Part shown: in pieces, positions 1 to 64,000 of the stretch
Layout: every line of letters starts with the position of its first letter
How positions within the stretch are numbered: position 1 is the stretch's first letter
From: Afipia clevelandensis ATCC 49720
GTDB lineage: Bacteria; Pseudomonadota; Alphaproteobacteria; Rhizobiales; Xanthobacteraceae
Assembly (NCBI RefSeq): GCF_000336555.1
Contig: NZ_KB375281.1
Coordinates: forward strand, 3,385,848 to 3,449,847
Reading direction: 5' to 3'
Length of the DNA: 64,000 nucleotides
Position numbers and translations under genes: made by a program
Notes under the pieces: model-generated
Databases searched by the model: none
Told to the model about the DNA's origin: nothing
Seen by the model: the letters and a program-made list of their open reading frames with translations, nothing else

Positions 1-366
1 CGCGATGAGGTCGCGCGCGGCGCCCTGCGCGGCGGTCGCCTGATCCCGCAGATAGCTCAGTGTCGTATCGGCGATCGAGCGGTTGCGCAGGGCGGTTTCC
101 GCGCGATCGAGCGTTTCCTTCCATGCGTCGAGTTTCGACTGCGCGCCGGGGAACTGCGGCGCGGGCACCTTCGGCAGCGCATCGCCGGGGGCGGCCGCTG
201 GCGGCGTGGCGGCTGGCGGAGTGGCTGCCGGTGTCGCGGCGGGTTTTTGCTCAGGCGCGGACGGGCTTGCCACATCCTCCGCATGTGCGACCGTGACGGC
301 ATTCAGCGGCGGGTAGGGGAGTACGGCAAGCGCGACAAGAACCGCTAAGGCGCGAAAAGTCATCAT
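1..366 (-). CDS. Mechanosensitive ion channel family protein, N-terminal part (DUF3772-like), truncated by window edge
   Basis: Only the first 122 codons are in the window; the gene runs off the left edge. The start (two consecutive ATG codons at 366 and 363) opens a signal peptide with a hydrophobic stretch at about residues 5-20. A Pro/Ala-rich linker of repeated PPAA/TPAA units follows. After it comes a helical segment containing WKETLDRAE and a run of charged heptad-like residues. This resembles the periplasmic DUF3772 region found at the N-terminus of some large MscS-type channels in Bradyrhizobiaceae. The channel pore itself is outside the window, so the family assignment rests on this N-terminal pattern only. 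Confidence 0.55.
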   Translation of the reverse strand, partial: MMTFRALAVLVALAVLPYPPLNAVTVAHAEDVASPSAPEQKPAATPAATPPAATPPAAAPGDALPKVPAPQFPGAQSKLDAWKETLDRAETALRNRSIADTTLSYLRDQATAAQGAARDLIA

Positions 367-495
367 CAAGAAAATGGCCCGTCAACGTGATCGGTGGATG
401 ACGTCCAGTATACCCGGAATCAGGCAATCGTCTGTTCGGAGCCGCGAAAATGCAGGGCGCGTGCGGACGGTCAATCGCGCGGGATAACAGCGCGC

Positions 496-3192
<2,697 letters not shown>

Positions 3193-4332
3193 TTACGCCC
3201 GCCGGGAAATCTGGCCGCCCTCGACATTGAAGACATCGGCCTGCGGCCCGACGCTCGCAAAGGCGGCCGGGTCCGCGCCGGTCATCCAGACCTGCGCGCC
3301 GAGCCTCGCGAGTTCATCGAACAGCGCCGCGCGGCGGCCGGGATCGAGATGCGCCACCACTTCATCGAGCAACAGCAGCGGCGTGATGCTGGTCATCTCG
3401 GCGACCAGATTGGCATGGGCCAGCACGAGGCCGATCAGCAGAGCCTTCTGCTCGCCGGTGGAGGCATCGCGCGCGGGCATGTTCTTTGGCGCGTAGACCA
3501 CTTGAAGGTCGGTCAGATGCGGGCCGTTCAGCGTGCGTCCGGCGGTGGCATCTTTCGCGCGGCTTTCGCGCAGCATGTCGCGGTAACGATCCTCGACCGC
3601 GGTGGCGGTCTCGGTGAGCAGCGCGTTTTCCATCCAGCCGTCGAGGGAAATGAATGCCGACGGAAAAGCCGACGCACTGCCGCGCGCAGCCAGCATCGCT
3701 GAAAGCCGCTGCAAGGTCTGGCCGCGCTGCGCAGCCACGGCGACGGCGAGTTCCGCTGTTTCGCGCTCGATGGCGTCGCACCAGTGGGCGTCGAAGTTGC
3801 GGTCTTCCAAAAGGCGATTGCGTGAACGCAGGGAACGGTCCAGCGCCGAGACGCGGCTGGAATGTTCGGAGTCGATCGCGAGCACGAGACGGTCGAAGAA
3901 GCGCCGTCGCTCGGAGGCAGCCCCCATGAACAGGCTGTCCATCGCCGGGGTCAGCCACACCAGGCGCAGGTGATCGCCAAACGCTGTTGCGGAGGTCGCC
4001 GGCTCGCGGTCGATGCGCACGCGGCGGGAGGATGTTGCGCCGTCAGCGCGCGGTGCGTCGATGCCGGTGCCGAGCGTCGCGAGGCCATACGCGCCTTCCA
4101 CTTCAGCGGACACCGCCCACGACCCGTCGCCCTGAATGTCGGCGACATCATCCAGCGTTGCCCGGCGCAGACCGCGGCCGGGCGAGAGAAACGAGATGGC
4201 CTCGAGGCAGTTGGTTTTCCCGGCGCCGTTGGGGCCGACCAGCACCACGATATTCCCGTGCGTCTCCACGCTCGCCGCGCGATAGCTGCGGAAGTGCGTC
4301 AGGCTGAGACGGAGAATGCGGGAGACGGTCAT
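3193..4332 (-). CDS. recF: DNA replication and repair protein RecF
   Basis: SMC-like ATPase that helps load RecA at single-strand gaps through the RecFOR pathway. The 379-residue protein has Walker A at residues 33-40 (GPNGAGKT), an ABC-type signature (STGEQKALL) near 290 and a Walker B with D-loop (LLLLDEVVAHLD) near 325. The N-terminal sequence (LSLTHFRSY) is typical of RecF. It follows dnaN on the same strand, but the usual tight dnaN-recF junction is interrupted here by a DUF559 gene and two palindromic repeats. Confidence 0.97.
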   Translation of the reverse strand: MTVSRILRLSLTHFRSYRAASVETHGNIVVLVGPNGAGKTNCLEAISFLSPGRGLRRATLDDVADIQGDGSWAVSAEVEGAYGLATLGTGIDAPRADGATSSRRVRIDREPATSATAFGDHLRLVWLTPAMDSLFMGAASERRRFFDRLVLAIDSEHSSRVSALDRSLRSRNRLLEDRNFDAHWCDAIERETAELAVAVAAQRGQTLQRLSAMLAARGSASAFPSAFISLDGWMENALLTETATAVEDRYRDMLRESRAKDATAGRTLNGPHLTDLQVVYAPKNMPARDASTGEQKALLIGLVLAHANLVAEMTSITPLLLLDEVVAHLDPGRRAALFDELARLGAQVWMTGADPAAFASVGPQADVFNVEGGQISRRA

Positions 4333-4353
4333 GTAACTGCGAAGGGTCTTTTT

Positions 4354-4410
4354 CCCTCTCCCCTTGTGGGAGAGGGTGGCGAGGGTCGAAGACCCGAGCC
4401 GGGTGAGGGG
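4354..4410 (+). repeat. Palindromic intergenic repeat, copy A (downstream of the DUF559 gene)
   Basis: The copy starts CCCTCTCCCC and ends GGGTGAGGGG. It contains a perfect-looking small stem (CCTCTCCCC..GGGAGAGG) and a second one (GGGTCGAAGACCC). It directly abuts the stop codon of the DUF559 gene and can fold as a terminator-like hairpin for it. It is the inverted counterpart of the copy at 4787-4840: the same element reads inward on both sides of the gene. The type is the common alphaproteobacterial 'PLAGEG'-encoding palindrome. Confidence 0.8.
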
Positions 4411-4782
4411 TTATTCACCGCGATCCGCCAAGTTGGCAAGAATATCTTCAAGCACGGAGGACGGCTTTTGCAGGACGTCATTGTTCCAATAGCGCAGGAT
4501 TCTGAAGCCCTCAGCAGCTAATGCGGCGTCTCTCGCTGGATCGTTTGCAGATGATGCATGCTGCCTGCCATCGATTTCGATAGCGAGGCGCTTTTCGAAG
4601 CAGACAAAATCAAGAATGTAATTTTGGAAGGGAGCCTGTCGGCGAAATTTGAAGTGAGCCAATTGTCGATGACGCAGCAGTCGCCACATCACGGCTTCCG
4701 CGTCTGTCGGTTCGCGCCGCATGCGTTTCGCAAAGCTGCGGATGGCTTTTGCGATTGGACGATGATGCGGTTCTTGTGTCAT
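4411..4782 (-). CDS. DUF559 domain protein (Vsr-like endonuclease fold), inserted between dnaN and recF
   Basis: A 123-residue protein of the DUF559 family, which is related to very-short-patch-repair endonucleases (PD-(D/E)XK-like fold). Visible family marks are RSFAKRMRREPTDAEAVMWRLL, the FRRQAPFQNYILDFVCFEKRLAIEIDG block with the D..(E)-x-D acidic pattern, and FRILRYWNNDVL. The frame stays open upstream, but residues there (PLAGEGARAKRGRVRG) are just translated repeat, so the ATG at 4782 is preferred. The GGTGAGGGG of the flanking repeat sits at Shine-Dalgarno distance from that ATG. No direct function is proven for the family; association with inverted palindromes suggests mobilisation as a cassette. 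Confidence 0.85.
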   Translation of the reverse strand: MTQEPHHRPIAKAIRSFAKRMRREPTDAEAVMWRLLRHRQLAHFKFRRQAPFQNYILDFVCFEKRLAIEIDGRQHASSANDPARDAALAAEGFRILRYWNNDVLQKPSSVLEDILANLADRGE

Positions 4783-4786
4783 CGAA

Positions 4787-4840
4787 CCCCTCACCCGCCC
4801 TCGCTTCGCTCGGGCACCCTCTCCCGCAAGGGGAGAGGGG
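4787..4840 (-). repeat. Palindromic intergenic repeat, copy B (upstream of the DUF559 gene)
   Basis: Read on the minus strand it begins CCCCTCTCCCC and ends GGGTGAGGGG, matching copy A at most positions of both ends. The central stem differs (CCCGAGCGAAGCGAGGG versus the GGGTCGAAGACCC type of copy A). The end of the repeat supplies a purine-rich ribosome-binding sequence for the DUF559 start at 4782. Copies A and B are inverted around the gene. Confidence 0.8.
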
Positions 4841-4867
4841 AAATCCGGCAATCGTGCTCAACCTGAA

Positions 4868-5986
4868 CTACACCCGCATCGGCATCAGGACGTAAAGCGC
4901 GCCCTTGTGGTCCTTGTCCTGCACCAGGGTCGGGGAGCCGGGATCGGCGAGGCGCAGCACCGCGACTTCGCCCTCGATCTGCGCGGCGATGTCGAGCAGG
5001 TAGCGCGAGTTGAAGCCGATATCGAGCGGATCGGCGGCATACTCGACTTCGAGTTCTTCCGTCGCGCTGCCGGAATCCGGATTGGTCACCGACAGCACCA
5101 GCTTGCCGGCGGACAGCGCCAGTTTCACCGCGCGGCCGCGCTCGGAGGAAATCGTGGAGACGCGGTCGACGGCGGCCTCGAAATCCTTCTTGTCGACGAT
5201 CAGTTCCTTGTCGTTGTTCTGAGGGATCACACGCCCGTAATCGGGGAAGGTGCCGTCGATCAGCTTCGAGGTCAGCACCACGTCGCCGAGGGTGAAGCGG
5301 ATCTTGCCCTGCGACAGCTCGATCTTGAGTTCCGCTTCGGCGTCCTCGATCAGGCGCTGCACTTCGCCGACGGTCTTGCGCGGCACGATCACGCCCGGCA
5401 TGCCCTCGGCACTCTTCGGCAGCGGCAGATCGACCTGCGCCAGGCGGTGACCGTCGGTCGCGACCGCGCGCAGCGTCGCCGCCTTCGCGGCGCCTGCGGC
5501 ATGCAGATAGATGCCGTTGAGATAGTAGCGGGTCTCTTCCGTCGAGATCGCGAACTGGGTGCGGTCGATCAGCCGCTTCATGTCGGCGGCCGTGAGCGTG
5601 AAGGCGTGGGTCATGTCGCCGGCGGCGAGATCCGGAAAATCGCTCTCCGGCAGGGTCTGCAGGGTGAAGCGCGAGCGTCCGGCGCGAATGGCCAGCACCG
5701 AGCGGTCGCCGTCGCCCTCGAGCACGATTTGCGAGCCATCGGGCAGCTTGCGCACGATGTCATAAAACATGTGCGCCGGAACCGTGGTCGAGCCGCCGGT
5801 GGCCGTCTCCGCCGCGAGCGTTTCGGTCACTTCCAGGTCGAGGTCGGTCGCCTTCAGGCTGAGGCGCGACTTGTCGGCGCGGATCAGCACGTTGCCCAGG
5901 ATCGGGATCGTGTTGCGCCGTTCGACCACGCGATGAACGTGGCTCAGTGATTTGAGGAGTTGCGCACGCTCGACGGTAACCTTCAT
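4868..5986 (-). CDS. dnaN: DNA polymerase III sliding clamp (beta subunit)
   Basis: Ring-forming processivity clamp for the replicative polymerase. The 372-residue length and the three repeated beta-clamp domains are normal. Typical sequences include the start MKVTVERAQLLKSL, PILGNVLI, DGHRLAQ, and the C-terminal YVLMPMRV, which forms part of the hydrophobic partner-binding pocket. It is transcribed in the same direction as dnaA, 242 bp downstream of it. Confidence 0.98.
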   Translation of the reverse strand: MKVTVERAQLLKSLSHVHRVVERRNTIPILGNVLIRADKSRLSLKATDLDLEVTETLAAETATGGSTTVPAHMFYDIVRKLPDGSQIVLEGDGDRSVLAIRAGRSRFTLQTLPESDFPDLAAGDMTHAFTLTAADMKRLIDRTQFAISTEETRYYLNGIYLHAAGAAKAATLRAVATDGHRLAQVDLPLPKSAEGMPGVIVPRKTVGEVQRLIEDAEAELKIELSQGKIRFTLGDVVLTSKLIDGTFPDYGRVIPQNNDKELIVDKKDFEAAVDRVSTISSERGRAVKLALSAGKLVLSVTNPDSGSATEELEVEYAADPLDIGFNSRYLLDIAAQIEGEVAVLRLADPGSPTLVQDKDHKGALYVLMPMRV

Positions 5987-6017
5987 GACAAATCCGCCCG
6001 ATCCCGTTCTTTGCTTA

Positions 6018-6038
6018 AATCAAGTCGATAACTTGATT
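6018..6038. repeat. Perfect inverted repeat between dnaA and dnaN
   Basis: Arms AATCAAGT and ACTTGATT are separated by CGATA, 32 bp upstream of the dnaN start codon. There is no T run beside it, and it is too AT-rich for a strong terminator. It sits where a dnaN promoter or operator would be expected. Confidence 0.5.
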
Positions 6039-6228
6039 GGAGATGCCGGGCGGCCGGACAGCGCACCGCGGCGATTGGACCCGCGGACCGGACAAACGAG
6101 GATTTCGCCGTACCCCACGGGGCCGGTAAGGTGACGCGAATGCGCTGGAAATTCAAGGCCAAGGCCGCGATCCGGCGGCCTTGTCCCTCGCTATCTCCAG
6201 CGATTCCGGGAAAATGCCCTTTAAAGTC

Positions 6229-7698
6229 TCACTCCTGAAGCTGGCGCTTCAACAGTTCGACCTCGTCGGACAGGGTCATGTCCTTGGAGACCAGCGACTC
6301 GATCTTGCGGACGGCATGCAGGACGGTGGTGTGGTCGCGGCCGCCGAACCGGCGCCCGATTTCGGGCAGCGAGCGCAGGGTCAGCGTCTTGGCCAGATAC
6401 ATCGCGACCTGACGCGGACGGACCACATTGGCGGTGCGGCGCGAGGACAGCAGGTCCGAGCGGCTGACGTTGTACTGCCGCGCGACGACACGCTGGATGT
6501 CCTCGATCTTGACCCGCTTCGGCTCCATCGGACGGACCAGATCGCGCACTTCGCGCTCGGCCATTTCCAGCGTCACCGCGGTGGCATTGAGCTTGGAATG
6601 GGCCAGCAGGCGGTTGATCGCGCCTTCGAGATCGCGGCCGTTATGGGTGATGGTCTTGGCGAGATATTCGAGCACCGGCATCGGCACGTCGAACGTGGCG
6701 TGATGGGCCTTGGCGGCAGAGACGCGGGATTTCAGAATTTCCAGCCGCAGCTCTTCGCCGAGCGAGCCCATCTCGACCACAAGACCGCCGGCGAGACGCG
6801 AGCGCACGCGGTCGTCGAGGCTTTCCAGATCGGACGGCGGCCGGTCGGCGGCGATCACGACCTGACGGCCCGCGTCGATCAGCGCGTTCAGCGTGTGGCA
6901 GAACTCGGACTGGGTCGATTTGCCCTGCAGGAATTGCAGGTCGTCGATCACCAGCACGTCGATGCCGCGCAGTGCCTCCTTAAAGGCCAGCGCCGTCTGC
7001 GATTTCAGCGCGGCGACGAAGCCGTACATGAATTTCTCGGCGGTCAGATACAGCACCTTGCGCTCGGGATTCGAGTTCCCGGCCCACGTCACCGCCTGCA
7101 GCAGGTGGGTTTTGCCAAGGCCGACCCCGGCATGGATGTAGAGCGGATTGAACATCACGCTGTCGCCGCGTCGGCCTTCGGCCACCTGACGGGCGGCGGC
7201 ATGGGCGAGGGTATTCGAGCGGCCCATGACAAAGGTCGCAAATGTCAGGCGCGGATCGAGCGGCGAGCCGCCGAGCGCGTCGTGGCTGGCGGACACCGGC
7301 GCGGTCGCAGTGTTGCGCAGTTCAGGCGCTGGACGGTTCGCGTGAATGTCGGCGCGAAGGTCGTTCTGGGGCGCCTTGATATCCTTCACCGGCGCGACGC
7401 TGCGCAGCGCGGTCCGCACCGAGATGTCGATGCGCTTGATGCCCGGATCTTCAGACTGCCAGCAAGTGAGCACCCGGTCGGAATAGTGCGCTTGAATCCA
7501 GCTCTTCAGGAACTTGGTCGGCACCGTCATGTAGACGCAATCGTCATGGATGCGCTCGAGGTCCATGCGCGCAAACCAGCTTGTGTAGAAATCTTCGCCG
7601 ACCGTGGTCCGCAGCCGTCCCTTGAAGCGCGCCCATTGATCGCGCTCGACGTCTGCGAGTTCAAGATTTGCCGAGGTGGTTTCTGCCGAGATTGTCAT
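6229..7698 (-). CDS. dnaA: Chromosomal replication initiator protein DnaA
   Basis: AAA+ initiator that binds DnaA boxes and opens the origin. From the ATG at 7698 the protein is 489 residues. Domain I is present ([21 protein letters not shown], residues about 20-40). Walker A is GVGLGKTH near 190-197, Walker B is VLVIDDLQF near 246, and the C-terminal DnaA signature is [17 protein letters not shown]. The frame is open upstream for 73 more codons, but family members begin with domain I and the extra sequence is low-complexity, so the start at 7698 is chosen. It is followed by dnaN on the same strand. Confidence 0.97.
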
Positions 7699-8886
7699 TT
7701 GAGGTCTGATCTTCTGGTTGCGTGTGGCCGGCGCTCCAGGCGCCGTGAAAATGGATGAAGCTGCCCGCGGACATGCGCTGCTCCCGGCCTCGTCAGACGC
7801 TCCGCCAATCGGCGTTCGATCGCCGTGGGGAAGACTGGTCTGGTTCGGTGAGAGTGCGCGTGTCGCGCTAGCGCGTACTGTGATGAATGGGTGGACTACA
7901 GGGGACAGCGGCCGCATTCACTGAAACAACATCGCGGATATCCGCTGCAAGGTTGCTCTGCCGGCTCTGGCTGCTGGACATAGAAATTCCCCCTCCTGCC
8001 GCGAGTCATTTCGCGGCAAGTTGTTGTCGCCTTGATCTGTTCTGTTCTTTAGTTTCGTCCGATCCGCTGACTGACCGGAACGCCAACCCGTCGTATCGCC
8101 TGCCCGTCCAACCCTGTCCCATGGCTTTCAAGGCGTGGCGGATGTTTCCTCTGCGCGCTTTCTCGCTTGTTGTCCGGGACCGGATTAGACCGGACCCGGT
8201 GGAGAAATTTTCGCGCAAGGGACCGGCCTCATAAATGAATATGAGTTCGGATCGAACCATCGCTTGGAAAGCATCACTAGCTTGCCGACTGCTACCGACT
8301 TGCAAGCCCGCCCAAGGTTCTCAAACCGCGCTGATCAGAAGAGCCGTGGGCGACGTGACGGAATAAGAAATACACGAGGCATCGGCGCTCGCAACGAAAT
8401 TGATTTCGCTTGGCGTGCTTAACGCGCGCCTCGTGTGCGAAGCGAAACGCGCGCGGCTTGATGACGAAACAGCAAGGTTTTGAATCTGTGCGGAGATTCG
8501 AAAAGTCGGACAACTGTCACAAATCGGACGATCGTCGAAACTTCCTTCATAAATAATTTAAGATTCGTCAGGCGCGACCGGCGTTTTTCAAGTGCTGTTG
8601 TGCGCTATGCCGATAAGGCCTTCGCCAAACGTGTTTTTTTGTGATCGGCAGAACAGGGTAACCCCGTCGCGGTTTTCGCGATCACGCGCGGACGCACTTG
8701 CAATTCTGGAAACATCGGATTCACGGCGGCGCATTGTTCTGGCGCGACGCCGCCGCTGCGTTTCAGGGAGACGCGCGTCGATGAAAGTCAGAAGCGTCAG
8801 CGAACAAACGTGCGCTGGAAACAAAAAGCCCGGCGTGAGCCGGGCTTTGATCGATCTGTCTTTTTCGGATCGCGTGTCGCGGGAAC
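7699..8886. other. Long dnaA-rpsT intergenic region, no gene recognised
   Basis: About 1.2 kb without a supportable gene. It holds a 12-bp perfect palindrome GCGGATATCCGC at 7934-7945, an AT-rich patch around 8545-8570, and the rpsT terminator at its right end. No cluster of TTATNCACA-type DnaA boxes was found on either strand, so it is not called an origin, although it is the natural place for dnaA regulatory signals. Confidence 0.5.
8822..8848 (-). terminator. Rho-independent terminator of rpsT
   Basis: A perfect 10-bp stem (AAAGCCCGGC / GCCGGGCTTT, 4-nt loop GTGA) follows the rpsT stop by 38 bp. On the minus strand it runs into TTTTTGT. This is the classical layout of an intrinsic terminator. 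Confidence 0.85.
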
Positions 8887-9153
8887 TTATTTCGCGAGCT
8901 TGGCGATCTGATGCGTCAGACGCGACACCTTCCGGCTCGCGGTGTTCTTGTGAACGATGTTGCGCTGCGCTGCCTTCATCAGTTCGGGTTCGGCCTTCTT
9001 CAACGCTTCAAGAGCGGCGGTGTGATCGCCCTTCTTGATCGCTTCCTCGACATTGCGGACCGAACCGCGCATCTGGGTGCGGCGCGACTTGTTGACGATC
9101 GTGCGGCGGGCGATCTTGCGCGTCGCTTTCTTGGCAGAAGTGGTATTGGCCAT
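8887..9153 (-). CDS. rpsT: 30S ribosomal protein S20
   Basis: The 88-residue small basic protein binds 16S rRNA early in 30S assembly. Family marks are the start [14 protein letters not shown], the [21 protein letters not shown] block, and the C-terminal [16 protein letters not shown]. Length is standard. It is monocistronic: an intrinsic terminator follows at 8822-8848, and a consensus-like promoter lies at 9350-9378. This leaves a leader of about 190 nt. Confidence 0.97.
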
Positions 9154-9349
9154 GGTCTCTCGGTTTCTCTCGGTCGGTCGTTCTGCGGCCGGACAATTCC
9201 GCCATCAGAGCAATCGGTATCGACCGTTCGGCCGATGCTGGTGAAAATCGGGTGTCGCTGAAAATGTTCTTGTCCGAGAGCCTGCCTAGAAACAACACGC
9301 TCTCAAAGAACATCGGCGGCAGGATTGCGCCCGCCGCCAGTTGCGGGTT

Positions 9350-9378
9350 CTTATAGGGATACTGGCTTGCACCGTCAA
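9350..9378 (-). promoter_or_regulatory. Sigma-70-type promoter for rpsT
   Basis: On the minus strand TTGACG and TATAAG are separated by exactly 17 bp. Transcription would begin near 9343, giving a leader of about 190 nt before the rpsT ATG at 9153. No other gene starts downstream on this strand. The rest of the 9154-9464 gap shows nothing else recognisable. Confidence 0.65.
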
Positions 9379-9464
9379 CGATTTCCGGGCCTGTTTTGGG
9401 CCCGAAGGGCGGTTTCAGGCCCTCGCCGGGACCGGCGAAGTGATTGAAATATAGGGGTTGAAGG

Positions 9465-9782
9465 ATGATCCGGGGGTTTTTTCGTCTGATCGGGCTGTTT
9501 CTTTTGGTGATCGGCTTCCTGTCGCTGGTTTACGACGGGGCCCGGACCATTGCTGACCAGACCCTGCGGATCACCCGGCTGGGGGAGCTCTGGAACGATA
9601 TCAATCAGGCCAGCCAGCAGTCCTTTCAGGCCATGGTCGAGGGCGTTTCGCCGCTGCTCTGGAACAGCGTGATGAAGCTGCTGCTCAACCAGCCCGCCTG
9701 GGCGGTGCTCGGCATTCTCGGCATCGTGCTGATGCTGTTGTTCCGGCCGAGCAAGCCGCTGATCGGCTACTCGCGCAATTGA
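9465..9782 (+). CDS. Small two-helix membrane protein, hypothetical
   Basis: The 105-residue protein has two predicted membrane segments, at about residues 5-25 (FRLIGLFLLVIGFLSLV) and 78-95 (AWAVLGILGIVLMLLF). Between them is an amphipathic stretch containing SQQSFQAMVEGVSPLLW. The ATG at 9465 has AGGGG 7 nt upstream. Its function is not recognised. It lies alone on the plus strand between divergent rpsT and msrA, the next gene being 158 bp away. The sequence style and RBS make it a credible gene. Confidence 0.75.
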   Translation: MIRGFFRLIGLFLLVIGFLSLVYDGARTIADQTLRITRLGELWNDINQASQQSFQAMVEGVSPLLWNSVMKLLLNQPAWAVLGILGIVLMLLFRPSKPLIGYSRN

Positions 9783-9940
9783 TGGGCGGCTGTTCGCGCA
9801 GCGGATGGATTCCGCAGACTGGATGGCGCGGATTTCAAGGGGCGATGCCGGACACTTGATGAGCCAAAGACGCGTAACGTCCTGACACCGGCGGCGTACA
9901 GGCAAATATATAGAGAGACGCGAACCCAAAGGAGCAAGTC

Positions 9941-10594
9941 ATGTTCTTCTCCCGCAAGCCCCTCGATCTGCCGTCTGCTGCCGATGCCCTGCCGGGCCGC
10001 GCGGCGCCGCTGCCGACGGCCAGAACCCATTTCGTCAACGGCCATGCGCTGAAGGGGCCTTATCCGGAAGGCCTTGAGACCGCGATCTTCGGTCTTGGCT
10101 GTTTCTGGGGCGCCGAGCGCAAGTTCTGGGAAATGGACGGGGTGTACGTCACCGCGGTCGGCTATGCCGGCGGTGTGACGCCGAACCCGACCTATGAGGA
10201 AACCTGCTCGGGCCGCACCGGCCACACCGAAGCGGTGCTGGTGGTGTTCGATCCGAAGAAGGTGTCTTACGAGGCACTGCTCAAGACATTCTGGGAAAGC
10301 CATGATCCGACCCAGGGCATGCGTCAGGGCAACGACATCGGCACGCAGTACCGCTCGGCGATCTACACGACGAACGACGCGCAGATGAAGGCGGCGCTGG
10401 CCTCCAAGGACGCCTACAACAAGGCGCTTAACGCCAAGCGATACGGGTCGATCACCACCGAGATCAAGCCGGCCGGCGAGTTCTATTTCGCCGAGGACTA
10501 TCATCAGCAGTATCTGGCGAAGAACCCCGCCGGTTACTGCGGTCTCGGAGGAACCGGCGTGTCTTGCCCGATTGGAGTCGGCGTGAGCGCCTGA
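9941..10594 (+). CDS. msrA: Peptide-methionine (S)-S-oxide reductase MsrA
   Basis: Repairs oxidised methionine by reducing the S-epimer of methionine sulfoxide, using thioredoxin. The catalytic GCFWG motif is at residues 53-57 (Cys54). Other family sequences are [19 protein letters not shown], the [18 protein letters not shown] block and the distal Cys residues near the C-terminus ([13 protein letters not shown]). The 217-residue length fits the longer MsrA class. A clear AAGGAG precedes the ATG. It appears monocistronic. Confidence 0.96.
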
Positions 10595-10676
10595 TTCAAC
10601 CGCGCTTACCCTTTGTTAACCATAAGTGCCGCAAACCGGGCCTGTCCTCATTCAGGGGACAGGCTTGGGGCGTTTT

Positions 10677-11243
10677 ATGCGTGCGTCGCGCTGGTCGCTG
10701 ATCGCTGTCGTTCTTACTGCGCTCGCGCTGGCGGGCTGCATGCAGACATCTGCGTCCGTGACCACCGGCTATGCCCCGGTCGATGAGCCGTACCGGCTCG
10801 ATGCCGGCGACAAGCTGCGCATCGTGGTCTATGGCCAGGAAGGTCTCACCAATACCTATGCGGTGGGCGCCAACGGCGCGATCACCATGCCGCTGATCGG
10901 CTCGGTCCCCGCGCGCGGTCTTACACCTGCGCAACTCGCCGCGGCGGTCACCGCTCGTCTGAAGAAGGGCTATTTGCGCGAGCCTTATGTCGCGGCGGAG
11001 GTCGAGAGCTATCGGCCGTTCTTTATCCTTGGCGAAGTCGCGGCTCCGGGACAGTATCCCTATGTGCCGAACATGACAGCCGAGAGCGCCGTGGCGATTG
11101 CCGGCGGCTTCACCCCGCGCGCGCAGCGTAACGCCATCAAGCTGACGCGGGTGGGCGAAGCAGGTGCCGCGCAGGCGGTGGTGCCGCCGGGCACGTTCCT
11201 CAAGCCCGGCGATACGGTCACCGTCGGCGAGCGCTGGTTCTAG
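10677..11243 (+). CDS. Polysaccharide biosynthesis/export lipoprotein (Wza/Poly_export family)
   Basis: A 188-residue outer-membrane lipoprotein. The lipobox is at about residues 19-22 (LAGC), after a short hydrophobic signal. A Poly_export domain follows ([19 protein letters not shown].....[17 protein letters not shown]) and then an SLBB-like segment ([16 protein letters not shown]). The frame is open for 17 codons upstream, but the ATG at 10677 begins the signal sequence and has GGGG 6 nt upstream. It is shorter than full-length Wza, as is common for alphaproteobacterial export proteins. No polysaccharide genes are adjacent. Confidence 0.88.
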
Positions 11244-11915
11244 TTACTTCAGATTTTTGCCGAAGAAAGCAAGGCTGCGCTGCCAGGCCAGGTCCGAGCT
11301 CGCCTTGTCGTAGCTGGCGCGCTCGTCACAGCCGAAACCATGCTGCGCGCCGGGATAGATGAACACTTCGACCTCCGGCCGCTTCGCCTTGATGGCTTCA
11401 ACGTCGGTGAGCGGAATGCCCGTGTCCTTCTCGCCGAAGTGAAGCTGTGTCGGCACCGTCGGCTTGTCGCTGGCAAAGCGCACGATGGCTCCGCCGTAGT
11501 AACCGACAGCGGCACTCAGGCCTTTCAGCTTGGTGGCTGCTGCATAGGCGATGCTGCCGCCGAGGCAAAAGCCGATGATGCCGACCGGGCCGACATCCTT
11601 GACGGCGTCGATCGCGGCCTGCGTGTCGCGGAGCATCGCCGGCCAGTCGGGATTGGCGACGAACTTGCGCGCCACCGCCACTTCATCGGGGGAGTAGCCG
11701 GACTGGAAATCCGGCTCGATGCGGTCGAAGATCGCGGGTGCGAGCGCGACATAGCCCTCGTTCGCCAGACGGTCGCAGATGTTGCGGATGTGCGAATTGA
11801 CCCCGAAAATCTCCTGGATCACCACAATCGCGCCTTTCGGCTTTGAAGCCGGGTCGGCGCGATAGGCTCCAAGCCTGAAGCCGTCCGATGCGGTCAGCGT
11901 TAAGGTCTGTCCCAT
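11244..11915 (-). CDS. Dienelactone hydrolase family protein
   Basis: Alpha/beta hydrolase of the dienelactone hydrolase family, which acts on 4-carboxymethylenebut-2-en-4-olide in chlorocatechol breakdown; many members have other ester substrates. The 223-residue length is standard. The catalytic triad is visible: Cys117 in GFCLGG, Asp164 in GEKDTG and His192 in GAQHGFG, with the activating Glu35 in QEIFG. The ATG at 11915 starts the family N-terminus (MGQTLTLTASDGF). No catechol-pathway genes adjoin it, so the substrate is unknown. Confidence 0.93.
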   Translation of the reverse strand: MGQTLTLTASDGFRLGAYRADPASKPKGAIVVIQEIFGVNSHIRNICDRLANEGYVALAPAIFDRIEPDFQSGYSPDEVAVARKFVANPDWPAMLRDTQAAIDAVKDVGPVGIIGFCLGGSIAYAAATKLKGLSAAVGYYGGAIVRFASDKPTVPTQLHFGEKDTGIPLTDVEAIKAKRPEVEVFIYPGAQHGFGCDERASYDKASSDLAWQRSLAFFGKNLK

Positions 11916-11962
11916 GTGGACGTCCTTCCGTGTCACTTGAGATCGGGAAACAGGCTGGCGGG

Positions 11963-12289
11963 CTAGCGCCACATCCAGTTGCGGCTCCAGTCGGCCTTCC
12001 AGCCGGTGAGGCGTCCGCCGCGGAACTGCAGGTAGAGCGGATCGTCGCGGAACGACCATCGCGCGCCGACATTGCGGATCACGACAAAGATTTCATTGCC
12101 CGGATTGCCGCTGACATAACTCAGCGGCTGTCCGAGCGCCTCCGCCGCATCGTCCGCGCTCATGCCGAACACCAGCGGCGTGTGGTTGGACAGCGTGGTG
12201 GTGAACGGGGAGGGCGGCAACTGCCCTGCGCGCACAGGCGTATGCGCAACAGCGAGGGCGACAAGCGTTGTGAAGGCAAGTAGTTTCAT
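11963..12289 (-). CDS. Small secreted hypothetical protein
   Basis: A 108-residue protein with a signal peptide (MKLLAFTTLVALAVAHTPVRA). The mature part is rich in aromatic residues and includes FGMSADDAAEALGQPLSYVSG and a C-terminal WKADWSRNWMWR. The pattern 'FGMSxDDAAxALGxPL' resembles secreted proteins with a SmpA/BamE-like short fold, but the match is too weak to name. The ATG at 12289 is chosen because it opens the signal sequence. It is read divergently from the AtuA-type gene. Confidence 0.75.
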   Translation of the reverse strand: MKLLAFTTLVALAVAHTPVRAGQLPPSPFTTTLSNHTPLVFGMSADDAAEALGQPLSYVSGNPGNEIFVVIRNVGARWSFRDDPLYLQFRGGRLTGWKADWSRNWMWR

Positions 12290-12374
12290 GGCCAAAGTGT
12301 TCTTCGGTTTGCCTCCCAAGGCAAGTCCAAGGCAGGCCGGAAGGCTGAAGAAAATCCCGGGGAAGGATCAACTT

Positions 12375-13727
12375 TTGACGAGTTTGCGGATAGGTGCGGG
12401 ATCGGCGTGGTGGGGTGACCGCATCGAGCCGGCGAAACTCAACGCCGACAAGGGCGATCTCGATTATCTCTGTTTCGAGACCATGGCGGAGGCGACCGTG
12501 TCCGCCGCGCAGGTGCGCAAGCGCCGCGATCCGTCATTTCCGGGATATGACACCTATCTCGACGACCGCATGAAGGCGGTGCTGCCGGGCTGTCTCAAGC
12601 GCGGCACGAAGATCATCAGCAATCAGGGCTGGATCAATCCGGACGGCGCGGCGCAGCGCATTGTCGAATTGCTGCGCGACCATGGCGCACGCGGGAAGAA
12701 GGTCGCCGCCGTTTCCGGCAGTCTCATCACAGGCCGTATCGCGAAGCTCGGCGGCACCATTCTGGAAAATGGCGCGCCGGTGAGTTCCATCGCGCCTGAG
12801 ATCATTTCGGCAGAAGCCTATCTCGGCGCGGAGCCGATTGTCGAAGCCCTGCGTCACGGCGCGGACATCGTCATCACCGGGCGGGTTGCGGACCCGTCGC
12901 TGTTTCTCGCGCCGATGATGCATGAATTCGGCTGGCGCGCGGACGATTATGCCAGGCTCGGCGCAGGCAGCGGCCTCGGGCACCTGCTCGAATGCGGCGC
13001 GCAGGTCACCGGCGGTTATTTCGCCGATCCCGGCTTCAAGGATGTGCCGAATCCGTGGGATCTGGCCTTCCCGATTGCCGAGGTTGAGAGCGACGGCAGC
13101 GCCGTGATTGCGAAGGTCGCCGGCACCGGCGGTGCGATCAACGCCATGACGGTGAAGGAGCAGATGCTTTACGAGGTGCACGATCCGGCAAACTATATCA
13201 CGCCGGATGTGGTGGTGGATTTCACCACGGCAGCGCTCGAACAGGTGGGGCCGGACCGCATGCGGGTCAGCGCCATCGGCGGCAAGCCGCGCACACCGAC
13301 CCTGAAAGTCTCGATGGGCTGTATGGAAGGTTTCATCGGCGAAGACATATTTTTCTATGCCGGTCCCGGCGCGCTGCGTCGCGCACAGCTTGCAAAGACA
13401 ATTCTGGAAGAGCGGTTTCGCATTGTGAATCTCAAGGCCGACGATCTGCGTGTCGACTTCCTAGGCCTCAACGCCATTCACGGCGAAGCCACGCCGGCAG
13501 ACGCGCCGGAGCCTTATGAAGTCGCGGTGCGGGTCGCCGCGCGTTGCAGGACACGCGACGAGGCTTTGAAGGTCGGCCGCGAAATCGACGGCATGGCCGT
13601 GTCCGGTGTCGGGATGACCGGCAAGCGGGTGCCGCATCAGGATCGCGCGCGAGAAATCATCGGCGTGTGGTCCACCCTGGTGCCGCGCGAAGCCGTGCCG
13701 CCTGTCATCACCTGGTATGAGAGCTGA
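12375..13727 (+). CDS. Acyclic terpene utilisation AtuA family protein (DUF1446)
   Basis: A 450-residue member of the AtuA/DUF1446 family. In Pseudomonas, AtuA belongs to the citronellol/geraniol degradation gene set; its biochemical role is not settled. Family features are the N-terminal LRIGAGSAWWGDR, DYLCFETMAEAT, the RIVELLRDHG region and the glycine-rich GAGSGLGHLLECGAQVTGGYFADPG. A TTG at 12375 is preferred as start, because GGAAGG lies 8 nt before it and family members begin at this point. Upstream in-frame ATGs precede sequence unlike the family. The stop nearly meets the next gene. Confidence 0.85.
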   Translation: MTSLRIGAGSAWWGDRIEPAKLNADKGDLDYLCFETMAEATVSAAQVRKRRDPSFPGYDTYLDDRMKAVLPGCLKRGTKIISNQGWINPDGAAQRIVELLRDHGARGKKVAAVSGSLITGRIAKLGGTILENGAPVSSIAPEIISAEAYLGAEPIVEALRHGADIVITGRVADPSLFLAPMMHEFGWRADDYARLGAGSGLGHLLECGAQVTGGYFADPGFKDVPNPWDLAFPIAEVESDGSAVIAKVAGTGGAINAMTVKEQMLYEVHDPANYITPDVVVDFTTAALEQVGPDRMRVSAIGGKPRTPTLKVSMGCMEGFIGEDIFFYAGPGALRRAQLAKTILEERFRIVNLKADDLRVDFLGLNAIHGEATPADAPEPYEVAVRVAARCRTRDEALKVGREIDGMAVSGVGMTGKRVPHQDRAREIIGVWSTLVPREAVPPVITWYES

Positions 13728-13731
13728 CGCC

Positions 13732-14088
13732 ATGCAAGATATTTTGCGGGTTAAACTGGAACGGGTGGCGCATGTGCGCTCCGGCGACAAGGGCAACACC
13801 TCGAACATCGCGGTGATCGCCTACAGCGACGAGTTCTATCCTTTGCTGAAGGCGCAATTGACCGCGGAAAAGTTCAAAGCGTTCTATCGCGGCGCGATCA
13901 AGGGCGAGGTCACGCGCTTTGAGGCCGACAATCTGGCGGCGTTGAATTTCGTCGCGGAAGGTGCGCTCGGCGGCGGTGTTTCGCGCAGTCTTAGCCTCGA
14001 CAACTACGGCAAGGCGCTGTCGGCGGCGATTCTCGGTTTTGAGATCGCGGTGCCGGAGACGTATGCGAATCTGCTGCGCGGCGGATAA
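13732..14088 (+). CDS. AtuA-like ferredoxin-fold domain protein
   Basis: A 118-residue protein matching the small domain that in many species forms the C-terminal part of AtuA. The conserved opening LERVAHVRSGDKGNTSNIAVIAY and the later NFVAEGALGGGVSRSLSLDNYGKAL are typical. Here it is a separate gene, 4 bp after the AtuA stop and surely co-translated with it. An ATG at 13717 would overlap the AtuA end; the ATG at 13732 is preferred. The split suggests the two chains form a complex. Confidence 0.85.
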   Translation: MQDILRVKLERVAHVRSGDKGNTSNIAVIAYSDEFYPLLKAQLTAEKFKAFYRGAIKGEVTRFEADNLAALNFVAEGALGGGVSRSLSLDNYGKALSAAILGFEIAVPETYANLLRGG

Positions 14089-14162
14089 ACTTCGACCCGC
14101 ATCGAAACAACGAAAGCCCCGGCGTGGCATTCTTGCCGCGAACAGAAAGCTGACAGCGGCAA

Positions 14163-15080
14163 ATGACCCTTGCAATCGAGACGCCTCCCGCGCGCACCGC
14201 GATCAATCTTGCCTTGCTGGTGCTGCTGGCGACGCTGTGGGGCGCGGCCTACACGCTGGTCAAGATCGGCGTCGAGACCATTCCGCCGCTGACCCTGATT
14301 TCGGCGCGTACACTCATCGCCGGCAGCATCCTGCTGGCGATCATGCGCCTGCGCGGCATCGCCATGCCCCGCGATCCGGCGGTGTGGAAGCGTTTCATGA
14401 TCCAGGCCTGCCTCAACAGCGTGATCCCTTTCACGCTGATCGCCTATGCGGAGCGGCATGTCGGGGCGGGTCTTGCGACCATCCTGGGCTCGAATGCGCC
14501 GATCTTCGCCTTCCTGCTGGCGCTGCTGTTCGTGCGCCATGAACGTCCGACCCCGCGCCAGTCATTCGGCGTGGCGGCAGGTCTTGCCGGTATCTGCCTC
14601 GTTGTCGGTGTCGATGCCCTGAACGGATTGGGACAGGACGTTGTCGCGCAGCTTGCGCTGGTGCTCTCCGCCGTGCTGTTCGGTGCCGCAGCGCTGTTCG
14701 GGCGAAACTTCAACGGGCTGGATTCGATGGTGCCTGCCGCCGGGTCGATGATCTGCGGCGCGATCATCCTGACGCCGCTCAGTCTGATCGTCGATCGGCC
14801 ATGGACACTGACCCCGTCGGCAGCGTCCGTCGCGGCGCTGATCGCGCTCGCGGTGTTCTCGACCGCGCTGGCCTTTGTGATCTATTTCCGCCTGATCCAG
14901 ACCTTGGGATCGGTCGGTACCACCGCCCAAGCCTATCTGCGTGTGCCGCTCGGCGTCGGTCTCGGTGTGGTGTTTCTCGGCGAAACGCTTTCGCCGACGG
15001 TCTGGATTGGTCTGGTGTGCGTGGTGGCCGGAATTGCCGCAATGACGATCCCGGCGCGAAAGGCAACGCCGCGCGCGTGA
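14163..15080 (+). CDS. EamA/DMT-family membrane transporter
   Basis: The 305-residue inner-membrane protein has about ten hydrophobic helices in two EamA repeats (first about residues 14-145, second about 160-295). Typical marks are LLATLWGAAYTLVKIG, ISARTLIAGSIL and the second-repeat YLRVPLGVGLGVVFLGE. DMT carriers export amino acids, drugs or metabolites; the substrate cannot be read. It begins 74 bp after the AtuA-like pair on the same strand and may be co-transcribed. Confidence 0.92.
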   Translation: MTLAIETPPARTAINLALLVLLATLWGAAYTLVKIGVETIPPLTLISARTLIAGSILLAIMRLRGIAMPRDPAVWKRFMIQACLNSVIPFTLIAYAERHVGAGLATILGSNAPIFAFLLALLFVRHERPTPRQSFGVAAGLAGICLVVGVDALNGLGQDVVAQLALVLSAVLFGAAALFGRNFNGLDSMVPAAGSMICGAIILTPLSLIVDRPWTLTPSAASVAALIALAVFSTALAFVIYFRLIQTLGSVGTTAQAYLRVPLGVGLGVVFLGETLSPTVWIGLVCVVAGIAAMTIPARKATPRA

Positions 15081-15277
15081 TTTCCGCGACGCACAATGTT
15101 GTCGCTGCGCTGCGCACGGATCTTATTTTATTTTGACCAATTCTAATTTTGTTGCCAGCGGTTGCAAACGCGACCATGCTCCGCAAGCTCGCTGCCGACC
15201 GGTGCGTGGCGGGCAGACCACCTCGATGTGAGTCATCGCCGTAAGCGATGTCGTGCACCGGCGGGGAAACGCAAAAA

Positions 15278-15769
15278 ATGCCGACCATAAGCATTAACGG
15301 ACGGAACGTGTCCGTCGACGCGGCGAATGATACGCCGCTGCTCTGGGTTATCCGCGAACAATTACAGATGACAGGGACGAAGTTCGGCTGCGGCGCGGGC
15401 CTGTGCGGCGCATGCACCGTGCATGTCAACGGCGAAGCCGTGCGCTCATGCCAGACCGCACTCAGCGATGTCGCCGGCAAGAAGATCACCACCATCGAAG
15501 GCCTGAGCGCCAAGGGCGATCATCCGCTGCAGAAGGCGTGGATCCTCGAGCAGGTGCCGCAATGCGGTTACTGCCAGTCCGGCCAGATCATGCAGGCGGC
15601 CTCGCTGCTGGCCAAGAACACAAATCCAACGAAAGAAGAGGTCGTAGCGCATATGGACGGCAATCTCTGCCGCTGCATGACCTATTCGCGCATTCAGAAG
15701 GCGATCATGCGCGCCGCCAACGACATGCGCACCGCCTCGAACGCACCGGCCAATCGGAGCGCCACATGA
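15278..15769 (+). CDS. iorA: Isoquinoline 1-oxidoreductase-like, 2Fe-2S subunit
   Basis: The small subunit of a xanthine-oxidase-family molybdoenzyme, passing electrons from the Mo site. Two [2Fe-2S] motifs are visible: the plant-ferredoxin type CGAGLCGACTVH with a later Cys (RSCQ), and the helical type CGYCQSGQ...CRC. The 163-residue length matches IorA. The start at 15278 is preceded by GGGGAAA. The stop overlaps the start of the large subunit (ATGA), indicating translational coupling. The true substrate may be another N-heterocycle or an aldehyde. Confidence 0.92.
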   Translation: MPTISINGRNVSVDAANDTPLLWVIREQLQMTGTKFGCGAGLCGACTVHVNGEAVRSCQTALSDVAGKKITTIEGLSAKGDHPLQKAWILEQVPQCGYCQSGQIMQAASLLAKNTNPTKEEVVAHMDGNLCRCMTYSRIQKAIMRAANDMRTASNAPANRSAT

Positions 15770-18048
15770 ACAAGCACATCAAGGTCGAATCATCGACAGA
15801 CCTCAGCCGCCGTTCGTTCATTGTCGGCACGTCCGCCGCGGGCCTCGCGCTCGGCTTTGCTTCCGTTCCGGGATCGTCGGCGCTTGCGGCGCCAGCCCCC
15901 GCAGCTTTCGATCCGAGCGTATGGTATTCGATCGCGCCGGACGGTCTCGTCACCGTGACCTGCGGCAAGGCCGATATGGGCCAGCATATTGCGTCTACCA
16001 TGGCGCAGCTTGTGGCCGAAGAACTCGGCGCGAGCTGGAAGGACATGCGGGTTCAGCTCGCCTCCAACGATCCGAAGTATAACGATCCCGTGCTTGGCGC
16101 GCAGATCACCGGCGGCTCGTGGAGTACGATGATGAACTTCGACGCCATGAGCCGCGCGGGTGCCGCCGGCCGCATCGCGTTGACCGAAGCCGCCGCCGCC
16201 ATGATGGGCGTGCCGGCGAATGAACTCGTGGTCCGCGAGTCCCGCATCTCCCATGCGAAGTCGAAGAAGTCACTCAGCTTCGCGGAGATCGTCAAGAGCG
16301 GCAAGGCGACCAAAAAGTTCTCGGCGGATGAGCTGAAAGCACTCAAGCTGAAGACGCCGGATCAGTACACGCTGGTCGGCCAGTCGATCCCGCAGATCGA
16401 CATTCCCTCGAAGACCAACGGCACGGCGAAGTACGGCATCGACACCTTCCTGCCCGGCATGGTTTACGGCAAGATCGTGATGCCGCCGGTGCGCTATGGC
16501 GCGACGGTGAAGTCGGTGGATGACAGCGCGGCCAAGAAGGTGCCGGGCTTCATCAAGGCGGTGACGCTGGAGGACAAGACCGGCACCACCACGGGCTGGG
16601 TCGTGGCGGTGGCGAATAATTACGCCAATGCCAAGAAGGCGGCGGACGCGCTCAAGATCACCTATGACAACGGGCCGAATGCCAAGGTGTCCAGCGAGTC
16701 GCTGCTCGCCGAAGCCAAGCGCCTGCAGGCTGACAGCGCATCAGGGTTGTTTTTCGTCAAGAACGGCGACACGGCGGAAGCGCTGGGCAAGGCGTCTAAG
16801 GTGATGGAGGCGGAGTACACCACCAACATCAACATCCATGCGCCGATGGAGCCGATGAACGCCACAGCCGAGCTGAAAGGCGACATCTGGCATGTCTACA
16901 CCGGTAACCAGTTCGCCACCCGTTCGGGTGCGATTGCCGCCGGTGCGCTCGGCGTCGATCCGAAGTTCCTTGTCATGCATCAGGCATGGCTGGGTGGCGG
17001 CTTCGGCCGGCGGCTCGATGGCGACATGCTAATCCCGGCGGTGCTTGCGGCGAAGGCCGTCGGCAAGCCGGTGAAGGTCATCTATTCGCGCGAAGACGAC
17101 ATGACCATGGACTTCTCGCGTCCCTTGACCTTCCAGAAGATCAAGGCCGGTCTCGACGACAGCGGCAAGCTGGTGGCGTTCAATCATGACGTCGTCAGCG
17201 CGTGGCCGACCAAACGCTGGGGCATCCCGGCGTTCCTGTCGCCGGATGTGGAGAAGAAGGGCGCGCTCGATGCCTTCACGGTGAACGGCGCGGACTTCTT
17301 CTACACCGTGCCCAACCATAACGTCCGCGCCATCATCAATGAGCTGGCGCAGTCGGCAACACCATCGGGCCAGTTGCGCTCGGTGGCGCCGGGCTGGACC
17401 TTCTGGGCGGTGGAAAGCATGCTCGATGAACTCGCGGTCGCGGCGGGCAAGGACCCGGCGCAATTCCGCATCGACATGCTCGACGGCGCGGGCGCCAATG
17501 CCGGCGGCGCGCAGCGGCTGCGCAACACGCTGCTGGCTGCGATGGGCCTTTCGGGTTACGGCACCAAGAAGCTGCCCAAGGGTGAAGGCATGGGCGTCGC
17601 CTGCGTGTCGTCGCAGGAACGCGCCACCGCGAGCTGGACGGCCTGTGTCGCCCATGTCGCGGTGGACGACAACGGTGAGGTCAAGGTGAAGAAACTCACC
17701 GTGGCCACCGATGTCGGCACGCAGGTGAACCCGGACGGCATCCGCGCCCAGGTCGAGGGCGCGGCGCTGTGGGGCATGTCGCTGGCATTGTTCGAGAAGG
17801 CCACCATGAAGGATGGCGCGATCGAGCAGAGCAATTTCGACAGCTACACGCCGATGCGGATGAGCCAGGTGCCGGAGGTGGCGATCGCCGTCATTGCCAA
17901 TGGCGAGCCTGCGACCGGTGTCGGTGAACCCGCGGTGACGGTGGTGGCGCCAGCGCTCGCCAACGCCATTCACAACGCGGTCGGCGCGCGGGTCCGTTCG
18001 CTCCCGATCACGGCGGACGCTGTGAAGGCGGGCATGAAGAAGGCCTGA
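15766..18048 (+). CDS. iorB: Isoquinoline 1-oxidoreductase-like, molybdopterin subunit (Tat-exported)
   Basis: The large subunit of the periplasmic molybdenum hydroxylase, 760 residues. A twin-arginine signal (LSRRSFIVGTSAAGLALG) is at residues 13-30. The Mo-binding domain includes GGSWST, GGGFGRRLDGD and, near the C-terminus, TGVGEPAV, carrying the catalytic Glu. The frame is open far upstream, but the overlapping ATG at 15766 opens the Tat signal. No FAD subunit or membrane cytochrome is adjacent, as in the two-subunit IorAB class. A strong terminator closes the operon. Confidence 0.92.
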   Translation: MNKHIKVESSTDLSRRSFIVGTSAAGLALGFASVPGSSALAAPAPAAFDPSVWYSIAPDGLVTVTCGKADMGQHIASTMAQLVAEELGASWKDMRVQLASNDPKYNDPVLGAQITGGSWSTMMNFDAMSRAGAAGRIALTEAAAAMMGVPANELVVRESRISHAKSKKSLSFAEIVKSGKATKKFSADELKALKLKTPDQYTLVGQSIPQIDIPSKTNGTAKYGIDTFLPGMVYGKIVMPPVRYGATVKSVDDSAAKKVPGFIKAVTLEDKTGTTTGWVVAVANNYANAKKAADALKITYDNGPNAKVSSESLLAEAKRLQADSASGLFFVKNGDTAEALGKASKVMEAEYTTNINIHAPMEPMNATAELKGDIWHVYTGNQFATRSGAIAAGALGVDPKFLVMHQAWLGGGFGRRLDGDMLIPAVLAAKAVGKPVKVIYSREDDMTMDFSRPLTFQKIKAGLDDSGKLVAFNHDVVSAWPTKRWGIPAFLSPDVEKKGALDAFTVNGADFFYTVPNHNVRAIINELAQSATPSGQLRSVAPGWTFWAVESMLDELAVAAGKDPAQFRIDMLDGAGANAGGAQRLRNTLLAAMGLSGYGTKKLPKGEGMGVACVSSQERATASWTACVAHVAVDDNGEVKVKKLTVATDVGTQVNPDGIRAQVEGAALWGMSLALFEKATMKDGAIEQSNFDSYTPMRMSQVPEVAIAVIANGEPATGVGEPAVTVVAPALANAIHNAVGARVRSLPITADAVKAGMKKA

Positions 18049-18070
18049 TCGCCTCAACCGACAAAGAATG

Positions 18071-18104
18071 AAAGCCGGAGCATCCATGATGCTCCGGCTT
18101 TTTT
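18071..18104 (+). terminator. Intrinsic terminator of the iorAB operon
   Basis: A 13-bp perfect stem (AAAGCCGGAGCAT / ATGCTCCGGCTTT, loop CCATG) merges into a T run, 22 bp after the iorB stop. This is a textbook rho-independent terminator. Confidence 0.92.
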
Positions 18105-18186
18105 GTTGGCGCGCGATCCTGCAAATAGCCCTCATACGGAAAAGCGACGCAATTGACCGCGATTGCGCCGCGCGCGATCATGACAA

Positions 18187-18420
18187 ATGGTCGGAAAACT
18201 CCAGAACAGGACTCCGGAGCGGCGAGGCAGCCTTGAACGGGCCCTGCTGCCGATCTTGATCTTTGCGCCGTCGGTCACCGTGCTGTGCTGGACGGCGGCG
18301 TGGATCTTCCGCGAAGAGTTCATTTTCAAGGCCGTGCTGATCGGGCTGGGCTGTTTTGCCATCGTGATCGGAGCCGTGGCGTGCCTGCTCGTGCTGCTGA
18401 AGCGCATTGACCGGGAATGA
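18187..18420 (+). CDS. Small two-helix membrane protein, hypothetical
   Basis: The 77-residue protein has two hydrophobic segments at about residues 20-40 (LLPILIFAPSVTVLCWTAAW) and 47-70 (FKAVLIGLGCFAIVIGAVACLLVLL), with charged ends. No family is recognised. It lies between the iorAB terminator and the convergent SDR gene, whose stop is 6 bp away. No strong RBS is seen, so support is moderate. Confidence 0.55.
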   Translation: MVGKLQNRTPERRGSLERALLPILIFAPSVTVLCWTAAWIFREEFIFKAVLIGLGCFAIVIGAVACLLVLLKRIDRE

Positions 18421-18426
18421 TGCCTG

Positions 18427-19281
18427 CTAAGGCCTTTTCACCGGAACGCGCCGCCGTGTCATAACGTCCACCACGCGATCCGGCGTCAGCGCGCGGCCAA
18501 TCGGGCCAAGATGGGCGATCACGCCGACGCTGTAACGAGTTCGCGGCCGTTTCACCGTCGCAGCCTTGAACACCGCACGCGCGACCGTTTCGGCGCTCAT
18601 CACCCCGAACCCGCGGGGATCGAGAAAATCGTGCATATAGGCCGCCAGCCGCTGCTTGAAAAAGGCATAGGGGCTGCCCGGCCCGGTCTCCGGAATCTGC
18701 ATCAGCAGCGTCGCCTCGAAGCGTGTGGCGATGGGGCCGGGGAGCACATTGACTACATCTATGCCGAACGGTTCGACTTCCGGGCGCAGCGCATCGGTCA
18801 GGGCTTCGAGCGCGAACTTGGTGGCGTGATACGCGCCGCCGCCGATCGAGCTGACACGGCCCGCGACCGAACTGACGTTCACAATGCGGCCGCGCCCGGC
18901 GCGGCGCATCGCGGGCAGCACGAGTTGCGTCAGCCGGAATCCACCGAACACATTGGTCTCGAACTGCCTGCGCAGCGCATCCAGCGATATCTCTTCCAGC
19001 GGGCCGTACTGGCCATAGCCAGCATTGTTCACCAGAATGCCGGCCGCGCCGAACTCCCGTTCGATGGTTTCAATGGCGGCGCGGCGCGCGGCCTCGTCGG
19101 TGACATCGAGCGCCAAAGTGCGGCAGCCGATGGCATGCAGATCGTCCAGCGTCGTTATGTCGCGCGCGGTTGCGACCGTCTCGTATCCCGCTTGGCGAAA
19201 GAGTTTTGCCGCCGCATGGCCGACGCCGCTGGAGCAACCCGTTATCAATACCGGCCCGGTCTGTATGGCGCTCTTGGTCAT
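18427..19281 (-). CDS. Short-chain dehydrogenase/reductase (SDR)
   Basis: An NAD(P)-dependent oxidoreductase of the classical SDR family, 284 residues. The cofactor motif is TGCSSGVG (residues 14-21), with NNAGYG, and the catalytic Ser and YHATK. Substrate is unknown. Its start overlaps the end of the upstream 71-residue gene by 4 bp, so the two are translationally coupled. Confidence 0.92.
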   Translation of the reverse strand: MTKSAIQTGPVLITGCSSGVGHAAAKLFRQAGYETVATARDITTLDDLHAIGCRTLALDVTDEAARRAAIETIEREFGAAGILVNNAGYGQYGPLEEISLDALRRQFETNVFGGFRLTQLVLPAMRRAGRGRIVNVSSVAGRVSSIGGGAYHATKFALEALTDALRPEVEPFGIDVVNVLPGPIATRFEATLLMQIPETGPGSPYAFFKQRLAAYMHDFLDPRGFGVMSAETVARAVFKAATVKRPRTRYSVGVIAHLGPIGRALTPDRVVDVMTRRRVPVKRP

Positions 19282-19493
19282 TTGCGGCGGGCGGATTTCG
19301 TCTTGCGCTTTGCCGGAGCAGACGCCTTCACGCTTCGGCGCAAAGCCTCGCGGAGGTCTTTAGGCACGCCATGCTTTTTCAGAAGGTCCGCGAAGGCTTC
19401 ATCCGCAAGCTCCTGCAGCGTCGCCATTCTATCGCGGCCAAGCTGCACCAGCGCCTGATAGGTGTCGTCGTCGAATCCGATGACCTTGCGCAT
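19278..19493 (-). CDS. Small ribbon-helix-helix-like protein, hypothetical
   Basis: A 71-residue basic protein. The N-terminal MRKVIGFDDDTYQALVQLGRDRMATLQELADEAFADLL looks like a ribbon-helix-helix DNA-binding fold (short beta strand, two helices). The tail is Lys/Arg/Ala-rich (KASAPAKRKTKSARRK). It overlaps the SDR gene by 4 bp (ATGA). It could be a local regulator or one half of an antitoxin-like pair, but no toxin is adjacent, so only the fold is suggested. Confidence 0.65.
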   Translation of the reverse strand: MRKVIGFDDDTYQALVQLGRDRMATLQELADEAFADLLKKHGVPKDLREALRRSVKASAPAKRKTKSARRK

Positions 19494-19682
19494 GACAAAC
19501 CTATGTATGACTGGCGGTCCAAGCTGTCATCATACAAGTTGGTCTTCCGATCCCGGTCAATGCTTCGGGAGAGCAATGGTTCAGCCTCCCTGCGCGCCTG
19601 GGTCACGGATTCGTTGCTTGACGGATCGTACAGGCCGCACGAACCGTAGGCGCATACTGGTGTAGCGGGGAGATTATCCGCG

Positions 19683-19934
19683 ATGATGAATGCCAAGACT
19701 ATTCTGACCGTTACAGGGATCGCCGCGATGTCGGCGCTGGGTGCGGCGCCGTCGGTTGCGCGTGATTATCCGTTCTGCCGAAAGGGCGAAGCCGGTCCGG
19801 GCGATTGCCGGTATGACACGCTCGAACAATGTCAGGCCGCGGTGTCCGGTACGTCGTCCTACTGCCAGCCGAATTACTGGCTGCCCACCGCGCGCGATGA
19901 GTCCACGCCGCGCGCTCGCCGCCGGTCGCGATAA
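19683..19934 (+). CDS. DUF3551 family small secreted protein
   Basis: An 83-residue exported protein with a signal peptide (residues 1-27, ending SVARDYPFC). The mature part carries the DUF3551 pattern: YPFC....GPGDCRYDTLEQCQAAVSGTSSYCQPNYWL, with four conserved cysteines. The tail is Arg-rich. The family is abundant in Bradyrhizobiaceae and has no known function. A second member lies at 48912-49193. Confidence 0.85.
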   Translation: MMNAKTILTVTGIAAMSALGAAPSVARDYPFCRKGEAGPGDCRYDTLEQCQAAVSGTSSYCQPNYWLPTARDESTPRARRRSR

Positions 19935-20234
19935 GGTCCGTGAATTCCGCGCGCAACCGGACGTTTCATCGTTCGGACGAGATGTGCCGGGATGAGACAT
20001 CCGCGTCATACTTGGCAATGCGGATCAGACTGAATTTTCGCTTAACGCATCCGGCGCCGGAATCCGGATCATCCGGCGGGAGCCGGATATAGCAGCCTGC
20101 TTCCAGGCCATCGCAGGTCCTTCCCGTGACATCCGATGTCCGGGAAGGATTTTAACTGTGTCATTTTACGCAAATGAAAGCCCTGCATGCGCCTATGGCT
20201 GCGCGAAGCGTAGTGACCGGGACCAGAAAGAACG
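19935..20234. other. Intergenic region, nothing recognised
   Basis: About 300 bp between the DUF3551 gene and the diguanylate cyclase gene. It has short repeats of CCGGA-type sequence around 20045-20085, but no clear promoter, hairpin terminator or RNA gene. Confidence 0.4.
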
Positions 20235-22091
20235 ATGACCTCAAGGTCCGCCAGATTTTTCGGAAACGTCCCAAATGGAATCAAGCTCCGATTCTGGCGC
20301 GGCATGCCGGATGGAGGCGATCACAGCCTTCGTCGGAAGCTGCTGATCGGCACTGGCATCGCGCTCATCTGTACGGCGATCCTTGCCATGAGCGTGATCA
20401 GCCGCTCCTTTGACGACTATCGCCGTGCCCGCGAGAATCTTCACGAGCTTGAAACCTACCGGCTGATTCTGGACACCGCGAATCTGCTCTCGGCCGAACG
20501 CGGGCCGTCGAACAGCGTGCTGGGTGACACCGGCGATGCGCGCGACCTCCTGCGCGAACGGCTGACGTCCTTCCGCGCGCGGTCCGACGCGAGTCTCGAG
20601 CAACTGGTGGCCATCGGCGTTCCCGCGGATTTGCTTGCGGCGACGAAGGCACAGCTTCAGAAGGGGCGGCAGGAAGTCGATCGCGTTTCGGCCATCCCGC
20701 GCGCCAAGCGGAATCTTGACGATGTGCAATCCGTCATCGAGAGCATGTTCGGCGTGGTCGATATTTTCGAGTCCGTGATCGCCTGGAAGGCCGGCATCCT
20801 GACCACCCGGAATCCCGAACTCGCGGCATCCGTGATGACAGGGCGGATGTTCGGCGAGCTGCGCGAGTATGGCGGCCGGATCGCATCACAAATCATGGCG
20901 CCGATCGCGGTTAGCCAGCCGCTGCCGCTGAAAAATCTCGTCGACAGCAACCGGACGCGCGGCCGTATCCTCCAGCTCTGGAACCTGACGGGCGAGCGGC
21001 AAATCGTCAGCCACAACGATCCGCGGCTGCTGACCGATCTGCGTGATGTCGAGGAGCTGTTTTTCGGCGAAGGGCTGGTCCTGTTCGACAATCTGGTTGC
21101 TCAGGGTCGCCTGTCGGGCAACTATTCCATGACGGCGGACGAATTCACCGTTCGCTTTGTCAAGACGCTGAAGCCACTCGAGCGGCTGCGCGGCGATTTC
21201 ATAGATGTCACCATCGAGCGGCTGACCGAACGCCGCATCGTCGCGCTGACCACCCTCACGCTCACGATTGCGATTACCACAGTCATTCTGGCGATTCTTG
21301 CGGGCTTGCTGATCGCGGCCCAGCGCTTTGTCTTCGGGCCGCTGCTGCGCGCACACGATGCGGTGATCGAGCTTGCGGAAGATCGCCCCGGGCCGCCCGA
21401 GTCCGAGGCGCACCATGCCGCCGAGATGCGCCGCCTGTTCGAGGCGATTGCCGTTCTTCGCCGCAGTCTTGCCGAACGCGCGTCGCTGACCAAGAAGCTG
21501 AAGCATCAGGCGGAGACCGACGGTCTGACCGGACTGATGAATCGTCGTGCGCTCGATATGATCGGCGAGAGCCAGGCCAGCAGCAAGGTCATGGCCGACG
21601 GCGCCTGCATGATTCTGATGGACCTCGATCACTTCAAGTCCATCAACGACCGGTATGGACATCTGGAAGGCGACCTTGTGCTGCAGGAAAGCGTGCGGCT
21701 GGTTCGTCCGATGCTCGGACCGAATGACATCTTCGCCCGCTTCGGCGGCGAAGAGTTCGTGGTTCTGGTGCCGGGCTGCAATCTCGACGAAGCCAACGCG
21801 CTGGCCGCAAGGCTTCGCAATGCGCTCGAAGCGCATAAGTTCGTCCTGTCCGACGGCGCGTCGCTCACGGTGACCGCGAGTTTCGGTGTCGCCAGAGGCA
21901 ATCTCGGTCAGTTGGCATGGCGGCGGCTGGTCAAGGCCGCGGATGCCGCGCTATATCGCGCCAAGTCCGACGGGCGCAACTGCGTGCGCCAGTCACTCGC
22001 CCTGCACCCGACACTGGTGCCGGATCTGCCCGGCGATCTGAGCGCGGATGTGCCGCAGCGAAAAACCACCAGCCTGATCGAGCGGCGTTGA
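20235..22091 (+). CDS. Membrane diguanylate cyclase (GGDEF)
   Basis: Makes the second messenger c-di-GMP from two GTP. The 618-residue protein has a membrane helix near residues 35-55, a long periplasmic sensor region (about 56-335), a second helix (about 337-360), and a C-terminal GGDEF domain. The active site is FGGEEF at about residues 503-508. The position of the inhibitory RxxD site reads GPND, so the Arg is missing and product inhibition at that site is unlikely. A LEDRP..HHAAEMRRLFEAI segment before the GGDEF looks like a HAMP-like linker. It appears monocistronic. Confidence 0.92.
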   Translation: MTSRSARFFGNVPNGIKLRFWRGMPDGGDHSLRRKLLIGTGIALICTAILAMSVISRSFDDYRRARENLHELETYRLILDTANLLSAERGPSNSVLGDTGDARDLLRERLTSFRARSDASLEQLVAIGVPADLLAATKAQLQKGRQEVDRVSAIPRAKRNLDDVQSVIESMFGVVDIFESVIAWKAGILTTRNPELAASVMTGRMFGELREYGGRIASQIMAPIAVSQPLPLKNLVDSNRTRGRILQLWNLTGERQIVSHNDPRLLTDLRDVEELFFGEGLVLFDNLVAQGRLSGNYSMTADEFTVRFVKTLKPLERLRGDFIDVTIERLTERRIVALTTLTLTIAITTVILAILAGLLIAAQRFVFGPLLRAHDAVIELAEDRPGPPESEAHHAAEMRRLFEAIAVLRRSLAERASLTKKLKHQAETDGLTGLMNRRALDMIGESQASSKVMADGACMILMDLDHFKSINDRYGHLEGDLVLQESVRLVRPMLGPNDIFARFGGEEFVVLVPGCNLDEANALAARLRNALEAHKFVLSDGASLTVTASFGVARGNLGQLAWRRLVKAADAALYRAKSDGRNCVRQSLALHPTLVPDLPGDLSADVPQRKTTSLIERR

Positions 22092-22164
22092 CTCAGGCCC
22101 AGCGACCTCCGCATCGGTGCGGCGTCATCGCTTGATCCAATCCGGAAGACGCAGTTCCGTTGGG

Positions 22165-23151
22165 CTATTGGCCAGCCAATGCCAGCTGTTTGGCTCCCTC
22201 CATTTTGTGCTTCTGAAACTCTGCCAATAGGCCTTCGTCCGACAGATCGAGCGTCGACGAATGTCTCCAATCGTGATCGGAGACTTCGGCGAGCCGCTCG
22301 ACCACATGGCGGCTGTCCGTCTCAATCGCAAGTTCGCGCCTGGCGTCAAAACTTCCCGGCGTCAGATTGATTGAGCCGACAATCGCGCGCCGTTCGTCCG
22401 CGAGCAGAACTTTGCCATGCAGCTTCAAATGCTTCATGCGGTGAATTTTCGCGCCGACATCTTCCAGGATGCGCAAGCCGCCGACGCCTTCGATCATTTT
22501 CTCGGCCTTCATTTTGTGCGACGGACGGGCCATGATGTGAACCGTCACGCCGCGATTGATCGCGCGCACGATGCGTTCAATGATGACTGTGTCCTGATAG
22601 CGTTCATTCTGGATAAACAGTGTATGGCTTGCCGCATCGATGAACGCCGCGATCCGTTCGCGCCCGTTGTTAGGGCACCATATCAGATTAGACTTTTCAT
22701 GTGGTTCAAATGGAAGGCGCATGAAATCCAGATTGAAGCACTTCACCATTTCATCGACTTCGGCCTTCTTTGTCGTCATCACGGCATAGTCGCGCGTCTC
22801 GGTGAGATCCCGCGTCTCCCAGTTGAGCGACTCGACAAACCCAACCTCGTCGTCGACCACCATCGATTTCTGATGGGTCAGTGCAAAGCTCGGACAGCTA
22901 TCGCGCACGTCGATGCCGGCAGCGATCAGCTTTTTTCGTGCGGCCTCGTTGTCGGCCTTGCCGTTGCGCCGCGCCGGGTTCAGCATCACCCTCACATGAA
23001 CGCCGCGATGGCGTGCCGCGATGACTGCGTTCAGCAAGGTCGGATCGGTGAAAAGAAACATGCGGATGTTGAGCGATTTCACCGCCGCATCGATGGGGTC
23101 GACAAGGGCCGCGGCGGCATCGTCGGGAAGTACGATCAGGGAATGTGACAT
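22165..23151 (-). CDS. Phospholipase D-like protein with two HKD motifs
   Basis: A 328-residue member of the PLD superfamily (cardiolipin synthase / phosphatidyltransferase-like). Both catalytic motifs are intact: HQKSMVVD near residue 97 and HGKVLLAD near 248, each followed by GFVESLNW or AIVGSINLTPGS. There is no signal peptide or membrane helix, so it is probably cytoplasmic or peripheral. It starts 13 bp after the ABC exporter gene and is certainly in its operon. The pair lies divergent to LysR-1, with a copy of the shared 29-bp element between. Confidence 0.88.
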   Translation of the reverse strand: MSHSLIVLPDDAAAALVDPIDAAVKSLNIRMFLFTDPTLLNAVIAARHRGVHVRVMLNPARRNGKADNEAARKKLIAAGIDVRDSCPSFALTHQKSMVVDDEVGFVESLNWETRDLTETRDYAVMTTKKAEVDEMVKCFNLDFMRLPFEPHEKSNLIWCPNNGRERIAAFIDAASHTLFIQNERYQDTVIIERIVRAINRGVTVHIMARPSHKMKAEKMIEGVGGLRILEDVGAKIHRMKHLKLHGKVLLADERRAIVGSINLTPGSFDARRELAIETDSRHVVERLAEVSDHDWRHSSTLDLSDEGLLAEFQKHKMEGAKQLALAGQ

Positions 23152-23163
23152 CTTCGGTCCTTC

Positions 23164-24960
23164 TCACGCTACGTCGGCAAGCGGCGCGCGGGGCGCCGGC
23201 TTGTTCTGGATACGATGGAGCTCCGCGTAGACGCCGCCGAGCGCGATCAGCTCGTCGTTCGTTCCTTCTTCGGCAACAATGCCATCCTTCAGGACGATGA
23301 TTTTATCGGCGTTTCTGATGGTGCTGAGACGATGCGCGATCATGATGACCGTGCGGCCCGCCATCAGCCGCCGCAGGCCCTCGATAACCAGATGCTCGGA
23401 CTCGGTATCGAGCGCCGCGGTCGGTTCATCCAGAATCATGATCGGCGAATTGCGGATCACGGCCCGCGCGATTCCGATTCGCTGACGCTGTCCGCCGGAA
23501 AGCGTATCGCCGCGCTCGCCCACGAGGGAATCATAGCCATTCGGCATACGAGAAATGAACTCGTCCGCATTGGCGACCTTTGCCGCCGCGATGATCTCTT
23601 CATCCGTGGCGCCGGGCCGGCCGTAAGCGATGTTCTCGCGAATTGTGCCGCGAAACAGCACCGTTTCCTGAAGGACAAAACCGATCTGCTCCCGCAGCGC
23701 CGCCAGCTTCATCTCCCGAATATCCTGACCGTCGATCAGAATGCGTCCGAATGTCGTTTCATAGAAACGAGGGATGAGACTGAGGACCGTCGACTTGCCC
23801 GACCCTGTTGGGCCGACAATGCCAACCACCTGTCCCGGGCGAATCTCGAATGAGACATCCCGCAACACGGACGTGTCGTTGTCGTAGCCGAATGCGACGC
23901 GGTCAAAGCGAATGCCGCCAAGGACGCGACCGGGATCTCGGGCGTCATCCGACACGCCGATGATGTCATCGGCAGACAGAATATCCTGGATGCGCTCCAG
24001 CGCGACGGTCGTCTGGGCGACAGCACTGGTCATACTGGCGAGATCTTTGACCGGTTTAAAGAATTTGGCGAGGTAAGCCAGATAAACCGTCAATGCGCCG
24101 GCCGTCATGGTGCCGGCCACGATCAGCGACGTTCCCTTCCAGAGCACAATCGCGGTGCATGCCGCGACGACGACGCTGATCAGCGGCGACAGGACCGATT
24201 TCACCTGCCGCGCGCGGAGCGCGGCGCCGACGGTCGCGTGACTCGCGGCCTCCAGTCGGGCCAGCTCCAAATCCTGGCGGCCGAAAGCCTTGATCGCACG
24301 AACCGAACCCAGGCCTTGCTGAACGACGGACAGCATCTCGCTTTGCCGGGCGCGAACCGCGCGGGTCACTTCCTTCACGGCTTTTTTCAGACGGAAGATA
24401 AAAACCAGCAGGAACGGCGTCACGCCAAGAGCGATCAGCGTAAAATCCCAGTCCAGCCAGAACATGATTCCGACCATGAACACGATGGTGATGAAATCGA
24501 CGAGGATGTCGAGAGTGGAGGACGATGCGAAACTTTGCAGCGTGTCCACGTCAGTCATGATCGTTGAGATCAGGGAGCCGATTTTCGCGTGGTCGTAATA
24601 GCGCAAGGACAGCCGGTGCAGATGCTGATAGATGCGAATCCGGAGGTCGTTCGCCACCCACTGGCCGATGTTCGTCGTGTAGTAGTTGTCGATATAGGTC
24701 GCAATCGCTCCGACGATGGCGATGACAAGTGTCGCCACTCCGGCGAATAGCGCCACGCCCATCGCATGCCGCCCAAATCCATAGTCATGAGCCCAGGCAA
24801 GCCACGCAGGCAGCTGGTGCTGCCCGAGCGCATCGTCCAGGACGAGTTTGAGGGTCCAGGGGGCCGCAAGGCTTGCAGCGATTTCCACCAGCATCGCAAG
24901 GAATACGATGAGCAGCCGTCCCCTGTAGGGGCGTAGCAAATCGATGACGAGACGTATCAT
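23164..24960 (-). CDS. ABC transporter, fused permease and ATPase (lipid/multidrug exporter type)
   Basis: A half-transporter of the MsbA/LmrA type, 598 residues from the ATG at 24960. Six membrane helices occupy about residues 1-300. The nucleotide-binding domain has Walker A GPTGSGKST, a Q-loop, the signature LSGGQRQRIGIARA, Walker B MILDEPTAALD and the H-loop HRL. The frame is open for 31 more codons upstream, but MIRLVIDLLRPYRGR is the usual start. It works as a homodimer exporting lipids or drugs. It is co-transcribed with the PLD-like gene and divergent from LysR-1. Confidence 0.93.
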   Translation of the reverse strand: MIRLVIDLLRPYRGRLLIVFLAMLVEIAASLAAPWTLKLVLDDALGQHQLPAWLAWAHDYGFGRHAMGVALFAGVATLVIAIVGAIATYIDNYYTTNIGQWVANDLRIRIYQHLHRLSLRYYDHAKIGSLISTIMTDVDTLQSFASSSTLDILVDFITIVFMVGIMFWLDWDFTLIALGVTPFLLVFIFRLKKAVKEVTRAVRARQSEMLSVVQQGLGSVRAIKAFGRQDLELARLEAASHATVGAALRARQVKSVLSPLISVVVAACTAIVLWKGTSLIVAGTMTAGALTVYLAYLAKFFKPVKDLASMTSAVAQTTVALERIQDILSADDIIGVSDDARDPGRVLGGIRFDRVAFGYDNDTSVLRDVSFEIRPGQVVGIVGPTGSGKSTVLSLIPRFYETTFGRILIDGQDIREMKLAALREQIGFVLQETVLFRGTIRENIAYGRPGATDEEIIAAAKVANADEFISRMPNGYDSLVGERGDTLSGGQRQRIGIARAVIRNSPIMILDEPTAALDTESEHLVIEGLRRLMAGRTVIMIAHRLSTIRNADKIIVLKDGIVAEEGTNDELIALGGVYAELHRIQNKPAPRAPLADVA

Positions 24961-25076
24961 TTGCCGAATTCCGGGTTGATATTGATGAAAGTCCGAGGGT
25001 TGTGCCGACGCTGGCGGCCTAACGCCCATCCGCCCAACCGGATGCCGGGACACGTACCCCCGGCCTATCGGCCGTT

Positions 25077-25105
25077 CAAATACCGCTTTGATATGAGGCT
25101 ATCGG
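25077..25105 (+). promoter_or_regulatory. Shared 29-bp element, copy 1 (ABC-PLD / LysR-1 divergent promoter)
   Basis: It reads CAAATA-N7-GATA-N6-TATCGG and matches copy 4 at 25 of 29 positions. The CAAATA end faces the ABC-PLD operon start, 117 bp away; the LysR-1 start is 168 bp away on the other side. The T-N11-A spacing of LysR sites is present. It sits in a 312-bp divergent gap. Confidence 0.75.
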
Positions 25106-25272
25106 CGGCGGATATGGCTCCCCTCCGGAAACCCGGATGGCCGGTAAACGGCAGCTGGCGCGGCTCGGTCTGAAAACGCCTTGTGCGACAGATCGGCCCA
25201 TTTGAAGTGCCGCCTCCGGACGGCTACGATTGCCGGATTGATGATGACGTGTGCTCATAAGAACCGGCGATC

Positions 25273-26199
25273 ATGCAGTTCCGGCACCTGCGCTATTTCG
25301 TTAAAATTGTCGAAGCGGGCAGCTTTTCCCGTGCCGCCGCGACGATTCATGTGGCTCAACCCGCATTAAGTCAGCAAATTGCGGACCTGGAAGACCGCAT
25401 GGGCGTGCCGCCGCTCCTGCGGACATCCCGCGGCGTTCGTCCCACCCCTGCCGGGGAAGTGCTTTACCGCGAAGCCTCCTCGATCCTCAAAGAACTTGAG
25501 CAATTGCCCGGCCTGCTGGCATCGGACGGTGCGGATGCCGAGGGCAAGGTGAGCCTCGGCTTTGCCATTTCGCTGTCGGTGCCGATGTCCGGCCCCTTTC
25601 TGGAGGCGTGCCGTGCCAGGATTCCGAAGGTCACGATAAAATTCGCAGACGGGGACAGCGAGTCCCTCGAACAGAGGATCATCTCCAATCAGCTGGACAT
25701 GGCGATCGTATTCGAGGATGAACTGGTTCCCACGTTTTCGCGCGTGCCGCTGTTCCGTCAGCGGATGTTTTTGATCAGCAGCGATCATTTCACCGACCTG
25801 AACGGACCCGTGTCGCTGAAGGACATTGCCTCATTGCCGCTGGTGCTGCCAAGCGCGCCGAATGCACGACGCATGTTGATCGATCGCTCGTTCGCCAATG
25901 ACGGAATGGCGCCCAATGTGATCGCCGAGACCGATACACTTTCGAGCGAACTGTCTGCCATTCGCGCAGGGCTCGCCCACTCCATCCTAAATGCCGGCAT
26001 GATGGGCCAGATCGGCCTCGGCCAGCCTCGGTTGATCGAGCCTCCGATCTGGATGACCTGCTCGATCATATCCTCGAGCGACTTCCCACTGACGCATGCG
26101 GGCGAAGCCGTCCGCGACACGTTGGTGCGTTTCGCCTATGAGCGAATCGAGGCGACCAAGCCGCCTGGCGCCGAATGGATCGGGCCAGCCGTGGACTAG
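25273..26199 (+). CDS. LysR-family transcriptional regulator 1
   Basis: A 308-residue LTTR: winged HTH at residues 1-60 (FRHLRYFVKIVEAGSFSRAA....ALSQQIADLE) and a C-terminal co-inducer domain of periplasmic-binding fold. It closely resembles LysR-2 at 35223 throughout, including the shared residues VIAE.D.LSSELSA in the effector domain. Nac/CynR/Cbl-like members share this N-terminal style. Divergent from the ABC-PLD operon, which is its likely target. Copy 1 of the 29-bp element lies between them. Confidence 0.93.
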   Translation: MQFRHLRYFVKIVEAGSFSRAAATIHVAQPALSQQIADLEDRMGVPPLLRTSRGVRPTPAGEVLYREASSILKELEQLPGLLASDGADAEGKVSLGFAISLSVPMSGPFLEACRARIPKVTIKFADGDSESLEQRIISNQLDMAIVFEDELVPTFSRVPLFRQRMFLISSDHFTDLNGPVSLKDIASLPLVLPSAPNARRMLIDRSFANDGMAPNVIAETDTLSSELSAIRAGLAHSILNAGMMGQIGLGQPRLIEPPIWMTCSIISSSDFPLTHAGEAVRDTLVRFAYERIEATKPPGAEWIGPAVD

Positions 26200-26462
26200 T
26201 TCTTCCGGAAGTGGTCGGGCTTGAGAAGCGTCTTCTGAGCCGGCTGAAACTCCGCCGCACAGGCCGGCGTGAGATTCGCCCTGTTCTGGCCCAGACAAGC
26301 CTCGATCTTCGCGACATTCGGAATATCCGCGCCGCAGAATCTGAACGCATCGCCCATGCAGGCCGATCTCTGATCGGATGTGCCTTGCGCGAAGGCTGCC
26401 GCAGGCAAAGCAATGAAAGCAAGACAGGCAGTGATTGCGATCGAGCTGAATTTCATTGTCAT
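26196..26462 (-). CDS. Small secreted Cys-rich protein
   Basis: An 88-residue exported protein: signal peptide about residues 1-26 (ending AAAFAQG), then a single Cys-rich repeat with the pattern CMGDAFRFCGADIPNVAKIEAC....LTPAC. This 'DAxRFCGxDIPxVxxIxxCL' style is found in Bradyrhizobiaceae secreted cysteine-rich repeat proteins; function unknown. It is convergent with LysR-1 and the stop codons overlap by 4 bp. Copy 2 of the shared element lies 74 bp upstream of its start. Confidence 0.8.
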   Translation of the reverse strand: MTMKFSSIAITACLAFIALPAAAFAQGTSDQRSACMGDAFRFCGADIPNVAKIEACLGQNRANLTPACAAEFQPAQKTLLKPDHFRKN

Positions 26463-26535
26463 GACTGGACCTGTGTTCGAATTGAATTTCAGTTTTGCCG
26501 CTACGATCGGTTTAAGGACGCATCGGAGGAAAACT

Positions 26536-26564
26536 CAAATATCATCTGGATATGGCGATATCGT
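26536..26564 (+). promoter_or_regulatory. Shared 29-bp element, copy 2
   Basis: It reads CAAATA-N7-GATA-N6-TATCG, and its inner dyad GATAT-ggcg-ATATC is perfect. The CAAATA end faces the Cys-rich exported protein gene. It lies in the gap between that gene and the downstream end of the cytochrome c gene. Confidence 0.65.
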
Positions 26565-26612
26565 CGCCAGTTATATGCGCCAACAACGTGATGACTCTTG
26601 GCGGTATGCCGG

Positions 26613-27620
26613 TCATTGCTTCTTCTTGGCGCGCGCGATCGCAGCCCGTATCGGCGCGAAGGGCCCGTATTTGTGCTGCTGCTCGCTGAAGCCGTCAGCA
26701 TAGGGACCGTAGGGCGTATCGACTGGCTTCTGAAGCAGGTCGGGAAAATCCTTTTCGAGCCCCGCCTTTTTCGGGCGCGGCTGCGATATCAGATAGGCCG
26801 CGACATCCCAGGCCTGTTCGACCGTCAGTTGAGGATTTAGATAGTCGGCACCATGCGGCATGTTGAAATGCACGAAATTCGCGGCGGTGATAAGCCGCGC
26901 CATTCCTGCGCCGTCGTTGAAACTGTCCGGTCCCCACAGCGGCGGCATCATGTACCCAAGATCGGTCGTTGGAAGACTGCGCCGGATTCCGGAACCGTCG
27001 GTGTTGTGACAGGCAAGACAGGACTTCACATAAACCGCGCGGCCGCGAACGGGATCGGCTGCGCGCTTGAGTTCGGGCATCGCGCCCGCGCCCAGCCCCG
27101 GCACGATCTGGCCTTGAGCGACACCTGACGAGAGAAATCGAATATAGGCGACGATGGCCTGCATTTCCGGGCTGTCGTTCGGCAACTCGCGCCCGTTCAT
27201 ACTGCGCACCATGCAGGAATTGACCCGATCCACGATGGTAATCTCTGCGCCGCGACGCGCACTGTACTGCGGAAATAATTCGAATAGCCCGAAAATCGGT
27301 AATCCGAATTTCTTTGTGCCGGCCTGTAAGTGACAATTGCTGCACGCAAGATTATTTCCGGCAAATCGCTTTGTCTGGTCGGGCACTTCCGGACCGATCA
27401 GTGCATATGTCGCGGTGACCAGATCGCGGCCCCGGCGTATCTGGCTGCCGAATGCATCGTTCGGTAGCGCCCCGACTTCGGGCACAGTCCAGAGCGCGGG
27501 AGCTTGGGTTTGCGCGGCCGCGAGATTCAGAGGCGCCGTTGCAAGAGCAATTGCCGCCAGCAACGCTATCCGCAATCCAAGCCGTTGGAAATCAAGGAAA
27601 TGAACGCCAGAGAACCGCAT
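26613..27620 (-). CDS. Dihaem c-type cytochrome, TsdA-like (thiosulfate dehydrogenase family)
   Basis: A periplasmic protein of 335 residues. A signal peptide (about 1-37) is followed by a first haem site CSNCH (93-97) and a second CLACH (201-205). Between them is RVNSCMVRSMNG: the Cys at 136 sits where TsdA enzymes have the Cys that ligates haem 1. NGRELPNDSPEM is also typical. TsdA joins two thiosulfates to tetrathionate or works in reverse. The start at 27620 begins the signal sequence; an upstream ATG at 27653 has no RBS. No SoxA partner or quinone reductase gene is adjacent. Confidence 0.83.
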   Translation of the reverse strand: MRFSGVHFLDFQRLGLRIALLAAIALATAPLNLAAAQTQAPALWTVPEVGALPNDAFGSQIRRGRDLVTATYALIGPEVPDQTKRFAGNNLACSNCHLQAGTKKFGLPIFGLFELFPQYSARRGAEITIVDRVNSCMVRSMNGRELPNDSPEMQAIVAYIRFLSSGVAQGQIVPGLGAGAMPELKRAADPVRGRAVYVKSCLACHNTDGSGIRRSLPTTDLGYMMPPLWGPDSFNDGAGMARLITAANFVHFNMPHGADYLNPQLTVEQAWDVAAYLISQPRPKKAGLEKDFPDLLQKPVDTPYGPYADGFSEQQHKYGPFAPIRAAIARAKKKQ

Positions 27621-27797
27621 CGCCCCTCGCACAATGGTTGATCGCACGATCATTCACGTCAGCCCGATTGCAAAGGTTCTGCAGAAGAGCTTCCTTTGCA
27701 AGCACTTTTGGCGAACCCAAAGATCCCAGCCGAATTATCCGGGCCGGCCCTGCCGGGCAATCACGAACCGGCCGGTCTCCGAACCCCATAACTTTCT

Positions 27798-27826
27798 CCG
27801 ATACCCGCATATCAACACCGTATTTG
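27798..27826 (-). promoter_or_regulatory. Shared 29-bp element, copy 3 (cytochrome c / GCG-type protein divergent promoter)
   Basis: On the minus strand it reads CAAATA-N7-GATA-N6-TATCGG and matches copy 4 at 26 of 29 positions, the best pair found. The CAAATA end faces the small secreted protein gene at 28067 (241 bp); the TsdA-like gene start is 178 bp on the other side. Confidence 0.75.
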
Positions 27827-28066
27827 TTTTCCTATCCGGCATCGACGCATATGCCGCCACGTTCAGCGGGGGCGCTGCCAGTTCGACAACCCCATGCCGG
27901 TGCTGACGATGGTGTCTTCACTGGCACACAAGCCCGCCATTCTGAGTGGCGGGTGTGACGCGGTTCAAACTTTAAGAAAGATCGAAGGAGCGCCAAGCCG
28001 AGAGGCAGCGATTGACGCTGCATGGGCTTGGCTTGGCACATCAAAGGCAAAGAGGAGAGAACTTCC

Positions 28067-28399
28067 ATGTTCACATCGAGAATGGGTATCGTCGTCGGTC
28101 TCGCATCGGCAATCGTCATTTCGGTTTGCGCGGCTGCACATGCAACTCCCATCGTTGCACCACTCACCAATCAGGAGTCGCTGACCATTCAGGTCTCCGG
28201 CGGGTGCGGTCCGAATGCCTGGCGCGGCCCATGGGGTCATTGCCGCAACACCCCGTATTACGGTCCGCTGCCGGGCGGCTACTATCAGCCCGCACCGCAT
28301 CCCGTATTCGGCTGCCCGGAAGGCTACTGGCGCGGGCCGTACGGTCACTGCCGCAACACGCCGTTCCACGGCCGCCTGCCAAATGGTCAGTGGCAGTAA
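28067..28399 (+). CDS. Small secreted Gly/Cys-rich repeat protein (GCG / RGPxGHCR type)
   Basis: A 110-residue exported protein. After a signal peptide (about 1-27) come two copies of a short unit: GGCGPNAWRGPWGHCRNTP and FGCPEGYWRGPYGHCRNTP, separated by a PLPGGYY linker. This resembles small GCG-plus-CRxxP repeat proteins frequent in Bradyrhizobiaceae. Function is unknown; each unit has two Cys, likely for disulfides. The ATG at 28067 is backed by AGAGGAGAG. It starts the run of plus-strand genes to 31544. Confidence 0.82.
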   Translation: MFTSRMGIVVGLASAIVISVCAAAHATPIVAPLTNQESLTIQVSGGCGPNAWRGPWGHCRNTPYYGPLPGGYYQPAPHPVFGCPEGYWRGPYGHCRNTPFHGRLPNGQWQ

Positions 28400-28518
28400 G
28401 ATTCCGTTGATTTGAAGAATCGCGCCGCATTTTGTGATCCTTGGCTGACGCAACCTGCGGCGCGATCTCTCTTCGCAATCCCGATTCAAACGCCAAACGC
28501 CTGCACGAGTGATTGAGC

Positions 28519-28848
28519 ATGTCGGATCGAACACGGATCTTTACACAGACTACCAGTCTCGCCAGCCACATCCTGCCGGTATCGGGCACGATGATCGGCG
28601 TTTGCGTCACACTGGTCGGCCTTGTGAAGGTTGCCGAGGCAAGATCGGGCGGCACCCATGTCGATGAGTATGCCGCGCTGGCCGCGGTCTCCTTTCTGGC
28701 ATCGGCCCTCACGTCCTACCTTTCGATCCGCTTCGCAGGGAAAACGAAGCTCTGCGCACGGCTCGAACAAGCCGCGGACATGATCTTCATTCTCGCTCTG
28801 ATGGCTATCACGCTGGTTGCGACGCTGTTTGCTTATGAAGTGATCTGA
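28519..28848 (+). CDS. Small membrane protein, hypothetical
   Basis: About 109 residues with three hydrophobic stretches (near 17-38, 50-70 and 85-108). No family is recognised. It starts 120 bp after the GCG-type gene and ends 16 bp before the DUF4403 gene, so it probably belongs to the same transcript. A TTG two codons upstream of the ATG at 28519 is a less likely start. Confidence 0.7.
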   Translation: MSDRTRIFTQTTSLASHILPVSGTMIGVCVTLVGLVKVAEARSGGTHVDEYAALAAVSFLASALTSYLSIRFAGKTKLCARLEQAADMIFILALMAITLVATLFAYEVI

Positions 28849-28864
28849 ATCACGGGAGCTAACC

Positions 28865-30310
28865 ATGATCGTTGACATGCTTCGAGAAAATTTCAAAAGC
28901 TGCCATGTCGGCGGGATTGTCACGATCGGACTTGCGACACTCCTGACGGCCTCCGTGGCGTTCGCGGACGGAAAGCCGCCGCTGGCTGCGGATACGCCGC
29001 CAGCGGCGACGGCCGATTCAAGTATCTCCGCAACCGTGCAATTCTCATTATCCGCGCTTGATCGCGCGATCGAACGCAAGGTGCCCAGGCAGCTTGCGAC
29101 CATCGACGATTCAGGGCGAAGCTGCTGGAGCCGGCGCATCCTCGGGCGCATGGTCAACATCGATTGCGAGTATTCCGGCTCCGTGCAACGGACTGGACCG
29201 ATCTCCCTGCACGCGGAAGAAGGCAGACTGATTGCGGCGATCCCGCTGTTCGGCTCCGTCTCTGGCCAGGGTATCGGACGGTTTGCGCGACTGCTGCACG
29301 GCACCGGCGAAGGCCAGCTCACAGTTTATGCGACGGCGCGGCCGCAGCTTCGGCGGGACTGGTCGGTTTCACTCGACATGACCGAAGGCTTCCGCTGGCA
29401 GGAACCTCCGACGCTCCAGATATTGGGTTTTCGCATCGATTTGACCCGCTACATCGAGCCGAAGATTCAAGCGCAGGTGTCGCGCGTGCGCCGCGATGCC
29501 GCTGCGAGCGTGGCGGCGATGAACATTCGCGGCAAAGCCGAAGCGGCCTGGCAGCAGGCGTTCTCGACCGTGAAAATTCTCGATGCGCCCGCGATCTGGC
29601 TGAAGACCACACCACGAACCGTTGCTTTTTCAGGTACGCATGCGCGCGGCGACATTCTCGAAGGCGCGATCGAAATGGCGGGAACGAGCGAGACCTTTGT
29701 CGGGCAGCAGCCGTCCGCATCTGTGCCGACGCCGCTTCCGGCACTCGGCAGCGATGTGACCAATCCCGGCGGCTTTTCCGTCATTCTTCCGGTGACGATC
29801 AGCTATGACCAGATCAGGGAAAAAATCCAGGCCGTCATGACGGCGCGCGCTCAGACCGGCGGTCCCCAAGTGCAGGATATTTCGGTCTATCCTTCTTCCG
29901 GCAAGCTGGTGATGGGATTGCATCTCACATCCGCCGATACCGCGAGCGGTGGCGCATGGATCTATCTGACCGCAACGCCGCAGGTCGATGCGAATACTCA
30001 GACCGTCCAGTTCGGAGATCTGGCCGTGGTGCCGGACTCGTCCACGGCCGCAAGCTCACCGCTTGCTGCGCTGTTCAACGATCCAGCTCTTTTGCAGGAT
30101 CTGCGGCAGCAGGCTGGTCTCGCATTCCAAAGCGAGTGGCAAACCCTTTTGGCTTCTGCCAACGCGCGATTGACCCGGCCCCTCACGGGCGGCTTTCGCA
30201 GCGAAGGAAATCTGGCGTCTGCCGGACTCTCGCAAGTCTCGCTCCTTCCCGATGGAATCCGGATCGACCTGCGCGCCAGCGGCCACTTGAAAATTCTCTA
30301 CGGCATGTGA
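28865..30310 (+). CDS. DUF4403 family exported protein
   Basis: A 481-residue exported protein with a signal sequence (about residues 16-34, cleaved near ASVAFADG). The body shows a repeated two-domain pattern typical of DUF4403, for example ISATVQFSLSALDRAIERKVP at the start, the internal PVTISYDQIREKIQAV and the C-terminal NARLTRPLTGGFRSEGNL. The family is of unknown function; some related proteins bind lipids, which would fit an envelope role but is inference. It has a 16-bp gap to the upstream small membrane protein gene. Confidence 0.82.
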   Translation: MIVDMLRENFKSCHVGGIVTIGLATLLTASVAFADGKPPLAADTPPAATADSSISATVQFSLSALDRAIERKVPRQLATIDDSGRSCWSRRILGRMVNIDCEYSGSVQRTGPISLHAEEGRLIAAIPLFGSVSGQGIGRFARLLHGTGEGQLTVYATARPQLRRDWSVSLDMTEGFRWQEPPTLQILGFRIDLTRYIEPKIQAQVSRVRRDAAASVAAMNIRGKAEAAWQQAFSTVKILDAPAIWLKTTPRTVAFSGTHARGDILEGAIEMAGTSETFVGQQPSASVPTPLPALGSDVTNPGGFSVILPVTISYDQIREKIQAVMTARAQTGGPQVQDISVYPSSGKLVMGLHLTSADTASGGAWIYLTATPQVDANTQTVQFGDLAVVPDSSTAASSPLAALFNDPALLQDLRQQAGLAFQSEWQTLLASANARLTRPLTGGFRSEGNLASAGLSQVSLLPDGIRIDLRASGHLKILYGM

Positions 30311-30344
30311 TCGCCGTTTCTCGAGCGTCGGAAGGACATCTGAC

Positions 30345-31544
30345 ATGACCCTCAGCGCTAATCTCATATTCCGGATTGTCCTCGGCGCGCTGGCAGTGTG
30401 TCAGCTTTTGGCTTTTGCTTGTCAGCAGGCGAAGGCTCAGACATCTTTCTATCAGGCATCCAATGATGAAATTGCAGGACCACCTGGCACTGTGATCAGA
30501 CAGGAGCCGATGTTCGGTGCTCCGGATGGCGCGGCTGCATATCGCGTTCTCTATCGATCCACCAATCCGGAAGGGCGGCCCATCGCAGTCTCCGGTGTGA
30601 TTGTTGTTCCGACCGGTCCGGCCCCCGAAGGCGGCCGCCCCATCGTTGCCTGGGCTCATCCCACGACAGGCGTCGTTCCGCGGTGCGCGCCCTCGCTGGC
30701 CATGTTTATCTTTCAGCAAATCGCCGGCAGCCGCCAGTTGCTCGACCGCGGCTTCGCGATTGCCGCAACCGACTATCCGGGATTGGGCACTCCCGGCCCG
30801 CATCCTTACCTCGTCGGCGACAGCGAGGCGCGGGCCGTGATCGATTCGGTTCGTGCCGCTCGCTCATTTCCCGGCGTCGCCAATGGTGACCGCTATGCCG
30901 TGTGGGGTCATTCCCAAGGCGGTCAGGCGTCATTATTCACCGGCCTGATCTCCAGGAGTTATGCCCCTGAGTTGCGTCTTGTCGGTGTGGCTGCCGCTGC
31001 GCCCGCGACCGATCTTGCCACACTGATGACAGACGATCTCAACACCACCGGCGGGAGGAATCTGACCGCGATGACAGTATGGTCATGGGATCGCGTGTAC
31101 GGCGCATCCGTCGACAAGATCGTTTCATCCGCTGCGATGCCAACGGTCAATCGCCTTGCCGGCGAGTGTATCGAATCCGTGTTCGATATCCTGCTGCGCA
31201 GCGAAACATCAAAGCCGCTGGCTCAGGATTTTCTCACCGTCGCAAATCCGGCAACTCTCGATCCGTGGCGTTCGCTGCTCGCGAAAAACACCCCCGGCAC
31301 GTTGCAGCCAACAATTCCCGTCTTCCTTGCGCAAGGCTCGACCGACGGCCTGGTTCGTCCGCAGGTCACACAAGCCTATATGCAGCGACTATGCGAGGCA
31401 GGAAGCAAGGTGCGCTTCATGATGATGCCAAACGTCAGCCACGGCTTTGCCGGCCGCGATAGCGCGGACGCCGCAACCGCGTGGATGGCGGACAGGTTTG
31501 CTGGAAACGCCGTGCCGAATGACTGCGGCTCCGCCGGTCGTTGA
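30345..31544 (+). CDS. Secreted lipase-like alpha/beta hydrolase
   Basis: A 399-residue exported hydrolase of the LIP / secretory lipase type. After a signal peptide (about 1-31) there is the oxyanion region VAWAHPTTGV, the nucleophile elbow GHSQGG, an acid Asp (probably in FLAQGSTDGLV) and a C-terminal His (NVSHGF). These are the catalytic Ser-Asp-His of a lipase/esterase. It begins 34 bp after the DUF4403 stop, in the same transcript. Its substrate is unknown; the position after an exported lipid-related-looking protein suggests work on lipids or polyesters outside the cell. Confidence 0.87.
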   Translation: MTLSANLIFRIVLGALAVCQLLAFACQQAKAQTSFYQASNDEIAGPPGTVIRQEPMFGAPDGAAAYRVLYRSTNPEGRPIAVSGVIVVPTGPAPEGGRPIVAWAHPTTGVVPRCAPSLAMFIFQQIAGSRQLLDRGFAIAATDYPGLGTPGPHPYLVGDSEARAVIDSVRAARSFPGVANGDRYAVWGHSQGGQASLFTGLISRSYAPELRLVGVAAAAPATDLATLMTDDLNTTGGRNLTAMTVWSWDRVYGASVDKIVSSAAMPTVNRLAGECIESVFDILLRSETSKPLAQDFLTVANPATLDPWRSLLAKNTPGTLQPTIPVFLAQGSTDGLVRPQVTQAYMQRLCEAGSKVRFMMMPNVSHGFAGRDSADAATAWMADRFAGNAVPNDCGSAGR

Positions 31545-31549
31545 CCTGC

Positions 31550-32875
31550 TTAATGGCTGGCGCGAGATCTTTCTTGTGCCATCATGGTTCGGCGATAGTG
31601 GATAAGGTTATCCAGCCGCTGCGCTGCCGATGTCAGTGTCGCAGCATCCGCAGCACTGTCGTCCCCAAGCGATGACTTAGAGATTTCGTCCCCGAGGAGT
31701 TCGTCAAACTCTTGCTCGATGTTGATAAGCTCCGCTTCGCTTGTCGCGCCTCTGATGCGCCGGGGCAACTCATACAGCACGCGCCATACAGGATCGGGGG
31801 CATTGGACCGGCCAAGACCAAGAAACTTCCACGCCGCCGCGAAGACCGATGCCAGCAAGCCGAAGACAATTGGCGTCAGGTAGATGGCGTCGCCGTATTT
31901 GTCCATGAAGCTTTGCTGCGCGTCGTTGTAATAAACGGCTGCGCCGGCATGTACGGGAATGTTCGCATCGGGGTCCGTATCGGGCTCTGCAATGCCGGAC
32001 AGAACCGAATGCTCAGCCACCAGACTTTCGCGGGCATTCATCAGCGACTGCGTCAGACCGGTTGCGACATCGGCATCGAGCTTGGCATGCGCAACCAGAT
32101 AGAAGCCCGTTTTGAGTGTTGTCAGGTCGTCATCCGGATTGGGCGGGGAGCCACGCAGCGTCCCCTTGGGTATTGCGAAACTCTCGAAGGCTCCCTCCGC
32201 ATCGGCAATCGCACCGGCTGAATCGATCGGCACCAATGTCGGCGAGCGACTTGAACCACCGCCAGACAGATTCCTGACATAGTCCAGGTATCGTTTGGTC
32301 AAGGGCACCACCATGACCAGCACATCCACGTCCCCGGCCTTCATGGCTCGCTGCGCGTCGGGCGGCGACAGATCCTTGAAGGTTGTGTGTCCGTCCAGGC
32401 CGTATTCACGACTGAGCGCCTTCACAAGGCGATGGTTGATCTCGCCGCCGACCACGCCGATGGATCGACCCTTGAGTTGCTCGATCCCGGTTATGGGAGA
32501 ACCGGGCGCGGCGACAATCATCACCGTCGCCTCAGCGATCACAGCGATGGCTCTTGCGTCCGAGAGATCGCCAACATCGGCCCTTACAACCGCAAGATCA
32601 ACCTTGCCGGCGGCGAAGGCCTTTGTTGCGTCCTGCACGTTGCCGAATTTGACGATGTTGAGCCTGACGGGCGCGTTCGATTTCACGAAGCGATTTGCGA
32701 TCAGCGACGCGCCCTTGGCGATCTCGCCGTCGATTGATCCGACGCCGACGCTCAGCGTCGTTGGTTTGGTATAGAGCCTGTAAGCAAACAGGACTGCGCC
32801 CAATACAAGACATGTAGCGCCGGCAACCATGACGATCCGGAGCCAAAGCGGAAGCCTGGGGGCAGATAGCCTCAT
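31550..32875 (-). CDS. TAXI-family TRAP solute-binding protein, membrane-anchored
   Basis: A 441-residue protein of the TAXI (TRAP-associated extracytoplasmic immunogenic) family, with the usual signatures GSIDGEIAKGAS... and SIGVVGGEINHRLV. An N-terminal hydrophobic segment (residues 13-31) acts as signal or anchor. Unusually, a second membrane helix (about 336-358, IYLTPIVFGLLASVFAAAW) is followed by a C-terminal cytoplasmic-looking tail with coiled-coil-like heptads. No TRAP permease gene is next to it. It follows the flavin monooxygenase gene on the same strand. The real receptor-plus-permease TAXI set is at 44434-47341. Confidence 0.82.
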   Translation of the reverse strand: MRLSAPRLPLWLRIVMVAGATCLVLGAVLFAYRLYTKPTTLSVGVGSIDGEIAKGASLIANRFVKSNAPVRLNIVKFGNVQDATKAFAAGKVDLAVVRADVGDLSDARAIAVIAEATVMIVAAPGSPITGIEQLKGRSIGVVGGEINHRLVKALSREYGLDGHTTFKDLSPPDAQRAMKAGDVDVLVMVVPLTKRYLDYVRNLSGGGSSRSPTLVPIDSAGAIADAEGAFESFAIPKGTLRGSPPNPDDDLTTLKTGFYLVAHAKLDADVATGLTQSLMNARESLVAEHSVLSGIAEPDTDPDANIPVHAGAAVYYNDAQQSFMDKYGDAIYLTPIVFGLLASVFAAAWKFLGLGRSNAPDPVWRVLYELPRRIRGATSEAELINIEQEFDELLGDEISKSSLGDDSAADAATLTSAAQRLDNLIHYRRTMMAQERSRASH

Positions 32876-32930
32876 TACAAGCACCAAAGAATGTCGCTGA
32901 TAGATAGTTTTGGTGCTGTACCGCCGCCGG

Positions 32931-34415
32931 TCAACTCGCTTTTCGTCTCAGCGCCTTAAGATAGTCGGCAACCAACCCGATATCGTTCGCCGGGACGGCG
33001 CAGGCCACATAACCGTCCGGCCGCACCAGCCAGACACCGGACGTATCCGGAGGCGGGAGCACCGATGGCTCGACCAGATCGCCAAAGTCCTCAACAAGCC
33101 CGCTCACAGCTTTGCTGGAGGCTGCCAGCAGCGTGAACCGCGGTGTCTGTCCCGCGCCAAAGGACGTCTGTCCCGACACCGGCGTCATGCGGGCGCCGAC
33201 GGCAGGACCATCGAGTCCGTGAGCCGCCGGTCCATTGAGCGGGCTTTTCTCGTAACCGACGGACACCTCCGTCATCTCGTTGACCATCGCAGCGCGCACC
33301 GGGGCAAGCCCCAGTAAAAAATGTCCGACCAGATTACGCACGATCTGCGCGGCCTGATTTCGCAAGGTTGCAAGCGCTGTAAACCGTCCAGCATTTGCCA
33401 GAACGTGTTCGCCGATTGCGCTGCGTTCGACGCTGTAGCTATCGAGCAAACTCTCGTCGCAAGCGCCACGCCAGACCATCGCCAGCTTCCAGGCAAGATT
33501 AAAGGCATCTTGCATGCCGGTATTCATGCCCTGACCGCCTGCAGGGCTGTGAACATGCGCGGCATCACCGGCAAGAAAGACGCAGCCCGATCGATAGTCG
33601 GCCACTTTGCGTTCGTTAATGCGGAACGACGAGAGCCAGACCGGATCGGAAGCGACAAGCCCGCCGGGACCTCGCTGAACGAGAACGCCCTGCACATCGC
33701 TCAGGTCGGGATCTCGTGGGTGTTCACCGGTCGACATGGGGAGATCGGCGACGATGCGATAGCGACCGGACGATATCGGAAATACCGCCAGCACACCTTT
33801 TTCATGCCAGTAGGTGGCTATCTCGGATGCCGGAAACGGAAACGCCTTGAGATGAATATCGGCAAGGATCCAGTCGCTCGGCAACGTATCGCCGACAAAT
33901 GGCATGCCAAGACCATGACGCGTCGCGCTGTGGGCGCCGTCACAACCGATCATCCATGGCACGTCGAGATTTTCGTCCTCCCCTGCGGCGCTGCGCAAAG
34001 TGGCGCAGACCGACGCAGAGCCGGGCGCAAAGCGGATCAATTCCAAGCCGCGTTCCACCTGGACGCCCAGCCGATTCAGATGTGCCTCAAGAAGACGCTC
34101 GGTCTCCGATTGAGGCAACATGAGCGCATAAGGATAGGGGCTATTCACTTCCGCGAAACTGACATGCGCAAGGAGTTTGTTGGCAGCGATGATATTTGCA
34201 GCGTCAACTTTATGACCGGCCGCAATGAACTGTCTCGTGCAACCGGCGCGGTCCAGCAACTCGAGCGTCCGGCTCCATAACACAAGCGCCTTTGACTTGT
34301 CGGAGCGCGCTGCCGCCTTGTCGATGATCCGTACCGGCACTCCATAGCGCGCGAGTTCGGCAGCCATGGTGAGTCCAACCGGGCCAGCACCAACAATCAA
34401 AACTTTTGAAGTCAT
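32931..34415 (-). CDS. FAD-dependent aromatic-ring monooxygenase (PheA/TfdB-like)
   Basis: A 494-residue flavoprotein hydroxylase. The Rossmann dinucleotide motif GAGPVGLTMAAELARYG is at residues 8-24, the DG motif IGCDGAHSATR at about 150, and the GD motif GDAAHVHSPAGGQGMNTGMQD at about 276. This class hydroxylates phenols or related aromatics with NADPH and O2. No ring-cleavage gene is adjacent, so the substrate is unknown. It is 55 bp before the TAXI gene and 70 bp after the LprI-like gene: probably one transcript. Confidence 0.88.
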   Translation of the reverse strand: MTSKVLIVGAGPVGLTMAAELARYGVPVRIIDKAAARSDKSKALVLWSRTLELLDRAGCTRQFIAAGHKVDAANIIAANKLLAHVSFAEVNSPYPYALMLPQSETERLLEAHLNRLGVQVERGLELIRFAPGSASVCATLRSAAGEDENLDVPWMIGCDGAHSATRHGLGMPFVGDTLPSDWILADIHLKAFPFPASEIATYWHEKGVLAVFPISSGRYRIVADLPMSTGEHPRDPDLSDVQGVLVQRGPGGLVASDPVWLSSFRINERKVADYRSGCVFLAGDAAHVHSPAGGQGMNTGMQDAFNLAWKLAMVWRGACDESLLDSYSVERSAIGEHVLANAGRFTALATLRNQAAQIVRNLVGHFLLGLAPVRAAMVNEMTEVSVGYEKSPLNGPAAHGLDGPAVGARMTPVSGQTSFGAGQTPRFTLLAASSKAVSGLVEDFGDLVEPSVLPPPDTSGVWLVRPDGYVACAVPANDIGLVADYLKALRRKAS

Positions 34416-34485
34416 AGCGGTTCGGGTTCCTGACGGGCTTGGTTCGTCGCGTGAGATTTACCGTGGCCAACGATTGTTGTGACAA

Positions 34486-34854
34486 TCAGAACGGTCCGCG
34501 CTGCTGGATGGATTGCATGACGGCTTCCAGCTGCTTGTCCCGCGCGGCGTAGGCAGCGCGCAGACATGCGGTGTTGGAGCCGCATGCATCACGCTGCCTG
34601 AGAAAGATGCGTTGATCGTCCTGGATCGTGCCGCGTTGTCCCATTGCGACAAGCGAGGTCGTCACCCCGTAAAGGGTCGCAACCCGTGCTTCGCTCTGAC
34701 CCAACCCGTAGTCCGAGCAGATCGTTCTCTCGGTCGGCGAACTCGCCTTCTTGCAATCCAGTGGTGAATAGTCCGCTGCATCGGCCGAGCTGAAGGCCGC
34801 GCCGAAGATGAGCAGCGCGGCTGAAACGCCGATGACACTCCTTGAAAAATTCAT
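34486..34854 (-). CDS. LprI-like (DUF1311) exported protein, lysozyme-inhibitor-like
   Basis: A 122-residue exported protein: signal peptide about 1-27 (ending SSADAAD), then the DUF1311/LprI pattern DCKKASSPTERTICSD......LYGVTT and QRDACGSNTACLRAAYAARDKQL, with four cysteines. LprI of Mycobacterium tuberculosis inhibits lysozyme; most DUF1311 proteins are unstudied. The ATG at 34854 has GAGGG 8 nt upstream. It opens a minus-strand run with the monooxygenase and TAXI genes, and copy 4 of the 29-bp element lies 138 bp upstream. Confidence 0.83.
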   Translation of the reverse strand: MNFSRSVIGVSAALLIFGAAFSSADAADYSPLDCKKASSPTERTICSDYGLGQSEARVATLYGVTTSLVAMGQRGTIQDDQRIFLRQRDACGSNTACLRAAYAARDKQLEAVMQSIQQRGPF

Positions 34855-34991
34855 GGCACATACCCTCATGGCGAAGCCGCTATTGAAGACTGCCCTTGGC
34901 GACCGCCATCGCCGAACGCGGTTCCGGCTCGCGTCCGGGTGGCAAAGAATAATTGCCGTGGCGGGACAATTGTCTGACACCGGCGGCAAAT

Positions 34992-35020
34992 CAAATACGG
35001 CTTCGATATGCGGGTATCGG
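34992..35020 (+). promoter_or_regulatory. Shared 29-bp element, copy 4 (LprI operon / LysR-2 divergent promoter)
   Basis: It reads CAAATA-N7-GATA-N6-TATCGG. The CAAATA end faces the LprI-monooxygenase-TAXI operon, 138 bp away, and the LysR-2 start is 203 bp in the other direction. The 368-bp gap (34855-35222) holds no other recognisable site. Confidence 0.75.
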
Positions 35021-35222
35021 TGACCGCTATAGCGACTGGATTTCAGCCATACGGCTGGCTGCGCATTTGCCCGCAGCGGTGGCCGACCACGCGACTATCC
35101 GGCGGCTCGATCGGGCTTCTGCCCCTTTTTAAGCCCATGTAACGCCGATCCGTGGCAAGACAAAAAGCCGAGGCCGTGCAATAGTCTAATGATTATTTTG
35201 CGGCTTTGCGGTTCGGCCTATC

Positions 35223-36149
35223 ATGCAGTACAGACAACTTCGCTATTTCGTAAAAATCGTGGAAGCCGGCAGCTTTTCCCGCGCAGCAAGCACCATCCAC
35301 GTAGCGCAGCCGGCGCTCAGCCAGCAGGTGGCTGAACTCGAAGAAGAAATGGGAATCAAGCTGCTCCACCGCACCCCGCGCGGCGTGCAGCCGACCCCCG
35401 CGGGGGAAATCCTGTTCGAGAAAGCCTCATCGATCCTGCGCCGCCTCGATGAACTTCCCGGGCTCCTGAAATCGAGCGCTGGTGACATCACTGGAACCGT
35501 CAGCGTCGGGATTGTGGCATCGCTCGCGGAGATTCTGATGGGGCCCATCGTCGAGCATATCAAGTCTGCGTTTCCCAATGTCATGCTGAAATGTACGGAC
35601 GGCGACAGCGAAACCTTGAGCGCGCGTGTGCTCGCTCACAAGCTCGATCTTGCGGTCATCTTCGAGCACGAATTCGTGCCAGCTTTTTTGCGACTGCCGA
35701 TCTTTACACAAAGGTTCTATCTGGTGGGCAAGCCGCTTCCAGGCAAAGCCAGATCGTCCATTTCAATCAAGGACATTGGGAAATTGCCGCTCGTTCTGCC
35801 CGGCGACAATAGCGAGCGCAGACGTTTGATCGATGAAGCCTTTGCCGCGCTGGACATCACTCCGAATGTCATCGCTGAAGCCGACAATCTCTCGAGCGAG
35901 CTGTCCGCAGTGCGGACCGGCATCGGTCATACGATTCTGAATGTCGGAGAATTCTCCAAGGTGGGGTTTGAGGCTTTCGCAAAGCCCCTCATCATCGAGC
36001 CGCCTATAACAATGACCTGTTCCATTATCTCGTCGGGCGATTCCACCCTGACCAATGCAGGAAGCTCCGCTCGCTCGTCGATCGCTTCGCTCATTAGCTC
36101 GTTTATAAAGGACGGTAAAAGGCCCGGCGCCGCTCTTATCAAGCATTGA
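35223..36149 (+). CDS. LysR-family transcriptional regulator 2
   Basis: A 308-residue LTTR, the same length as LysR-1 at 25273. The HTH (MQYRQLRYFVKIVEAGSFS....ALSQQVAELEEEMG) is nearly the same as that of LysR-1, which predicts overlapping operators. The effector domain is more diverged. It is divergent from the LprI-monooxygenase-TAXI operon and starts 35 bp before an MFS carrier on the same strand, probably co-transcribed. Copy 4 of the 29-bp element is in its promoter. Confidence 0.93.
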   Translation: MQYRQLRYFVKIVEAGSFSRAASTIHVAQPALSQQVAELEEEMGIKLLHRTPRGVQPTPAGEILFEKASSILRRLDELPGLLKSSAGDITGTVSVGIVASLAEILMGPIVEHIKSAFPNVMLKCTDGDSETLSARVLAHKLDLAVIFEHEFVPAFLRLPIFTQRFYLVGKPLPGKARSSISIKDIGKLPLVLPGDNSERRRLIDEAFAALDITPNVIAEADNLSSELSAVRTGIGHTILNVGEFSKVGFEAFAKPLIIEPPITMTCSIISSGDSTLTNAGSSARSSIASLISSFIKDGKRPGAALIKH

Positions 36150-36184
36150 GCCACAGCGACCAGCGCGGAATCGAGTAATAGCTG

Positions 36185-37456
36185 ATGATCGAGCCAGACA
36201 GGATCATTCGGAAGATTGGCTGGCGCCTGCTTCCTCTTCTGATGCTGCTCTTCTTTTTCAACTTCCTCAATCGCGTCAATATCGGGTTCGCTGCCCTCGA
36301 TATGAATAAATCGCTTGGGCTGCAGCCCGTCGTATTCGGCTGGGGCGCAGGCATTTTTTTTCTGAGTTACGCGATGTGCCAGATTCCGAGCAGCTTGCTG
36401 CTGCAGCGGTTTCGCGTGCGCCTGTGGATCGTCAGCATTGCGGTTGCGTGGGGGCTTGCCTCGGCGGGAATGGCCTTCGTCACGGGTTCAAAAGGCTTTA
36501 TCGTATTGAGATTGTTGCTGGGCATCGCGGAAGCAGGCTTCTTTCCAGGCTTCATCTACTATCTCAGTTGCTGGTTTCCACGCGACGCCCGCGCGCGCTT
36601 CAACGCAATCTTCCTGGTTGCCGCGCCGCTGGCAAGCATGCTGGGCAACCCGCTCTCCGGCCTCATTCTCAGCGCTGGCGAGACGATGGGAATTCCGGCG
36701 TGGCGATGGTTGTTTATCCTGGAGGGATTGCCGTCGATTGTTCTGGGCATCATTGCGTTTTTCTGGCTGTCGGACAGTCACGCACAGGCAACATGGCTGG
36801 CTCCTGGCGAGCGGCGATGGCTGGCGGATACAATCGCCGCCGAACATACAAACACAGCGAAGCTGATCGGAAGTGTCTTTGATGTCCGGGTGGCACTGCT
36901 CTCCATCGTCTCTTTCTGCTTCATCATGGGAATCTATGGCGTCGGCCTGTGGTTGCCCCAGATCGTGAGCGGTTTCGGGACAACGCCTCTCCAGACCGGG
37001 CTGCTGTCGGCGCTTCCATACGCGGCGTCGATCGGGGGCATGCTGTTCTGGAGCGCGCGATCGGACGCGCGTCGCGAACGCCGAAACCATATCGCGGCGG
37101 CGGCCATTCTTTCCGGTGCAAGCCTCATTGCAGCCTCGCAATTTCATTCGCCCGTTTTGTCACTGCTGGCGCTCAGCATCGCTGCCGCATCGATTTTCGC
37201 AGCGAATGCCGTATTGTGGACGTTACCGTCGAACTTCTTGGCCGGCAGCGCCGCTGCAATCGGGATCGCGATCATCAACTCGATCGGAAATCTGGGCGGC
37301 TTTACCGGGCCATATCTCGTGGGCTGGGTAAAAGCACATACAGGAGGCTTTGGTCCTGCTCTTGTATCGTTGGGCGCCATCAGTGCAGTTGGCGGCCTCC
37401 TCATTCTCATTGCGCCGTGGGTTTTTCGGCGATTGAAAGTAGCCGGTTTCGAATAG
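36185..37456 (+). CDS. MFS transporter, anion:cation symporter (ACS) type
   Basis: A 423-residue inner-membrane carrier with about 12 helices. N-terminal features are RIIRKIGWRLLPLLMLLFFFNFLNRVNIGFA and LGLQPVVFGWGAGIFFLSY, typical of ACS-family importers of organic acids (phthalate, tartrate, glucarate). The helix 4-5 loop is PGFIYYLSCWFPRDARAR. It directly follows LysR-2 and is probably in its transcript. The substrate is unknown; an aromatic acid would fit with the nearby flavin monooxygenase. Confidence 0.9.
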   Translation: MIEPDRIIRKIGWRLLPLLMLLFFFNFLNRVNIGFAALDMNKSLGLQPVVFGWGAGIFFLSYAMCQIPSSLLLQRFRVRLWIVSIAVAWGLASAGMAFVTGSKGFIVLRLLLGIAEAGFFPGFIYYLSCWFPRDARARFNAIFLVAAPLASMLGNPLSGLILSAGETMGIPAWRWLFILEGLPSIVLGIIAFFWLSDSHAQATWLAPGERRWLADTIAAEHTNTAKLIGSVFDVRVALLSIVSFCFIMGIYGVGLWLPQIVSGFGTTPLQTGLLSALPYAASIGGMLFWSARSDARRERRNHIAAAAILSGASLIAASQFHSPVLSLLALSIAAASIFAANAVLWTLPSNFLAGSAAAIGIAIINSIGNLGGFTGPYLVGWVKAHTGGFGPALVSLGAISAVGGLLILIAPWVFRRLKVAGFE

Positions 37457-37530
37457 CGACGGTAACAGCGAGGTGGAGTAGCCCGGCTAATCCGTCGCAG
37501 ATACAGGCATTTCTCCAGCTATATCGCGCG

Positions 37531-37559
37531 CGAATAGGTGGATATCGAAGTCATATTGG
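37531..37559 (-). promoter_or_regulatory. Shared 29-bp element, copy 5 (most degenerate)
   Basis: On the minus strand it reads CCAATA-N7-GATA-N6-TATT and matches copy 4 at 20 of 29 positions, including an unbroken CTTCGATAT. The CAAATA-like end faces the gene at 37618, 59 bp away, as in all other copies. Confidence 0.5.
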
Positions 37560-37617
37560 TACTCCCAGATCTGGTTGGATAAACGTCCTGCGTCAATTCA
37601 ACCGGAAGGAATACAAA

Positions 37618-37896
37618 ATGTTCGATATGCTCAATTCACGAAGGACTTTCATGCGCGTCACTGCGGCCGCAGCTCTTGCCATTGCCGTAGCTGCTCCGAT
37701 CGCAAGCGCTCATGCCGAGCAAGGCAATATGGATCGCGCGCTCATGTCGTTGCAGGACGCCCTTCAATCATTGCGTCAGGCGACCCCGAACAAGGGCGGC
37801 CACAAGGAAGCGGCCTCGCAACTGATCGAACAGGCGATTATGCAGGTCAATGAGGGAATTCGCTTCGCCAATCAGCATGGTGGCGGCGGTCGTTAA
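37618..37896 (+). CDS. Small exported protein, hypothetical
   Basis: A 92-residue protein. Residues 1-32 form a signal peptide with an Arg pair near the start (LNSRRTFMRVTAAAALAIAVAAPIASAHA). The mature part is helical (MDRALMSLQDALQSLRQATP and QLIEQAIMQVNEGIRFANQ) and ends in GGGGR. The ATG at 37618 has GGAAGGA at good distance. No family is recognised. The amphipathic helical mature domain suggests a small periplasmic binding or assembly factor. Confidence 0.75.
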   Translation: MFDMLNSRRTFMRVTAAAALAIAVAAPIASAHAEQGNMDRALMSLQDALQSLRQATPNKGGHKEAASQLIEQAIMQVNEGIRFANQHGGGGR

Positions 37897-37971
37897 AATT
37901 CTGCACGGATGCGAGCTGCCGACGGTTACGTCGGCGGCTGCGTCGTCACACTTAAAAAACTCGAGGTTCTC

Positions 37972-38262
37972 ATGAGAACATTGCTCGCGAGTATTATTTT
38001 GGTCGCGCTGACAGCGGTGTCCCACGCGACAGAGGCCTCATACAAATGTGACGACGGATCGTCGCTGAAGGCTGATTTTAGCGCGCCTGGTCCGACGGGG
38101 TCGGTGCAACTCGCCATATCGGGTCAGAAGCCAATCACACTCCCACAAGTCCAGTCTGCGGATGGCGGCCGATATGCCGCACAAGGGATCGAATTCTGGA
38201 TCAAGGGAGCGGCCGGGCGATTAACGCGAGCGGGAAAGATTACGGAGTGCCGCTCACGGTAG
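37972..38262 (+). CDS. MliC-like lysozyme inhibitor
   Basis: A 96-residue exported protein with a signal peptide (MRTLLASIILVALTAVSHA) and the MliC pattern: YKCDDGSSLKADF, a conserved LPQVQSADGGRYAA and FWIKGAAGRLTRAGKITEC. MliC/PliC proteins block c-type lysozyme by inserting a conserved Ser and Lys into its active site; both residues have plausible counterparts here (S in QSADG, K in WIKG). It follows the small exported gene by 75 bp. A copy of the shared element lies upstream of that pair. Confidence 0.8.
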   Translation: MRTLLASIILVALTAVSHATEASYKCDDGSSLKADFSAPGPTGSVQLAISGQKPITLPQVQSADGGRYAAQGIEFWIKGAAGRLTRAGKITECRSR

Positions 38263-38308
38263 TGCATTTCCGCAACTATCGTTTCTCAGTTCCCGGCGCG
38301 GTTTGAAT

Positions 38309-38356
38309 ATCCCGACAAGAACATGGCGCGAAGGGACAGTCGTTCTTGCTCGGGAT
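38309..38356. repeat. Long imperfect inverted repeat
   Basis: Arms of 14 bp (ATCCCGACAAGAAC) and 15 bp (GTTCTTGCTCGGGAT, one bulged C) are separated by 19 nt. It lies between the MliC-like gene and tRNA-Arg and has no T run, so it is not a typical terminator. It could be a processing or rho-dependent stop structure. Confidence 0.55.
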
Positions 38357-38403
38357 GCATCGCCTGCGATCCGGCGACCACGACATGAGATACAACCGGA
38401 GGC

Positions 38404-38480
38404 TGGCGCACCCGACACGATTCGAACGTGTGACCTTTGCCTTCGGAGGGCAACGCTCTATCCAGCTGAGCTACGGGTGC
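38404..38480 (-). tRNA. tRNA-Arg (anticodon CCG)
   Basis: The minus strand folds as a complete 77-nt cloverleaf with an encoded CCA end. The acceptor stem is GCACCCG / CGGGTGC, the D arm GCTC...GAGC, the anticodon stem TTGCC / GGCAA with loop CTCCGAA (anticodon CCG), and the T arm ACACG TTCGAAT CGTGT. No integrase is next to it. Confidence 0.93.
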
Positions 38481-38490
38481 GGCGCATTCC

Positions 38491-38518
38491 ATTTAGCCGA
38501 TTGGGCCGGTGCGGGCAA
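38491..38518 (-). promoter_or_regulatory. Possible promoter of tRNA-Arg
   Basis: On the minus strand TTGCCC and CTAAAT are 16 bp apart, with the -10-like box 10 bp from the tRNA 5' end. The spacing is plausible but the boxes are not strong. Confidence 0.35.
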
Positions 38519-38602
38519 CGGTTGGCGACGGATTTCCAGCCAGGGCGTGCGAGGCGAGGTGCATGAACCGGCGCAACAAGCCGAGGAACCGGGGCTCCCG
38601 CC

Positions 38603-39781
38603 TCAGCTCTCAATCGCGAATTGCAGCCCGGCGTGGTCGGTCAGCCGCTTGATCAGGCGGTCACCCAATGCCGCGCCCGGCGTCCAGATGCCGCCCGGGA
38701 CATCGGTTGCCTCTCGCACAAGACATACGGCGCTTTCACCGATCATCTTGGAGGTCGAGCCGTAGCCCGGATCGCGGTCGCCCTTGACCGAGGCACGGAT
38801 CTGTCTGCCGTCGGGCGTGAGGCCGACAAACAGAATGTCGTACATGCCGGTTTCGCGCTCTTCCTTTGAAGGGCCTTCGCCTGGCTTCGGCCCGCCGGGG
38901 CCGCCCATCGCGGAATTGGCGCCGACAATGGCCTTGGCCATTGCTTCGCCCTTCTCGCCGGGGCCGGCCAGCATCATCTCGTCGTAGACGAACTCCTTGC
39001 CGTAGGGGAAACCCATCAGCATGTTGGAGCGATGGACGTTGCGGGTGTTGATGGTCGCCATCACGAACGGCGCGACCCACATGCCGAGATCGTCATCGTG
39101 CAGCGGCTTGTTGCCCGGCGGCTGCTTCGGCCCCTCGAAGCCCGGCGTCAGCGCGAACGGGTTCTTCAGCAGCGGCACGATGCTGAGATCCTTTGCCGCC
39201 GCGGCATAAGTGGCTTTCAGGCTCGCGGCAGTGCCGCCGGAGAATGTGCCCTTCATCTTGCGCACACGGCCCTTCACCAGCGGGCAAGCCGCGCCGAACT
39301 GCGTCTTCGCAGCGTTCTGCAGGAAGAACACGCCGAGTTCGAAGGGAATGGAATCGAAGCCGCAGGAAAACAGGATGCGTGCGCCGCTCGCCTGCGCGGC
39401 AGCATGATGCGCGTCGATCATCTGGCGCATCCAGGCGGGTTCGCCGCACAGATCCAGATAATCGGTGCCGGACGCCGCGCAAGCCGCGACAAGTTCGGAG
39501 CCATAAAGCTGATAGGGGCCGACAGTGGTGAGAATGGCCCTGGCCTGTTCGACCATCGCCTTGAGCGAGCCAGGATCGCTGGCATCGGCCTCGATCAGCG
39601 GCGTGTCCTTCGGCGCGCCGATTTCGTCACGCACGGTGGCGAGCTTGTCCCGACTGCGGCCTGCCATCGCCCATGTCAGGCCGCTTCCGGGGCCGTATTG
39701 GGCTGCGAGATATTCGGCGACGAGTTTTCCGGTGAAGCCGCTGGCGCCATAAACAACGATATCGAATTTTGGTTGGGTCAT
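38603..39781 (-). CDS. Saccharopine dehydrogenase-like NAD(P)-binding protein (trans-acting enoyl reductase type)
   Basis: A 392-residue protein. The Rossmann motif VVYGASGFTGKLVAEYLA is at residues 8-25, and the DYLDLCGEPAWMR motif is typical of the saccharopine-dehydrogenase-like family that includes mycobacterial trans-acting enoyl reductases. A long GGPGGPKPGEGPSKEERETG loop is present. It follows an acyl-CoA synthetase gene by 37 bp on the same strand, which fits reduction of an activated acyl chain. The substrate is unknown. Confidence 0.87.
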   Translation of the reverse strand: MTQPKFDIVVYGASGFTGKLVAEYLAAQYGPGSGLTWAMAGRSRDKLATVRDEIGAPKDTPLIEADASDPGSLKAMVEQARAILTTVGPYQLYGSELVAACAASGTDYLDLCGEPAWMRQMIDAHHAAAQASGARILFSCGFDSIPFELGVFFLQNAAKTQFGAACPLVKGRVRKMKGTFSGGTAASLKATYAAAAKDLSIVPLLKNPFALTPGFEGPKQPPGNKPLHDDDLGMWVAPFVMATINTRNVHRSNMLMGFPYGKEFVYDEMMLAGPGEKGEAMAKAIVGANSAMGGPGGPKPGEGPSKEERETGMYDILFVGLTPDGRQIRASVKGDRDPGYGSTSKMIGESAVCLVREATDVPGGIWTPGAALGDRLIKRLTDHAGLQFAIES

Positions 39782-39818
39782 CGCAACGTCCTCTTCTCGT
39801 CCTTCGCGTGTGTCTCGC

Positions 39819-41420
39819 TCACGCCAGCAATTTTCGCAGTTCCGCTTTCGCCACCTTTTCAAGCGTCGAGCGCGGCATGTCGTCCACCAGCCGCACTTCG
39901 CGCGGCACCTTGAAATCGGCCAGCGCATTCTTGCAGGCGTGCAGGATATCGTCATGCAGCGTCGGAGGCGCACCGGCCAGGCCAGCGGCCGGAATGACAA
40001 ACACCACCGGCACTTCATCCAGCATCGGATGCTTCTTCGCGACCACAGCGGCCTCGCGCACACCCGCCACCGTAATCACAACTTGCTCGATCTCGGAGGC
40101 GGCGACATTCTCGCCGCCGACCTTGAGCATGTCCTTGGCGCGGTCGCCGAAGCGGATAAATCCGTTCTCCAGAATCTTCACCCGGTCGCCGGTGATGAAA
40201 TAACCGTGCTCGTCGAAGCTGTCGCGCGTCGCGGCCTCGTTGTGCAGATATTCCTTGAACAGCGAGAGTCCGGGCGTGCCGCGGATCAGAAGATCGCCGG
40301 TTTCGCCGACAGTCACCGGCGCGCCGTTCTCGCCGACCACGCGAATGTCGTATTCGGGCGCAGGGCGCCCGATGGCCAGCGGAATGTTCGGCTGGTTCGG
40401 TTCGCCGACAATGCCGTGGGTGATGGTTTCGGTCATGCCCCACCAGCCGATGGTCTTCACGCCGAATAGCTTGTCGGTGGGCGGCTCGCAGATCGCGCTG
40501 CCCCACAGCCGGAAGTGATGCTGTTTCGGCGCTTCGCGCTCCATCAGCGCCTTGACGCAGAACGGCACCAGCGAGGTCCATGTGCAGCGATGCTCCAGCG
40601 CCGTGGACCAGAACCGGCTCGCAGAGAAGCGCGGCTGGATCACGGCGGTGCAGCCGGCCCAGAGCGAAGCCAGCATGGAATAGGCCAGCGCATTGGTGTG
40701 GAACAGCGGCAGATAGACCTGATGAATATCCTCGGGCCGCAGGTCCTGATGCACCGCGTTGACCTTCGCGCCCCACAGCGCGTTGGCGTGAGTCCACAGC
40801 ACCGCCTTCGGCCGCGATGTGGTGCCGGAGGTGTATTGCACGCTGCACGACGCATAAGGATCGGCGGGGCGGCGCGGGCGATCTGCGCTGTCGGCGAACA
40901 GCGCTTCAAACGATTCTGCTCTTGGCGGCCTGTATCCTTGCGCGGGCGGTGTCCCTGCATCATGAGATGTCACGGCCAGCCAGCGCAGGCTGCGGCAGTT
41001 GTTTGCGATCAGTTCGGCATAAGCGGGCTGAGTGATCGCGGCGACAGCGCCGCAATGGCCGGCGAAATATTCCATTTCGGCCGGCGCGGAGCGGGTGTTG
41101 GTGGTGACGGCAATGGCGCCGAGTTCGACGCAAGCGAACCACGCCAGCAACATCTCGATGCAGTTGTCGAGGTGAAGCAGCACGCATTCGCCGGGCTTGA
41201 TGCCACGCGCATGAAGACCCGCGGCCAGCGCGCCGACGCGCTCATGAAACTCGCCATAGGTCCATGGCCGTGCCGGTGCATCGAAGGGCGCCCAGATCAG
41301 GAAGGGGTGATCGCGCCGCGTCTCGGCGCGCAGGCGCAGCAGCCACGGCACATCGAGGCCGGCGAAGGGGCCGACATGGTCCGGTAATAATGAGCCGTGT
41401 GCGCTGCTGGTCCTGGGCAT
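39819..41420 (-). CDS. AMP-dependent acyl-CoA synthetase/ligase
   Basis: A 533-residue adenylating enzyme that activates a carboxylic acid as acyl-AMP and then acyl-CoA. The motif A3 is YTSGTTSRPKAVLWTH, A5 is WGMTET, the A7 motif is YFITGDRVKILENGFIRFGDRAKD, and the C-terminal Lys lies in TLEKVAK. The chosen ATG at 41420 has GGGAGG 4 nt upstream. It forms an operon with the downstream reductase. Chain type is not readable; the family resembles crotonobetaine/carnitine and fatty acid ligases. Confidence 0.92.
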   Translation of the reverse strand: MPRTSSAHGSLLPDHVGPFAGLDVPWLLRLRAETRRDHPFLIWAPFDAPARPWTYGEFHERVGALAAGLHARGIKPGECVLLHLDNCIEMLLAWFACVELGAIAVTTNTRSAPAEMEYFAGHCGAVAAITQPAYAELIANNCRSLRWLAVTSHDAGTPPAQGYRPPRAESFEALFADSADRPRRPADPYASCSVQYTSGTTSRPKAVLWTHANALWGAKVNAVHQDLRPEDIHQVYLPLFHTNALAYSMLASLWAGCTAVIQPRFSASRFWSTALEHRCTWTSLVPFCVKALMEREAPKQHHFRLWGSAICEPPTDKLFGVKTIGWWGMTETITHGIVGEPNQPNIPLAIGRPAPEYDIRVVGENGAPVTVGETGDLLIRGTPGLSLFKEYLHNEAATRDSFDEHGYFITGDRVKILENGFIRFGDRAKDMLKVGGENVAASEIEQVVITVAGVREAAVVAKKHPMLDEVPVVFVIPAAGLAGAPPTLHDDILHACKNALADFKVPREVRLVDDMPRSTLEKVAKAELRKLLA

Positions 41421-41599
41421 GTTGCCTCCCGTCCCGTCTTGATTGCGGGCTCTGCCTTCCTCTCCGCCAGAAGAAGCACATTTTCCAAGGGAAAGTCGAG
41501 TGCGGATGACGGGTGCCGGCGGCCTTGCCTCGCGGTTGACGCAAGTCAAGGCGTTCGCTGCCTGTAAGGGGTGTGATTTGCGAACGGAGGGTTCGCATC

Positions 41600-42118
41600 A
41601 TGTCGCTGTTTGAGAAAGCCTGGTCCCCCTATGTCGCGGGCGTCATTATCGGTCTGTTACAAATTCCAGCGTTTCTGTTGATCGAAACCGCCTTGGGCGC
41701 GTCGTCATCCTATGTCACGGTTGGCGGGGCATTGGCCGGTCTTGTGGATCCGGGCCTGCTGAAGATCGACTACGTGGCCCGGCATGTGGCGCTCACGCCA
41801 AAGAACGTTTGGCAGGTCGCTCTTGTGGTCGGAATTGCCATCGGCGCGCTGGTCTCCATGACATTGTCGGGTGCCCGGCGGCACGCGATCTCGCCGGTAT
41901 GGCGCCGGGCTCTCGGATCGCGTTCGCCGGTGACGCGCTATGTCGTCGCGTTTGTTGGCGGATTTCTGATGCTTTTCGGCGCGAGAATCGCCGATGGCTG
42001 CACCAGCGGACACGGCCTGTCGGGCATGGCGCAGTTGTCGGTGGGCTCGACCGTTGCCGTTGCCGCGATGTTTGCGGGCGGGATTATCACCGCCCTGCTT
42101 TTGCTTCGCCGCGTTTGA
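41600..42118 (+). CDS. YeeE/YedE family membrane protein, first half
   Basis: A 172-residue protein with about four hydrophobic helices. The family signature with the conserved Cys is ADGCTSGHGLSGMA (residues about 137-150). In YeeE/TsuA, such Cys residues move thiosulfate across the inner membrane. The second half-gene starts 15 bp downstream. GGAGGG precedes the ATG. The pair is monocistronic apart from each other. Confidence 0.88.
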   Translation: MSLFEKAWSPYVAGVIIGLLQIPAFLLIETALGASSSYVTVGGALAGLVDPGLLKIDYVARHVALTPKNVWQVALVVGIAIGALVSMTLSGARRHAISPVWRRALGSRSPVTRYVVAFVGGFLMLFGARIADGCTSGHGLSGMAQLSVGSTVAVAAMFAGGIITALLLLRRV

Positions 42119-42133
42119 TCGAAAGGACACAAG

Positions 42134-42748
42134 ATGTCGTCTGTAACTTTCGCAATTGTCACCGGTGTGTTGATGGGCGTCGCTTTTGGCTTCGTACTGG
42201 AGAAATCCCGCGTGTTCGAGCCAGGCATGATCGTTGGACAGATGCAGTTGCGCAATTTCATCATGCTGAAGGTGTTTCTAACGGCGGTCGCCACCGGCGC
42301 TGTGGCTCTTGCAGCCTTGCACGGATTCGGACTTGTTAAGCTGCAGCCGAAAGCCGCCCTCTATGCAGCTGACGTGGTCGGAGGCCTGATTCTGGGCGCC
42401 GGTATAGCGTTGGCCGGTGCATGCCCCGGAACCGCCCTTGCCCAGATTGGCACCGGTTATCGTGATGCGATCTTCACGTTGGCAGGAGGTTTGTTCGGCG
42501 CGATTGCGTTTTCCTATGCACAGCCCTGGCTGGCAAAGGTTCTGATTGGGACTGGCCCCAAGCTGATTTTTACCGACCTTGTAGGCGTTCCGTACTGGCA
42601 AGGCGCCGTTGCCTTGGCTGCCATGATTGCGGTGGTGCTTTATCTCATGGAAAAAGCGCGATCGTGGCGGAACGATCTTGGCGAGGATGTCGACGGTAAT
42701 TTCCCCGTCCTGGCGACACCACGCAAACGTCTCGCGCCTGCTGAATAA
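42134..42748 (+). CDS. YeeE/YedE family membrane protein, second half
   Basis: A 204-residue membrane protein. Its Cys signature is GACPGTALAQIGTG (about residues 97-110), complementing CTSGHG of the first half. Together they make a split transporter for a small sulfur compound such as thiosulfate. The C-terminal soluble tail (DVDGNFPVLATPRKRLAPAE) is unusually long for this family. Convergent with the P450 gene. Confidence 0.88.
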   Translation: MSSVTFAIVTGVLMGVAFGFVLEKSRVFEPGMIVGQMQLRNFIMLKVFLTAVATGAVALAALHGFGLVKLQPKAALYAADVVGGLILGAGIALAGACPGTALAQIGTGYRDAIFTLAGGLFGAIAFSYAQPWLAKVLIGTGPKLIFTDLVGVPYWQGAVALAAMIAVVLYLMEKARSWRNDLGEDVDGNFPVLATPRKRLAPAE

Positions 42749-42763
42749 GGAACACCGCAGTGC

Positions 42764-44146
42764 TCAGGACGCCGCTGATAGTACTACGCGCAGGCCGTCC
42801 TTCGGCTTGGGGATTGGCCACATCTGCCATGAGGGCACATAGCCCGGCGCGAGGCTGACCTTGAGATTTTGCAGGAAATGGAATGTGAAGCATTTGGCCT
42901 GCATGTAGGCGAAGTGCAGTCCGATGCACATATGCGCGCCGCCGCTGAACGGAATGAATGCGAAGCGATGGCGTGCGCGCTGGGCTTCGTCGGTGAAGCG
43001 CAGCGGATCGAATGTCTCGGGATCGGGCCAATGCTCGCTCATATGGTGCGTGAAAAGCGGGTTCATGCCGACCATCGTGCCCGCGGGAATATCATAGCCC
43101 TTGAACGTGAAGTCGCGCGTTGCCCGGCGTGGGATCGACGGCACCGGTGGCTTCATCCGCATCGCTTCCTTGAAGGCCATTTCGGTGAGCGGCATGGCGT
43201 CGAGCTTTTCAAACGGCAGCGGCGCGCCGGGCGCGATCCCGAGTGAAATTACTTCATCGCGCAGCCGTGTCTGCCATTCCGGATGCGCCGCGAGCATCGA
43301 CACGAACGACGTCAGCGATGACGTCAGCGTATCGTGCGCGGCCATGATTAGGAAGCTCATGTGATCGACAATATCCTGCGTCGAGAGCAGGGCGCCGTCT
43401 TCATGGGTGGCGTGGCACAGTTGGGAGAACAGATCGTCTCCGCTGTTCTCGCGGCGGAGCGGAATCTGCTGTGAGAAATAAGCGACAATGCGCTGGCGTC
43501 CCTTGACGCCGCGCGCCATCTGCGTCCCGGGCCAGGGCTGCCGGATCACGGCGACCGAGGCCGCGATCATGTCGACAAAGGAGCGCGTGACCTCGTCGAC
43601 CTCTGGGCCGATTCCGGTGCCGAGAAACGATGTCGCGGCGAGATCGAGCGTCAGTTGCTTCATCGCCGGATAGAACAGCATCGGGCCCGGATTTTCGCGC
43701 CACTGGTCCACACGCGCGGCGATGCCGGTGTCGAGCTGCGCAAGATAGTTTTTCATCGGGCCGGCCTTGAACGCCACCGACATGGCGCGCCGATGCAGGC
43801 GATGTTCATCGAAATCGAGCAGCATCAGTCCGCGCGGAAACAGCCGTCCAAGAATCGTTTCCCAGCCGTTGGTCGACGAGAACAGCTTGGTCTGGTCCAT
43901 CAGCATGAACTCGTTGGCTTCCGGGCCGAGCAACGAGACGCTGGTTTCGCCGAGAACCCGCGAGCGATAGATCAGCCCGTATTTGCGGGCCATGGCATCC
44001 ACTTCGCCTTTCGGATCGGCAAGCACGCTGAGCGTGCGCCCGATCACCGGCCAGCCCTCATCGCCGGGGATATGTGCGAGTTTTGTGCGGTCCACCATGA
44101 GAGGCGCTTTGACCGCGGCCGGTGATGTCAGGCTCTGAAGTGACAT
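42764..44146 (-). CDS. Cytochrome P450
   Basis: A 460-residue haem monooxygenase. The I-helix has AAHDT, the K-helix ExxR is EAMRMKPPVPS, and the haem-binding motif is FSGGAHMCIG with the Cys ligand at residue 407. The start at 44146 has GGGGAG upstream. The family placement among bacterial CYPs is not certain. No ferredoxin or reductase gene is beside it, so redox partners come from elsewhere. A divergent gap leads to the TAXI transporter. Confidence 0.9.
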   Translation of the reverse strand: MSLQSLTSPAAVKAPLMVDRTKLAHIPGDEGWPVIGRTLSVLADPKGEVDAMARKYGLIYRSRVLGETSVSLLGPEANEFMLMDQTKLFSSTNGWETILGRLFPRGLMLLDFDEHRLHRRAMSVAFKAGPMKNYLAQLDTGIAARVDQWRENPGPMLFYPAMKQLTLDLAATSFLGTGIGPEVDEVTRSFVDMIAASVAVIRQPWPGTQMARGVKGRQRIVAYFSQQIPLRRENSGDDLFSQLCHATHEDGALLSTQDIVDHMSFLIMAAHDTLTSSLTSFVSMLAAHPEWQTRLRDEVISLGIAPGAPLPFEKLDAMPLTEMAFKEAMRMKPPVPSIPRRATRDFTFKGYDIPAGTMVGMNPLFTHHMSEHWPDPETFDPLRFTDEAQRARHRFAFIPFSGGAHMCIGLHFAYMQAKCFTFHFLQNLKVSLAPGYVPSWQMWPIPKPKDGLRVVLSAAS

Positions 44147-44433
44147 GAAGTGCTCCCCGGATTTGTCGGAGGACTTGGACGAACCTGCGGCATCATCAAT
44201 GGTCGGATGAACCGCTGTTTTAAGAATTATCGTCGAGATGGCGAAGGCCGACAACCCTTGAATACCTCTTGTCTCGCCCCGCGCCGATTGTGCAGTGCGG
44301 CCAGGCGAGTTTGTCCGGTTTGGACCCGCCAATCCTGTATGTCGTGTTTGAAAACGCTAGCGTTCGCGTGATTTCAAAGTTTTACTGTCGCCACCAAGAA
44401 GCCGGCAAACGGCATCCACCAGGGAGAGTGACG

Positions 44434-45381
44434 ATGAACACCAAGGCAACGCTGCTTGGATTTGCGGTTGGGCTGTGCGCGGTCGCAGGCGCCGCATCCG
44501 CGGCCGACATGAAAATGATGACCGGTCCGCAAGGCGGCTCGTGGATTCCGCTCGGCGGCCAGCTCAAGGACATGTGGGAGAAGGCCATTCCCGGCCTGAA
44601 TGTCCAGGCGTTGCCGGGTGCGGGTATCGCCAATGTTCGCGGTGTCGATGAAGGCAAGGCCGATGTCGGCTTTGGCAATTCGATATCGACGGTCGATGGC
44701 CTCGCGGGCCGGGCTCCGTTCCCGAAGGCCACCACCAATGTCTGCAACCTCGCGACGCTTTATCCGCAATACTATCAGCTCGTGGTGAATGCCGACGCCG
44801 GCGTCTCCAAGATCGCCGACCTCAAGGGCAAGGCGGTCACCACCCAGCAGCGCGGCAACACCGGCGAGTTGATCACCCGGCAACTGCTCGAGGTCAACGG
44901 CATCACCTACAACGATGTGAAAGTGTCGTTCGTCGGCTACACCGATTCAGTGAACCAGATGAAGGACGGCAACGCCACGGCGTTCGGCCTCGGTACCCAA
45001 ATTCCGGCTGGCTCCATCATGGATCTTGCTGCCGCGCGCGACATCAAGATGGTCGATCAGTCCGACAGCTACGAGAAAATGAAGAAGCTCAATCCGGGCT
45101 ACACCCTGATGACGATTCCAAAGGCGACCTATCCGAAGCAGGATGCCGACGTGAAAGTGATCGGCTATGCGACGCATCTGGTAGTGTCTTGCAAGCTTCC
45201 GGCGGACGAAGTCTACACCATGGTCAAGACGCTTGCTGCCAACACCAAGACCATGGCGACCGTAGCGAAAGACATGGCCACGCTGACGCCAGCCGGAATG
45301 GCGGTCGACATCGGCATCCCGTTCCATCCCGGTGCAGCCAAGTTCTACAAGGAAGCCGGCATCACCGTGAAGACGAACTGA
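44434..45381 (+). CDS. TAXI-family TRAP transporter solute receptor
   Basis: A 315-residue periplasmic binding protein. Residues 1-24 are a signal peptide. The mature part has the TAXI signature MMTGPQGGSWIPLGGQLKDMW, LPGAGIANVRGVDEGKADVGFGNS and FVGYTDSVNQMKDG. It feeds the permease that begins 73 bp downstream. The ligand is unknown; TAXI receptors bind dicarboxylates, amino acids or polyamines. Confidence 0.92.
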   Translation: MNTKATLLGFAVGLCAVAGAASAADMKMMTGPQGGSWIPLGGQLKDMWEKAIPGLNVQALPGAGIANVRGVDEGKADVGFGNSISTVDGLAGRAPFPKATTNVCNLATLYPQYYQLVVNADAGVSKIADLKGKAVTTQQRGNTGELITRQLLEVNGITYNDVKVSFVGYTDSVNQMKDGNATAFGLGTQIPAGSIMDLAAARDIKMVDQSDSYEKMKKLNPGYTLMTIPKATYPKQDADVKVIGYATHLVVSCKLPADEVYTMVKTLAANTKTMATVAKDMATLTPAGMAVDIGIPFHPGAAKFYKEAGITVKTN

Positions 45382-45454
45382 CCGGACTGCCGCCGGCGGC
45401 GTGAACGCTGCCGGCGGTTCGCGGCAAGGCATTTCCGGACAGGGCGGACAGGAC

Positions 45455-47341
45455 ATGAAACTGGATTTCAGTTACGGCGGCGTCGTGCGCATGGCCACGA
45501 CTCTCATCTCCGTTGCCATGGTGATCTTCCACGTCTGGGCGATCGTCAACGGCGCGCCGGAGGCGATCGTCTTCCGCGGCACGCATCTGCTGTTCGCGTT
45601 GACGCTGCTGTTTCTGATTTACCGCAGTTCAGGAAATGCCAACGGGACGCCGAGCGTGCTCGATCTGCTCCTGCTTGCGCTTGCGATTGCGCCGATCATC
45701 TATCTGTTCGCCAATTACGACTACGTCATTAACCGCATCTTCTATGTCGACGATCTGACCACCGCCGACATGGTGATGGGGACGATCATGACGGTGATGG
45801 TGCTGGAGGCGGCGCGCCGCGTGATCGGGCTGGCGCTGCCGATCACGGCCGTGGTGTTCATCGTCTATGGGCTGTTCGTCGCCAAGCTCGATCCGATGCG
45901 GCTGCTCGACCAGCTTTACATGACGACTGAAGGCATCTTTGGCATTCCGCTCTCGGTCTCGGCGTCCTACGTGCTGATCTTCGTGCTGTTCGGCAGTTTT
46001 ATGGAGCGCACCGGCACCGGACAGCTATTCATGGATTTTGCCATGAGCCTCACCGGCCACACGGCGGGCGGCCCGGGTAAGGTGTCCTGTGTCAGTTCGG
46101 CGCTGTTCGGCACGATCTCCGGCAGCGCGGTCGCCAATGTCATGGTCGATGGACCGATCACCATTCCCCTGATGAAGCGTTCGGGCTTCCCGCCGCATTT
46201 CGCGGCGGGTGTCGAGGCCGTTGCCTCAACCGGCGGACAGATCATGCCGCCGATCATGGGCGCCGCCGCGTTCGTGATGGCGGAGTTTCTCGGCGTTTCC
46301 TATGGACAGGTGGTGCTCTGGGCGATCATCCCGGCCGTGCTTTATTATGTCGCGTGCTTCTCGGCCGTGCATTTCGAGGCCAAGCGGCGCGGCCTCGTTG
46401 GCGTGCCACGCAGCGAATTGCCAAAGCTTGGCGATGTGATGCGTGAGCGCGGGCATCTGTTCCTGCCGGTTCTGGCTATTCTCGTCGTTATGTATTCCGG
46501 CTTCAGTTCGCCGCTCGCTGCGCTGGCCGGTACCTTGGCCTGCTTCCCGGTCGCAGCATTGCGCAAATCGACCCGCCATTATGTGACGTTCGAGAACCTG
46601 ATCGGCGCATGTGTCGATGGCGCACGCAACGCTTTGCCGGTGGCGCTGGCCTGCGCCGCGGCCGGTGTTGTGATTGCGGTGGTGACGCTGTCGGGTCTGG
46701 GAATCGTGTTCACCCAGTTTGTCGTGCATTTGTCGCAGAACTATCTGCTGCTCGCGCTGGTCTTCACCATGATTGCAGGCATTGTGCTGGGCATGGGCAT
46801 GCCCACCACGCCGGCCTACATCATCATGACCGCGCTGCTGGTGCCGGCCATCGTCAAGTTCGGCATTCCGGTCCCCGCCGCGCATATGTTCGCGTTCTAT
46901 TTCGCAGTGCTGTCGGCGATCACTCCGCCGGTGGCGCTGGCCGTATTCGCTGCCGCCGGGATCGCGCGATCCGATCTCTGGAAGACCGGTCTCGCGGCGG
47001 TGCGCATCGCGGCCACCAGCTTCATCGTGCCGTTCATGTTCGTCTATGAGCCCGCGCTGCTGATGATCGGCGACTGGCCGACGATCATCTGGAGCAGCAT
47101 CACCGCGGGCGTCGGCGTCCTGCTGTTCGCGGCCGGACTGCATGGCTATTTCCTGACACATTCAAAGTACTGGCAAAGCGCGGCGCTGGCGGTGGGAGGT
47201 CTCCTGCTGATCGAGCCGGGCCTTGTCACCGACGTCATCGGCGCAACCATCGCCTTGGCGGTGGCTGCAACTCAGCACTATTCCCGCCGCAATGCGCTGG
47301 CTCCCGCGCCTGAACTGTCGGCCAGCAAGGTGTCGGACTGA
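45455..47341 (+). CDS. TRAP transporter fused permease (4TM+12TM)
   Basis: A 628-residue membrane protein of the fused DctQM type, as used with TAXI receptors. The N-terminal small-subunit-like part (about 1-120) precedes the large part with signatures GPGKVSCVSSALFGTISGSAVANV, VEAVASTGGQIMPPIMGAAAF, and GMGMPTTPAYIIMTALLVPAIVKFG. It uses a sodium gradient to import the ligand of the receptor encoded upstream. RBS GGACAGGA is present. The two genes form an operon. Confidence 0.93.
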   Translation: MKLDFSYGGVVRMATTLISVAMVIFHVWAIVNGAPEAIVFRGTHLLFALTLLFLIYRSSGNANGTPSVLDLLLLALAIAPIIYLFANYDYVINRIFYVDDLTTADMVMGTIMTVMVLEAARRVIGLALPITAVVFIVYGLFVAKLDPMRLLDQLYMTTEGIFGIPLSVSASYVLIFVLFGSFMERTGTGQLFMDFAMSLTGHTAGGPGKVSCVSSALFGTISGSAVANVMVDGPITIPLMKRSGFPPHFAAGVEAVASTGGQIMPPIMGAAAFVMAEFLGVSYGQVVLWAIIPAVLYYVACFSAVHFEAKRRGLVGVPRSELPKLGDVMRERGHLFLPVLAILVVMYSGFSSPLAALAGTLACFPVAALRKSTRHYVTFENLIGACVDGARNALPVALACAAAGVVIAVVTLSGLGIVFTQFVVHLSQNYLLLALVFTMIAGIVLGMGMPTTPAYIIMTALLVPAIVKFGIPVPAAHMFAFYFAVLSAITPPVALAVFAAAGIARSDLWKTGLAAVRIAATSFIVPFMFVYEPALLMIGDWPTIIWSSITAGVGVLLFAAGLHGYFLTHSKYWQSAALAVGGLLLIEPGLVTDVIGATIALAVAATQHYSRRNALAPAPELSASKVSD

Positions 47342-47370
47342 ACTATCGCGCGCGGCCGCTCAGGCAAGGC

Positions 47371-47391
47371 CGATGGTCTTGCCGATCGGCC
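47371..47391 (+). repeat. 21-bp direct repeat, left copy
   Basis: Identical to 48380-48400, which is the C-terminal coding end of the YccF gene (encoding the PIGKT part). Here it lies in the gap between TRAP permease and CHAD. Read on the minus strand it continues in frame as RPIGKTIGLA and a stop, like a YccF C-terminal relic. Confidence 0.6.
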
Positions 47392-47410
47392 GCAGGCTTC
47401 GCTTGCGCCA

Positions 47411-48313
47411 TCACTCGGAATTCGCCGCGGCTTTCGCCATAGCCCTGACACGGTTACGGAACGATCGCGGTGTTTCCGCAAATACCCGTGCGGCGAGCGC
47501 TTGCGCGCGGCCGCGATGAAACTGCTGCCGGGTCTCGATATGCGGTGTCAGGCGTGAGCGCCAGCGGGCCAGCGGCTGGTTCGGCTGTATCAGCAGGCTG
47601 AAAGCGACGAGATCGTTGCTCCTGCCAAGCTGGGTGCGAAGTTTCTGCACTTCACCGATGAAGCTATTCCACACCTTCGGCCACAGTGGCGCGATCAGGT
47701 CCAGTTGATAACGGAAGGCGACCACGGCTTTGCGGAAGTCATGAATGTCTTCCGGATCGGCGCCGTTCCAGTCGCGCGGGAGACGGCGGCGGGCGCGGCG
47801 ATATGACCGCGCCAATGCGCCAACGACCTCGTCAAACGGAATCTGCTCGAGCCGCCAGGTCATCGCGCAAGCGGACGCCCGGTCGAGGCCCTCGCGCAGA
47901 TGTTGAAGAGCCTGCGCATGCAGCCGCTCGGCCTCCGCTGCCCTGCGCGCGTTCTCAAGCCGCTGCGTGAGGGTGGCCCTGGTGCGGTTCGACAGCGGCG
48001 GCATCTCGGCCTGTCCCGGCTTTGCGATATCAGCCAGGGCATCGAGAGCGGTCTGCGCGTCGCGGCTGTGGCCGAACTCGCGCGCGAGAAGGCGCGCTTC
48101 GTGGCGCAAAGTCACGGTCTCGTCGCCAATCGAATCCTCCAGCAGCCGCAGCAGCGCGCGCCAGCGCTTGAGCGCGACGCGCAATTCGTGGATGGCCGTG
48201 CTCGGATTCTCGCCCGTCAGCTTGTCCTGCGCCGCGCGGGCCATGGCCAGGGTGTCATCCGCGATCTGGCGCAGCGGGTGGACCGCCGGCGGCGGTTGCG
48301 GGCCATGCATCAT
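47411..48313 (-). CDS. CHAD domain protein
   Basis: A 300-residue helical protein with conserved His and charged residues of CHAD domains (IHELRVALKRWRALLRLLEDSIG, DAQTALDALADIA, the ARRRLP.DWNGADPEDIHDFRKAVVAFRYQLDL block). CHAD domains bind inorganic polyphosphate; no CYTH domain is fused here. Two ATG codons in tandem at 48313 and 48310 are the likely start. It sits between direct repeats of 21 bp. Confidence 0.87.
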   Translation of the reverse strand: MMHGPQPPPAVHPLRQIADDTLAMARAAQDKLTGENPSTAIHELRVALKRWRALLRLLEDSIGDETVTLRHEARLLAREFGHSRDAQTALDALADIAKPGQAEMPPLSNRTRATLTQRLENARRAAEAERLHAQALQHLREGLDRASACAMTWRLEQIPFDEVVGALARSYRRARRRLPRDWNGADPEDIHDFRKAVVAFRYQLDLIAPLWPKVWNSFIGEVQKLRTQLGRSNDLVAFSLLIQPNQPLARWRSRLTPHIETRQQFHRGRAQALAARVFAETPRSFRNRVRAMAKAAANSE

Positions 48314-48368
48314 CGGCGTCTGTCCGCAACGTATACGCCCACGTTCGGGTCTTCTCCGCTGCACTTCC

Positions 48369-48773
48369 CTACGCGGGAACGATGGTCTTGCCGATCGGCC
48401 ACAGCGCGATGGCTCCGAGTTTCAGGTGGGCCCATGCGAACGGAATGCCGATAATTGTAATGGCGAGCAGGAACGCCGTGATCAGATGGCCGATCGCCAG
48501 CCACCATCCGGCAAGGATCAGCCAGATCACATTGCCAAGGAATCCGAAAATGCCGGTGCCGAAATCACCCTTCCCGATATAGATTTCGCGAGAGACGGCT
48601 TTCTGGCCGAACGGAAACAGGGTGTAGACGGCGATGTTCCAGGCGCCGCGCGCCCATGGAATGCCGATGATGGTGATCGCCATAATGACGGCGGCGACCG
48701 CCCAGCCCAGCGCCATCCAGAAACCGCCAAGCACCACCCACAGAACATTGAGCATGAAGGAGACGGGAGACAT
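48369..48773 (-). CDS. YccF domain protein
   Basis: A 134-residue membrane protein with two YccF units, each containing NVLWVVLGGFW or NVIWLILAGWWL and an IPW/IPFAWAHLKLGAIALWPIGK end. Four hydrophobic segments are predicted. Function is unknown. The gene ends 55 bp from the CHAD start, same strand. Its last codons (48380-48400) are repeated at 47371-47391. Confidence 0.9.
   Translation of the reverse strand: MSPVSFMLNVLWVVLGGFWMALGWAVAAVIMAITIIGIPWARGAWNIAVYTLFPFGQKAVSREIYIGKGDFGTGIFGFLGNVIWLILAGWWLAIGHLITAFLLAITIIGIPFAWAHLKLGAIALWPIGKTIVPA
48380..48400 (+). repeat. 21-bp direct repeat, right copy (inside the yccF-like gene end)
   Basis: Identical to 47371-47391 in the same orientation; the two copies bracket the CHAD gene about 1 kb apart. 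Here it encodes part of the YccF C-terminus. Confidence 0.6.
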
Positions 48774-48911
48774 CAGAACTCCTGTGACGAAACCAGCTTT
48801 TGAAAGTATAGCACCTTTGCGGCGACACAGCGGTGAAAACGCCTTGCGCTATATTTACAATAGCCAATCGGATGACGGTGCCCATATAGAGAGGCATCAA
48901 GGAGATTCGAC

Positions 48912-49193
48912 ATGCTGAAACTGGATTTCGCGGCCGGCCTCGCCGCAGCCGCCATCGCCGCGCTGGCGGTTACCCTCGGCTCCGCGACCCCCGCCCGGGC
49001 GGACGCGCCGTTCTGCTCGGAAAATTACAGCCGCACGGGTCTGGGACGGGTCTGCGCCTTTTACACCTATGAACAGTGCCGGATCGCCACCAGCGGGGTC
49101 GGCGGCTCGTGCAGCGCGAATGCCTGGTATCAGCCTCGCGAGTATTATGACCCCGCACCGCGCCGTCATCGCAGGCACCGGCATCATCGCTGA
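48912..49193 (+). CDS. DUF3551 family small secreted protein
   Basis: A 93-residue exported protein. Signal peptide about 1-31; the mature part has the DUF3551 pattern (APFCSENYSRTGLGRVCAFYTYEQCRIATSGVGGSCSANAWY) and a His/Arg-rich tail (RRHRRHRHHR). The paralog at 19683 has the same core. Function unknown. Confidence 0.87.
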   Translation: MLKLDFAAGLAAAAIAALAVTLGSATPARADAPFCSENYSRTGLGRVCAFYTYEQCRIATSGVGGSCSANAWYQPREYYDPAPRRHRRHRHHR

Positions 49194-49354
49194 GACGGGG
49201 TCGGGCGGACGGCTGACGGGTGTGTATGATCGGCGCGGGGGCTCTCCGCGCCGATTTGTTTGTGGCGGCGTTGAACCTGTCTTGCTGACGGCCCGTATTT
49301 TTGGAACGCTGGACGGATCGCGCGCTTCCATTGGAGGGCGCCGGAGCACTGGTC

Positions 49355-50530
49355 ATGGACTCTTCGGGACATCAGGTCACAGCGGAGCGGGAGCGCGGGG
49401 CGTTCTATAGCGCCATGCCGGTGTTTCGTGGCTTCGCCAATCTGATGGACCCGTTGTTGTACCGGCCGGTGCCCCAGGGCTGGCTGATCGGTGTCGCCGA
49501 TATCGTCAAGTCCACCGAAGCGATCGCCAACAACCGCTACAAGGCGGTGAACATGGCGGGCGCGGCGGTGATCGCGTCGGTCACCAATGCGCTGGAGAAT
49601 CGCGATTTTCCGTTCGCCTTCGGCGGCGACGGCGCAAGTTTTGCCGTGTCGCCGCAGGACGCAGAGCTTGCCCGTGACGCGCTGGCGGCGACCGCGACAT
49701 GGGTGAAGGAAGATCTCGATCTGTCGCTGCGTGTCGCGCTGGTGCCGATCGAGGCGATCCGCGCGCAGGGCCTCGATGTCAAGGTGGCGCGCTATGCGGC
49801 CTCGCCGCATGTGTCTTACGCGATGTTTTCCGGCGGCGGGCTGGCCTGGGCGGAGGCTGCGATGAAGCGCGGCGAGTTCACCGTGCCGATGGCCGCGCCG
49901 GGCGCGCATCCCGATCTGAGCGGCCTGTCGTGCCGCTTTTCCGAAATGCCGGCGGAGCGCGGGTTGATCCTGTCGCTGCTGATCGTGCCGGGTGCGTCGG
50001 CAGACAACGCAGGCTTTCGCCGCCTGATCGAGGAGATCCTTGCGCTGGTCGAGCGAAGTCCAGGTGCGGGACGGCCGGTGCCGTCATCCGGCCCGCGCAT
50101 GCGCTGGCCCACGCCGGGCGCGGATTTCGAGGCGCTGGCGCAGCGCGGCAAACCGCTGTTCGTCCGCCGTCTCAGAGTACATGCCTTCACGCTGTTTGCG
50201 TATCTGCTGTTCCGTCTCAACATTTCCGCAGGCGGCTTCGTGCCTCAGGCCTACATGCAGCAGGTGGTGGAGAATTCGGATTTCCGGAAATACGACGACG
50301 GCCTGCGCATGGTGCTCGACTGCAGTCCGGAACTCGCCGATGTGCTGGAAGTCCGTCTGGCGGTCGCGGCTGGCGCGGGCATCGCGCGTTACGGGCTGCA
50401 CCGGCAGGACGCAGCGATGATGACATGCTTTACCCTCTCGGCGTCGCGGCCGGATCATTTCCATTTTGTCGATGGCGCGCGGGGCGGCTATGCTTCCGCC
50501 GCCACGGCGTTGAAAGCCACATTGAACTGA
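49355..50530 (+). CDS. DUF3095 domain protein (adenylate-cyclase-like fold)
   Basis: A 391-residue cytoplasmic protein. The motifs GWLIGVADIVKSTEAIANNRYKAVNMAGAAVIASV and FPFAFGGDGASFAVSP show the DUF3095 pattern, related to class III nucleotide cyclases (D/N at metal positions in ADIVKST and GGDG). Whether it makes a cyclic nucleotide is not established. The frame is open 18 codons upstream; the ATG at 49355 is preferred. The next gene starts 10 bp after. Confidence 0.87.
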   Translation: MDSSGHQVTAERERGAFYSAMPVFRGFANLMDPLLYRPVPQGWLIGVADIVKSTEAIANNRYKAVNMAGAAVIASVTNALENRDFPFAFGGDGASFAVSPQDAELARDALAATATWVKEDLDLSLRVALVPIEAIRAQGLDVKVARYAASPHVSYAMFSGGGLAWAEAAMKRGEFTVPMAAPGAHPDLSGLSCRFSEMPAERGLILSLLIVPGASADNAGFRRLIEEILALVERSPGAGRPVPSSGPRMRWPTPGADFEALAQRGKPLFVRRLRVHAFTLFAYLLFRLNISAGGFVPQAYMQQVVENSDFRKYDDGLRMVLDCSPELADVLEVRLAVAAGAGIARYGLHRQDAAMMTCFTLSASRPDHFHFVDGARGGYASAATALKATLN

Positions 50531-50540
50531 GCAGATCGCG

Positions 50541-51404
50541 ATGCGGCGGATGAGGGCCAGGGGCGGGCGGTTGCGGTATGCCATGCCGCTTGCTGTTGGC
50601 ATGCTCGCGGCATTGGTATGCCTTGATTCCGCAAGCGCCAGCGACGACGATGATGATGAGCCGGCCAAGCCGAAGCAGCCGAATATCTATCTCGATTATT
50701 CCACGGCCTATCTGTCCGTGCCGCCGAACACGCTCGCGATCGGAGTCAGGAGCTTTGTTTCGCCGGTTCCGGTCGCGGCGCAGAGCATTCTTTTGAATGC
50801 GCCGCTGACGGTGGACGTCACCGAGCGGCTTTCGATCTACGGCGGCATCAGCGCCAGCACCACGCGCACCGAACTGTCGCCCTGGTCGTCTCTCGCGGTC
50901 GATAGCTGGAATGTCGGCTTCAATGCCGATGTGATCCAGCAGAACAGCACCACGGTTACAGTGATCTCGACCCTGACACGCTCGGTCAACAGCGCGCCGG
51001 GACTGGCGTCCACCTCGAACCAGACCGTTGTCGAACTGGATTACGGGCTCAACGAGGACCAGACACGAGGCCTGCTCGCGGGAACGCGGCTGACCGCGGT
51101 GTGGGTGGATTCGGCGCTTGCGAAAGTCGAGCCGGTCTTCGTCGCCTATCTCGGCGGTTACTATCAATGGGACAATAACTGGAAACTGTCGGGCCGTTTC
51201 GGTGTCCAGACCTTTGGCGGCGCCGAGATTGCCGGCGGTCTTATCAGGGCCAAGGCCTTCACCCAGCCAACCATCAGGCTCGATCTCGACCGCATGGACG
51301 ACAACGACAACCGGCTGTTCGGCGCGTCGCTCGAGGTCGGCTGGACGCCGCAGCCGCTGGTGCAGTTTACGTTACGCACGCCGCTCTATGCGGTACGGAA
51401 CTAA
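50541..51404 (+). CDS. Exported beta-rich protein, hypothetical (possible outer-membrane barrel)
   Basis: A 287-residue protein. A signal sequence (about residues 15-35, or from the alternate ATG at 50583) precedes an acidic run SDDDDDEPAKPK. The body has many alternating hydrophobic strands (SIYGGISASTTRTELS, VVELDYGLNEDQTRG, YYQWDNNWKLSGRFGVQTFGG) and a C-terminal aromatic-rich end (VQFTLRTPLYAVRN), like an outer-membrane beta barrel. Family not recognised. It is 10 bp after DUF3095 and 23 bp before the next gene. Confidence 0.75.
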   Translation: MRRMRARGGRLRYAMPLAVGMLAALVCLDSASASDDDDDEPAKPKQPNIYLDYSTAYLSVPPNTLAIGVRSFVSPVPVAAQSILLNAPLTVDVTERLSIYGGISASTTRTELSPWSSLAVDSWNVGFNADVIQQNSTTVTVISTLTRSVNSAPGLASTSNQTVVELDYGLNEDQTRGLLAGTRLTAVWVDSALAKVEPVFVAYLGGYYQWDNNWKLSGRFGVQTFGGAEIAGGLIRAKAFTQPTIRLDLDRMDDNDNRLFGASLEVGWTPQPLVQFTLRTPLYAVRN

Positions 51405-51427
51405 TCGAGGGCTGTGGAGGAAGAAAC

Positions 51428-51694
51428 ATGGATATTCACGCAACAAAGCAGCGCCTCGACGTCAAGAATTCGGACGTTTCGGGTTCGGTCTTCGATGATG
51501 TCAACATGTCGGGCTGCACGATGCACAACATCAATCTCAGCGGGTTGCGGATCGACTATGCCAATCTGGCCGGTCTGCACGTCAACAACGCGAATATGGC
51601 GGGAGCCTCCCTGACGGACTGCCGCATCGAAGGCATGACCATCAACGGCATCAAGGTGGAGGATATGCTGGCAGCCTACAACAAGCAGGCCTGA
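51428..51694 (+). CDS. Small pentapeptide-repeat-like protein
   Basis: An 88-residue protein of short five-residue-style turns (SGSVFDDVNMSGCTMHNINLSGLRIDYANLAGLHVNNANMAGASL...), as in pentapeptide-repeat beta helices. No signal peptide is present. A short gap of 23 bp follows the barrel-like gene, so both may be co-transcribed. The function is unknown; such helices mimic DNA or act as structural caps. Confidence 0.8.
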   Translation: MDIHATKQRLDVKNSDVSGSVFDDVNMSGCTMHNINLSGLRIDYANLAGLHVNNANMAGASLTDCRIEGMTINGIKVEDMLAAYNKQA

Positions 51695-51760
51695 TGCGGC
51701 AGGTTGCGGTGACCTGTCCCGCTCTCGACATGCGGTCGCCGCCGGGCGTATTCTTGCTCA

Positions 51761-52438
51761 ATGAGCGGACACAATCACGACGACCATCATCACGACCATG
51801 GCGGCCATTCTCATGGTCATGATCATCACCACGATCACGACCATTCCGACCTGTCGGAAACCGAGCTGCGGGTTCGCGCGCTGGAATCCGTGCTGACCGA
51901 AAAGGGCTATGTCGATCCCGCCGCGCTCGATGTTCTGATCGAGACCTATGAGACCAAGGTCGGCCCGCGCAACGGCGCGCGGGTGATCGCAAAGGCGTGG
52001 TCCGACCCGGCCTACCGTGCACGTCTGCTGAAAGATGCCACGCCCGCCATCGCCGAACTCGGCTATGCCGGACGGCAGGGCGAGCATATCGTCGCGGTCG
52101 AGAACACCGCGCAGCGGCACAACATGGTCGTCTGCACCCTGTGCTCCTGCTATCCGTGGTCGGTGCTCGGGTTGCCGCCGGTCTGGTACAAGGCGGCGCC
52201 GTACCGGTCGCGCGCGGTGATCGACCCGCGCAGCGTGCTGCGCGATTTCGGTTTCGAGCTTCCGGCCGAGACCGAAATTCGGGTGTGGGATTCCACCGCC
52301 GAAATCCGCTATCTCGTGGTGCCGCAGCGGCCCGCCGGCACCGAGGGCTGGAGCGAGGAACAACTCGCCGATCTCGTGACACGCGACAGCATGATCGGCA
52401 CGGGCTTTCCAAAATCACCGGAAGGCAAGGACGCATGA
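51761..52438 (+). CDS. nthA: Nitrile hydratase alpha subunit, cobalt type, with His-rich N-terminus
   Basis: Hydrates nitriles to amides. The metal site [10 protein letters not shown] is present; Thr after the first Cys marks the cobalt class. The length is 225 residues. Unusual is the N-terminal His/Asp tail (residues 4-28, of which about half are His), absent from most structurally known enzymes and similar to metal-storage tails of metallochaperones. It begins the operon with the beta subunit and the accessory protein; stop and start overlap. Confidence 0.96.
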
Positions 52439-53097
52439 ACGGCGCGCACGACATGGGCGGCGTCGATGGCTTCGGCCCGGTGATCCCGGAGCCGAACGAG
52501 CCAGTATTTCATGGCGAATGGGAGCGGCGCGTGCTGGCGGTCACGCTGGCGATGGCGCGGCCCGGCGGCTGGAATATCGACATGTCGCGCTTCGCGCGCG
52601 AAGACCGTTCGGCCGCCGATTATCTCAGCAAGAGCTACTACCAGATCTGGCTTGCGGGCCTTGAGCGGCTGATGCAGGAGCGCGGTCTGGTGATGCCCGA
52701 TGAAATCGAGGCAGGGCATATGTTGCATCCGCCGAAAGCGGGCCTGCCGGTTCTGGCATCCGGCGATGTCGAGGCGATGTTGCGCCGGGGCGCGCCGACC
52801 GAACGTGCGGCGGCATCGAGACCATTGTTCGCCATTGGCGAGCGCGTGCGCGCCAGGAATCTGAACCCGCAAGGTCATATCCGCCTGCCGCGTTATGTGC
52901 GCGGCCGTGTCGGCGTCGTTGAGCTGCTGCATGGCGCGCATGTCTTCGCCGACAGCAACGCGCGCGGCGAGGGCGAGAATCCGCAGCAGCTTTACACGGT
53001 GCGGTTCAGTGCGCGCGAGTTGTGGGGTGACCGCGCCGATCCGACGAGTTCAGTTTCGGTGGATGCCTGGGAATCCTATCTGGAGCGCGCTGAATGA
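52435..53097 (+). CDS. nthB: Nitrile hydratase beta subunit
   Basis: A 220-residue partner of the alpha chain. The N-terminal [16 protein letters not shown] and the later [26 protein letters not shown] (SH3-like part), with RGRVGVVE, are typical. The ATG overlaps the alpha stop by 4 bp (ATGA). Heterotetramer with NthA in the cytoplasm. Confidence 0.96.
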
Positions 53098-53477
53098 CCA
53101 TCGACCGGCAGGCTGCCTTGCAGGCGACAGCCAGCATTCCAGGGATTCCGCGTGACGGTGAAGGGCCGGTGTTCCGTGAGCCATGGGAAGCGCGTGCTTT
53201 CGCCATGGCGCTGGCGCTCCATGCGCGCGGCCTGTTCACCTGGCCGGAATGGGCGGACGCGCTGGCAAACGAGATCAAGCGTGCGCAGGCTGCGGGCGAT
53301 GCCGATACCGGCGAGACCTATTACCGGCACTGGCTCGCGGCGCTCGAGCATCTGGTGGCGGCAAAGAAAGTCGCGCCCGAAGGCGAGCTTCATCGCTACC
53401 GCGATGCATGGGATCGCGCCGCCGACCGCACGCCGCACGGCCAGCCGATCGAGCTCGCCCCTGAGGATTTCGGCTAG
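53094..53477 (+). CDS. Nitrile hydratase accessory protein (activator type)
   Basis: A 127-residue protein homologous to the beta N-terminal half (EPWEARAFAMALALHARGLFTWPEWADALANEI...YYRHWLAALEHLVAA). Such accessory proteins help insert cobalt by subunit swapping in Co-type enzymes. It overlaps the beta stop by 4 bp and completes the operon. The gene converges with the MBL-fold gene and shares 4 bp with it. Confidence 0.9.
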   Translation: MTIDRQAALQATASIPGIPRDGEGPVFREPWEARAFAMALALHARGLFTWPEWADALANEIKRAQAAGDADTGETYYRHWLAALEHLVAAKKVAPEGELHRYRDAWDRAADRTPHGQPIELAPEDFG

Positions 53478-54145
53478 CCGAGTCCGCCGTTGAGAAACGG
53501 ATTGGTGGCCCGCTCATGGCCGAAGTTCGAGCCGGGCCCGTGGCCGCAGATGAAGCCGACATCGTCGCCAAGCGGAAGCAGCTTCTCGTTGATCGAGCGG
53601 ATCAGCGTGGCGTGATCGCCGCCGGGCAGATCGGTGCGTCCCACCGAGCCGTTGAACAGCACGTCGCCGACAACGGCAAAGCGCATGTCCTTGTTAAAAA
53701 ACGTCACGCTGCCCGGGGAGTGGCCCGGCGTATGATAGACGTCGAACACGAGGTCGCCGATCCTGAGCTGATCGCCTTCGTTGAGCCAGCGGTCCGGCGC
53801 GAAATTGCGCACACCGGTCATGCCGAAATTGGCGCCGCTCGCGACCACATTGTCGAGCAGATACTTGTCGGCTGCATGCGGGCCGACAATCGGCACCTTC
53901 AGTTCGTCGCGCAGTTCCGCCGCGCCGCCGACATGGTCGATATGGCCGTGGGTGATCCAGATTTCGTCGACCGTGATGCCGGCCTGCTTGATCGCGGCCA
54001 GGATATCCGGAACATCTCCGCCGGGATCAATCACGACCCCGTGCATGGTGGCGGCGTTCCATAGCAGGGTGCAGTTCTGCTGAAACGGGGAAACCGGCAC
54101 GATCAGGGCGCCAGCCTTGGGAGCTTGCTGTGAGTTGTCTGTCAT
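53474..54145 (-). CDS. MBL-fold metallo-hydrolase (glyoxalase II-like)
   Basis: A 223-residue hydrolase with the motif THGHIDHVGG (residues 64-73), followed by downstream His/Asp (YHTPGHSPGS, VVGDVLFNG, GHGPGS). It resembles YcbL/GloB-type hydrolases of thioesters. The start at 54145 opens MTDNSQQAPKAGALIVPVSPFQQNC, a common opening of this subfamily. The substrate is not fixed by sequence. Confidence 0.9.
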   Translation of the reverse strand: MTDNSQQAPKAGALIVPVSPFQQNCTLLWNAATMHGVVIDPGGDVPDILAAIKQAGITVDEIWITHGHIDHVGGAAELRDELKVPIVGPHAADKYLLDNVVASGANFGMTGVRNFAPDRWLNEGDQLRIGDLVFDVYHTPGHSPGSVTFFNKDMRFAVVGDVLFNGSVGRTDLPGGDHATLIRSINEKLLPLGDDVGFICGHGPGSNFGHERATNPFLNGGLG

Positions 54146-54218
54146 GCGGCCACAATGCTGATTTTTCGCGCCGCGCCAAGTGGATTTCGCCGTCGGACAG
54201 GCAGGTACGCTGATTGGA

Positions 54219-56645
54219 TCAGGCCACGCGCAGGCTGCGCAGCGTCTTGGGCCCCATCTTTTCAAACGGTTCCGGCCGGCCGATGCCGTAGCCTTGCGCG
54301 TAATCGACCCCGATCTCGCGCAACGCCGCGATGGTGGCGTCGTTCTCCACGAATTCAGCGACGGTCTGCTTGCCCATGACCTTGCCGATGCGGCAGATCA
54401 TCTCGACCATGGCGCGGTCGATCGGATCGTCCAGCATGTCCTTGACGAAGCTGCCGTCGATCTTGAGGTAGTTCACCGGCAAGTGCTTCAGATAGCCAAA
54501 CGACGACATGCCGCTGCCGAAGTCGTCCAGCGAGAAACGGCATCCCAGTTGCTGCAGCACGCCGATGAATCGGTTGGCGTTGTCGAGGTTGGCGATGGCG
54601 CTGGTCTCGGTGATCTCGAAACAGATCATCGACGGCGGAATGCCGTATCGCGTGAGCTGCTCGCGGACGTAGTCGACAAATCCCTCGTCGCTGAAGGTCG
54701 CGCCTGACAGATTGATGGCGCAGGTTGCGATGGACGGGGCGCCATGACGGATCCGGCTGGCGATGGTCTCGAAAGCGTGCTTCACCACCCAGCGGTCGAT
54801 CAGCGGCATCAGCCCGTAACGCTCCGCGGCAGGAATGAAATCCCCCGGAGGCACGAGGTTGCCGTCCTTGTCGCGCAGGCGCAGCAACAGTTCGATATGC
54901 GTGCCTTCGCATGAGGTCTCATGCAGGGCCGCGATGTTCTGCGCATAGAGGCAGAAACGCTGTTCTTCGAGCGCGTCATGAATGCGCTGGACCCACGCCA
55001 TTTCGCCGAAGCGATGCAGCAATTCGGTGTCGCTCGGATTGTGGATCTGAATCCGGTTGCGGCCCTTTTCCTTGGCGAGATAGCAGGCGAGGTCGGCGGT
55101 GCGCAGGGTCTCGTCCTTGGTGGCGCGGCCGTGAATCTGCACAAGGCCGATGCTGGCCGTGACCGTGAACGAGCGTCCATTCCAGATGAAGTTCAGGTCT
55201 TGCACAGCTTGCCGGAGCTTTTCGGCGACAATGGCCGCGCGTTCCAGGTCGCCGTTTTCCAGCAGGATGGCGAATTCGTCGCCGCCGAGGCGGGCCAGCA
55301 AATCGTCGACGCGCAAATGCAACTGGAGCACCTCGGCGACCTCGCACAGCAGCTTGTCGCCAGCGGCATGACCGCAGGTGTCGTTGATGATCTTGAACTG
55401 GTCGAGGTCGAGGAACATCAGCGCGCGCGGGCTGGTGTCGCCGTGATCCTGGGCCTGCAGTGCCTTTTCAAGGCGGTGTTCAAACTCGCGGCGATTGGCG
55501 AGCTTGGTCAGGCTGTCGTGCGAGGCTTGCCACGACAGGCGTGCGATGAACTTCTTCTCGCTTGTCATGTCGTGCAGGACAAGCACTGCGCCGGCCACCG
55601 TGCCGTCCTTGTAGAGTGGGGTGCCGGTCATGGAGATGGCGACAGATGTGGAATCCGGCCGTTGCAACAGTTGCGGCCGTGTCGTGGGCGGAAGGTTGCT
55701 GCCCTGCAGGATCTGCCGGAATTGGTTCTCGCGCTGCTGGCCGGTTTCTTCATCGAGAATCCGGAACAGCGAGTCGATCGGCAGTCCCCTGGCCGAGAGA
55801 GCGCGGCTGGCCACCAGCCGCTCGGCCGCCGGGTTCATGTAGTCCACACGGCCTTCCGCATCGGTGCTGATGACGGCATCGCCGATCGCGGCCAGGGTAA
55901 TCTGGGCGCGTTCCTTTTCACTGCGAAGAGCATGCACGAACCGGCGCCGCTGCGCCAGGAAGCGGCGGGTCACCACGAGCAGCAAGGCAACCAGCAGACC
56001 GGCTGTGAACAGGTTGACGATGGTCAGTGCAAGTTTCACCTGCCGCGAGCCGTTGCCGAGGCTTTTGGCAAAGCTCATCGCCTCCGGTGCGAAGCGGGCG
56101 TTGAAGCCATCAATCCGCTCGCGCAACGAGCTCAGTTCCTGTTGCGAAGCGATGGTCCCGTTCTGCTCAAGCTGGATCTGTTTTGCCAGGTCCATGAGGT
56201 CGTCAAGCATCGGATCGGTATTCATCCAGTGCCTGATCGCCGTCTTGAACGGCGGCAGTTGACGGAAATAGCGGTACAGCCAGATCAGGCCGTCAATATC
56301 CTCGGGATGGTTGCCGCCTTGCAGGAAGCCTGCGCGGGCGGCTTTGATATCCACGGGCTTTTTGTCGAGCGCGACGCGCGCGGCGCGGTCGCCGAGCGGA
56401 GCGGCGATGGATTTCTCATACTGCTCGAAATACCGGTCGTCGCCGGTTTCGCCGTAGAGCGTAAGATAGTGAATGGCGTCCTTCTGGCCTTTCGACCACA
56501 GGCTTTCGCCGCCGACATAGGCGCGAACCGAGGACAGGACACTGAGGCTGAGGCCGGCGAGGAAGGCTTGCAGCAGGACAATGGCGACGAACGGCGAGAC
56601 CAGCCGCAGCAGGCGCATTCTGGCAGAGAGAAAATTGAACTTCAT
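54219..56645 (-). CDS. GGDEF-EAL dual-domain c-di-GMP enzyme with PAS and periplasmic sensor
   Basis: An 808-residue membrane protein. A helix (about 16-38) and another (about 207-228) enclose a CHASE-like periplasmic region. A PAS domain follows (about 245-370), then GGDEF ([12 protein letters not shown]) with an intact inhibitory site RVDD just before. The EAL domain has ELLLRL in place of EALLRW, but NLSG, FEITET, DDFGSG, LKIDGSF, FVEN and QGYGIG are present, so phosphodiesterase activity is plausible. Which activity dominates cannot be told. Confidence 0.93.
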
Positions 56646-56955
56646 CGGACGCTATACGCCCCCCGGCCTGCTCGACGTGAATTCCCTGTTGCGTTTCCAT
56701 TACCAGTCGCAACCGATGGTTCTGGGCCACCTTGATGCGCAGGTTCCACACTGACGGCATCTGATTAAGGAGCGGCGAATAGCGCGCCTTGCGGTTGCAC
56801 AACCGGAAGTTTGCGTGAATCGCGGGTAAATATTTCGGGATGCTTTAGAGAAAGCCGCCCCGCCGGCGATGCCGGGCAGGGCGTTCGATTCCAGCTATTC
56901 GATAGAAATATCAGCGTCTTGGCCAATGAACGCTGTGTCCACGGCAGGCCGCGTC
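56646..56955. other. Intergenic region between vWA and GGDEF-EAL genes
   Basis: A 310-bp gap in the minus-strand direction between the vWA stop and the GGDEF-EAL start. An imperfect GC-rich hairpin (about 56855-56884) followed by CTTTCTCT on the minus strand could end vWA transcription. Nothing else is recognisable. Confidence 0.35.
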
Positions 56956-58098
56956 CTAGCGCTTGAGCTGTGCTTTCAGGGTTTCCTCAACGGCGCGGTC
57001 GAACGATGACGTCCTGGCGGGCGCGGCGGCGCGCCGCTTGTCCGCGACGAACGCATCGCGTTTCTGCACCAGGACGGCGAGTTTCTCGTTCAGGGTCTTG
57101 CGGGTTTGCGTCTGCCGGTCGAGTTCGGCCTTGCGCTGTTCGGGCGTGAGCTTGCGCAAGTCATCCGGCAGTTCCTCGTCCTTGACGCTGCCGAGAGTGG
57201 TGCGCCCCGAAGCGACCGCGCTGACCAGATCGCCGTCGCCCGTCACCGCTTCCGATGACACTTTCGCGCGTTTGTTGAGATAGCTCGCCATATCGGATGC
57301 GGAGGCCGGAGCGGCCGCCGCGACCTGCGACAGTTGCCGGGTCTTTTCCTCGACACGCTTTTGCTGTGTCCGCGGCCCGTAGGGAATGACCGTGCCGTTG
57401 ATGTCCTTCTGCAGGATGATGATGTCGTCATCGTAAGGTGTCTCGATCACCACAAGCTCGCCGCCGTCCTGCGGAATCGGAATAAAGCGGCCGTCACCGA
57501 GCTGCGCGATGTCCTGCCAGACGCGCGCGGTGTCGCGCGCGCTGCCGGCGAGTACGGCATTGACCACGATGTCGCGTTGCTTCGCAACCGCAAGTGTTTT
57601 CGGATATTTGTTGTCCTGCGCGTAATCCATGTGCGGCGGTGCGTCGCCGACCAGAAACACGATGCGGCGGACATCGCCGCCCTTGCTCCACTGCAGCTTG
57701 TTGACCGCAATATCCAGCGCTTCGTTGACGCTTTCCGGCCAGTCGCCCCCGCCCCGCGCCTTCAGGTCGAGCAGGTTGGCGTAGATGTCCTGAATGTCGG
57801 TGGTGAGATCGAACGTCCTGGTGACGTATTCGTCCCCGATATCGCGATAGGCGACGAGGCCGATGCGAATGTCCGCGTCAGGATTGGTATCCACCACGCT
57901 GGTTGCAATGGACCAGATCTTCCGCTTGGCGCCTTCGAGCAGTCCGCCCATCGAGCCGGTGGTGTCGAGCACAAAGGCGACCTCGACGGTCGGCTTGGCC
58001 ACGGCCTGCGAAAGCGCCGCGGTGACGGGCAATGCGAGAATGGCGAGCGCGAGCGCGCGGCCGCCGGATGTAAATCGGCCGGTGATGCGTGATGGCAT
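56956..58098 (-). CDS. Exported von Willebrand factor type A domain protein
   Basis: A 380-residue exported protein. A signal sequence (about 1-34) precedes a vWA domain starting VEVAFVLDTTGSM: the MIDAS residues are D45, T47 and S49. A Gly-rich GGGDWPE segment follows. The C-terminal half is Lys/Arg-rich and likely coiled coil (ELDRQTQTRKTLNEKLAVLVQKRDAFVADKRR). Binding partners are unknown. The start at 58098 is backed by GGAGGGG. No AAA+ partner is near. Confidence 0.87.
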   Translation of the reverse strand: MPSRITGRFTSGGRALALAILALPVTAALSQAVAKPTVEVAFVLDTTGSMGGLLEGAKRKIWSIATSVVDTNPDADIRIGLVAYRDIGDEYVTRTFDLTTDIQDIYANLLDLKARGGGDWPESVNEALDIAVNKLQWSKGGDVRRIVFLVGDAPPHMDYAQDNKYPKTLAVAKQRDIVVNAVLAGSARDTARVWQDIAQLGDGRFIPIPQDGGELVVIETPYDDDIIILQKDINGTVIPYGPRTQQKRVEEKTRQLSQVAAAAPASASDMASYLNKRAKVSSEAVTGDGDLVSAVASGRTTLGSVKDEELPDDLRKLTPEQRKAELDRQTQTRKTLNEKLAVLVQKRDAFVADKRRAAAPARTSSFDRAVEETLKAQLKR

Positions 58099-58256
58099 GT
58101 CCCCCTCCAAGGGTAAGCGTTATGGCAATTGTTGTTGCTCCCAGCGGAACCCATGGTTCCCGCGCCTCGCGGCGCCTCGGGGTCCGAATTGTGTCCGGGC
58201 GTGTACGCTTTTGGGGGCTGAGAGGCTTTTGCTTTTTTGCTACGGTGCGCGGAATC

Positions 58257-58748
58257 ATGCATTCACCAGTCCGCCCACCCGAACTTGCTTTGCGACCGGA
58301 TCGCCGGCAGTCCGACACTGCGCTTGCAATTGCCCGCGGCACGACGAGATTCCTGAGATCGCTGGATTTTTCCTGTGTCAGCGAACTGACGCTGCCGTCT
58401 GGCCGCCGCGCCGATCTGGTGGCGATGAACGCGCGCGGCGAGATCTGGATCGTGGAAATCAAATCATCGGTGGAGGACCTGCGCGCCGATCAAAAATGGC
58501 AGGATTACCGGATGCACTGCGATCGGTTGTTCTTCGCTTTCACACAGGACATGCCGTGCGAGCTGTTTCCGCCGGACACCGGACTGATCGTGGCCGACGC
58601 TTATGGCGCGTACCTGCATTGCGAGGCGCCGGAGCATCGGCTGCCCGCGGCGACACGCAAATCAATGATCATCGGTTTTGGATTGCTGGCGGCACAGCGC
58701 ATCGGCCGCCTTGCCGACCCGCAGGGCTATCCCGGCATTGGCGAGTGA
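58257..58748 (+). CDS. mmcB: MmcB family DNA repair protein (PD-(D/E)XK nuclease-like)
   Basis: A 163-residue protein matching MmcB, which is damage-induced in Caulobacter. The core of a PD-(D/E)XK nuclease fold is visible: RRADLVAMNARGEIWIVEIKSS with D and E-x-K. The following DQKWQDYRMHCDRLFFAF helix is typical. It overlaps the convergent haem oxygenase gene by 22 bp. Confidence 0.9.
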   Translation: MHSPVRPPELALRPDRRQSDTALAIARGTTRFLRSLDFSCVSELTLPSGRRADLVAMNARGEIWIVEIKSSVEDLRADQKWQDYRMHCDRLFFAFTQDMPCELFPPDTGLIVADAYGAYLHCEAPEHRLPAATRKSMIIGFGLLAAQRIGRLADPQGYPGIGE

Positions 58749-59338
58749 TCGCCGTTCCGGCCCGGTCGCGGAACGTTCACCACCAGGCTGTCCATCGGCA
58801 TCAGCGCGCTTTCAAACATGGCGAACGCGATATTTGCGCCGCACACCACGCCTGCGATGTCGGTCTGTGCGGATGGGTGCGCTTCCAGCACATTCAGGAA
58901 ACTCGGCCAGAATCGTTTTCCGAATCCATGGCGCAGATAGGCCGTCGCATTCATCGCGTCTGAATCGGGATTTTCCGCAAGCCGCGCCAGCATCACCCGC
59001 GAACTCATGCGCGAGGCTTCGAGCACATAGACCGCGCCCAGCATCTCTGCCGCCGATTCAAATGAGGGCACAGCTTGCGGATCGCAGGCGATGTTCAGCG
59101 CGTCGAGATCGTTTTGAAGGGCAGGCGTGCGGATACGCTGAGGCCAATCCGACAGGATGGTTTCGATGCCGCCTGTTTCCAGTGCAGCTTCAAGCGGAAA
59201 CAACGCTTCCGCCTGGCTGCGCAGAAAACCTGCATAGTAGACGGGAAAGGTGAGATCGAGATTTGCCAGCGCGGCATCGAGCCGGCGGTGCGAACTGCAT
59301 GTCGCTTCGCGGATAATGTCCTGGATGGCGACGGCCAT
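58727..59338 (-). CDS. Biliverdin-producing haem oxygenase
   Basis: A 203-residue helical enzyme that opens haem to biliverdin, iron and CO. The proximal His is H17 (SSHRRLD) and the distal helix is GAVYVLEASRMSSRV. The length fits BphO/HmuO. It could provide the chromophore of a bacteriophytochrome, but none is in the window; iron recycling is the alternative. The gene ends inside the mmcB end. Confidence 0.88.
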   Translation of the reverse strand: MAVAIQDIIREATCSSHRRLDAALANLDLTFPVYYAGFLRSQAEALFPLEAALETGGIETILSDWPQRIRTPALQNDLDALNIACDPQAVPSFESAAEMLGAVYVLEASRMSSRVMLARLAENPDSDAMNATAYLRHGFGKRFWPSFLNVLEAHPSAQTDIAGVVCGANIAFAMFESALMPMDSLVVNVPRPGRNGDHSPMPG

Positions 59339-59367
59339 GACGGTTTCGCCTTTGATGCTGCGCGATC

Positions 59368-59589
59368 CTACATCACCACGATTTCGCGCGAGGGAACGAA
59401 CGGCTCAAGCAGGGTGGTGACATAGTTGCGGGTCACCTGAACGGGATACGCCTCCCGGCGGCGGACAGTAACGCGCGGCGCGCGCAGGCTCGTGCCTTGC
59501 GGCCAGTCGATGCGGTAGTCCTCGACCAGACCGAATTGCTTGGTGACTTCGAGACGGGACGAGATTTCGAGATGTCGCGCTTTTCGCAT
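59368..59589 (-). CDS. Small hypothetical protein
   Basis: A 73-residue protein starting at the ATG at 59589 (MRKARHLEISSRLEVTKQFG) and ending with FVPSREIVVM. The sequence looks like real coding sequence (mixed hydrophobic and charged, low Arg bias). No family or RBS is certain. It lies between the response regulator and haem oxygenase genes, same strand. Confidence 0.5.
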   Translation of the reverse strand: MRKARHLEISSRLEVTKQFGLVEDYRIDWPQGTSLRAPRVTVRRREAYPVQVTRNYVTTLLEPFVPSREIVVM

Positions 59590-59681
59590 CGGCTGATTGC
59601 GGCAGGTGCCGCTCCCTTTCTGATGGTCCTGCGCGGTCAACGCAGGCCCACTCAAAAAGGTTCCGCCGATGTCCCCGCCGG

Positions 59682-60236
59682 TTAGCGGGGCGCGCGCTTG
59701 GCCAGAATCCGCTGCAGCGTCCGGCGATGCATATTCAGGCGGCGCGCCGTCTCCGAGACGTTGCGGTTGCACATTTCATAGATGCGCTGGATGTGTTCCC
59801 AGCGCACCCGGTCCGCGGACATCGGATTCTGCGGAAGCTGCGACTTGTCATTGCCGCTCGCAAGCAGGGCCGCGACCACATCATCGGCATCGGCCGGCTT
59901 CGAGAGATAATCGACTGCGCCCATCTTCACCGCGGTCACGGCAGTGGCGATGTTGCCGTAGCCCGTCAGCACGATGGCACGGGCATCCGGCCGCTGACGC
60001 TTCAGCGCCGAGACAACATCCAGACCGTTGCCGTCGCCGAGCCGCAGGTCGACCACCGCGAAAGCCGGCGGCGTCTGATTGATATGCTGCAGCCCGTCGG
60101 ACACATTGTCGCAGGTGCTCACGGCAAAGCCGCGGGTTTCCATGGCGCGCGCCAGTCGGTCGAGAAAAGCCTTGTCGTCCTCGACAATCAGCAGAGAACG
60201 GTCGGCAATCTCGGTCAATTCGGCAGTTGCGGTCAC
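59682..60236 (-). CDS. regA: Redox response regulator of the ActR/RegA/PrrA family
   Basis: A 184-residue regulator. The receiver domain has D63 in VVDLRLGD (phospho-acceptor), LTGYG and YLSKP. A Pro-containing linker leads to the Fis-type HTH at about 147-182 (NVSETARRLNMHRRTLQRILAKR). This family is nearly invariant in the HTH. It controls aerobic/anaerobic energy genes in response to the partner kinase encoded by the next gene, 116 bp upstream. Confidence 0.95.
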   Translation of the reverse strand: MTATAELTEIADRSLLIVEDDKAFLDRLARAMETRGFAVSTCDNVSDGLQHINQTPPAFAVVDLRLGDGNGLDVVSALKRQRPDARAIVLTGYGNIATAVTAVKMGAVDYLSKPADADDVVAALLASGNDKSQLPQNPMSADRVRWEHIQRIYEMCNRNVSETARRLNMHRRTLQRILAKRAPR

Positions 60237-60352
60237 GGTTTTTCACCTCCTGATGTGCTGCCACAGATATGGCGTGTTATTCGGGCAAAGCCAAGGCCGG
60301 AGGTCTTGGCGGGTTCTCAATCATCCTGTTTCGGCGTTTGGGCTGCTGCGAC

Positions 60353-61672
60353 TTAAGGCAGCACTGCTGACGGAATTTCAGAGCTTTCAAAGCTGCTCCT
60401 CGGCCAGACGATGGTCACGACGGCGCCGTGGTCCGGGAAGGTGCGGTTGGTGAACGACACCCGTGCTCCGGTCCGCTCCAGCAGGGTGCGGGCGATGAAA
60501 ACGCCAAGGCCGAGGCCGCCCCCGCTGTCCCCCGAACGGCGGCGCGTCAGATAAGGTTCGCCGATCCGTTTGAGGATGTCCGGTGCGATCCCCGGCCCAT
60601 CGTCAGAGATGACGATCTCGACAGTGCTTGCATTCCACCACGCATTGACCTCGACGCGCTCGCGCGCGAAATCGACGGCATTTTCCAGAATGTTGCCGAC
60701 CCCGTACAGGATCGCCGGATTGCGCATCCCGACCGGCTCGGCCTCCTGTGACAGCGCGATGCGCACCTTGATGGCGATGCCGAAATCGCGGTGCGGCGCG
60801 ACGGTCTCCTCGATCAGTGTCGAGAGCGGCATCTGGTCGAACGGCGCGCCCTGCGACGACAGTTGCGTGATCTTGGCGAGAATTTCGCGGCAGCGCTGCG
60901 CCTGTTCGCGCAAGGTGCGCAGATCGGCGCGGGCATGCTCGTCGAGGCCCTTGGCCTCGATCGCCTGTTCAAGTTCGCGCGAAATCAGAAAGATGGTGGA
61001 TAGTGGTGTTCCAAGTTCATGCGCCGCGGCTGCAGCAAGGCCGTCGATCTGCGTCAGATGCTGTTCGCGAGTCAGCACAAGCTCGGTTGCCGCCAGCGCA
61101 TCCGCCAGCTTGCGGGCTTCCTCGGTGACCTGAAACGCATAAAGGCTGGTCACGCCGATCGCCAGAACGATCGAGAGCCAGACCGCGATCATGTAGGTTG
61201 CCGGCAGGACCAGAGGCTCGTCGCCATTCCATGGCAGCGGCAGATGATAGAAGCCGAGCAGGGAGGCGCATCCGGCGGCGAAGATGCCGAGCGCCAGGGT
61301 GATCCGTGTCGGCAACGCCGTGGCGGAGATCAGGACCGGCGCCAGGAAAAGAAATGAAAACGGATTCTGCAAACCGCCGGTCAAAAACAGCAGGGCGGCA
61401 AGTTCGGTGATGTTCAGGGTCAAAAGCGCCGCCGCATAGCGCGGCGCCAGCCGATGGACCGGATTGAACCTGATCTGCAGCACCAGATTTAGCAGCGACG
61501 ACAGGCCGATGATGACCACGCAAGGGATGATCGGGACCTCGAAATCGAGCCCTTCGGACACGATGAAGATCGTCGCCAGTTGTCCGAGCACGGCCAGCCA
61601 GCGCAGGCGCAGGATGGTGTCGAGGCGCACATAGCGGCGCGGATGGCGGAAATCGGGCGCGAGCTCGGTCAT
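60353..61672 (-). CDS. regB: Redox sensor histidine kinase of the ActS/RegB/PrrB family
   Basis: A 439-residue kinase with six N-terminal membrane helices. The quinone-site heptapeptide GGLQNPF is near residues 98-104. The H-box AAAAHELGTPLS has His218, and Cys261 in RCREIL corresponds to the redox-active Cys of RegB. The ATPase domain has NILENAVDFA and DDGPGI, GGGLGLGVF. It autophosphorylates when the quinone pool is reduced and passes phosphate to the regulator encoded downstream. Confidence 0.95.
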   Translation of the reverse strand: MTELAPDFRHPRRYVRLDTILRLRWLAVLGQLATIFIVSEGLDFEVPIIPCVVIIGLSSLLNLVLQIRFNPVHRLAPRYAAALLTLNITELAALLFLTGGLQNPFSFLFLAPVLISATALPTRITLALGIFAAGCASLLGFYHLPLPWNGDEPLVLPATYMIAVWLSIVLAIGVTSLYAFQVTEEARKLADALAATELVLTREQHLTQIDGLAAAAAHELGTPLSTIFLISRELEQAIEAKGLDEHARADLRTLREQAQRCREILAKITQLSSQGAPFDQMPLSTLIEETVAPHRDFGIAIKVRIALSQEAEPVGMRNPAILYGVGNILENAVDFARERVEVNAWWNASTVEIVISDDGPGIAPDILKRIGEPYLTRRRSGDSGGGLGLGVFIARTLLERTGARVSFTNRTFPDHGAVVTIVWPRSSFESSEIPSAVLP

Positions 61673-61792
61673 GCATCCTTCTTAACGTCCGGCCACGCCG
61701 ATCACAAACGTGGTCATATCACAGCCTTGCACATTCGAGCCTTGCGGAGACAGCGCTTGCGAAGCGGGCACGGTTGGCCCAATGAACCGGTC

Positions 61793-62578
61793 ATGACCGC
61801 TCCGCTGCAAGTCCACGATATGCCGCAGGCCGGCTCGATCGCCGCGATTGAGCTCGACCGGCTGGTGAAGGTCTACAAGACCACGCGCGCCGTGGACGGC
61901 ATCTCGTTCGCCATCCAGCGCGGTTCGGTCACGGGATTGCTGGGCGGCAACGGCGCGGGCAAGACCACCACCATTTCCATGATCATGGGACTGGTGCTTC
62001 CGACCTCCGGCCGCGTCAACGTGCTTGGCCATCCGATGCCGGACGAGAGCGCGCAGGTGCTGGGCCGGATGAATTTCGAGAGTCCTTATGTGGACATGCC
62101 GGGACGGCTCACCGTGCGGCAGAACCTGAACGTGTTCGGCCGTCTCTATGGCGTTGCAAACCTAAAGGACCGGATCGCTTCGCTCGCGTCCGATCTCGAT
62201 CTGAATGAGTTTCTCGACCGCCCCAGCGGCAAGCTCTCCGCAGGTCAGAAAACGCGCGTCGCTCTCGCGAAGGCGCTGATCAACGAGCCGGAACTGCTGC
62301 TGCTGGACGAGCCGACCGCCTCGCTCGATCCGGACACCGCCGACTGGATTCGCAGCCATCTCGAAACCTACCGCAAGGAACGCGGCGCGACGATCCTTTT
62401 GGCCTCGCACAACATGCTGGAGGTCGAGCGGCTCTGCGACCGCGTCATCATCATGAAGCGCGGGCGTATCGAGGACGACGACAGTCCTGCCGGAATTCTC
62501 GCCCGCTACAATCGCACCACGCTGGAAGATGTGTTTCTCGATGTCGCGCGCGGCCGCGTGCAGCAGGTGGCCTCATGA
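61793..62578 (+). CDS. ABC transporter ATP-binding protein (ABC-2 type)
   Basis: A 261-residue ATPase. Walker A is GGNGAGKTT, the signature LSAGQKTRVALAKAL and Walker B LLLLDEPTASLD; the H-loop is LASHNM. The A-loop aromatic is in VKVYKTTRAV. The ATG at 61793 begins the sequence found in relatives. It overlaps the permease start by 4 bp. Substrate unknown (drug or polysaccharide/lipid export). Confidence 0.93.
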   Translation: MTAPLQVHDMPQAGSIAAIELDRLVKVYKTTRAVDGISFAIQRGSVTGLLGGNGAGKTTTISMIMGLVLPTSGRVNVLGHPMPDESAQVLGRMNFESPYVDMPGRLTVRQNLNVFGRLYGVANLKDRIASLASDLDLNEFLDRPSGKLSAGQKTRVALAKALINEPELLLLDEPTASLDPDTADWIRSHLETYRKERGATILLASHNMLEVERLCDRVIIMKRGRIEDDDSPAGILARYNRTTLEDVFLDVARGRVQQVAS

Positions 62579-63402
62579 CCGACATCCAGCTCCATCGCGG
62601 CGCGCAGGGGATTGCTCCGCATCGCATCGGCGCGATGATCCTGCGGCATTGGTATCTGCTCACATCATCGTGGCCGCGGCTGCTTGAATTGATCTACTGG
62701 CCGGTGCTGCAACTGATCACATGGGGATTCTCGCAGGCCTACATCTCGCAGAACGCCGGCTTCTTCGCCAAGGCCGGCGGCACCTTCATCGGCGCGGTGA
62801 TCCTGTGGGACATCCTGTTCCGCGGCCAGCTCGGTTTCTCGATGTCGTTTCTGGAAGAGATGTGGTCGAAGAATCTCGGCAACCTGCTGATGAGCCCGCT
62901 CAAGGTCAGCGAGTATCTGATCTCGCTGATGGTGATGAGCGTGGTGCGGCTGGCGGTGGGTGTCATTCCGATGGCGGTGCTCGCCATCGCCTTCTTCGGC
63001 TTCAACCTGTTCGGCTTCGGCCTCGCGCTGGTGGCGTTCTTCTGCAATCTCATCTTCACGAGCTGGTCGTTCGGGCTGATCTCGTCAGGCCTCGTGCTGC
63101 GCAATGGCATGGGCGCGGAAGGGCTGGCCTGGACGCTGATGTTCGCGCTGTTGCCGCTGACCTGTGTCTACTATCCGGTCTCGGTGCTGCCCGAGTGGCT
63201 TCAGGTGGTGGCGTGGATGCTGCCGCCAACTTACGTTTTTGAGGGCATGCGGGCCCTGCTGATCGACAAGGTGTTCCGTACCGACCTGATGCTCGAGGCG
63301 CTGGCGATCAATGCGGTTCTGTTTATCGCATCGACTGTTGCATTTTTGCTGCTGTTGAAAAGCGCCCGAAAGCACGGATCGCTGGTCCAAAGCGGCGAAT
63401 AG
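62575..63402 (+). CDS. ABC-2 type transporter permease
   Basis: A 275-residue membrane protein with six helices and a typical ABC-2 layout (ELIYWPVLQLITWGFSQAY, EEMWSKNLGNLLMSPLKVSEYL, and YYPVSVLPEWLQVVAWMLPPTYVFEGMR). It pairs with the ATPase encoded just upstream (ATGA overlap). Confidence 0.92.
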   Translation: MTDIQLHRGAQGIAPHRIGAMILRHWYLLTSSWPRLLELIYWPVLQLITWGFSQAYISQNAGFFAKAGGTFIGAVILWDILFRGQLGFSMSFLEEMWSKNLGNLLMSPLKVSEYLISLMVMSVVRLAVGVIPMAVLAIAFFGFNLFGFGLALVAFFCNLIFTSWSFGLISSGLVLRNGMGAEGLAWTLMFALLPLTCVYYPVSVLPEWLQVVAWMLPPTYVFEGMRALLIDKVFRTDLMLEALAINAVLFIASTVAFLLLLKSARKHGSLVQSGE

Positions 63403-63518
63403 TCCAGAAAACCGGGGATGCCCGTTAATTAACCGGGTCGCCGGTAAATTGGGCGGATTGACGCTTTGTCGCAGGCCCGACAGTATGCTGCGCCGCAAAC
63501 CGGGAGCGAGGAGTTACA

Positions 63519-64000
63519 ATGCCGATTGGTGAATTTGGCAGGCCGCCAGAGCTGCCGTCAGAGGTCAGCCCAGCACTGACCACACCCATGTACTGGATGT
63601 ACGAGATGGGTCAGGCCTCGCTCAATCCGGCGCGGGCCGCGATGGACATGACCAAGCTCATGTTCGAAAACCCCTTCAATCCATGGTCAGGCACCCAGTT
63701 CGGCAAGTCGATTGCCGCCTTCTGCGAACTGTTCGAGCGCACCACGCGCCGCTACGGCAAGCCGGAATGGCGTCTGGACGACACCGAAGTCAACGGCGTG
63801 CGCGTTCCCGTCGAGATCAAGACGGTGTGGGAAAAGCCGTTCTGCCGGCTGCTCTACTTTGAACGCAAGCTCACCCAGCCGCTGCGCGCGCCGCAGCCGC
63901 GCGTGCTGATCGTCGCGCCGATGTCAGGCCACTATGCGACGCTGCTGCGTGGCACCGTGGAAGCGTTCCTGCCCGGCCACGAAGTCTACATCACCGACTG
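63519..64000 (+). CDS. phaZ: Intracellular polyhydroxyalkanoate depolymerase, N-terminal part (cut by window edge)
   Basis: The first 160 codons are seen. The opening (MYWMYEMGQASLNPARAAMD and FENPFNPWSGTQFGKSIAAFCELFERTTRRY) is typical of the PHB depolymerase N-terminal region, and VLIVAPMSGHYATLLRGTVEAFL starts the alpha/beta hydrolase core. The catalytic triad lies outside. The ATG at 63519 has GCGAGGAG upstream. It breaks down stored PHB to hydroxybutyrate. Confidence 0.9.
   Translation, partial: MPIGEFGRPPELPSEVSPALTTPMYWMYEMGQASLNPARAAMDMTKLMFENPFNPWSGTQFGKSIAAFCELFERTTRRYGKPEWRLDDTEVNGVRVPVEIKTVWEKPFCRLLYFERKLTQPLRAPQPRVLIVAPMSGHYATLLRGTVEAFLPGHEVYITD

Follow-up and report, generated by a model that had tools for sequence, protein, structure and literature searches.

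Each of the five copies of a conserved intergenic element in an accessory block of Afipia clevelandensis is very probably the operator-promoter of an operon controlled by two Nac-like LysR regulators that reside in the same block. An initial annotation had read the copies as linking the accessory region into one putative LysR regulon, and our results support this reading, since the sites are confined genome-wide to the region, accompany this LysR clade, not other LysR loci, and keep their place before related genes in other genera. In the open-licence literature, as far as the terms searched reach, we found no paper on this operator or regulon.

The accessory block and its regulators

The genome measures 4.40 Mb, and an accessory block of 16.3 kb holds all five sites, both LysR regulators and all the targets. 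The block was not at the corresponding place in the two congeners examined. Its features are given below, with positions counted in the window, that is, the whole stretch of 64,000 nucleotides that was analysed.

22092..38403, no strand: accessory block, between a GGDEF gene (end 22091) and tRNA-Arg(CCG)
22165..23151, minus: PLD-family protein, second gene behind site 1
23164..24960, minus: MsbA-like ABC exporter, first gene behind site 1, below the NCBIfam MsbA cut-off
25076..25118, minus: site 1, dyads 25101-25115 and 25080-25094, facing the ABC-PLD operon and also in the LysR-1 divergent region
25273..26199, plus: LysR-1, Nac-like LysR-type transcriptional regulator (LTTR) (profile matches, tree)
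26196..26456, minus: small Cys-rich protein behind site 2, with a signal-like start and without a family match
26535..26577, minus: site 2, dyads 26560-26574 and 26539-26553, facing the Cys-rich exported protein gene
27785..27827, plus: site 3, dyads 27788-27802 and 27809-27823, facing the GCG-TM-DUF4403-lipase genes
28067..28399, plus: GCG_CRPN-type secreted protein, first gene behind site 3
28513..28848, plus: small membrane-type protein without a convincing family match
28865..30310, plus: DUF4403 exported protein, predicted TULIP lipid-binding (profile match)
30345..31544, plus: secretory lipase family, PF03583 (profile match)
31550..32887, minus: NMT1-like/TAXI-type solute-binding protein, site 4 operon
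32931..34415, minus: FAD-dependent monooxygenase, site 4 operon, below NCBIfam cut-offs
34486..34851, minus: LprI-like protein, first gene behind site 4 (Pfam 21.9, cut-off 22; start inferred)
34991..35033, minus: site 4, dyads 35016-35030 and 34995-35009, facing the LprI-monooxygenase-TAXI operon and also in the LysR-2 divergent region
35223..36149, plus: LysR-2, Nac-like LTTR, 53% identical to LysR-1 (profile matches, tree)
36185..37456, plus: MFS transporter behind LysR-2, below NCBIfam cut-offs
37518..37560, plus: site 5, degenerate, dyads 37521-37535 and 37542-37556, facing the small exported protein and MliC genes
37618..37896, plus: small exported protein of Tat type behind site 5 (Tat signal matched weakly in Pfam)
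37909..38262, plus: MliC lysozyme-inhibitor family protein (profile match)
38404..38480, minus: tRNA-Arg(CCG), right block edge

Both regulators exceed the Pfam cut-offs for PF00126 (HTH_1) and PF03466 (LysR substrate-binding). As to their kinship, the best NCBIfam model for both is that of NAC of enterobacteria (NF008410), whose site consensus is ATA-N9-TAT; unlike NAC, however, they reach 196.4 and 200.8 bits against an equivalog cut-off of 309, and they belong to a local block, not to a nitrogen regulon. LysR-1 and LysR-2 are the genome's only close members of the Nac-like clade, the next match having 28% identity.

The block shows neither the integrase nor the direct repeat of the tRNA end by which integrative elements at tRNA genes are recognized: an integrase was not found among its 16 named genes, and integration by tRNA-end duplication was rejected because a search of the window, with up to three mismatches allowed, found no repeat of a 27-bp piece situated near the 3' end of the tRNA. 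The idea of an RNA element was likewise rejected, since Rfam at the gathering threshold returned the tRNA as its sole match in 22000-39000.

Five copies confined to one stretch of the genome

Four copies (25077, 26536 and 34992 on the plus strand, 27798 on the minus strand) match CAAATA-N7-GATA-N6-TATCG exactly, and the fifth (37531, minus), which had been said to share this pattern, is degenerate, with three mismatches (CCAATA...TATTC). The identities to copy 4 previously counted by hand, 25, 26 and 20 of 29 positions for copies 1, 3 and 5, were reproduced, and copy 2 agrees with copy 4 at 19 of 29. It also proved right that the CAAATA end faces the target in all five, and that copy 1 is in the divergent promoter region of LysR-1 and copy 4 in that of LysR-2. 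All the copies are outside the named genes of the block; sites 2, 3 and 5 overlap ORFs in other frames that look spurious.

At up to three mismatches the window contains six matches, including one self-overlap of copy 1, against 0.38 expected and a highest count of four among 100 shuffles. Genome-wide, the 28-mer at up to two mismatches matched the four copies exactly and, with two mismatches, three unrelated places, which look like chance. The extended pattern, searched at up to three mismatches, scored the five window sites at 0, 0, 0, 0 and 2, and at exactly three mismatches it found three unrelated places and one self-overlap of copy 2; the reversed control pattern gave three matches in the same search. 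At up to two mismatches the extended pattern was found nowhere else in the genome, and the many random matches of similar score that would count against a regulon were not seen. One of the two-mismatch places, viewed near 2156616, lies upstream of a gene that we take to be metallo-beta-lactamase-fold/rhodanese-like.

All five copies lie inside one 12.5-kb stretch, as might be the case for a small repeat or mobile sequence, or for a promoter duplicated with its operons, devoid of regulatory meaning. Such an origin is hardly credible, because the orientation is locked and the spacing to the -10 is fixed, the dyads have been kept while the flanks diverged, and the element is present across three proteobacterial classes.

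Architecture of the promoter module

The length of 29 bp originally given to the element was an underestimate: the 29-mer is part of a module of about 36-43 bp that reads, towards the target, ATA-N9-KAT-A-N5-ATA-N9-TAT-TTG, followed by a -10-like hexamer at 17-bp spacing. Judged from its sequence, this module is made of two T-N11-A LysR dyads with centres 21 bp apart, abutting the -35-like TTG. Both dyads carry the T-N11-A of LTTR operators, whose T and A are kept in 47 and 48 of the 49 aligned rows in dyad 1, and in 49 and 49 in dyad 2. The GATA-N6-TATC dyad that had also been claimed for each copy is present in only 15 of the 49 and was rejected as the recognition unit; the recognition units are, as far as the alignment tells, the two ATA-N9-(T/K)AT dyads. 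Two rows of the 51 in the alignment (L056 8430, within the monooxygenase gene, and L073 19369), both lacking the upstream ATA and judged to be chance, were dropped from the 49-row matrix and counts and kept in the 51-row column counts; a further match, L078 20833, was too close to the end of its stretch to align. On the target strand of dyad 2, ATA is followed by T in 31 of the 51 rows, by G in 14, by C in 4 and by A in 2, and the G before TAT is kept in 40.

The -10-like hexamer score peaks at a 17-bp spacer from the TTG (mean 3.68 versus 1.59, sd 0.43; 54 offsets, 38 non-redundant rows). Past position 29 only columns 32, 46, 50 and 52 stand out, and a conserved third dyad over the -10 was not seen in the aligned sites. 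The promoters look weak, since a simple consensus scan found a sigma-70 promoter at none of the five sites, a result that also weighs against the operator-promoter reading. At site 1, the -35-like TTGAAC lies at 25074-25079 and the predicted transcription start at about 25044, from which the start of the exporter gene at 24960 was inferred; for sites 2 to 5 the predicted starts are close to 26503, 27859, 34959 and 37592. A conserved A at +50, at a fixed distance, could speak for the promoter of an alternative sigma factor in place of an activator site; this is highly improbable, as a long double dyad upstream of the TTG together with the 17-bp spacing fits sigma-70 plus an activator, and a sigma gene was not found among the 16 named genes of the block.

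Counted from the predicted transcription starts, the dyad centres would lie at about -64 (upstream) and -43 (downstream), which would match the layout of BenM-type LysR promoters. For BenM and CatM (Acinetobacter; benzoate/muconate), the cited excerpt describes T-N11-A in dyad symmetry, with the site 1 consensus ATAC-N7-GTAT, and a second operator site overlapping the -35 region (PMC6628147); within that description, the LTTR type, the dyad symmetry and the second site at the -35 region are common to both systems. Unlike in BenM/CatM, both dyads are here near-consensus in many promoters, five operons of one block would be served, no conserved site 3 was seen, and dyad 2 is mostly ATA[TG]-N7-GTAT on the target strand, ATA-N9-TAT being kept in place of ATAC-N7-GTAT. 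The classical LTTR operator comprises a primary site at about -65 and a secondary site near -35, the latter described as contacts with non-conserved sequence (PMC4834489). Our sites resemble it in the T-N11-A and, if the predicted starts hold, would do so in the dyad positions too; they differ from that account in that the secondary site is a conserved dyad, exact in 48 of 49 rows, a figure inflated by choosing the rows with a matrix that covers dyad 2.

Sites and regulators in other genomes

Among 101 related genomes, the host counted, the LysR is present in three. At one mismatch, four 28-mers occur in the host genome and four in G016, all near the LysRs, while G054 has one beside the LysRs and one elsewhere; the 98 remaining relatives gave 11 scattered matches, in 10 genomes. 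With a matrix built from the five window sites alone, 27 of the 33 relative loci outscored all controls, the six failures being L075, L076, L131 and L133-L135. With the 49-row matrix, scores above 20 were obtained in five of eight further genomes (L128-L135), and the maximum over 37 loci of other LysRs (314,469 bases) was 8.4. Loci with weaker or partial LysR matches (L080-L091) served only as negative controls, and the gene calls in the relatives' loci were scripted, not curated. The conservation between species whose absence would have weighed against a regulon was thus found, and it extends across genera.

In the tree, a site lies within 3 kb in 39 of 43 clade rows from Alpha-, Beta- and Gammaproteobacteria (classes that we presume from the genus names), many of these rows stemming from loci that had themselves supplied training sites for the scoring matrix. 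In the recognition helix, residues 28-33 (AQPALS) and Q35 do not vary among the 42 rows with letters there, and a single LysR is present in 8 of the 17 genomes compared. Unlike the classical arrangement in the divergent region, in 12 of 15 beta/gammaproteobacterial loci the site follows the LysR gene, no more than 100 bp beyond its 3' end; in L066 and L070 the distance is 1.0 kb and 1.6 kb, and in L076 the site is elsewhere. Because of this position directly after the LysR gene, the site would belong to the target promoter and not to LysR autoregulation, and a mainly autoregulatory element was rejected.

A listed gene family is faced by 47 of 58 sites and none by 11, the list having been drawn up after seeing the genes behind the sites, with L136 (the L058 locus) left out of the tally. 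In all 17 direct cases AtuA starts 77-87 bp away from the site; in L076 the best match of the 49-row matrix (29) points away from its AtuA gene. In five Dyella-type loci an AraC regulator lies behind the site, which would suit an operator of some regulator encoded elsewhere, with the LysR genes as passengers. We hold this to be very unlikely, given that the LysR is the only regulator seen in all site-bearing loci, that the sites track this LysR clade, and that the element is built from LysR-type T-N11-A dyads.

A model for the regulon

We propose that each of the two dyads, upstream and downstream, would be occupied by one DNA-binding dimer of a LysR tetramer, the two bound dimers lying two helical turns apart on the same DNA face. 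Because the downstream dyad abuts the -35-like TTG, the effector-bound regulator may contact RNA polymerase, and this effector-triggered contact would activate a sigma-70 promoter that is weak by itself. The five promoters would form a single local regulon serving envelope, lipid and export functions, carried beside tRNA-Arg, with the MsbA-like exporter and PLD protein, the lipase, the TULIP-type DUF4403 protein, the lysozyme-inhibitor-type proteins, the monooxygenase and the small secreted proteins as members. The same operator and regulators might instead serve mainly for repression, a dimer at the -35-proximal dyad blocking RNA polymerase until the effector releases it. The closeness of this dyad to the TTG would suit repression too, and BenM/CatM tetramers can also repress, via sites 1 and 3, according to the cited excerpt (PMC6628147). 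We nevertheless find it improbable, because no conserved third dyad covers the -10, the two conserved dyads, at their predicted positions, have the usual activating layout, and the five promoters look weak.

The set of regulator plus switch recurs with related genes in distant bacteria, and for this reason it looks like a self-contained portable circuit. Tentatively, and with somewhat more doubt than confidence, we suggest that the regulator, often as a paralogous pair, and the strict two-dyad operator move jointly between classes of Proteobacteria, while lipid, envelope and small-secreted operons join, leave and reshuffle, their heads keeping the operator. The operator alone would then suffice to list the member genes of any genome. 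If the regulon exists as proposed, it would represent an undescribed effector-triggered envelope or lipid response, with the AtuA-DUF4387 enzyme at its older core. The element is a genome-specific handle that would tie genes of unclear role (DUF4403, AtuA-DUF4387, GCG_CRPN proteins, small Cys-rich and Tat-type exported proteins) to a single response. Their shared function could be tested by finding one effector. Since both dyads are near-consensus in many promoters of three proteobacterial classes, the sites also form a clean natural series in which to study the reading of two dyads by LysR tetramers. On the protein side, LysR-2 has 26 solved-structure matches, which include BenM entries and have as best row 3fzv, a probable regulator.

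Architecture of the element

Our results show that the element is real and strongly conserved, and that it is longer than, and built differently from, the 29-mer first described. On present sequence evidence it is best read as the putative operator-promoter of a self-contained LysR regulon. The control would be of a known kind, its double dyad being unusually strict, and the portable gene set is undescribed as far as the open-licence literature searched shows. The features concerned are:

22092..38403: block between a GGDEF gene (ending at 22091) and tRNA-Arg(CCG) (38404..38480, minus strand)
25077, plus strand: site 1, facing ABC-PLD; predicted transcription start 25044
26536, plus strand: site 2, facing a Cys-rich exported protein; predicted start 26503
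27798, minus strand: site 3, facing GCG-TM-DUF4403-lipase; predicted start 27859
34992, plus strand: site 4, facing LprI-monooxygenase-TAXI; predicted start 34959
37531, minus strand: site 5, facing the small exported (Tat-type)/MliC pair; predicted start 37592
25273..26199, plus strand: LysR-1
35223..36149, plus strand: LysR-2

All five copies are present where the initial annotation placed them. The pattern that they were said to share, CAAATA-N7-GATA-N6-TATCG, is exact in four, and the fifth (37531, minus strand) has three mismatches; with up to three mismatches the window holds six matches, of which one is copy 1 overlapping itself, where 0.38 would be expected. The hand counts for copies 1, 3 and 5 against copy 4 (25, 26 and 20 of 29 positions) were right on recount, and copy 2 matches copy 4 at 19/29.

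The five sites were turned into a 29-mer matrix, which was scanned over the window and 25 related loci. Rows scoring >16 were oriented towards the target gene and aligned; there were 51, contributed by the window and by 23 loci (all but L075 and L076). As reversed sequence scored up to 18.1, the weakest accepted rows lie within the control range. An extra ATA stands 10 bp upstream of the 29-mer, outside the selection stretch (48, 49 and 42 of 51 rows at its three positions). The full unit is ATA-N9-KAT-A-N5-ATA-N9-TAT-TTG, that is, two 15-bp T-N11-A dyads with centres 21 bp apart. After two rows were dropped, dyad 1 has its T in 47/49 rows, its A in 48/49 and ATA/[GT]AT halves in 38/49; dyad 2 has T and A in 49/49 each and exact ATA/TAT halves in 48/49, values inflated because dyad 2 lies within the stretch used for row selection. 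The GATA-N6-TATC dyad, earlier seen in each copy, does not hold as the unit, being found in only 15/49 rows.

Genome-wide (a single contig of 4,399,548 bases), the 28-mer with up to two mismatches matched the four exact copies plus three unrelated places, each at two. The extended pattern fits sites 1-5 with 0, 0, 0, 0 and 2 mismatches; the genome-wide scan, proposed in the initial annotation, found no further place at up to two mismatches, confining the pattern to the five window sites. At three, it gave three unrelated places and one self-overlap, and a reversed control pattern three matches.

Promoter features and proposed mechanism

The TTG after dyad 2 is exact in 33/49 rows, and a -10-like hexamer follows it with a 17-bp spacer. 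Among 38 non-redundant rows, 30 have A at +50, against a column mean of 7.2 (sd 4.3), and the hexamer score is highest at +49 (3.68 vs mean 1.59, sd 0.43). Relative to the predicted starts, the dyad centres fall near -64 and -43. This predicted layout equals the arrangement outlined for LysR-type regulators in PMC4834489, which puts the primary site, a T-N11-A, near -65 and another towards -35, and resembles that given for BenM in PMC6628147, where site 1 has the consensus ATAC-N7-GTAT and site 2 overlaps the -35; for CysB, tetramers on two such site pairs have been proposed (PMC11329422). By analogy, a LysR tetramer would bind both dyads and activate in an effector-dependent manner. Against the promoter reading, a simple consensus scan found no sigma-70 promoter at any of the five sites, so that these promoters would be weak and in need of an activator.

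For the ABC and LprI genes, the longest ORF begins (at 25053 and 34989) ahead of the predicted transcription start, so translation probably begins at 24960 and 34851, respectively. The GCG_CRPN gene has a predicted 5' leader of about 208 nt both in the window (27859-28067), where it gave no Rfam match, and in locus L056 (2931-3139). By eye, several alphaproteobacterial AtuA/DUF4403 operons (L061, L062, L060, L057, L056) carry a GGGCA...TGCCC-type inverted repeat in the leader past the -10, a possible attenuator or leader hairpin.

Sites track the LysR clade

LysR-1 and LysR-2 each have both domains of the family and share 53% identity. Their best match is the NAC model, at 196 and 201 bits, below its cut-off of 309. 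Apart from this pair, the LysR of this genome closest to LysR-2 shares 28% identity with it, and a third LysR (L013; 142 bits on NAC) is placed outside the clade by the tree. At E <=1e-60 the LysR occurs in 3 of 101 genomes, this one included, with two copies in each; family-wide it occurs in 17/391, twice in nine of those.

The 28-mer with one mismatch is present in 13/101 genomes (reversed control, three matches): four times here and four in the congener G016, once beside the LysRs and once elsewhere in G054, and 11 times, scattered, in 10 others. In a 50-row tree, 39/43 clade rows have a site scoring >=20 within 3 kb, a count that includes rows sharing sites within a single locus and many rows whose loci supplied the sites for training the matrix; those without are L075 and the sister group L133-L135, whose three loci, close relatives, all have an ATA-N9-TAT dyad <=100 bp from the LysR 3' end. 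When built solely from the five window sites, a 43-mer matrix scored higher in 27/33 relative loci than in any control, the best control scores being 15.6 in 33 reversed loci and 21.4 in 37 other-LysR loci; the exceptions were L075, L076, L131 and L133-L135. On eight further genomes the 49-row matrix gave matches >20 in five (L128-L132; L131 just 20.8), one of 15.4 far from the LysR in L133 and none >10 in L134 and L135; its maximum over negative controls (37 loci, 314,469 bases) was 8.4.

In the recognition helix, AQPALS and Q35 are invariant in all 42 rows that cover these positions. At position 34 the five Dyella-type rows have K, and T occupies site position 1 in all five Dyella-type sites vs 3 of the other 46 rows, a suggestive pairing within one clade.

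In L075 (Bradyrhizobium sp. Leo170) the DNA-binding end is missing from the extracted LysR frame, and neither site nor usual targets were found within the 20.9 kb examined, as if the whole module were decaying together. L069, a contig titled Candidatus Eremiobacteraeota, has a Dyella-type locus with its LysR nested among Dyella rows and is likely mis-binned or transferred. The title of L058, Frankia sp. RB7, looks wrong: its LysR pair is identical to that of G261, placed in the family of the present strain. Thirteen plasmids (H1-H13) of Bradyrhizobium, Mesorhizobium, Rhizobium and Sinorhizobium, 11 of them predicted conjugative, carry more distant LysRs, which match over about residues 1-278 at 38-45% identity.

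Target genes

Of 58 sites scoring >20, 47 face a member of the listed families within 600 bp and 11 face none; the list was made after inspecting the loci, so this proportion is a description and not a test.

Families found as operon heads behind a site
AtuA-DUF4387: 17, all of them starting 77-87 bp from the site (31 AtuA matches overall, fragments and second paralogues included)
GCG_CRPN proteins: 7/8 members
Small Tat-type protein: 5/5
AraC: 5/8 AraC matches, in Dyella-type loci
Cys-rich protein: 3/7
DUF4403: 3/9
ABC exporter: 2/8
LprI: 2/2
Monooxygenase: 1/4
Small family c22: 1/3
LysR: one

The lipase, PLD and small membrane-type proteins are never operon heads, yet lie behind a site in 9/14, 4/5 and 6/7 cases, respectively. 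Gene order varies among genomes and the site is retained at many operon heads. A close AtuA-DUF4387 is absent from the genome of the window, which gave one partial match at 30%. Envelope and lipid functions are suggested by the predicted products: DUF4403, a predicted TULIP lipid-binding protein (PMC6791001), stands alongside a secretory lipase, an MsbA-like exporter, a PLD protein and the LprI/MliC lysozyme-inhibitor families. A SoxA/TsdA-like cytochrome c gene (26613-27653) between sites 2 and 3 is faced by no site, and the scan of the other loci did not find it.

The accessory block

The block junctions were compared in two congeners. In G026 the counterparts of the GGDEF gene (20148-22030) and of the sequence from 38404 onwards (tRNA-Arg) are separated by 98 bases; in G001 the interval is about 1.9 kb and contains other genes. 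The region 22091-38404, with all sites, regulators and targets, is thus an insertion here or a loss in the congeners. Within the genus, 2/29 genomes carry the LysR, this one and G016; neither flank gene was found in G016 at the thresholds used, so its copy is located elsewhere, or the flank genes are missing from its assembly. No integrase was found among the 16 genes named in the block, and no repeat of the tRNA end in the window. The G+C content of the block is 0.57-0.62 vs 0.62-0.64 in most 2-kb windows just outside.
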